Shown piece by piece: positions 1 through 24,472 of a stretch of 24,472 nucleotides of DNA. The stretch is from a virus. Every line of letters starts with the position of its first letter. The first letter of the stretch is position 1. The position numbers were made by a program, and so were the translations under genes. The DNA is taken from the IMG/VR virus record IMGVR_UViG_3300006735_000242, positions 1 to 24,472 of that record; one strand, given 5' to 3'. The notes below the pieces were generated by a model that worked only from the letters and a program-made list of their open reading frames with translations, had not been told where the DNA came from and made no database searches.

Positions 1-3000
1 AGATAGACGATACTGGTGACATCAAGTTCTTCCTTGCCCCGAACAGGATAGAAGGCAAGAACGAGTTCGAGGACAAAACAACTTGGCAAAATCATGTAGC
101 ACCAGATGTAGATAAGTTTGCAACAATAGCAAACAATGCAACTATCTTCGTCTGGTCCAAAGCAGGCACGGTACGCTTCAACAATGAGAATGACAACACC
201 CGTGACCACATGACTCAGGCTCACTTCTCAGGCATAGCAGACGCCATAGACAGGACAAGGCCCATAGGTGCTGTGGGATGGCATGGTGAGAGGTACTCGC
301 TTCTCAACAGCCTGAAGATATCAGTCTCCACCACCAAGAACGCAAGCACTACTACCACCACTGGGTATGCCGCTGGTCTCGGTGCGTATCATCCAAGTCT
401 GGCATTCTCACCATACGGCACTGCTGGTACGGTCATGTCAACACACGGCTCAGTGCCTGTGGTAGCACCGATGAAACACAGTCCGGAGAGTATAGCACCA
501 ATAGATGGTATAGCAGGTGGAACTGGTAACTCGAATGTTGCTGAAGTGCTGACAAAATCCAGATTCTATACTTACTTCCCAGATACGAACGGAGATGGTT
601 GGAAAGACGATGACGGTGGTGTTACGTTTATTGATTATTCAACAACAAAATACTTCAGAGACTCTGATGAGACATCCAACTATACATTCTGGTCATCACC
701 GACCAACTACACCACCACTCTACCAGAGGAACTCACACATCCACAGGGGTTGTACAGCAGTGCGTTCCTAGTGGTCAGTTACGAGTGCGAGACAGCGCTG
801 AAGAACAAGTACGACCGTGACCTCATACAATGCAATGGTGACTGGTTGCATCTCAAGACCAATTCTGTGAATAAGATACGCTCTGCGGGTACGACTCAAT
901 ACGACCCGAGGATTCACAACCAAGACAGATTCACCGCACCTGCTAACGCTGGACCTAACGTCGAGGCTCTAATCAAGAGCGGGACAAGCGTACCAACGGC
1001 GACGGTGGGCAGCAACTGGACAGATAGCATGCCCTCTGTGTTCCACACTGCCTTCGGTAATAATGGAGATGCAGATAACGACCTGTCCTTGCAGAACGCC
1101 GTACCCGGTCTCAACAAGACAGGTGACCTGCTGTTCGACCTAGATAGGAGCGTAGGCTCATCTCTCCTCCAAAGCGGCGATGCGAAGAGGAACGTCTCAT
1201 CTGACAAGTACACAGGCACGGCTTACACTTCCAGCACTGGTAACAGCGTGGCCTATCCGACTGAGTACTGGATGGGTGATGTTAACGCCTTCCAGATGTA
1301 CGAGAACTCACCAGTCAAGAACTTCTCAGTGGAGAACATAGTGTGGAAGAGGATGGATGGCGGCAACCTATCACTACCTGCAATCAATGCCCGTGGCCTA
1401 GGTGCTGTGCCTTGGGTCACGAGAGTTGACACCACTGGCTCATCCGATGTAGCCTATCAAACGGGTGAGAAGGTATACGGCAATGTGAGATTCTCATTCG
1501 AGACCACCAACAGTGCGATGATGCCTGTGCTACAAGCGCAGGAACTATCCCATCCGGAGTTCGTGAAGAGGAATCCGTATTCAGTTGGCAGTGTGTTGAA
1601 CATACCCAACGAGGAGATACAGTTCCAGTCCCTCACAGTCATAGATGACACTGGGCAAGAGCATGTCATAGAGGGCGGTAGTCCACTAGGCACAATCATC
1701 AGAGGCTTCAGGACACCACCAGACAGGGGAGTCAATGGCAGAGCGCCAGCACTAGCAAACAGCGGCAATACTCCTAACCTCAAAGTCAGACTACCCAATC
1801 CAGACTCCATACCCGGTAACATAGTCGTACGCTCCGGATACGACCCGTTACAAGCCTATCAGAACGAGACGATGGGCTCAGGTGGCATGATACACCCAGA
1901 CCTCAGTGAGACGCACATAGGGCATCTCTTCGACAACTCAGTAACAGGTCCTAGAAATCATCCTACCTATGAGGACCACAACTGGGAGAGAATCAACCCA
2001 TTGACATTCGACTCGGAAGTAGGCGCATGGATTGACAACAACCCTCTCAAATCCTCATACGAACTACATGACAGGACTCTGCTGTTCCATGTCACCAAGA
2101 TGGGACACACGCATACGCATAGGTATCCTACTGTGTATGACTATTCATTCGGTGACTCGGGTTCATGCAGCCTACAGACTCAGACAGTATCAGTTACCTC
2201 TTGGGATGCCACTAGCAGTCAGTTAGTCATCAACCAAACATTAGATGCACAGATATTCAACGCTGGATTTGGCACTAAGGAAGTCGCAGACGACAGGAAG
2301 TTCCTGAGAGTATACAACCCAACGACGGACGAGGGAGCGGTCTGTACCTATACGAGTGCTGGAAGTACGACACTCACTGTAGTAGGTGATGTGGACTTCG
2401 CTGACTTCATGTTGTCACAGACTGTGACTGACCTGAAGGTAGTGCCATCCTACTACCTTCCTGCTGGCTCGACTAGATTCTTCGCTGCTAGGAGACTCAG
2501 AGACCATGCAGAGGTAAGCGGTAATTCACCGGACATGGCACACACACTCTACTTCGCAGGTGATACCGTTGCATACAACGCATACTCCAAACCACAGATG
2601 ACACCGATGCCGTATCCTAGAATGGGTCACCATTTCGTGACACCAACCATGCCTATGTTACCGGGACACTGGGCTCACCCCGCATACCAATCGCTATACA
2701 AGAGACATATGGCTGACTTCAATACATCAGTACCGTTCAAGGACACTGCATATCTCAACAAGTACACTACACCTACAAACAGCCTCTCTGATATACAGAC
2801 TGCTCAAAGCATAACGCTAGTGGATAATATCAACCCGCTTGAGCCAGAGGTGAACTTCAGTGGTGTAAACGCTGCTCCTTCGCCGCCCAGCGATATTCAC
2901 GGAGGGGCGTTTACATTGATGTTTGAAACAGGAGTCAAATATGATGGTTATGGTGTATTAGCATCTTCAGGCACAGCAGGGACGATGAACTCACTTGGTG

Positions 3001-6000
3001 GTCATACGATAGTGCTGGAGGCTGCTGCTAACTATACCTTGGAAAGGCACTTTCCAGACCCCGCTGAAGTAGGTGCATACCAAATCATCATACAACCCAA
3101 CCTATTCTCCAATCAACTAGTAGGCTACCATGATAACACTACTCTAGGATTGACTAGCCAACAGGTCAACACGGTGGTTGGAATCAAGCGAGATAAGTCC
3201 AGAGGGACTAAAATAGGCGGTTTAGCGCTTGTTTTGGCTAAAGAGGTACAAGCAGACGTCAGGGGATGTGAGGTGTTTGTCAATGAGGTCATGCTTGATA
3301 TCAACCCAGACCAAGGTAGTCAGTTCACCAACATACCACCTCTCATGTCCTACAACCCACTCGGTGTACAATTGACTGAGACTCCATCCTTTACCAGAAG
3401 AGGATTCCCATATGCAAGTATGTTCTCAGATGCAACACCGGGATATACTTTGAATATACCATGGTGGTCAATATTGCATAAAAACGGCCCACAGGGCTCT
3501 GATGCTTCAGGATTCAGAAACCTATCACAATATACACCCGATGATTACTACCTATTCTCAAGAAGTACTTTCGGTAGTATAGGTAATCAATTAACAATTA
3601 ATGGATATACTTCTATGTATATTGATATATATTCAAATATACGTGAAAGTATATCTATAAATCCAAAAAGTACAGTTGTATCTTTCAATATAGGTTCAGG
3701 TAAAATACAAATTACCAATTCGAATACCTTCCCTATATCTCCATATTACTCACAAGTGGTAGAATACATTGGAAAGAACGGTATTAGGTACACAAAAGCG
3801 CTAATCTCACGTAGCGGCTCTGGTTCTGAGAGAAATAGAGGCGATTTCCTACAGTTACAACCCGGTGCAGATGTGTTTTGGAACAATCTCTATGATGGCG
3901 CAGTCGTGCGTTTATCGTATAAATACGACACTCTTCCAGCAGGAGAGATATTCACTAACAAGCAGAAAAGCGTATTTGCACATATACTACCTGATATCAT
4001 ACAAGGTAATCAAGATACTAATAATTCATACTTACCAGATGCGTATATATGTATGTGGCATCCTAATTTAGGTAGACCCAATACATACTTCTCAGATAGT
4101 AGAACTACACTATCTGGTAATTCTATAGACAAGTCCTCCTACAATTCTATACCAGAGCACTTTGAAACTATACATTATCACGACTTCTCACATGTAATTA
4201 GCACTGGTCCTTTTGATTTCCTCATCAAGACCCCTAATATCAGTAAAACAGGTGAAGTTGCCGCTGGTGACAGTGACCATGCTGCTGGTGGTAGTAATAT
4301 CATGCTCAGTGGTTTCTGGCCTTGTGGTAGTCGTGGAGGAGTGCATGCTAGTCGTCTCGATGTGTACTCATATGCCTCTACTGCTTGGAATCTGCATTCT
4401 CTGACTGAAATATGCAATTTCTCCTCTGCATCCAACAACGAGTGGACAGATGCTGATGACGATGGCTCATACTCACTCAGCAGCGGGCTTGCAGTGAGTG
4501 CCATGGATGCGCGTAGAAGAAGACCGTACGGCTACCGTAACGCTGTACGGCAAGCCAATAACAAGCCGCGTTACGGTGTCAATCCGACTAGATTCCAACA
4601 CGAGGGAACAGCGAGTGTGAACGGTTTCAACACCACTGACTATGACGCAGGTCCACTCGTACAGGTAGAATCGAGGGATTGGGGCTGGTCTGGTAACTCG
4701 GACAATGACAAGACCTTCCCAACCACATACGTTGGTGTCATGGAGAGACTGACCAACTTCACCGGCATGCTCGGCCACGATAAGGCTAACTTCCAAGTCA
4801 GATACAGTGATGGTCGTAGGATGACCAGACCGTTCGGCACACCTGTCCGTACACTGAGAAACCCTACATTCAACGGTGCTGACATCGTAGATAGGGACTG
4901 GTGGGGCGATATGGAAGGAAAGGGCATTACAAGCCTCTCTGAAGCCGCACAGTACTATCTGGTGGATTGGTGGGGCAATGAGCGTGGAGAGGCCGTGAGG
5001 CGCGCTCCAGTGCGTGGATTCGGCATTAGACCGTCATGGGACTGCGGCGATGCGTATGAAGAGGACAGAACTAACTCCAGAACGCCCTACAGGAGAGTAT
5101 GGAACAACGGCAAGCCAATCTACAATCTCAAGGGTCTAGTCAACTTCTCCAACGGCAACGTCAGTGTGACTAACGGGCACAGCATACCTAGATTCGGTGG
5201 TATACTCAACGACACGAACAACAACAACGCGAATGACTTGGTCGACGTGTTCGCACCTACCCACTCCCTCAGAGTCGGTGACATGGGCAACGGTCGTGGT
5301 GTACGATACCCGACGATGTTCAACGAAGACAGACTCACAGAACTATCATCACCCACACACACAACAGGTATTGTACTCAGTCACAACACAGCAGAGCCAT
5401 TGTTCGGCAACGGTCTTCTGAGACCATCCAATGATGTTCTAGGAGCAGATGAGGTAGATAGGGGTATCAGTGCCAGACTAGGCATATCTGAGAACGGCCT
5501 GCTCAAGCCCGAGGCTACCGTGAGCGACAGGACAGAAGACATAGTGGGTACATCCGTACACAAGGATGCTATCTCCAGAGCCAGTCCGAGAATAGGCTTG
5601 GATGCTGAGATTGTAGAGGGCGTTGAGCAACATCACATAGTCATCAATACAGAGGCGCACAGCCTACACACAGACAGAGGTGTGGGGCAGAGAGTTGTTC
5701 TCGAGGGTGGTAGTCAAGTCAAGACGAGTGCAGCGTCTACATTGACGAATGTCAACTATTCAAGCCTCTCTTTCGGCAGACAGTCTTCTTCTGGGTCAAC
5801 GATAAGCAGCGCATACAAGTTCAGCCATACCAACGCATTCAGACCGTATGGTGGCTCGTATCTCATGGAAACGAAACTATACACTGGTTACTTCGATGAT
5901 ACGGGGTGGGGTGTTAGTAATCTCACAGGTAGTAACAAGACCACCAACCCGTATCAGGATGTAGACAGTTACAAGACGAACACTGTGAGAAACAACGAGA

Positions 6001-6557
6001 GCGATACCACAGTCGAGTTCATGCTAAGACCAATCAGAGTATTGGACAACAGTCACATAGAGGTATTCAGATTCCACAACAACCTCGTGGATGGTACATC
6101 ACCACAATATGATGCTAACTACTACTATTGCACCTCGGGTGGTAGATACGGTCTGTATACCTATAATGCAGCAAGTGGAAGGACAGGCTCGCTAAACACA
6201 CCAGTAGGTGGGTCGTTGCCTAATGGTGATGGTCCTTACACCCCCGTCTATGCGATAGTACCGAGTTCCAATACTGCGACACTAAGCAGTTTCGGACCGA
6301 ATCTACCCGGTGCGAGTGTAACTGGTTATGACACTACGGACCTCAAAACCCCAGTTACGAGGTTGGTGATAACGGAGAACACGTTGCAGCATCATCGCTC
6401 AGACGCGCCTAGAAGGAGGCAGGAGAGCGATTCAGATGACAAACTAAGTAGACCTGACTTCTCTGTCAAACCGAGATTCAGTCAGTCCCTGCACGGCAAA
6501 GGCCACAGTGGAGATGTGAGTTTCAACGTGACCGAACATAATGGAGATGGTGCTTGA
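1..6557 (+). CDS. Giant tail/baseplate-type structural protein, 5'-truncated by the window edge
   Basis: The first ATG in frame is at 210, but the frame is open without a stop back to the first full codon at position 3. The upstream 69 residues (beginning IDDTGDIKFFLAP) look like ordinary protein, so ATG 210 is probably internal and the gene starts outside the window. At least 2,184 residues are present. I do not recognise the family. The sequence is rich in Thr, Ser, Asn, Gly, Tyr and Asp, has no coiled coil or membrane segment, and looks beta-rich. A DTNGDGWKDDDGG stretch at 582-620 resembles a dockerin/EF-hand calcium loop. The next gene is hub-like and starts on this gene's stop codon, so a role in the tail tip or baseplate is inferred. 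It is not an obvious tape measure, because long helices are lacking. An AT-rich island lies at about 3541-4200. Certain as a coding region; function uncertain. Confidence 0.9.
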   Translation, partial: IDDTGDIKFFLAPNRIEGKNEFEDKTTWQNHVAPDVDKFATIANNATIFVWSKAGTVRFNNENDNTRDHMTQAHFSGIADAIDRTRPIGAVGWHGERYSLLNSLKISVSTTKNASTTTTTGYAAGLGAYHPSLAFSPYGTAGTVMSTHGSVPVVAPMKHSPESIAPIDGIAGGTGNSNVAEVLTKSRFYTYFPDTNGDGWKDDDGGVTFIDYSTTKYFRDSDETSNYTFWSSPTNYTTTLPEELTHPQGLYSSAFLVVSYECETALKNKYDRDLIQCNGDWLHLKTNSVNKIRSAGTTQYDPRIHNQDRFTAPANAGPNVEALIKSGTSVPTATVGSNWTDSMPSVFHTAFGNNGDADNDLSLQNAVPGLNKTGDLLFDLDRSVGSSLLQSGDAKRNVSSDKYTGTAYTSSTGNSVAYPTEYWMGDVNAFQMYENSPVKNFSVENIVWKRMDGGNLSLPAINARGLGAVPWVTRVDTTGSSDVAYQTGEKVYGNVRFSFETTNSAMMPVLQAQELSHPEFVKRNPYSVGSVLNIPNEEIQFQSLTVIDDTGQEHVIEGGSPLGTIIRGFRTPPDRGVNGRAPALANSGNTPNLKVRLPNPDSIPGNIVVRSGYDPLQAYQNETMGSGGMIHPDLSETHIGHLFDNSVTGPRNHPTYEDHNWERINPLTFDSEVGAWIDNNPLKSSYELHDRTLLFHVTKMGHTHTHRYPTVYDYSFGDSGSCSLQTQTVSVTSWDATSSQLVINQTLDAQIFNAGFGTKEVADDRKFLRVYNPTTDEGAVCTYTSAGSTTLTVVGDVDFADFMLSQTVTDLKVVPSYYLPAGSTRFFAARRLRDHAEVSGNSPDMAHTLYFAGDTVAYNAYSKPQMTPMPYPRMGHHFVTPTMPMLPGHWAHPAYQSLYKRHMADFNTSVPFKDTAYLNKYTTPTNSLSDIQTAQSITLVDNINPLEPEVNFSGVNAAPSPPSDIHGGAFTLMFETGVKYDGYGVLASSGTAGTMNSLGGHTIVLEAAANYTLERHFPDPAEVGAYQIIIQPNLFSNQLVGYHDNTTLGLTSQQVNTVVGIKRDKSRGTKIGGLALVLAKEVQADVRGCEVFVNEVMLDINPDQGSQFTNIPPLMSYNPLGVQLTETPSFTRRGFPYASMFSDATPGYTLNIPWWSILHKNGPQGSDASGFRNLSQYTPDDYYLFSRSTFGSIGNQLTINGYTSMYIDIYSNIRESISINPKSTVVSFNIGSGKIQITNSNTFPISPYYSQVVEYIGKNGIRYTKALISRSGSGSERNRGDFLQLQPGADVFWNNLYDGAVVRLSYKYDTLPAGEIFTNKQKSVFAHILPDIIQGNQDTNNSYLPDAYICMWHPNLGRPNTYFSDSRTTLSGNSIDKSSYNSIPEHFETIHYHDFSHVISTGPFDFLIKTPNISKTGEVAAGDSDHAAGGSNIMLSGFWPCGSRGGVHASRLDVYSYASTAWNLHSLTEICNFSSASNNEWTDADDDGSYSLSSGLAVSAMDARRRRPYGYRNAVRQANNKPRYGVNPTRFQHEGTASVNGFNTTDYDAGPLVQVESRDWGWSGNSDNDKTFPTTYVGVMERLTNFTGMLGHDKANFQVRYSDGRRMTRPFGTPVRTLRNPTFNGADIVDRDWWGDMEGKGITSLSEAAQYYLVDWWGNERGEAVRRAPVRGFGIRPSWDCGDAYEEDRTNSRTPYRRVWNNGKPIYNLKGLVNFSNGNVSVTNGHSIPRFGGILNDTNNNNANDLVDVFAPTHSLRVGDMGNGRGVRYPTMFNEDRLTELSSPTHTTGIVLSHNTAEPLFGNGLLRPSNDVLGADEVDRGISARLGISENGLLKPEATVSDRTEDIVGTSVHKDAISRASPRIGLDAEIVEGVEQHHIVINTEAHSLHTDRGVGQRVVLEGGSQVKTSAASTLTNVNYSSLSFGRQSSSGSTISSAYKFSHTNAFRPYGGSYLMETKLYTGYFDDTGWGVSNLTGSNKTTNPYQDVDSYKTNTVRNNESDTTVEFMLRPIRVLDNSHIEVFRFHNNLVDGTSPQYDANYYYCTSGGRYGLYTYNAASGRTGSLNTPVGGSLPNGDGPYTPVYAIVPSSNTATLSSFGPNLPGASVTGYDTTDLKTPVTRLVITENTLQHHRSDAPRRRQESDSDDKLSRPDFSVKPRFSQSLHGKGHSGDVSFNVTEHNGDGA
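3541..4200 (+). other. AT-rich compositional island inside the giant structural gene
   Basis: Hand counts give 45 G/C in 180 bases (25%) for 3541-3720 and 81 in 240 (34%) for 3961-4200. The same gene has 32 in 60 (53%) at 4801-4860. The middle, 3721-3960, is nearer 44%. The reading frame stays open and the encoded protein is rich in Ile, Tyr, Asn and Ser. This fits a swapped-in or fast-diverging surface domain within an otherwise uniform gene. Confidence 0.6.
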
Positions 6558-8047
6558 TGGCGAGAATGCAGAACAATCAAGAGGCATTTGATACCTCTTT
6601 GACCCTCATCGCCAGCAAGAGCAGAAGGCCCGTATTCGTCGATAACTCAGTCCACTTTGCAAAGGTCGAGCCAAGAAGCAGCGGCAAGAGCAGAGTAACG
6701 ATAGAGCAGAGAAATGCAGAGACCTACCACGTAGCAACAGAGAAGTCATATTCGCTCGTCGAATCAGAATCCGCCATTGTCATATCACACAAGGAGACGG
6801 ATGGTCATAGTCTGAAAACTGAACTATGGTCAACAAGAGGCAATAATCTCATTACACCTTTGATGTATTCTACCCACGAACCCAGCAAGAGACTGTCAGG
6901 CAAGTCAATCATCAATACGGGTAACGGTCTAAGGGTAGACCTCAGAAACATGAAAGGAAAGAAACTGTCCGATATAGGCTTCACAGACGATTCAGTGAGA
7001 ATGGGGCAACAAACAGACGTCGGCCTCAGAACCACTGATTTAGCAGTTCAAGTTGCTGACTCAATTACCGGAACTATAACGGCATTCTCGCTAGGTAACG
7101 CTCTAAAAAGCACAAACACAGGCAGTCAGAGAAGAGCAGCGAGCAACGTCTTTCTAGCAGCCGACTTCAAGAACGTCAATCTCATAACCGCTCTTAGATT
7201 CATATCAAGGCACGACAATAGACTACCCATGTACGATAGATACGGGGTGTTACAATACGTGCCGTATAACTCATCAGCAACCGTGAGAGGTATTTCCGGT
7301 AGTTTGAGACTCGGTAGCAAGGACAAGAACCCGGTAGATAATTCGGAAAACAGAATCACAGTTCAAGGACAACCGATAGCATTGAACGAGAATCTACTTC
7401 TCACTATGGATGATAGAGGCAAGCAACAAGGTAGGTTCGACAACGACGTGGTAGAAAGTACATCACCGATATTCGATGCGTCAATCACCAATCGACAACA
7501 AGCACGGAGAGTAGCAAGGCAGATACTCAAGGCCAGTGCTCTGTTCAAAGGCAGCATTAGTTCAAACGGTCACCCGGAACTATGGGACTTGAGACCCGGA
7601 GACACCGTGTTCTATGACCATGATAGGATGAGTGTCCTAGAGGTAGTGCACAAGATGTCCACAAAGACAAGCGACTTCGTGTTCCTCAGCGCTGACATAG
7701 GGATAGAGGGTATATTCCAAGGTATCATGGAAGGCAGCGTAGCATCATCAGCAGATTCCAACGACGAGAAGGGAAGTCAGATACAGGATGAGAACTTCTC
7801 CTTCTTCGAGGGTCTTGAAATAAACGTACTCCCGCTCATCACACTGACTCATGTATCGGGCAAAGGATTCTTGATTGGTGGAAACACCAATAGGGGAAGG
7901 CTGGGTGGTGCAGCAATTGTGGGTACTGCACGGAAGAAGTGGAATAGCGTCGACGAACTGCTTGTCGATGACACTGCCATAGATGGAGACATTGCCAGCG
8001 TGGGTCTGAACAAGTCCACATCGGTTCAACTACGAGGTGAGATGTAA
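6557..8047 (+). CDS. Baseplate/tail hub-like protein
   Basis: This 496-residue protein probably belongs to the tail hub group (gpD/gp27-like), which sits at the distal end of the tail tube. The support is pattern-level. A segment at about residues 208-240 (ITALRFISRHDNRLP, then YGVLQYVP) resembles the hub pattern of a helix followed by a strand that reads 'd..G.l'. A helix rich in Arg and Ala (QQARRVARQILKA, about 314-326) is followed by ELWDLRPGDTV at about 341-351, a typical hub C-terminal beta motif. The N-terminal 160 residues are beta-rich and unrecognised. An in-frame TTG lies at 6554, but ATG 6557 is the better start: it shares one base with the upstream TGA (TGATG) and lies downstream of GGAG. 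The stop overlaps the next start (TAATG), so it is probably translationally coupled in the late operon. Confidence 0.85.
   Translation: MARMQNNQEAFDTSLTLIASKSRRPVFVDNSVHFAKVEPRSSGKSRVTIEQRNAETYHVATEKSYSLVESESAIVISHKETDGHSLKTELWSTRGNNLITPLMYSTHEPSKRLSGKSIINTGNGLRVDLRNMKGKKLSDIGFTDDSVRMGQQTDVGLRTTDLAVQVADSITGTITAFSLGNALKSTNTGSQRRAASNVFLAADFKNVNLITALRFISRHDNRLPMYDRYGVLQYVPYNSSATVRGISGSLRLGSKDKNPVDNSENRITVQGQPIALNENLLLTMDDRGKQQGRFDNDVVESTSPIFDASITNRQQARRVARQILKASALFKGSISSNGHPELWDLRPGDTVFYDHDRMSVLEVVHKMSTKTSDFVFLSADIGIEGIFQGIMEGSVASSADSNDEKGSQIQDENFSFFEGLEINVLPLITLTHVSGKGFLIGGNTNRGRLGGAAIVGTARKKWNSVDELLVDDTAIDGDIASVGLNKSTSVQLRGEM
8034..8040 (+). promoter_or_regulatory. Shine-Dalgarno site of the 114-residue gene
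   Basis: GAGGTGA lies six bases before ATG 8047, inside the end of the hub gene. It matches the archaeal 16S 3' end consensus and fixes the start. Confidence 0.75.
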
Positions 8048-8391
8048 TGCCAGCAAATGACCATTTGAAGCGATTAATGGTAGAAACCATAGCAAGTAAC
8101 ATCAATGAGATGGTTATCGGATTCGATGGTACGCCTGCTACGTCCACTGACGGCTCGGCAGGGAGACCTGCTGTCGTCATCAAACCAACAGTCAGGATAC
8201 TCGATAACTCAACACTGCTTGTCGAGGGCAATCTTACTACTACAGATACGTTTGAAGACACCATCAAGGAAGTGTACATACAATTCAGAGGGTCTAATGA
8301 CTTCACCCCCATCACGAGACATGTGTTCAGGCCAATCAAGAAGACCTCAAGCAACGAGGTCAATCTACAATTGATAATAGAGGTGAAATGA
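8047..8391 (+). CDS. Small conserved-looking tail protein of unknown function
   Basis: A 114-residue protein that I do not recognise. It starts with a short amphipathic helix (about residues 5-22) and then has four or five predicted strands, including VVIKPTVRILDNSTLLVEGNL at about 43-63 and NEVNLQLIIEVK at the C-terminus. It has no cysteines, signal peptide or membrane segment. Its ATG shares a base with the hub gene's TAA, and it is followed at once by the first fibre gene. Its place between hub and fibres suggests an adaptor linking fibres to the baseplate, but that is only positional inference. The strong Shine-Dalgarno site, clean overlaps and lack of a competing frame make it a real gene. 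Confidence 0.8.
   Translation: MPANDHLKRLMVETIASNINEMVIGFDGTPATSTDGSAGRPAVVIKPTVRILDNSTLLVEGNLTTTDTFEDTIKEVYIQFRGSNDFTPITRHVFRPIKKTSSNEVNLQLIIEVK
8380..8386 (+). promoter_or_regulatory. Shine-Dalgarno site of the first fibre gene
   Basis: GAGGTGA lies six bases before ATG 8393, the same sequence and spacing as the site ahead of ATG 8047. Confidence 0.75.
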
Positions 8392-8392
8392 T

Positions 8393-11026
8393 ATGGTAAG
8401 CGGAAAGAGTACACACACCACCAGACTCACCGATGGTGACTTCATCATGTCGCCCTCACTCACCAACCTGTTTGAAGGAGCGCACGGCAATGGAATACTA
8501 CTACTCGAGGATGGTGCTACCAACGGTGGCAACAGGAACACACCAGCATCGTTATCGGGCGCAGTTTCGGCCAACGGTACTAATGGACTCAACATCAAGG
8601 CTGGTTATGCTGTCATAGACGGGATGATTGTCGACTTCGGTAATTACACAGTAGGTGTGAATGCCAACACGTACTCACTTACCTTAGAGCAGAGTACAAT
8701 CGAAGGCACTAATGTAGCACTCTCAGACTCAGGCGATTCAGTCCTATTAGTGGTATACGTCTGCACTAACGGAAAGGACGATAGTGCCACAGACGCTCAT
8801 AACATCCAAGTCGAGATGGGAACGAAAGTCACCAGTGGATTCCCCGTCACACCAGAGACATTCCTCTCAGACCCCAGCGGTCTCAACTCTGGATTGACTC
8901 TCAATTCTAAGCAGAGCACTGTCCTCGCAGTCGTCAAGTGTGTACATAACGCATCAGGTGGTAACCTCAATCTACAAGTCGATACGATATACGACATGAG
9001 AACCTACATTCGACATTCCCCCATATACTTCACACCGATGACAAAAGACAGCATCGGCACTTACACTAACAGAATCACATCGCATGTTGAACTCGATGGT
9101 ATGCATGGTGCTGGTGATGAGGGCGGTGCACTCAGCAAGACGGACAACCCTCTAGGTGCTCTCTGGATGAGCCACAATGAGAACGACGAATCCGTGTTCT
9201 ATCTCAGCGGCAAGCAATCCAGCAGCAGGAACACATGGAGGCTCGGTCCTGACAACCTAGTGACGGCAACCACCACGCAGACGTTCAAGGTCGACACTGG
9301 TAATTACTTCATCATGACACCGGGAGGCGCTGGTGTAGAACTCAATCCAGTAGGGACTTTCCCCAAGAGCCACGTAATCACCGTACTGAACCTAAGTGGT
9401 TCTAACACGGTTCTATTCAATGAATCTCCAGATGGTAATTCCGGAACTGCCAAGTTTACACTAGCGACTAACAAGAGCGCCATCTTTGCCTATGATGGTA
9501 ACAACACTTGGAGACAGGCATTCGTTTCTGGTAACGTATCAGGTGCAGCGAGTGGTGTCGTTGGTAGGATGCAGATAGCAGACGGTGCTGGAAATCACAC
9601 ATCGGATGCAGATATCACGTTCGACAAGGGCGAGGTCACAGGTGTCCTAATCAATAACGGCGGTGGATACAGCGCTGCTACTACTGCTGCCATGACGGTA
9701 GATGGCGTGAACGCAACCACGAAGATATCCGTCGGTGATGTGCTACGAAGGACGAACAACGCAGGTGATGTGATAGGCACTGTGACAGCAGTCACATCCA
9801 CTAGCATCACCATCGGTGCTGGGACTCTCGTCACCGTGAACGACGATGACCCAATCTACAGAGAGGGGAAGATAACAATCGATGGTGTGGCTAATATCAG
9901 CAAGCCTATCTTCGGCCCTACAGGCATCGAGTTCACACCGATTGGCAAAAACCCGTACAAGACCACAGCGGCTAACTCGCTCTGGAGGAACAGCGCTGAC
10001 AGCAACAGGCTCTACTCAGGTAGCACCAAGATACTGCTCGATGGGGACAGCGTCGGTGCGACTACTATTCTAGGTCTCACCGATACACCAGCCAACTTCA
10101 CTAGCGCGGCGAACAAGTTCCTGCAAGTCAACAGCACACCTGATGCAATCATATTCGACACGATAGCCGAGGGAGACCTACCAACGGCACTCCCGAGTGT
10201 TGCCTCGATAGGACAGTCCGGCGTCGGTGCTGCTGGAGTCCTCACTGTCAACAAGGACCTCACGGTCACAGGTGACCTAATCGTCAGTGGCACTACGACG
10301 ACCATCAACGTAGACACCGTGAATGTCGAGGACATCAACCTGACACTCGGTAGCGGAGTCGGCGCGGATGCCGATGTAACTGGTGGTGGCATCACTCTTG
10401 CCAGTACCGACAATGCTCATACAATACTGTACGAGTCCAGTGACGACTCTTGGAGATTCAGCGACCACGTCCTACCAACCACGGACACTGCGAAGGACTT
10501 AGGCACATCGTCCGTGAAATGGGGCACTATACACGTTGGTGCGGTCAGCACTGGTACATTTGCAGGCACTGGTAATCTCAGCATACCTGCGAACGGCAGC
10601 GTCCTCAAGGTCGATAGCACAGGCAAGGTCGGTGTCAACCAAGCGTCACCTGTGGCTTCGTTCCAGTACGAGAGCGTCGGCCATGGGTATGTAACAGGCG
10701 CGAGCACGACAGGCAGCGACACGGCTGAGGCACACACGCTATTCGCAAAGACAGCATTCGGCTCGGCTGAGGCTCTCATTCTTTGCAACAACACCACAGA
10801 CGCCACATTCGAGACTCACAAGGCAGTCATCAGCACCGTGCCCACGAGTAGCGGGGCTAGTGCGGCAGTGGTGTCCGTGTACGGGCAGGTGAGAACAGAT
10901 GCCAGTAAGGCATTCTGCACCTTCGCAGCACAGGAGTCTGGCGGCAACATACAACTTCTAATCACGCCCGGTGTCGGTAGTACGGCATATACGTTTAAGG
11001 TGGCATGGAAGGGCATAGCGGTATGA
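8393..11026 (+). CDS. Tail fibre/adhesin protein 1 (877 residues)
   Basis: The N-terminal part (about residues 1-230) reads like a tail attachment domain: an opening TRLTDGDFIMSPSLTNLFEG, then beta-strands with GYAVIDGMIVDFG. The middle is a series of short beta repeats. Around residues 616-672 (10241-10410) is the module LTVTGDLIVSGTTTTINVDT followed by VEDINLTLGSG and GGITLAST. This module is widespread in tail fibres of marine phages. A KVGVNQASPVASF element (about 743-755) is a diverged copy of the GIGTTSP-type repeat. The last 110 residues form a compact beta domain ending in FKVAWKGIAV, probably the trimer knob or receptor-binding head. There is no coiled coil and no S74 peptidase. It is transcribed with its neighbours. 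Fibre assignment is fairly firm; the receptor is unknown. Confidence 0.85.
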   Translation: MVSGKSTHTTRLTDGDFIMSPSLTNLFEGAHGNGILLLEDGATNGGNRNTPASLSGAVSANGTNGLNIKAGYAVIDGMIVDFGNYTVGVNANTYSLTLEQSTIEGTNVALSDSGDSVLLVVYVCTNGKDDSATDAHNIQVEMGTKVTSGFPVTPETFLSDPSGLNSGLTLNSKQSTVLAVVKCVHNASGGNLNLQVDTIYDMRTYIRHSPIYFTPMTKDSIGTYTNRITSHVELDGMHGAGDEGGALSKTDNPLGALWMSHNENDESVFYLSGKQSSSRNTWRLGPDNLVTATTTQTFKVDTGNYFIMTPGGAGVELNPVGTFPKSHVITVLNLSGSNTVLFNESPDGNSGTAKFTLATNKSAIFAYDGNNTWRQAFVSGNVSGAASGVVGRMQIADGAGNHTSDADITFDKGEVTGVLINNGGGYSAATTAAMTVDGVNATTKISVGDVLRRTNNAGDVIGTVTAVTSTSITIGAGTLVTVNDDDPIYREGKITIDGVANISKPIFGPTGIEFTPIGKNPYKTTAANSLWRNSADSNRLYSGSTKILLDGDSVGATTILGLTDTPANFTSAANKFLQVNSTPDAIIFDTIAEGDLPTALPSVASIGQSGVGAAGVLTVNKDLTVTGDLIVSGTTTTINVDTVNVEDINLTLGSGVGADADVTGGGITLASTDNAHTILYESSDDSWRFSDHVLPTTDTAKDLGTSSVKWGTIHVGAVSTGTFAGTGNLSIPANGSVLKVDSTGKVGVNQASPVASFQYESVGHGYVTGASTTGSDTAEAHTLFAKTAFGSAEALILCNNTTDATFETHKAVISTVPTSSGASAAVVSVYGQVRTDASKAFCTFAAQESGGNIQLLITPGVGSTAYTFKVAWKGIAV

Positions 11027-11027
11027 T

Positions 11028-11035
11028 GGAGGTGA
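11028..11035 (+). promoter_or_regulatory. Shine-Dalgarno site that fixes a GTG start
   Basis: The 8-base sequence GGAGGTGA sits five bases before GTG 11041. It is the strongest such site in the window and supports a GTG start where no ATG is nearby. Confidence 0.8.
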
Positions 11036-11040
11036 GTTGA

Positions 11041-12723
11041 GTGGCAGAGAAGGATTTCCGTGTACAGAAGGGACTCATAGTCGCTGATGGTGATGTAACT
11101 GTCCCATCCGCACATACCGTGTTCGCTGGTACTTTCAACACAGATGGTGACTCCTCCAATCCTAACTTTGGGCTTACGATGTCAGGCAAGACAATCACCG
11201 CTGATGGTCAGGATACCAACATAGATGTCGAGATTACTCCTAAAGGAACTGGTAGTCTATTAGCAACTCGCATCAATAACACCGTGATTGGGAACGTCAC
11301 ACCTGCTGCGGCTACGGTCACCGCCCTGACTGCCACAACCACATCCACTCTACGTGGTGCAATCACCACTGGGGACACTGCGGCGGATACCACCATCACG
11401 CAAGCGAACTCGGCAGTGGATTCCGATGGTCGCGCACTGACCATAACGGCAGGTTCACCACCGAGTGGTAATACTGCCGATACAGGCGCTGGTGGAAACC
11501 TAATTCTCGCTGCTGGTGCTGGTAAGGGAACAGAGGATGGTGGTAGCATACTGTTCAAAGTCGCGGATGGTGCTGGCACTTCTCAGAATCTCAACACACC
11601 GGCAACCGCCCTCACCATTGCGGATGACAAGTCGTTCACCTTCGGTGGGGCTATCAACTTCGACAGCCAAAACATGACCAACGTCGACATCGACAGCGGT
11701 ACGATAGACGGCACGACGATTGGTGCTGCTACACCCGACACCATAGCAGGGACATCCCTTACCATCGATAGCGTAGAGATAGACGGCAAGGTCATCACGA
11801 TGACCGGGGACACGAACGACACCGTGACAATGACTGCGGCAGCAGCAGGTGCATTCACCATCGCAACGACGGACCACGGTGCTGCCAATTACGGCGGGGA
11901 CATAACAGCGAATGCCGATGGAAACATCATTCTGAATACCCTCAATATAGGCAACTCTGGAAATGACGCTAAAATCGCCTTCCAGTACAACAGTAGTGAT
12001 AGAGTCGTAGTCAAGAGCGGTGCGGTAGCAAACACACCGGTCTTGGTCGTCACTGGAAACGTGGACATATCAGGCTCTCTCCAAGGTCCTAGCGGTGCTG
12101 CTGGTGTGACCAACATAGTGGCAGCAGGGTCAGTGACCGGTGTCACCGACCTCACAGCATCGGGGGAAGTGAGAAGCGGGCATGCCGACCTCATACAGAC
12201 AGACGGCATACTGGGCTTGGATGAGAACAAGTCAAGCATCGTCGAAATCAACGGCACTAACTTCTACACCAGCGAGACAATCTCCATCACTGTTGCATCA
12301 AACCAGATTGCAACCCCCGGTAATACGGGCTACACGACTGGAAACTATGGCGGACAGGGCGTCATCAAAGTCATGGTGCTGAATACGGATGGTGGTAGTA
12401 CAGAAGTCTATCAAGTGGCTGAGGCCCTAGCCGTCTTCTCCCACAAGGACGATGAGACCACACCTGTGATAAAACTCAGAACAGTGCAGAAGGTAATAGG
12501 CTATTTCAATGAGCAAGGACTTATCGAAAGCACGGTCACGTATGAGTCCGGTAATGTTGGAATAGGCCACTTCGAGTGGGTTAGACAGCCAGATGCCTAC
12601 GGCACTGGTGTTGATGGTATGGCTCTCATATGGGTGTTCACCAAACCAACGGCGATAGAAGCAGGCACAATGCAGATATCCTGCAACGTGAATGGAATGT
12701 CACTACAAGGGGCAGGTGGTTGA
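11041..12723 (+). CDS. Tail fibre/adhesin protein 2 (560 residues)
   Basis: It starts at GTG behind a perfect GGAGGTGA. The N-terminus MAEKDFRVQKGLIV is almost identical to that of the 1303-residue fibre (MGEKDFRVRKGLIV), so the two probably dock on the same partner. Residues about 60-330 are Thr/Ala/Gly/Asp-rich beta repeats, including TVTALTATTTSTL and DIDSGTIDGTTIG, typical of shaft regions. Residues about 345-355 (SLQGPSGAAGV) hold a short Gly-Pro stretch before the C-terminal domain. The last 180 residues are different in character, with normal globular composition (IKVMVLNTDGGSTEVYQVAE) and several aromatic residues, and are the likely receptor-binding tip. The tip has no recognised family. 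It follows fibre 1 after 14 bases, within the same operon. Confidence 0.83.
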   Translation: MAEKDFRVQKGLIVADGDVTVPSAHTVFAGTFNTDGDSSNPNFGLTMSGKTITADGQDTNIDVEITPKGTGSLLATRINNTVIGNVTPAAATVTALTATTTSTLRGAITTGDTAADTTITQANSAVDSDGRALTITAGSPPSGNTADTGAGGNLILAAGAGKGTEDGGSILFKVADGAGTSQNLNTPATALTIADDKSFTFGGAINFDSQNMTNVDIDSGTIDGTTIGAATPDTIAGTSLTIDSVEIDGKVITMTGDTNDTVTMTAAAAGAFTIATTDHGAANYGGDITANADGNIILNTLNIGNSGNDAKIAFQYNSSDRVVVKSGAVANTPVLVVTGNVDISGSLQGPSGAAGVTNIVAAGSVTGVTDLTASGEVRSGHADLIQTDGILGLDENKSSIVEINGTNFYTSETISITVASNQIATPGNTGYTTGNYGGQGVIKVMVLNTDGGSTEVYQVAEALAVFSHKDDETTPVIKLRTVQKVIGYFNEQGLIESTVTYESGNVGIGHFEWVRQPDAYGTGVDGMALIWVFTKPTAIEAGTMQISCNVNGMSLQGAGG

Positions 12724-12727
12724 TAGT

Positions 12728-14947
12728 ATGGCTGCACCGGATTTAGCATCGGCAAACAGCACATCGAAAGCGGCAGCATTCGAGAGAGTGCTGGTAGCGA
12801 AGACCAATGCCACTGACACCACGACCAGCGGTAATAGCAACAGCGCTGGAGATATGGGATTCCAAGTGAACAATGTTTCCAGATTCTCAGCAGGGGACTA
12901 CATCAGCGGAAATAACATCAGGAAGAATACGAGAGTCACCGCTACCGGTACGGTTCAGGGTGTCGGTAGTGCTACCTCTATTCACATCGATAGACCACTC
13001 TTAGGTGACATAGGTGCTTCTGCGACCGTCTCTATCTTCCAAGCAAGAGAGGCAGCCGCAGACGGCCCACCCGGCTTCGAGTTGAAGGCTGGGACTAACA
13101 TATCGATAGCGGCTTCGAGCCAGAATGCCGTGGGTGCTACTGTACTCGAGATAACCGCAAGCGGCGGTGCTCTCGATATAGACGGTCTGAGTGCTATCGG
13201 CGCTCTAGCGAATGGTGATACTTTCCCAGTCGATGACGGTGATAATGGTACTAACACGAAAGCCACCATGACTCAGTTGAAGACCTACATGGAGAGCAAT
13301 CTATCCTTCCCAGTCACCGCTGTCAGCGGTGGTGTCGATAACAGGATAGCGACATTCAGCAGTGCCACTGCATTGGACGGTGATGCTGACCTGACTTTCG
13401 ATGGTGACATATTCACTGTTGGTGATGGCTCGGGTAATAGCCAATTAAGGTTATTATCAAAGTTGACCAACGATGCTCCGTTCAAGATATCACACCAAGA
13501 CACTCATACCACCTTTGCCCATACAACAGAGATGATGGAGATATCAGGTGTTTATGATGATAATACCAACAACGGAACTACTCAGAATCTACTTGGAATA
13601 AGAGCAGCCTTAAACGTGAATGGAAACCACATAAATGGTACTAAGACCGGTACTGGCATACTCGTAGACGTTGATGGTACTACCATCGGTAATACCACTG
13701 GTTACGGTCTTGACGTGGATGTCGATGGGTTCGATACCAACTACGCTGCTGTGTTCAGAAGCGGTAGTGTGGGAATAGGAGCAGTGCCTGACACAGCCAC
13801 CCTGCTTGAAATCACAACACCAGACAGTGGTGGTGAAGCACTCTTCCTGACTTCGACTCATACACCGGGTGTTGGTAGCAACACTACTGGTCCAATATTA
13901 CGTTTCAATGCCAAGAGGGACGGTAGTGAGGTTGGTACAGTCAATGACGACTTGGGTGTGATACAATTCCACGGAATGTCTCATGCCAGCAACAATCATC
14001 TGTTCGGCCAAATTAAGACTAGGGCGACAGCAGTCGGCTCTGCTAGTGAGACTGGCTCTCTGCAATTCGCGGTATCCACCAGCGATACTGGTGCTCTGGA
14101 GACTGTGATGAGCATAAACGGCGGTGCGGCAGCAGTGTCATCCACAGTGGTGATAGCCGGTAATCTGCAAGTAGACGGTGCGACTACCACAGTCAACTCC
14201 ACCACCATAGAACTCGATGACAAGAACATACTACTCGCTAAAGGTATGGGTAACGACGCTGCCGTAACCGATGGTGGTATAACCCTAGTATCCACTCAAG
14301 GGAATAAGACGTTCGAATGGAAGGTTGGCAACGCTGCTTGGACATCGTCTGAGAACTTGGAGTTGGCATCCGGCAAGTCGCTCATCAGCGGCACTGCCGA
14401 CCTCAGTTCGACTGACTTATTGAAACTGGATAGCATTTCCAACGGTACAGTAGCAGTGGACAAGGCGGTAGTTCCGACGACGAACAAGGACATCGGTACG
14501 TTCGGCACTCTCACAGCAGCGAACTTGACCGCCAACACGCTAGTCACCACACCTGCGCTGTCCGTGGACTCCGTGGCGGTGTTGGATACCAGCAGCAGTT
14601 CCAGTCAGAGTTTCGATTGTGTAGCGGGCAGTGGTGCAGCCAAGAACCTAGCGACATACGCATTCGCCACATACAGAACTGCGAAGTTCATAGGTCAAAT
14701 AGTAAACAACAGCACCCATGAGACCGATTGCTTCGAAGTCCTAGTGACTTACGATGGTGATGCTGCGCCGAGTGGCAATGGCGACGTGCACATGACGACT
14801 TACGCCTACATCAGTTCGAACGACACCCCGATGGGCACTCTAGCCGCAGTCAAGAGTGGAAGTAATATAGCATTGCAGTTTACGAATACCGTCGCTGACT
14901 TCACCGGTTCATTCGCGGTGACAGCAACTCAACTAATCAAACAATGA
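12728..14947 (+). CDS. Tail fibre/adhesin protein 3 (739 residues)
   Basis: An upstream in-frame ATG at 12692 would overlap the previous gene by 32 bases. ATG 12728 (MAAPDLASANSTS) is better: it follows AGGTGG at a normal distance and lies just past the previous stop. The N-terminus differs from fibres 2 and 4, so it may dock elsewhere. Residues about 350-420 hold VGIGAVPDTATLLEI, a diverged member of the GIGTTSP repeat family, and a segment with GGEALFLTS. Residues about 475-525 (14149-14298) repeat the module of fibre 1: VIAGNLQVDGATTTVNSTT, then DDKNILLAKGMGNDAAVTDG. The C-terminal 120 residues (from about 620, YAFATYRTAKFIGQ) form a beta domain like those ending many marine phage fibres, ending in VTATQLIKQ. 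The fibre call rests on this module order and on the neighbours. Confidence 0.83.
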   Translation: MAAPDLASANSTSKAAAFERVLVAKTNATDTTTSGNSNSAGDMGFQVNNVSRFSAGDYISGNNIRKNTRVTATGTVQGVGSATSIHIDRPLLGDIGASATVSIFQAREAAADGPPGFELKAGTNISIAASSQNAVGATVLEITASGGALDIDGLSAIGALANGDTFPVDDGDNGTNTKATMTQLKTYMESNLSFPVTAVSGGVDNRIATFSSATALDGDADLTFDGDIFTVGDGSGNSQLRLLSKLTNDAPFKISHQDTHTTFAHTTEMMEISGVYDDNTNNGTTQNLLGIRAALNVNGNHINGTKTGTGILVDVDGTTIGNTTGYGLDVDVDGFDTNYAAVFRSGSVGIGAVPDTATLLEITTPDSGGEALFLTSTHTPGVGSNTTGPILRFNAKRDGSEVGTVNDDLGVIQFHGMSHASNNHLFGQIKTRATAVGSASETGSLQFAVSTSDTGALETVMSINGGAAAVSSTVVIAGNLQVDGATTTVNSTTIELDDKNILLAKGMGNDAAVTDGGITLVSTQGNKTFEWKVGNAAWTSSENLELASGKSLISGTADLSSTDLLKLDSISNGTVAVDKAVVPTTNKDIGTFGTLTAANLTANTLVTTPALSVDSVAVLDTSSSSSQSFDCVAGSGAAKNLATYAFATYRTAKFIGQIVNNSTHETDCFEVLVTYDGDAAPSGNGDVHMTTYAYISSNDTPMGTLAAVKSGSNIALQFTNTVADFTGSFAVTATQLIKQ

Positions 14948-14975
14948 TGGACAGTGAAATCATGGTGAAAGGAAT

Positions 14976-17900
14976 ATGGGAGAAAAAGATTTCAGAGTAA
15001 GGAAGGGGCTGATAGTAGACGGTACTGGAACATCCAGTATAGCGGGCAGCCTCGGAATAGGCACTACAAGTCCCGATGCCCTTCTTCATGTTTCAAGTGG
15101 AACATCGGGTGATGCCGGAATTATCATCGAGGCCGATACCGATAACAATGATGAGGCAGACTTACCGTTCTTGTGGATGAAGCAAGATGGAGATATTACT
15201 GCACACGCCTTCCAAGCAACAAGTAATAAATTGCAGATTATCAACAACATTAGTAGTAGTGGCGGAATACAATTCCTAACAGGAACTACTAACAATACCG
15301 GAACAACTAATCCGGCTACAAGTGCATCAGTTAGACTTCATATCGCATCAGCGGGTGATGTCGGAATAGGTACTACAAGTCCCGATTCATTGCTTCATGT
15401 TAGAGGCTCAGATGCTATCCTAACAGTTGAGGACACCTCGATAGGAGTTGAAGCACTTAGCAGCAGTATGGCTGGAATAGACTTGATTTCAGATGGTATG
15501 AACAATGGTTCTTCCAAATATGGAACTGCAATCAAGTTCCTATCTTCGGATGGGCAATTTACAACAGAGAATCCCAAGTTCTTAGCAGCAATTGTCCCAA
15601 GAGCAACAGAAACTTATTCCGCCGATACAGATGGTGGAATGGCGTTAGATTTCGCAGTAACAGACGATAACCCCGGAACATCCAACTTACCTTCTGTTGC
15701 CATGACGGTAGACCATACAGGTAATGTCGGAATAGGCACTACGAGTCCTGATGCAAAATTGGAGATACAGCAGACCGACGGTGCAGTTCACGGTTTGAAG
15801 GTGTATAGGAATGATTCAAGCACATCCACCCCATTGGTCTATCTCCATGATGACAGTCAATATAATGATAACCCTACTCTCCATGTAAGGAATGATAGGG
15901 TAGACCAATACAGATATGCGGCTGTCTTTGAAGGAATGGTCGGAATAGGCACTACTACACCTGACCAGCAACTACACGTCGAGGGCAGCATCCTAGCAGA
16001 TGCCTACAACTTCGCCACGACCACGCTCGCAAGCAACTACACCGATGGTGAGACATCATTGGTTCTGACTGATGCCAGCCAGTTCCCTCTCAAGGGTTCA
16101 GGTACAATCAATGGAGTTGCCTTCACTTGGACTAGCGTTAGCACCAACACGCTCACTGTCCCTGACTTGGATGCCTCTTACACAGCAGGTGTCACGGTCG
16201 TGGCTGATACAGGTCTGTTCTTCCGAGATGGGTTCGAGAACGTGGCACAGCCTAGCGTGACCATATACGACAAGGACGACAGCGGTGCATCGAGAGACGA
16301 CTTGTCGATAAACGCAAACGCAGGAATCAGATTCAGACTAGGGAACGAGTCGCAGATGCAACTCACCACTGACCAGTTGTCGTTGACGACAGGCAACCAA
16401 GCCTCTGCTGCGATATTCGGCTTCAGGGACAGGACAGACATGGGAATCAAGTCCAACGCAGCCTACTCCGTCGGAGTGCTTGCCCCTGACAACGTATTCA
16501 TCCAAACCGACTCGAACAACAATGGTAGTACCAACTACATCGATTTTGGTCATGGCTCTAACCTAGTCGGTAGCGCAACCTCAATGATGAGGATAGTTAT
16601 GGGTGGGGCAACAGGGCCGGGCAAGATAGGAATAGGCACAACAGACCCCGACCAATTGCTTCATGTCGTAGGTGATTCCAATGACGACACCGTTGCGCTC
16701 TTCTCAACCGCAGGGGGGACTGGTGGTAGCACTCAGGGAACGGTTCACATCGGTCTGAGCCATTTCAGTACCGATGCCAACCCATCAGTTAGGATAGGGG
16801 CGGAGGAAAACGGCGTAGGTAGTTACCAAGCCGCCATGACCTTCGGGACTAGAAGTGCGACCTCCGATGCCGCACCTACCGAGAGGATGAGGTTGACTCA
16901 TAATGGACAACTACTACTCACTAATGGTACATCAGCAGCAGTAGCATCTGGTAGCGTAGGTATAGTAGAAGATGGAGATACAGTAGAGATAAGAAATCAA
17001 CATGGTATCATCAACATAGGTTCGACAAATACATCTTACATGCACATTACAACCGATAGGTCAAGATTTTACTTTGATGAAAGTTTGGTAGTCAATGATG
17101 GTATGGTATCTTCATATGACGAAGATTTACAACTTAAAAGAGCGCAATCAGATGATGAGAAAATTGTTGTAGGAGATAACTCGATGACATTCACATCTGC
17201 CGGAAATGATGTCGTTACTGTCGATGGTACGAATACTAGAGTCGGAATAGGCACTACAAGTCCACAACAGACATTAGATGTTGATGGAAACCTTTTCTTA
17301 GGCAAGAGTGGTGAAAGCACCGCTCTTACAGGCTCTCCACAGATTTTCGTGCAAGGAGATACCGCAGTTGCTACGTTTAAGGCTGACAACGCATCATCGG
17401 GCGACCAAATAGCAGGTATTCGTGTATTTGGGGATAGTTATCGCTCTATCGGCATGGTTATAGGAGACTATGATAACAGCGATGGTTCAGTGACAGAAGA
17501 TTGGATATTCGGCAGACAATACGCATCGGGGAGCAAGGCGGGTATATTCGCCGCTCCTGAGAATGGGGGTGATGAGTATATCACTGTCAACTCGGATTCT
17601 CAGAAGGCTGTGAAGATTGCAGGTGACGATGACGACATCGACTTCATCATACACGGTTCTAGCGGAGAGTATTTCCGAGCAGAAGCATCAACAGGAAGAG
17701 TCGGAATAGGTACTACGAGTCCTTCAGTCCCATTGGAAGTTGACGGTACGATAAAGGCAGACAAACTCAATTTAGTTGATGGAACTAGTGCAATCACTAT
17801 ACAATCGTCCAACCCTCTGAGGGAGAAGAAGATTTACGCAACCACTAGCGGTGATGGCTCTCCATTCGATGAGATGGTATTCCACTCTGAGGGTAGCACA

Positions 17901-18887
17901 GGCGGTTGGTCGGGACAGCACACGTTCACAGTCAGCAAGAGCGAGGATGATGACCCCGATGTCTTCGCCCCCTACACCGCATTCCGAATAAGAGACAGCG
18001 GCAACGGTACTTCCTCCGAGGTCTTGGTATCGCACAAACTCGGAGTGGGTATCCTAGACCCCGTACCTATGCTACATATCTACGGGAACAACTCCACCAC
18101 CAATCAGACGACTTCCGGTGCTGCGAGCATCACCATAGAGCAAGATGGTGCAGGAGATGCTGCCCTCAACTTCCTATTGACAGCAACTAGAAGGTGGATT
18201 GCGGGTATAGACAACAGCAACTCTGACAAGTTCAAGATATCAACGGGCGGCACTGACTTACAGACTGGAACTAAGTTGACCGTAGACACTGGCGGCAACC
18301 TCACGATGGCAGGTAATGTCAATGGTGTGGATGGTAATTTCACCGGCACATTGAGTGTCTCAACCACTGCACAAATCAACGGAAGCCATTCATTCGTTAG
18401 AGCGACTGCGATAACGCAGAACGGTGATGCAATCGATGGGACTAACATCACAAAGTGTTTTGCAGCGGCAAATACGTACGCATTCAGCAACAGTTATGAC
18501 TTACTAGGAAATCTCGCATCGGGTGGAGAGGTGGAACTATTCAGATTCAACGTCACTAGCAATTCTTACAGGAAGTTCCAAGCGGGCAAGATGTATGTCA
18601 GAGTACAAGATGTACCATCTAACGGATTCTTCCAACAGACGGTGACCTTCGGTTATTCCGGTACTGACGTCCTCTCATCCACAACTGATAGGATAGACTC
18701 AACGATGGGAGGCAATAATGCGAACTGGACCGATGAGAAGGCTACGATAGTGGTAGAAAAAGTCAGTGACTACATCTGTGTCAAGTTCAAGAACGATACT
18801 GGTTCGCAAATCAATGCTGGTGCACCAAATGGGTGGCATACGAGTTTATCTTGTGAACTATTCGAGATGGATGCGATAGTATCGTGA
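14976..18887 (+). CDS. Large tail fibre/adhesin protein 4 (1303 residues) with repeated GIGTTSP modules
   Basis: The N-terminus MGEKDFRVRKGLIVDG matches fibre 2. The body contains eight copies of a GIGTTSPDxxLHV-type repeat, beginning near residues 27, 130, 252, 323, 552, 757, 910 and 1023 (the last degenerate, GVGILDPVPMLHI). Inserts of 71-229 residues lie between them. This repeat is common in long bacterial and viral fibres and adhesins, often ahead of an S74 chaperone, but I see no S74 domain here. The inserts differ in style: some are FN-like beta blocks, one has TTLASNYTDGETSLVLTD. They also differ in base composition (about 34% G+C at 16981-17160, against 52% at 16261-16320), which suggests mosaic assembly. 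The last 170 residues form a likely head domain ending in ELFEMDAIVS. It starts at ATG after GGTGA with seven bases between, and is the largest fibre in the array. Confidence 0.85.
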   Translation: MGEKDFRVRKGLIVDGTGTSSIAGSLGIGTTSPDALLHVSSGTSGDAGIIIEADTDNNDEADLPFLWMKQDGDITAHAFQATSNKLQIINNISSSGGIQFLTGTTNNTGTTNPATSASVRLHIASAGDVGIGTTSPDSLLHVRGSDAILTVEDTSIGVEALSSSMAGIDLISDGMNNGSSKYGTAIKFLSSDGQFTTENPKFLAAIVPRATETYSADTDGGMALDFAVTDDNPGTSNLPSVAMTVDHTGNVGIGTTSPDAKLEIQQTDGAVHGLKVYRNDSSTSTPLVYLHDDSQYNDNPTLHVRNDRVDQYRYAAVFEGMVGIGTTTPDQQLHVEGSILADAYNFATTTLASNYTDGETSLVLTDASQFPLKGSGTINGVAFTWTSVSTNTLTVPDLDASYTAGVTVVADTGLFFRDGFENVAQPSVTIYDKDDSGASRDDLSINANAGIRFRLGNESQMQLTTDQLSLTTGNQASAAIFGFRDRTDMGIKSNAAYSVGVLAPDNVFIQTDSNNNGSTNYIDFGHGSNLVGSATSMMRIVMGGATGPGKIGIGTTDPDQLLHVVGDSNDDTVALFSTAGGTGGSTQGTVHIGLSHFSTDANPSVRIGAEENGVGSYQAAMTFGTRSATSDAAPTERMRLTHNGQLLLTNGTSAAVASGSVGIVEDGDTVEIRNQHGIINIGSTNTSYMHITTDRSRFYFDESLVVNDGMVSSYDEDLQLKRAQSDDEKIVVGDNSMTFTSAGNDVVTVDGTNTRVGIGTTSPQQTLDVDGNLFLGKSGESTALTGSPQIFVQGDTAVATFKADNASSGDQIAGIRVFGDSYRSIGMVIGDYDNSDGSVTEDWIFGRQYASGSKAGIFAAPENGGDEYITVNSDSQKAVKIAGDDDDIDFIIHGSSGEYFRAEASTGRVGIGTTSPSVPLEVDGTIKADKLNLVDGTSAITIQSSNPLREKKIYATTSGDGSPFDEMVFHSEGSTGGWSGQHTFTVSKSEDDDPDVFAPYTAFRIRDSGNGTSSEVLVSHKLGVGILDPVPMLHIYGNNSTTNQTTSGAASITIEQDGAGDAALNFLLTATRRWIAGIDNSNSDKFKISTGGTDLQTGTKLTVDTGGNLTMAGNVNGVDGNFTGTLSVSTTAQINGSHSFVRATAITQNGDAIDGTNITKCFAAANTYAFSNSYDLLGNLASGGEVELFRFNVTSNSYRKFQAGKMYVRVQDVPSNGFFQQTVTFGYSGTDVLSSTTDRIDSTMGGNNANWTDEKATIVVEKVSDYICVKFKNDTGSQINAGAPNGWHTSLSCELFEMDAIVS
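15054..18079 (+). repeat. Eight dispersed in-frame DNA repeats encoding the GIGTTSP motif
   Basis: Each copy spans about 38 bases and begins GGAATAGGCACTACAAGTCC or a close variant. Copies start at 15054, 15363, 15729, 15942, 16629, 17244, 17703 and 18042 (the last degenerate). The distances are 309, 366, 213, 687, 615, 459 and 339 bases, all multiples of three. Copies at 15054 and 17244 share the first 20 bases exactly. Recombination between any two copies would keep the reading frame. Confidence 0.85.
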
Positions 18888-18888
18888 T

Positions 18889-18893
18889 GGAGG
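18889..18893 (+). promoter_or_regulatory. Shine-Dalgarno site of the C1q-like protein gene
   Basis: GGAGG sits eight bases before ATG 18902, in the short gap after the stop of the 1303-residue fibre. Confidence 0.65.
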
Positions 18894-18901
18894 AATGAAA
18901 G

Positions 18902-19879
18902 ATGCCAAGAAGAAGTACGGAAATAAAGATGATAAACGATGTGAGAGGCAGCATAACGACGAACAACTTCTCGATAATAGGAACGGCCAACGAGATAGAC
19001 GTCGCTACGAGTGCAGGTACGGGAAACAACCCCGGTCAGATTGAGATTGGCATAAGCAGCAACTTCAGCGGTGGTGGTGGTGGAGGTACTTCAGCAGGTA
19101 CAGTCGATGTGTTCTCAGCGGAGTGCAACAGCGGAGCAGGAAACACCAGCCCAACCATAGACATCAACCACCCCAGTAGCGGAATCCCCAGCACCACCTT
19201 CTTCAACATCCCCTTCAAGCATGAGAGGAAGAAGGACTCCATATACACTCACAGCACATCCACCAACCCGGAGGAGATAACCGTCACAGAGGCCGGTATA
19301 TACTTCGTCTTCTACACTGTGAGAACCAACAACACCGATGTCAATAGATTCATCGCAGAGGCATTCATCTATCACGATGATGGGAGCGGCTTCGCTCAGA
19401 GAGACTTCACTGGGGCTACTTCGTACTCAAGGGGAACGAGTTATGATACCGATATGGTCTTGACTTGTTCTACTATTCTTGAACTCGCTGCTAATGATAA
19501 AATCAAGGTTATGGCGAGAAGAAACGATGCAGACGATTTGAATGACGAGACCTATGTTCAGAAGGACGGCACTAGCATTCACATAGCGAGGATAGCGGCA
19601 GTTGGGAACAAGGCCAACATCATAGCAGCGACGGGGGCTACCACGCTCACGAACGCTCAGTCCGGCTCTGTGGTCTACGTCACAGGGAGCGGTGCTGTCA
19701 CACTGCCAGCGAACATAGAGAAGGGAGTGCAGTTCGTCGTCATCAACGCCACCGGGAGTTCACTGACACCCGATTTGAACAGCAATAGTGCAGTCATATC
19801 AGGACACGGTGGCATGAATGACCAAACATCTAGGACGTATGTCGCGGTATCGAATGACAATGTGGCTTTCATAGGGTGA
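18902..19879 (+). CDS. Tail adhesin with glycine linker and C1q/TNF-like domain
   Basis: A 325-residue protein in three parts. Residues 1-56 (IKMINDVRGSITT, then GTANEIDVATSAG and GQIEIGI) look like a fibre-attachment domain of a kind seen in marine phage tail proteins. A Gly6 linker (residues 57-62) follows. Residues about 67-232 have the pattern of a C1q/TNF-type jelly roll: a first strand FFNIPFKHE, then ITVTEAGIYFVFYTV in the middle, LELAANDKIKVMARR, and a final HIARI. This fold commonly forms trimers and binds ligands. Residues about 237-325 are a separate small beta domain (GSVVYVTGSGAVTLPANIEK) found as a tail-fibre end module. Catalytic residues are not expected. The stop overlaps or abuts the next gene, so the two may form one adhesive complex. 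The fold is assigned by pattern only. Confidence 0.8.
   Translation: MPRRSTEIKMINDVRGSITTNNFSIIGTANEIDVATSAGTGNNPGQIEIGISSNFSGGGGGGTSAGTVDVFSAECNSGAGNTSPTIDINHPSSGIPSTTFFNIPFKHERKKDSIYTHSTSTNPEEITVTEAGIYFVFYTVRTNNTDVNRFIAEAFIYHDDGSGFAQRDFTGATSYSRGTSYDTDMVLTCSTILELAANDKIKVMARRNDADDLNDETYVQKDGTSIHIARIAAVGNKANIIAATGATTLTNAQSGSVVYVTGSGAVTLPANIEKGVQFVVINATGSSLTPDLNSNSAVISGHGGMNDQTSRTYVAVSNDNVAFIG
19070..19087 (+). repeat. Glycine-linker triplet repeat in the C1q-like gene
   Basis: Four GGT triplets are followed by GGA GGT, encoding Gly6. The run separates the N-terminal attachment segment from the jelly-roll domain. Confidence 0.8.
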
Positions 19880-19884
19880 TTATC

Positions 19885-21021
19885 GTGCCGTTCATACCCG
19901 CCTTCTACGGAGTCTGCCAACAGGCGGATGATGGAGGCTCTGGTGGTGGTGGTGGTGGTGGTACACCCGGTCAGGTCACTGGACTCACCGTGACTAGCAC
20001 ATCAAGCAGCCAGTTGAGCCTTAGTTGGAACGCAGTCAGCGGTGCTACCACATACAAGGTGGAGAGGTCGACTAGTTCAGGAAGCGGTTTTACTCAAATT
20101 GTGAGCAACTTGACCACTTCATACAATAACACCGGCCTCAATCAAGGAACGCGGTACTACTATCGAGTCAGGGCATCGAACAGCAATGGCGACGGGGCTT
20201 ACTCTAGCGAGGCTAACAACTTTACTCGACCCGGACAGGTCACTGGTCTTTCAGCCACTGCTGCTTCCACGAATCAAATCAACCTGTCTTGGAACAACCC
20301 ATCGGGAACTGAGACTGGTTTCCAAGTCTATCGCTCAACATCCTCCAACATGTCAGGTCAGACCCTGCTAGCCACACCGACTGGCACGACATACTCAGCA
20401 ACAGGGCTAAGTGCGGGGACGCAATACTATTTCAGAATCAGAGCCACCAACTCAGGAGGAACTGGTGCATACTCGTCTATCGCCAACGCCACCACGCAGT
20501 CAGGAGGAAGTGCGCCCAGTGGGGTTAGCATCGCAACGACTTCAAGTGGTAACTACAATCATGCAGTCATCATAGACTGCCCTTCGGGGTCAGGAGTAAT
20601 AGCAACGAACAGCGGGTCTTCCTTTCAACTCTTCAGCGGAGACATCGAATTGATTTTTGGCGTTAATTATAACAATGCACTGCTCGCCAATAGCGGAGTC
20701 ATTCAGTTCAGAACCTTTGGATATATCAGAGCGACAGGAGCGACATCCTTCGCATGGTCCTTGGGTGGCACACAGGTAGTGCAAGATGTATTTAGTGCGG
20801 TAAGTAGTTGTCTTAAGGCTGGTACTGCTTCTACTGCACAGGATAGAACTAGCACAGATATGGGAATGACTGTCGACGTTACACACAACTCCGGTGGTAG
20901 AGGATATGCATTGCTTAGTCAATCGGGAGATGGAGTCAGGTGGTTAGTAGGCGGTACAGCAACTAACTCCAACGGCACTACTTCCGCTACACAAATAGAA
21001 GTGAAGGTGCTTGTACCATGA
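19885..21021 (+). CDS. Adhesin with two fibronectin type III domains
   Basis: A 378-residue protein. A short N-terminus (PFIPAFYGVCQQADD) leads into GGSGGGGGGG, then two fibronectin type III domains. The first spans about 28-114 (PGQVTGLTVTSTSSSQLSLS, with YYYRVRASNSNGDGAYSS near its end). The second spans about 116-204 (QINLSWNNPSGTETGFQVY, then YYFRIRATNSGGTGAYSS). Both keep the core Trp and the Tyr-rich F strand. The last 170 residues are an unrecognised beta domain, perhaps the ligand-binding head. GTG 19885 is chosen because GGTGA ends five bases before it, as for other genes here. A GTG at 19876 overlapping the previous stop (GTGA) is the alternative and adds three residues. FN3 domains on tailed-virus particles are thought to bind cell-surface glycans or proteins. 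Its stop overlaps the next start. Confidence 0.8.
   Translation: MPFIPAFYGVCQQADDGGSGGGGGGGTPGQVTGLTVTSTSSSQLSLSWNAVSGATTYKVERSTSSGSGFTQIVSNLTTSYNNTGLNQGTRYYYRVRASNSNGDGAYSSEANNFTRPGQVTGLSATAASTNQINLSWNNPSGTETGFQVYRSTSSNMSGQTLLATPTGTTYSATGLSAGTQYYFRIRATNSGGTGAYSSIANATTQSGGSAPSGVSIATTSSGNYNHAVIIDCPSGSGVIATNSGSSFQLFSGDIELIFGVNYNNALLANSGVIQFRTFGYIRATGATSFAWSLGGTQVVQDVFSAVSSCLKAGTASTAQDRTSTDMGMTVDVTHNSGGRGYALLSQSGDGVRWLVGGTATNSNGTTSATQIEVKVLVP
19942..19962 (+). repeat. Seven tandem GGT triplets encoding Gly7
   Basis: A perfect (GGT)7 tract lies just ahead of the first FN3 domain. Slippage would change linker length by whole residues without breaking the frame. Confidence 0.85.
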
Positions 21022-21572
21022 GATGGGAAGTGACGGGGATACCCGAAGGCGAGAGTGGGGATTACAAGGTCGAGCAGTGTACCACCACCACTGGTGAGCC
21101 TTCTTGGTTGAACTATGTGAACTATCGCAACATAGCAGAGGGTGACTACACTGTCTTGTACAGGAAGTTCGGTGAGTCTTGGCTCAATATAATGCAGGAC
21201 ACCGAGCAGGAGTACAGTGAGCATGACTGGCTTGTGGAGAGGATGTCGGGAGATGTGTTGCTGGGTGGATTAGGCATTGGTATGATACACATACCACTAC
21301 TTGAATCGGAGGATGTGACTAGCGTCACTATCGTAGAGAAGGAGCAGGACGTGATAGACTTGGTATGGGAGCATTGTGCGAAGGACGAGAGGTTCAACAT
21401 AGTGCATGCCGATATCAACACATGGACGCCCCCGGAGGGAAGTAGTTGGGACGTGGTTTGGCTGGATACATGGCTCACTCATGAGGAGAGGATAAATGAC
21501 TACTCATCGAGGATGAGGGAGAAGTTCGGCCCTTACTCCGATAACGTAGGCGGTTGGCAGTGGCCCGATTAG
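21018..21572 (+). CDS. Small class I SAM methyltransferase/spermidine synthase-fold protein
   Basis: A 184-residue protein whose ATG overlaps the TGA of the FN3 adhesin (ATGA). Residues about 78-152 match the Rossmann core of SAM-dependent methyltransferases and polyamine synthases. Motif I is DVLLGGLGIGM (79-89). The acidic end of strand 2 is VTIVEKEQDVIDLV (Glu107). Then come IVHADINTW (Asp132) and WDVVWLDTW (Asp150). The glycine loop and acidic residues are intact, so cofactor binding is plausible. The protein stops about 30 residues after the core, so the usual C-terminal strands and substrate domain are missing or minimal. The N-terminal 75 residues are unrecognised. As last gene of the fibre operon it could modify virion or host-surface molecules, but the substrate cannot be read from sequence. 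Confidence 0.75.
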   Translation: MRWEVTGIPEGESGDYKVEQCTTTTGEPSWLNYVNYRNIAEGDYTVLYRKFGESWLNIMQDTEQEYSEHDWLVERMSGDVLLGGLGIGMIHIPLLESEDVTSVTIVEKEQDVIDLVWEHCAKDERFNIVHADINTWTPPEGSSWDVVWLDTWLTHEERINDYSSRMREKFGPYSDNVGGWQWPD

Positions 21573-21708
21573 AATCTTTCCATATCTGTGTAGCGAGATA
21601 GAATCCTGCCATTAGTGAGAATACACTCAGTGCAATTAGAGAAATAGGTATACTCACTTCCAATGGTTGGTTTACTACGTTATCTATTACACGTTGGTCA
21701 ACAATCAT
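21475..21708 (-). CDS. Small single-span membrane protein, overlapping the opposite-strand gene
   Basis: A 77-residue ORF. ATG 21708 is the likely start (a TTG at 21720 is possible) because the micro-ORF upstream ends on it with ATGA coupling. After an acidic/polar N-terminus (MIVDQRVIDNVVNQPLEVS), residues about 20-42 form one hydrophobic helix (IPISLIALSVFSLMAGFYLA). A basic, Ser-rich tail follows (KDSNRATANRLRYRSKGR). The charge pattern suggests the N-terminus outside and the C-terminus inside. About the last 32 residues lie antisense to the end of the methyltransferase-like gene. That tail has the composition of a shadow frame, so it may be little constrained. Small membrane proteins in tailed viruses include holins, but nothing here proves such a role. 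Coupling and the clear membrane helix support it. Confidence 0.5.
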   Translation of the reverse strand: MIVDQRVIDNVVNQPLEVSIPISLIALSVFSLMAGFYLATQIWKDSNRATANRLRYRSKGRTSPSSSMSSHLSSPHE

Positions 21709-21779
21709 TCTACATCCCAATCCTCAAAAATCTCATTCATACATCTGATAAACATTGCAGTTTTACTATATCTTTTCAT
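21705..21779 (-). CDS. 24-residue micro-ORF, translationally coupled on both sides
   Basis: An ATG lies one base past the stop of the 97-residue gene (TGATATG), and its TGA overlaps the next ATG (ATGA). The peptide is MKRYSKTAMFIRCMNEIFED followed by WDVE. It has a basic N-terminal half and an acidic amphipathic C-terminal half. Function is unknown. The tight junctions on both sides match those between the larger genes of this operon and are the main reason to think it is translated. It could also act simply as a coupling leader for the membrane protein. Confidence 0.45.
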   Translation of the reverse strand: MKRYSKTAMFIRCMNEIFEDWDVE

Positions 21780-21780
21780 A

Positions 21781-22074
21781 TCAATACCCCAACTCGAACT
21801 TACTTGGCTTCTTCATCTCACGAATCTGCTGTGCTGCGAATCTTATCTTCTGAGTGCTGTGTAGATTCCAGAATGAATCCTTGTCTACCTTGAACTCCTT
21901 TTCTATGAGTTGACATAATTCGTATCTTGAGGAGGTTTGAAGGTCTCTGTCTATCTTCAAACCGAGTACTTCTCTGACTTCCTCATCCGAGTACGAAACA
22001 CGTCTATCTAACCACACGTAGGCATGTCCCATTACTCTCATGAGTTTACGAGCGAACCAACGGAGAAGTACCAC
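21781..22074 (-). CDS. Unknown 97-residue protein
   Basis: I do not recognise this protein. It begins with a basic amphipathic segment (LLRWFARKLMRVMGHAY, about 3-19), followed by charged helices with SDEEVREVLGLKIDRDLQ at about 29-46 and LCQLIEKEFKVDKDSFW at about 53-69. It looks like a small soluble helical protein. The start is uncertain. GTG 22074 has a GGTG only some 13 bases upstream; ATG 22041 would give 86 residues and has no clear binding site. The frame is the same as that of the zinc-ribbon gene upstream, with only the TGA at 22102-22104 and 27 further bases between them. Its stop lies one base before the micro-ORF start, which supports a real gene. Confidence 0.6.
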   Translation of the reverse strand: MVLLRWFARKLMRVMGHAYVWLDRRVSYSDEEVREVLGLKIDRDLQTSSRYELCQLIEKEFKVDKDSFWNLHSTQKIRFAAQQIREMKKPSKFELGY

Positions 22075-22101
22075 GGTGTAGAAAGCGCACCGCTTAGTTA
22101 T

Positions 22102-22323
22102 TCAACTTTCTCTTCCGCTGACCATTCTAAGCAACAAGTTTCTCTTTTTCTTAAAGACTGAGTCCTGCCAGAAGTGACCGCATTTTTTACATTGCCAGAG
22201 TTGTATTCTGTTTTTGATTTGAGCAGCATCACCGTTATGATATCTCGCTGTCAGACGATGTGGAACATGAACGTGATTACAGTTCCTGCACTTTACTTCA
22301 AGACGCTTCATCAACCGACCCAT
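22102..22323 (-). CDS. Small zinc-ribbon protein
   Basis: A 73-residue basic protein with two CxxC knuckles, CRNC at about residues 12-15 and CKKC at 45-48, spaced as in a four-cysteine zinc ribbon. Aromatic residues around the second knuckle (QLWQCKKCGHFWQDS) are typical of ribbons that bind nucleic acid or protein partners. The C-terminus is Lys/Arg-rich. Two adjacent ATGs occur. The second (22323) is preferred because GAGGAG (22328-22333) lies four bases before it and only one base before the first (22326). The gene starts on the stop of the chaperonin gene (TGATG), so the two are probably co-translated. Many archaeal viruses carry such small ribbons as putative transcription regulators, but this one lacks a recognisable partner domain. 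Confidence 0.72.
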   Translation of the reverse strand: MGRLMKRLEVKCRNCNHVHVPHRLTARYHNGDAAQIKNRIQLWQCKKCGHFWQDSVFKKKRNLLLRMVSGRES

Positions 22324-23816
22324 CATGCTCCTCTCTTCGCTATCACATCATCAATTTTTAGGATTGCAGTTGTTACTTCAGTCGCACTTAGTATTGCTTG
22401 CCTGACTAGTGAACAAGGCTCTACAACACCTAGTTCATTCATTGAAACTATACCTTCGTTTTCCAAGTCTGGCCCTTTGTCCAATGAGCCTTCCTGTATG
22501 GCATGCCTCAGACTCAGTATACAATCCAATGGGTCTTGACCACCGTTCTCTGCTATTGTCGCTGGGATAATCTCCAGAGCCTCAGCAAACGCCTCTATCG
22601 CCATTTGCGCTCTCCCTTCAACAGTTGCTGCTTGGGAGCGTAGGTAGGAAGCCATGGATGCATAAGCACTACCACCGCCAGCGACCACACCATCTCCGTT
22701 CATCACAAGAGAGACCACACCTAACGCATCATCGAATCCGCGCTCTATCTCATCGAGTGTTGTAGTAGTAGCACCTCGTAGCACAAGTGTAGATTGGTCT
22801 GAGTCTATCATTCCCTGCACGAAGATGTAGTCCACATCATAGTGCCTCTCCTTGTGTATCTTGCCCTTTGCAGCGCATTCGACATCGGAGGGCATTTGTG
22901 CTATGGGTAATCCGAGACTCGATGATAGAGCCTTCATTGTGCTTTCTGGTAGTCTTCTTACGACTGCGATATCGTGCTTCTTCAGGTATGCACAGACATG
23001 GTCAGAGACACCGTCCCTGACAAATACCACACCACCTTCAGGGAGATGCTTTGTTAGGCTCTTTGCCTGCTCTAACATGTTCTCCCTATCAGAGGACTTG
23101 AATGCGCTGTATCCCTTCATATCCAATTGCACCTGAACATTCTGTTCCGTCTTCTCTGGCTCGAGGCCCATATTCACTAGGAGCATGTTAGATTCCAATG
23201 GTACTTCGTGTTCAATGACATAGTCCTTATTGACTATAGCACCGTTAAACAGATAGGAATCTCTGAGTGAGCCACCGGGTAGGCTGAGGACTCTTACTTT
23301 CTCTGCATCTCCGGCTTTCTTGACTGCTTGAACACACAACTCAGACACTGTCTCAGTCGCTGAATCTAGTGTCTTACCTGTGATTGCTGTTTTTGCTACA
23401 GCCTTCAGAGTATCATCCGAAGCATCTCTGGATAGAGTTTCAACCAGATAATCAGTAGCCATGTGTGCAGCCTCATTGTATCCTTTGCATACTAGATTGG
23501 GATGCAAGCCGCGATTCAACAGATTCTCACTGTTAGTCAGCAGTTGCCCCGCTAATACTACTGTGGATGTAGTGCCGTCATAACATAGGCTCTCTTGCGT
23601 ATGAGCACATTCGATTATCATCTTCGCACCGGGATGCGCTACATCTAATTCTCTCAGTATAGTAGCACCGTCGTTGGTCACGATTGCGTTACCACCGCCG
23701 TCTACCATCATCTTGTCCCTACCATTAGGGCCAAGTGTGCTCTTCACAGTATGGACTATCGTCTTCACTGCATTTATGTTCGTTCTTAATGCATTTTCAT
23801 TTTCTTTTTCACTCAT
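22323..23816 (-). CDS. Group II chaperonin (thermosome/HSP60-like), virus-encoded
   Basis: A 497-residue thermosome-type chaperonin, which in archaea folds proteins in an ATP-driven double-ring chamber with a built-in lid. The nucleotide site is intact: GPNGRDKMMVD (29-39), TNDGATIL (47-54), DGTTS (80-84), TGK (146-148) and GDGVVAGGGSA (374-384) with Asp375 in the place of the catalytic Asp. The apical domain (about 195-345) keeps a region where the lid helix lies and the LVLRGAT strand (344-350). The C-terminal ENGGQDPLD and ILKIDDVIAKRG are typical. It is shorter than cellular thermosomes (about 540-550), chiefly at both ends: there is almost no N-terminal tail and no Gly/Met-rich C-terminal tail. 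It starts one base after the exonuclease stop (TAATATG). It may form homo-rings or mix with host subunits. GroEL is excluded. Confidence 0.95.
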   Translation of the reverse strand: MSEKENENALRTNINAVKTIVHTVKSTLGPNGRDKMMVDGGGNAIVTNDGATILRELDVAHPGAKMIIECAHTQESLCYDGTTSTVVLAGQLLTNSENLLNRGLHPNLVCKGYNEAAHMATDYLVETLSRDASDDTLKAVAKTAITGKTLDSATETVSELCVQAVKKAGDAEKVRVLSLPGGSLRDSYLFNGAIVNKDYVIEHEVPLESNMLLVNMGLEPEKTEQNVQVQLDMKGYSAFKSSDRENMLEQAKSLTKHLPEGGVVFVRDGVSDHVCAYLKKHDIAVVRRLPESTMKALSSSLGLPIAQMPSDVECAAKGKIHKERHYDVDYIFVQGMIDSDQSTLVLRGATTTTLDEIERGFDDALGVVSLVMNGDGVVAGGGSAYASMASYLRSQAATVEGRAQMAIEAFAEALEIIPATIAENGGQDPLDCILSLRHAIQEGSLDKGPDLENEGIVSMNELGVVEPCSLVRQAILSATEVTTAILKIDDVIAKRGA

Positions 23817-23817
23817 A

Positions 23818-24426
23818 TTACCACTCTACTTCTACTTCTATTATCTCCCCAGTTTCTAAGGAGCGTGATTTGATTATACCGTTCTCTCTACCATGTATGT
23901 AGAGGTCATAGGTTAGTTGTGCATCGCTAACGCAGTATTTGATTACGTCTTCGAATCTACCTTGAGCCCAAGCCTCTGGTGCTTCTATGCTTTTCATTAA
24001 CTTGCTTTGGTTTAGATTATGCTTGGATAGAGTATTCAATGATGACTCTAACATACCGTATGATAGTGATGCTTTTTGAAACATAGTCTTGGTATCGAAT
24101 ATCGATTCAGTTTTCTGCATTACATCCCCTACTGCCCAGCAGTCAAGAGACTCTTTGAGAACCGGGAAGTCAAAATTGAGAATATTGTGACCGAGTATCT
24201 TCCCTCCTTTCTCTACAAAATCAGTAATATGGTCTCCCAGTGTTCTAGGGTGTAGTGGGTGAACATCCAATCCGTCTATGTCTATGTCTTGCTTGGAAAA
24301 TACTGTTGCTTTGTTACCGTCCCAAGTTGCGACAACCGTAGTGTCGAAAAGAGCCTTGTTACCCCATCCACCTATCTCCCATGAGTAGTTGCTAGTCTCT
24401 ATGTCTAGTGCTAAAATATCACTCAT
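23818..24426 (-). CDS. DEDDy-type 3'-5' exonuclease-like protein (RNase H fold)
   Basis: A 202-residue protein with the three exonuclease motifs of the DnaQ/RNase H-like superfamily. Exo I is LALDIETS (Asp8, Glu10). Exo II is GHNILNFDFPVL (Asp86). Exo III is YCVSD (Tyr164, Asp168), the Tyr-x3-Asp form that defines the DEDDy subtype found in proofreading domains of family B polymerases. FDTKTM (110-115) also fits the family. All catalytic acids are present, so it is predicted to cut DNA or RNA from the 3' end using two metal ions. It has no polymerase domain, so it is a free-standing nuclease or a trans-acting proofreading factor. The ATG overlaps the TGA of the gene entering from the right edge, and the stop is one base from the chaperonin start. 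Confidence 0.85.
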   Translation of the reverse strand: MSDILALDIETSNYSWEIGGWGNKALFDTTVVATWDGNKATVFSKQDIDIDGLDVHPLHPRTLGDHITDFVEKGGKILGHNILNFDFPVLKESLDCWAVGDVMQKTESIFDTKTMFQKASLSYGMLESSLNTLSKHNLNQSKLMKSIEAPEAWAQGRFEDVIKYCVSDAQLTYDLYIHGRENGIIKSRSLETGEIIEVEVEW

Positions 24427-24472
24427 TCTTCTTCGACCCCCAGTAGTTGGCTTGCCATGTCCAACATGGACG
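24423..24472 (-). CDS. C-terminal end of an unknown gene, cut by the window edge
   Basis: Sixteen codons are visible, ending SMLDMASQLLGVEE and a TGA that overlaps the exonuclease ATG (ATGA). The overlap matches the pattern of the rest of the leftward operon, and the peptide looks like a natural acidic C-terminus. The protein family cannot be told from so little. Confidence 0.5.
   Translation of the reverse strand, partial: SMLDMASQLLGVEEE

Follow-up and report, generated by a model that had tools for sequence, protein, structure and literature searches.

Tetart, Desplats and Krisch reportedly found in 1998 that the distal tail-fibre locus of T-even phages recombines between conserved motifs. 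The likeness to the locus analysed here is that short, repeated, conserved motifs are where exchange takes place as the T-even fibre specificity region evolves. Among the Ackermannviridae, phage CBA120 has several adjacent receptor-binding proteins, TSP1-4, and the array described below is similar in its several adjacent putative receptor-binding proteins and in an XD1-like domain in its base protein (PMC8825819). HFTV1 likewise is a tailed virus of archaea in which a hub bears the fibres, but that baseplate hub has three tail fibres made of one fibre protein (PMC12494034). The haloarchaeal tailed viruses of the Hafunaviridae have one glycine-rich adhesin with hypervariable segments (PMC8651126), in contrast to up to six genes and shuffled modules here. 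Viruses of marine Group II (MGII) archaea carry a group II chaperonin and a family B DNA polymerase, PolB (PMC5332604). Their hosts are uncultured and abundant, and the viruses are known from sequence only.

The window, the 24,472-nucleotide stretch of IMG/VR virus record IMGVR_UViG_3300006735_000242 that was analysed, probably comes from a tailed virus of MGII archaea related to the magroviruses, as judged from its genes. Its chaperonin is 93-94% identical to those of the related viruses G001-G004 and belongs to the archaeal type, which clade 1 in PMC5332604 also has. PolB is found in 12 of 12 related records and is absent from the window, which is a 24-kb fragment. The likeness to the MGII viruses and magroviruses extends to chaperonin, PolB and genome size class, going by the available portions of three reports (PMC5332604, PMC10160649, PMC12999244). 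The same portions describe structural and tail genes, and no fibre array or joint. No Rfam match or tRNA was found within the window.

The six adjacent genes F1-F6 are a conserved tail-tip module, on the evidence of gene order and sequence comparison. As the initial annotation had it, they are six consecutive plus-strand open reading frames at 8393-21021, two of them with lengths that depend on the start codon (Table 1), and their spacing of -32 to +28 bp is operon-like, in agreement with its proposal of one operon. The order gpA-gpB-F1-(F2-F3 or fused)-F4-(F5)-F6 is kept in about 40 related viral contigs, which rules out chance. This synteny and the match of the F1 model to baseplate and tailspike folds bear out the idea that several genes following the tail hub gene form an adhesion module. 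About half of the relatives have F2 and F3 fused into a single gene, among them some viruses with 96-99% identical hub genes. The array had been considered far more adhesin coding than a simple tailed virus needs, a view that is not supported in that form: the count is raised by the F2/F3 split and by F5, and some relatives have only three genes. No relatives of gpA, F1 or F5 were found in cultured phage records, so the comparison rests on IMG/VR contigs.

Table 1. Features of the fibre array and its surroundings, in window coordinates
Feature	Coordinates	Strand	Remarks
gpA, probable tail/baseplate hub, 497 aa	6554..8047	+	weak match to PF13550 (Phage-tail_3), under the family cut-off; synteny anchor, upstream of F1 in related contigs
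gpB, conserved small gene between hub and F1, 114 aa	8047..8391	+	61-94% identity to relatives
F1, putative conserved base fibre/connector, 877 aa	8393..11026	+	present in 21/21 loci compared
F1 parts, predicted from models			RBP-shoulder-like N-domain, XD1-like domain, shaft, beta-sandwich head
F2, putative fibre, 560 aa	11041..12723	+	MxEKDFRVxKGLxV N-terminus; terminal domain of its own
F3, putative fibre, 751 or 739 aa	12692..14947	+	head homologous to F1 head
F4, putative modular fibre, 1303 aa	14976..18887	+	shaft modules separated by VGIGTTSP joints
F4 joint 1 (aa 26)	15051..15074	+	
F4 joint 2 (aa 129)	15360..15383	+	
F4 joint 3 (aa 251)	15726..15749	+	DNA consensus matched exactly
F4 joint 4 (aa 322)	15939..15962	+	
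F4 joint 5 (aa 551)	16626..16649	+	
F4 joint 6 (aa 756)	17241..17264	+	
F4 joint 7 (aa 909)	17700..17723	+	
F4 joint 8 (aa 1022), degenerate	18039..18062	+	
F4 module common to virus L092, 91.6% DNA identity	17237..17725	+	bounded by joints 6 and 7
F5, 325 aa	18902..19879	+	C1q/TNF-like domain and terminal domain
F6, putative small accessory/tip protein, 381 aa (378 from alternative start)	19876..21021	+	two inserted FN3 domains
M, methyltransferase-like, downstream of array (context only)	21018..21572	+	phrog_15480, 1.4e-18
Group II chaperonin, host-lineage marker (context)	22323..23816	-	PF00118, 6e-123

The predicted fold of F1 resembles baseplate and tailspike proteins. F1 was the fibre modelled; the whole protein is predicted poorly and its N-terminal 395 aa alone moderately well. 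The model matches T4 gp9, the N-terminal part of CBA120 TSP4, the phi812 baseplate and phage receptor-binding proteins, and its XD1-type domain appears similar to TSP4 and gp9 at Z 8-11. That domain, the several adjoining fibre genes and the N-terminal tag common to F2 and F4 are consistent with a branched receptor-binding complex like that of the Ackermannviridae, with F1 as the platform, F2-F5 docked on it and several receptors bound at once. Such a complex is possible but doubtful. The TSP4 structure paper regards XD1 as a probable spacer, the branch-making domains XD2 and XD3 were not detected by fold matching of the F1 models (whose confidence is low to moderate), and the fibres could attach to the hub directly. 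The array also differs from the TSP complex in being sequence-divergent. Branching is a matter of assembly and would not conflict with the recombination of modules proposed below. HFTV1 is a structural lead only, and not an established close relative: its hub-bound tail fibre has a weak fold match to the F1 N-domain (Z 6.2) in one model, is absent among the matches listed for the second, and has no sequence match to F1. The PDB yielded no usable match in sequence-profile searches that started from gpA, F1, the F6 head or the F4/F5 terminal domain.

The terminal domains are mostly specific to their slots. The heads had been thought to differ completely, but the C-terminal domains of F1 and F3 are homologous (hhalign probability 98.5, E 3e-15; blastp identity 26-30% over about 260 aa). 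Clustering of the C-termini of 93 fibre-slot proteins from 21 loci places 84 of them in four main slot-specific families, and free swapping of heads between slots was rejected on this basis. The pool of interchangeable heads that had been suggested is not supported in that form; terminal domains stay in their own slots and shaft modules are what exchanges. Comparison of related contigs for swapped heads does show tip changes at the F4/F5 slot, in some loci, while the other slots keep their terminal families. The terminal domain of F5 is found in relatives at the end of F4-slot proteins. The C1q/TNF jelly roll attributed to F5 has only weak Pfam matches (BclA_C 0.005 and TNF 0.11, both below cut-off), and the domain recurs in three other viruses at 42-47% identity. 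The pair of FN3 domains in F6 is confirmed (PF00041, 9e-25, two domains). Not every gene has an attachment segment, shaft and head, as had been stated: the F6-like proteins of relatives are about 190-210 aa long and consist of a single domain behind a short hydrophobic N-terminus, and F6 of this virus is such a short single-domain protein that has gained two FN3 domains. The N-termini are of several types, and within the six only F2 and F4 have the tag in common.

Variation in the array lies mainly in the shaft, above all in the F4 slot, where proteins range from 506 to 2211 aa. VGIGTTSP joins the successive modules that make up the F4 shaft. These modules recur, at 72-92% DNA identity and in differing orders, in viruses with a distantly related hub gene or none that could be detected; the comparison contigs are metagenomic, and assembly chimeras could explain some rearrangements, but not blocks of such identity. 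The best-matched module, with L092, contrasts with a gpA identity of about 36%, and other viruses share modules at 87-90% (G018), 78-88% (G019), 72% (G015) and 77-81% (G017, in which no gpA was detected). The last 100 or so residues of F4 are often kept in close pairs while the shaft is replaced. L078 and L085 are 99% identical in gpA and 97% in chaperonin, yet 36% in F4 and 41% in F6; G002 and G003 are 99% identical in both markers and 46% in F4, with the last 100 or so residues of F4 conserved.

The ends of the shared blocks fall at the joints. Of 43 sharp ends, 37 lie at joint motifs. Independent junction clusters are at joints in 19 of 24 cases, where a null with block ends placed uniformly gives 3.3 +/- 1.7 and at most 10 in 5000 trials, though local alignments are pulled toward conserved words and the enrichment could be somewhat inflated. 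In a second set, of blocks at least 93% identical, 22 of 45 clusters are at joints (null 3.0, maximum 9). Recombination ending at a conserved repeated fibre-gene motif is thus a feature held in common with T-even phages. Exchange of the distal adhesin tip, the other T-even feature looked for, was not found as such, with tip change confined to some F4/F5 slots. The present locus also differs from the T-even one in its motif, in belonging to viruses of archaea, in units that are mostly internal shaft modules with the tip often kept, and in a joint conserved at the codon level across distant viruses.

These observations suggest that the array is the tail-tip fibre module of an MGII-archaeal, magrovirus-like virus, and that it probably evolves by recombination at the F4 joints. 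F1 would be the conserved base fibre or connector beside the hub, F2, F3, F4 and here F5 would be further fibres with their own terminal domain for each slot, and F6, a small protein, may have an accessory or tip role. The proteins are presumably present on the virion as trimeric fibres that bind the host surface. Through homologous recombination at the joints of about 30 bp, distant viruses would trade modules, and modules would also be added or dropped; in this way the viruses would vary the length of the fibre and the surface it exposes but retain the anchors and often the tips. No virus-encoded RadA or RecT was found, which calls for an enzyme from the host or a viral one that went unrecognised; the crossovers would be made by the host's recombination machinery. 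Many F4-slot proteins lack VGIGTTSP and use another repeat instead, so the joint mechanism covers only part of the family.

A dedicated enzyme, such as a site-specific recombinase, invertase or nuclease, could instead shuffle modules at the joint in the manner of a shufflon or invertible fibre, and the short, sharply bounded DNA consensus in many copies speaks in favour of this. It is very improbable, although an enzyme of an unknown kind or from the host might act. Tyrosine and serine recombinases are absent from 11 related records, which may be incomplete, all joints in the window are direct repeats on one strand, and inverted cassettes were not seen; a shufflon or invertase was rejected on these grounds. 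Fibre tips are common targets of diversity-generating retroelements. The action of one on the tips here can practically be set aside and was rejected, because reverse transcriptase was found in 0 of 12 related records; the observed variation is also block replacement.

Ordinary divergence would offer another account, in which VGIGTTSP is a structural turn of the protein and the DNA has no special role; alignments would stretch to conserved words, and a shaft cut at any other point would unfold. The peptide is found widely among the fibres of marine bacteriophages (161 records) and its codons are free in S-TIM66 and S-TIM5, which points to a protein-level role for it. A literature search found no mention of GIGTTSP. 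Divergence is unlikely. Identity of the shared blocks is near-uniform up to the joint and 15-50% beyond it, and the contigs L171 and L192, 99.7-99.9% identical, differ by one recent 666-bp in-frame module indel at a joint. The joint is also conserved as DNA across distant viruses. Its consensus, GGTAATGTCGGAATAGGCACTACRAGTCCY, is about 30 bp long and encodes (G)NVGIGTTSP, with position-specific codons: GGA in 40/50, ATA in 47/50, GGC in 36/50, ACT in 41/50 and AGT in 33/41. Other conserved residues beside it are codon-free; the leucine at +11 is 96% conserved and has no clear codon preference. A codon-pair control gives 68% vs 19% and 64% vs 10%. Where the same peptide occurs in the bacterial phages checked, 0.39 of 4 joint codons are matched, versus 3.23 of 4 here. 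There is somewhat less than an even chance that the joint is kept as DNA because distant archaeal viruses use it in common as a recombination site to trade fibre modules, perhaps with help from a specific enzyme of virus or host. Its conservation could come from another selection on DNA or RNA instead of recombination.

Recombination at the joints, if correct, would give a testable route by which such viruses rebuild the parts that touch the host. The locus would supply candidate host-contact genes, with anchors and slot-specific tips as the fixed parts and shaft modules as the traded parts. The spread of lengths in one gene slot would be explained, and one DNA sequence would become open to testing as a recombination joint.

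The joint DNA would also serve as a query for finding fibre genes among viral metagenomes. The 118 exact IMG/VR hits to the joint word that were examined all lie in long open reading frames, in the GIGTTSP frame. Cellular genomes (257 Gb) contain three exact joint 20-mers, about the number expected by chance on a rough estimate. All three sit in GIGTTSP frames.

The organization of the locus and the sequences of related viruses suggest that the fibre array is a conserved structure with variable shafts. Six open reading frames, F1 to F6, are consecutive on the same strand as initially annotated, and the spacing from one to the next ranges from -32 to +28 bp. More than 40 related contigs were collected by scans with the chaperonin, by gpA alignment, and by F1 alignment. 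The gene order in them is gpA-gpB-F1-F2-F3-F4-(F5)-F6-M, with the chaperonin on the opposite strand; gpA is a hub-like gene and M is methyltransferase-like. About half of the loci have a single fused gene of 540-1190 aa in place of F2 and F3. L085 and L090 have the fused gene and L078 the split pair, though L085 and L090 match L078 at gpA with 96-99% identity. One contig (G013) has just three long fibre genes. The closest relative of the window at gpA is G006 (89%), with a chaperonin identity of 62%, while the closest at the chaperonin are G001-G004 (93-94%), with gpA at 49-75%; for G002 and G003 the values are 49-50% at gpA and 94% at the chaperonin. Because the left and right flanks disagree in relatedness, the two sides of the array have been separated by recombination.

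Features of the window
Feature	Position	Strand	Description
Giant ORF	3-6557		at least 2184 aa, open 5' end, upstream of gpA
gpA			497 aa, weak Phage-tail_3 match
gpB			114 aa, between gpA and F1
F1-F6	8393-21021	+	fibre candidate genes
F6	19876-21021	+	last gene of the array
M	21018-21572		methyltransferase-like, phrog_15480, directly after the array
Tandem duplication	21464-21518		26 bp, end of M
Tandem duplication	21944-21994		25 bp, region after M
Chaperonin		opposite to array	group II, PF00118, E 6e-123
Exo (our name)		opposite to array	beside the chaperonin

The ends of the fibre proteins are tied to gene position (slot), and the shafts vary. When 93 fibre-slot proteins from 21 loci were grouped on their last 130 residues, there were four main slot-tied families: F1 with F3 and the fused gene (42 proteins), the F4 slot with the window's F5 (16), F6 (15), and F2 (11). 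Thus, contrary to what had been proposed, the heads do not differ completely, since F1 and F3 have a common head. Grouping by N-terminus places F2, F4, and the fused gene together (41) and gives three further groups, F1, F3, and F6. Pairs of near-identical viruses share most of their flanking genes at 96-100% identity, compared with 36-55% for F4 and 41-79% for F6. Within these pairs the first ~400 aa of F1, and often the last ~100 aa of F4, have high identity, and the shafts have low identity. L158, whose gpA is 41.5% identical, has a similar F4 head (57%) and adjoining F5 N-terminus (78%), suggesting that the F4 tip and F5 travel as one block. In G002, G003, and similar genes (L016, L017), where VGIGTTSP is absent, the F4 slot is filled by another kind of shaft, with NTAIGxxAG-like repeats that resemble YadA heads by eye.

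Two of the assigned domains fared differently. The C1q/TNF domain of F5 falls below Pfam cut-offs, but three other viruses carry it too, at 42-47% identity. The FN3 pair of F6 is certain; the two domains are 54% identical to one another and are missing from F6 of all relatives found. Judged by sequence F6 is not a fibre; its counterparts in relatives are single-domain proteins of 187-212 aa whose N-terminus is short and hydrophobic.

Shaft modules of F4 are shared between distantly related viruses, and the breaks in identity lie at a repeated motif. F4 has eight VGIGTTSP-type motifs. A 489-bp segment between two of these motifs is 91.6% identical to L092, whose gpA is only ~36% identical. Other modules are common to G018 (87-90%), G019 (78-88%), G015 (72%), and G017 (77-81%), and their position and order vary; in G017 no gpA homologue could be detected, and its chaperonin is more distant. 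Sharp breaks (at least 70% identity inside, at most 50% outside) were scored as near a motif when within 15 nt of it in at least one gene. In F4-type genes of the module-sharing viruses 37 of 43 were near a motif (null 5.8). Merging shared breaks left 24 independent clusters, 19 of them at a motif (null 3.3 +/- 1.7, maximum 10 in 5000). In a second set, of blocks at least 93% identical, 22 of 45 clusters were at the joint (null 3.0, maximum 9); this set is joint-biased, being mostly contigs picked by exact joint DNA, and the null was drawn from the same contigs. L171 has a 666-bp in-frame module that L192 lacks, with both ends within the joint, and the two contigs are 99.9% and 99.7% identical on its two sides. 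Rearrangements in single contigs could possibly be assembly chimeras, but blocks of 72-92% identity cannot arise in this way.

Judged from its codons, the joint is conserved at the DNA level. A set of 50 non-redundant copies of the motif, taken from viruses chosen without regard to joint DNA, shows position-specific codons: GGA for the first Gly (40/50), ATA for Ile (47/50), GGC for the second Gly (36/50), ACT for Thr (41/50), and AGT for Ser (33/41). A nearly invariant Leu 11 residues past the motif start has a codon identity of 0.22 against a background of 0.17, so the signal is limited to ~30 bp. Controls on dipeptides from other parts of these genes, outside the motif, speak against codon-pair bias. 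In bacterial phages with the same peptide 0.39 of four codons match, compared with 3.23 of four, and all four match in 0 of 33. One of these phages, S-CRES2, has uniform codons of its own, which may reflect recent duplication inside one gene. An exact joint 20-mer occurs in 83 IMG/VR stretches, with at least 118 copies among the 80 listed, all encoding GIGTTSP in long ORFs, and three times in 257 Gb of cellular genomes.

Homologous recombination at the joint would account for part of the fibre diversity. The array genes most likely specify fibres of the tail tip whose anchors are conserved and whose ends are particular to each slot. Their shaft modules would most likely be exchanged, gained, and lost by homologous recombination at the shared joint, changing fibre length and surface. 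Identity over ~30 bp is within the range usable by general recombination. Searches of 11-12 relatives yielded neither a virus-encoded recombinase of four families (tyrosine, serine, RadA, RecT) nor a reverse transcriptase; in the case of the recombinases this makes the host system the default candidate for the crossovers. Many F4-slot proteins have a different repeat type in place of the motif, so the joint mechanism can account for no more than a part of the diversity. In T-even phages, fibre genes are known to recombine at conserved motifs. Fibre arrays and such recombination are known kinds, with precedents including the Ackermannviridae (PMC8825819, PMC11414711) and Hafunaviridae (PMC8651126). 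A full-text literature search for the peptide GIGTTSP found no paper. The details that appear to be new are the array in these archaeal viruses, the slot logic, and the use of a DNA-conserved joint by distant viruses.

Predicted structure suggests a probable role for F1 as base fibre or connector. Confidence is low to moderate for the two AlphaFold2 models of F1 (mean pLDDT 55 and 63). Residues 287-382 match the XD1-type domain of CBA120 TSP4, T4 gp9, and related proteins (Z 8-11), residues 32-205 match a phi812 baseplate protein (Z 8.5) and phage receptor-binding proteins, and residues 752-877 match C-terminal domains of tailspikes and gp9. XD1 is considered a probable spacer, with branches carried by XD2 and XD3 (PMC8825819). 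These matches and the probable spacer role point to a base fibre or connector; branching is possible.

The flanking genes suggest an archaeal host. The window is the whole 24,472-base record, itself only part of a larger viral genome, and runs from the end of the giant ORF through gpA, gpB, F1-F6, and M to the chaperonin and Exo. Among the tailed viruses that Nishimura et al. (PMC5332604) report for marine Group II archaea, one clade has an archaeal-type chaperonin and others a bacterial type. A family B DNA polymerase is encoded in all 12 of 12 relatives, and from the chaperonin and polymerase markers we infer that the hosts are marine Group II archaea. Over aligned parts the giant ORF has ~59-82% identity in relatives. 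M is present in some relatives and was not found in G002, G003, G004, and G006. Between F6 and the chaperonin, L072 encodes a 261-aa protein starting MMIMNILSVFDGMSCGRIAL (19426-20211, minus strand), which by eye resembles a DNA cytosine methyltransferase.
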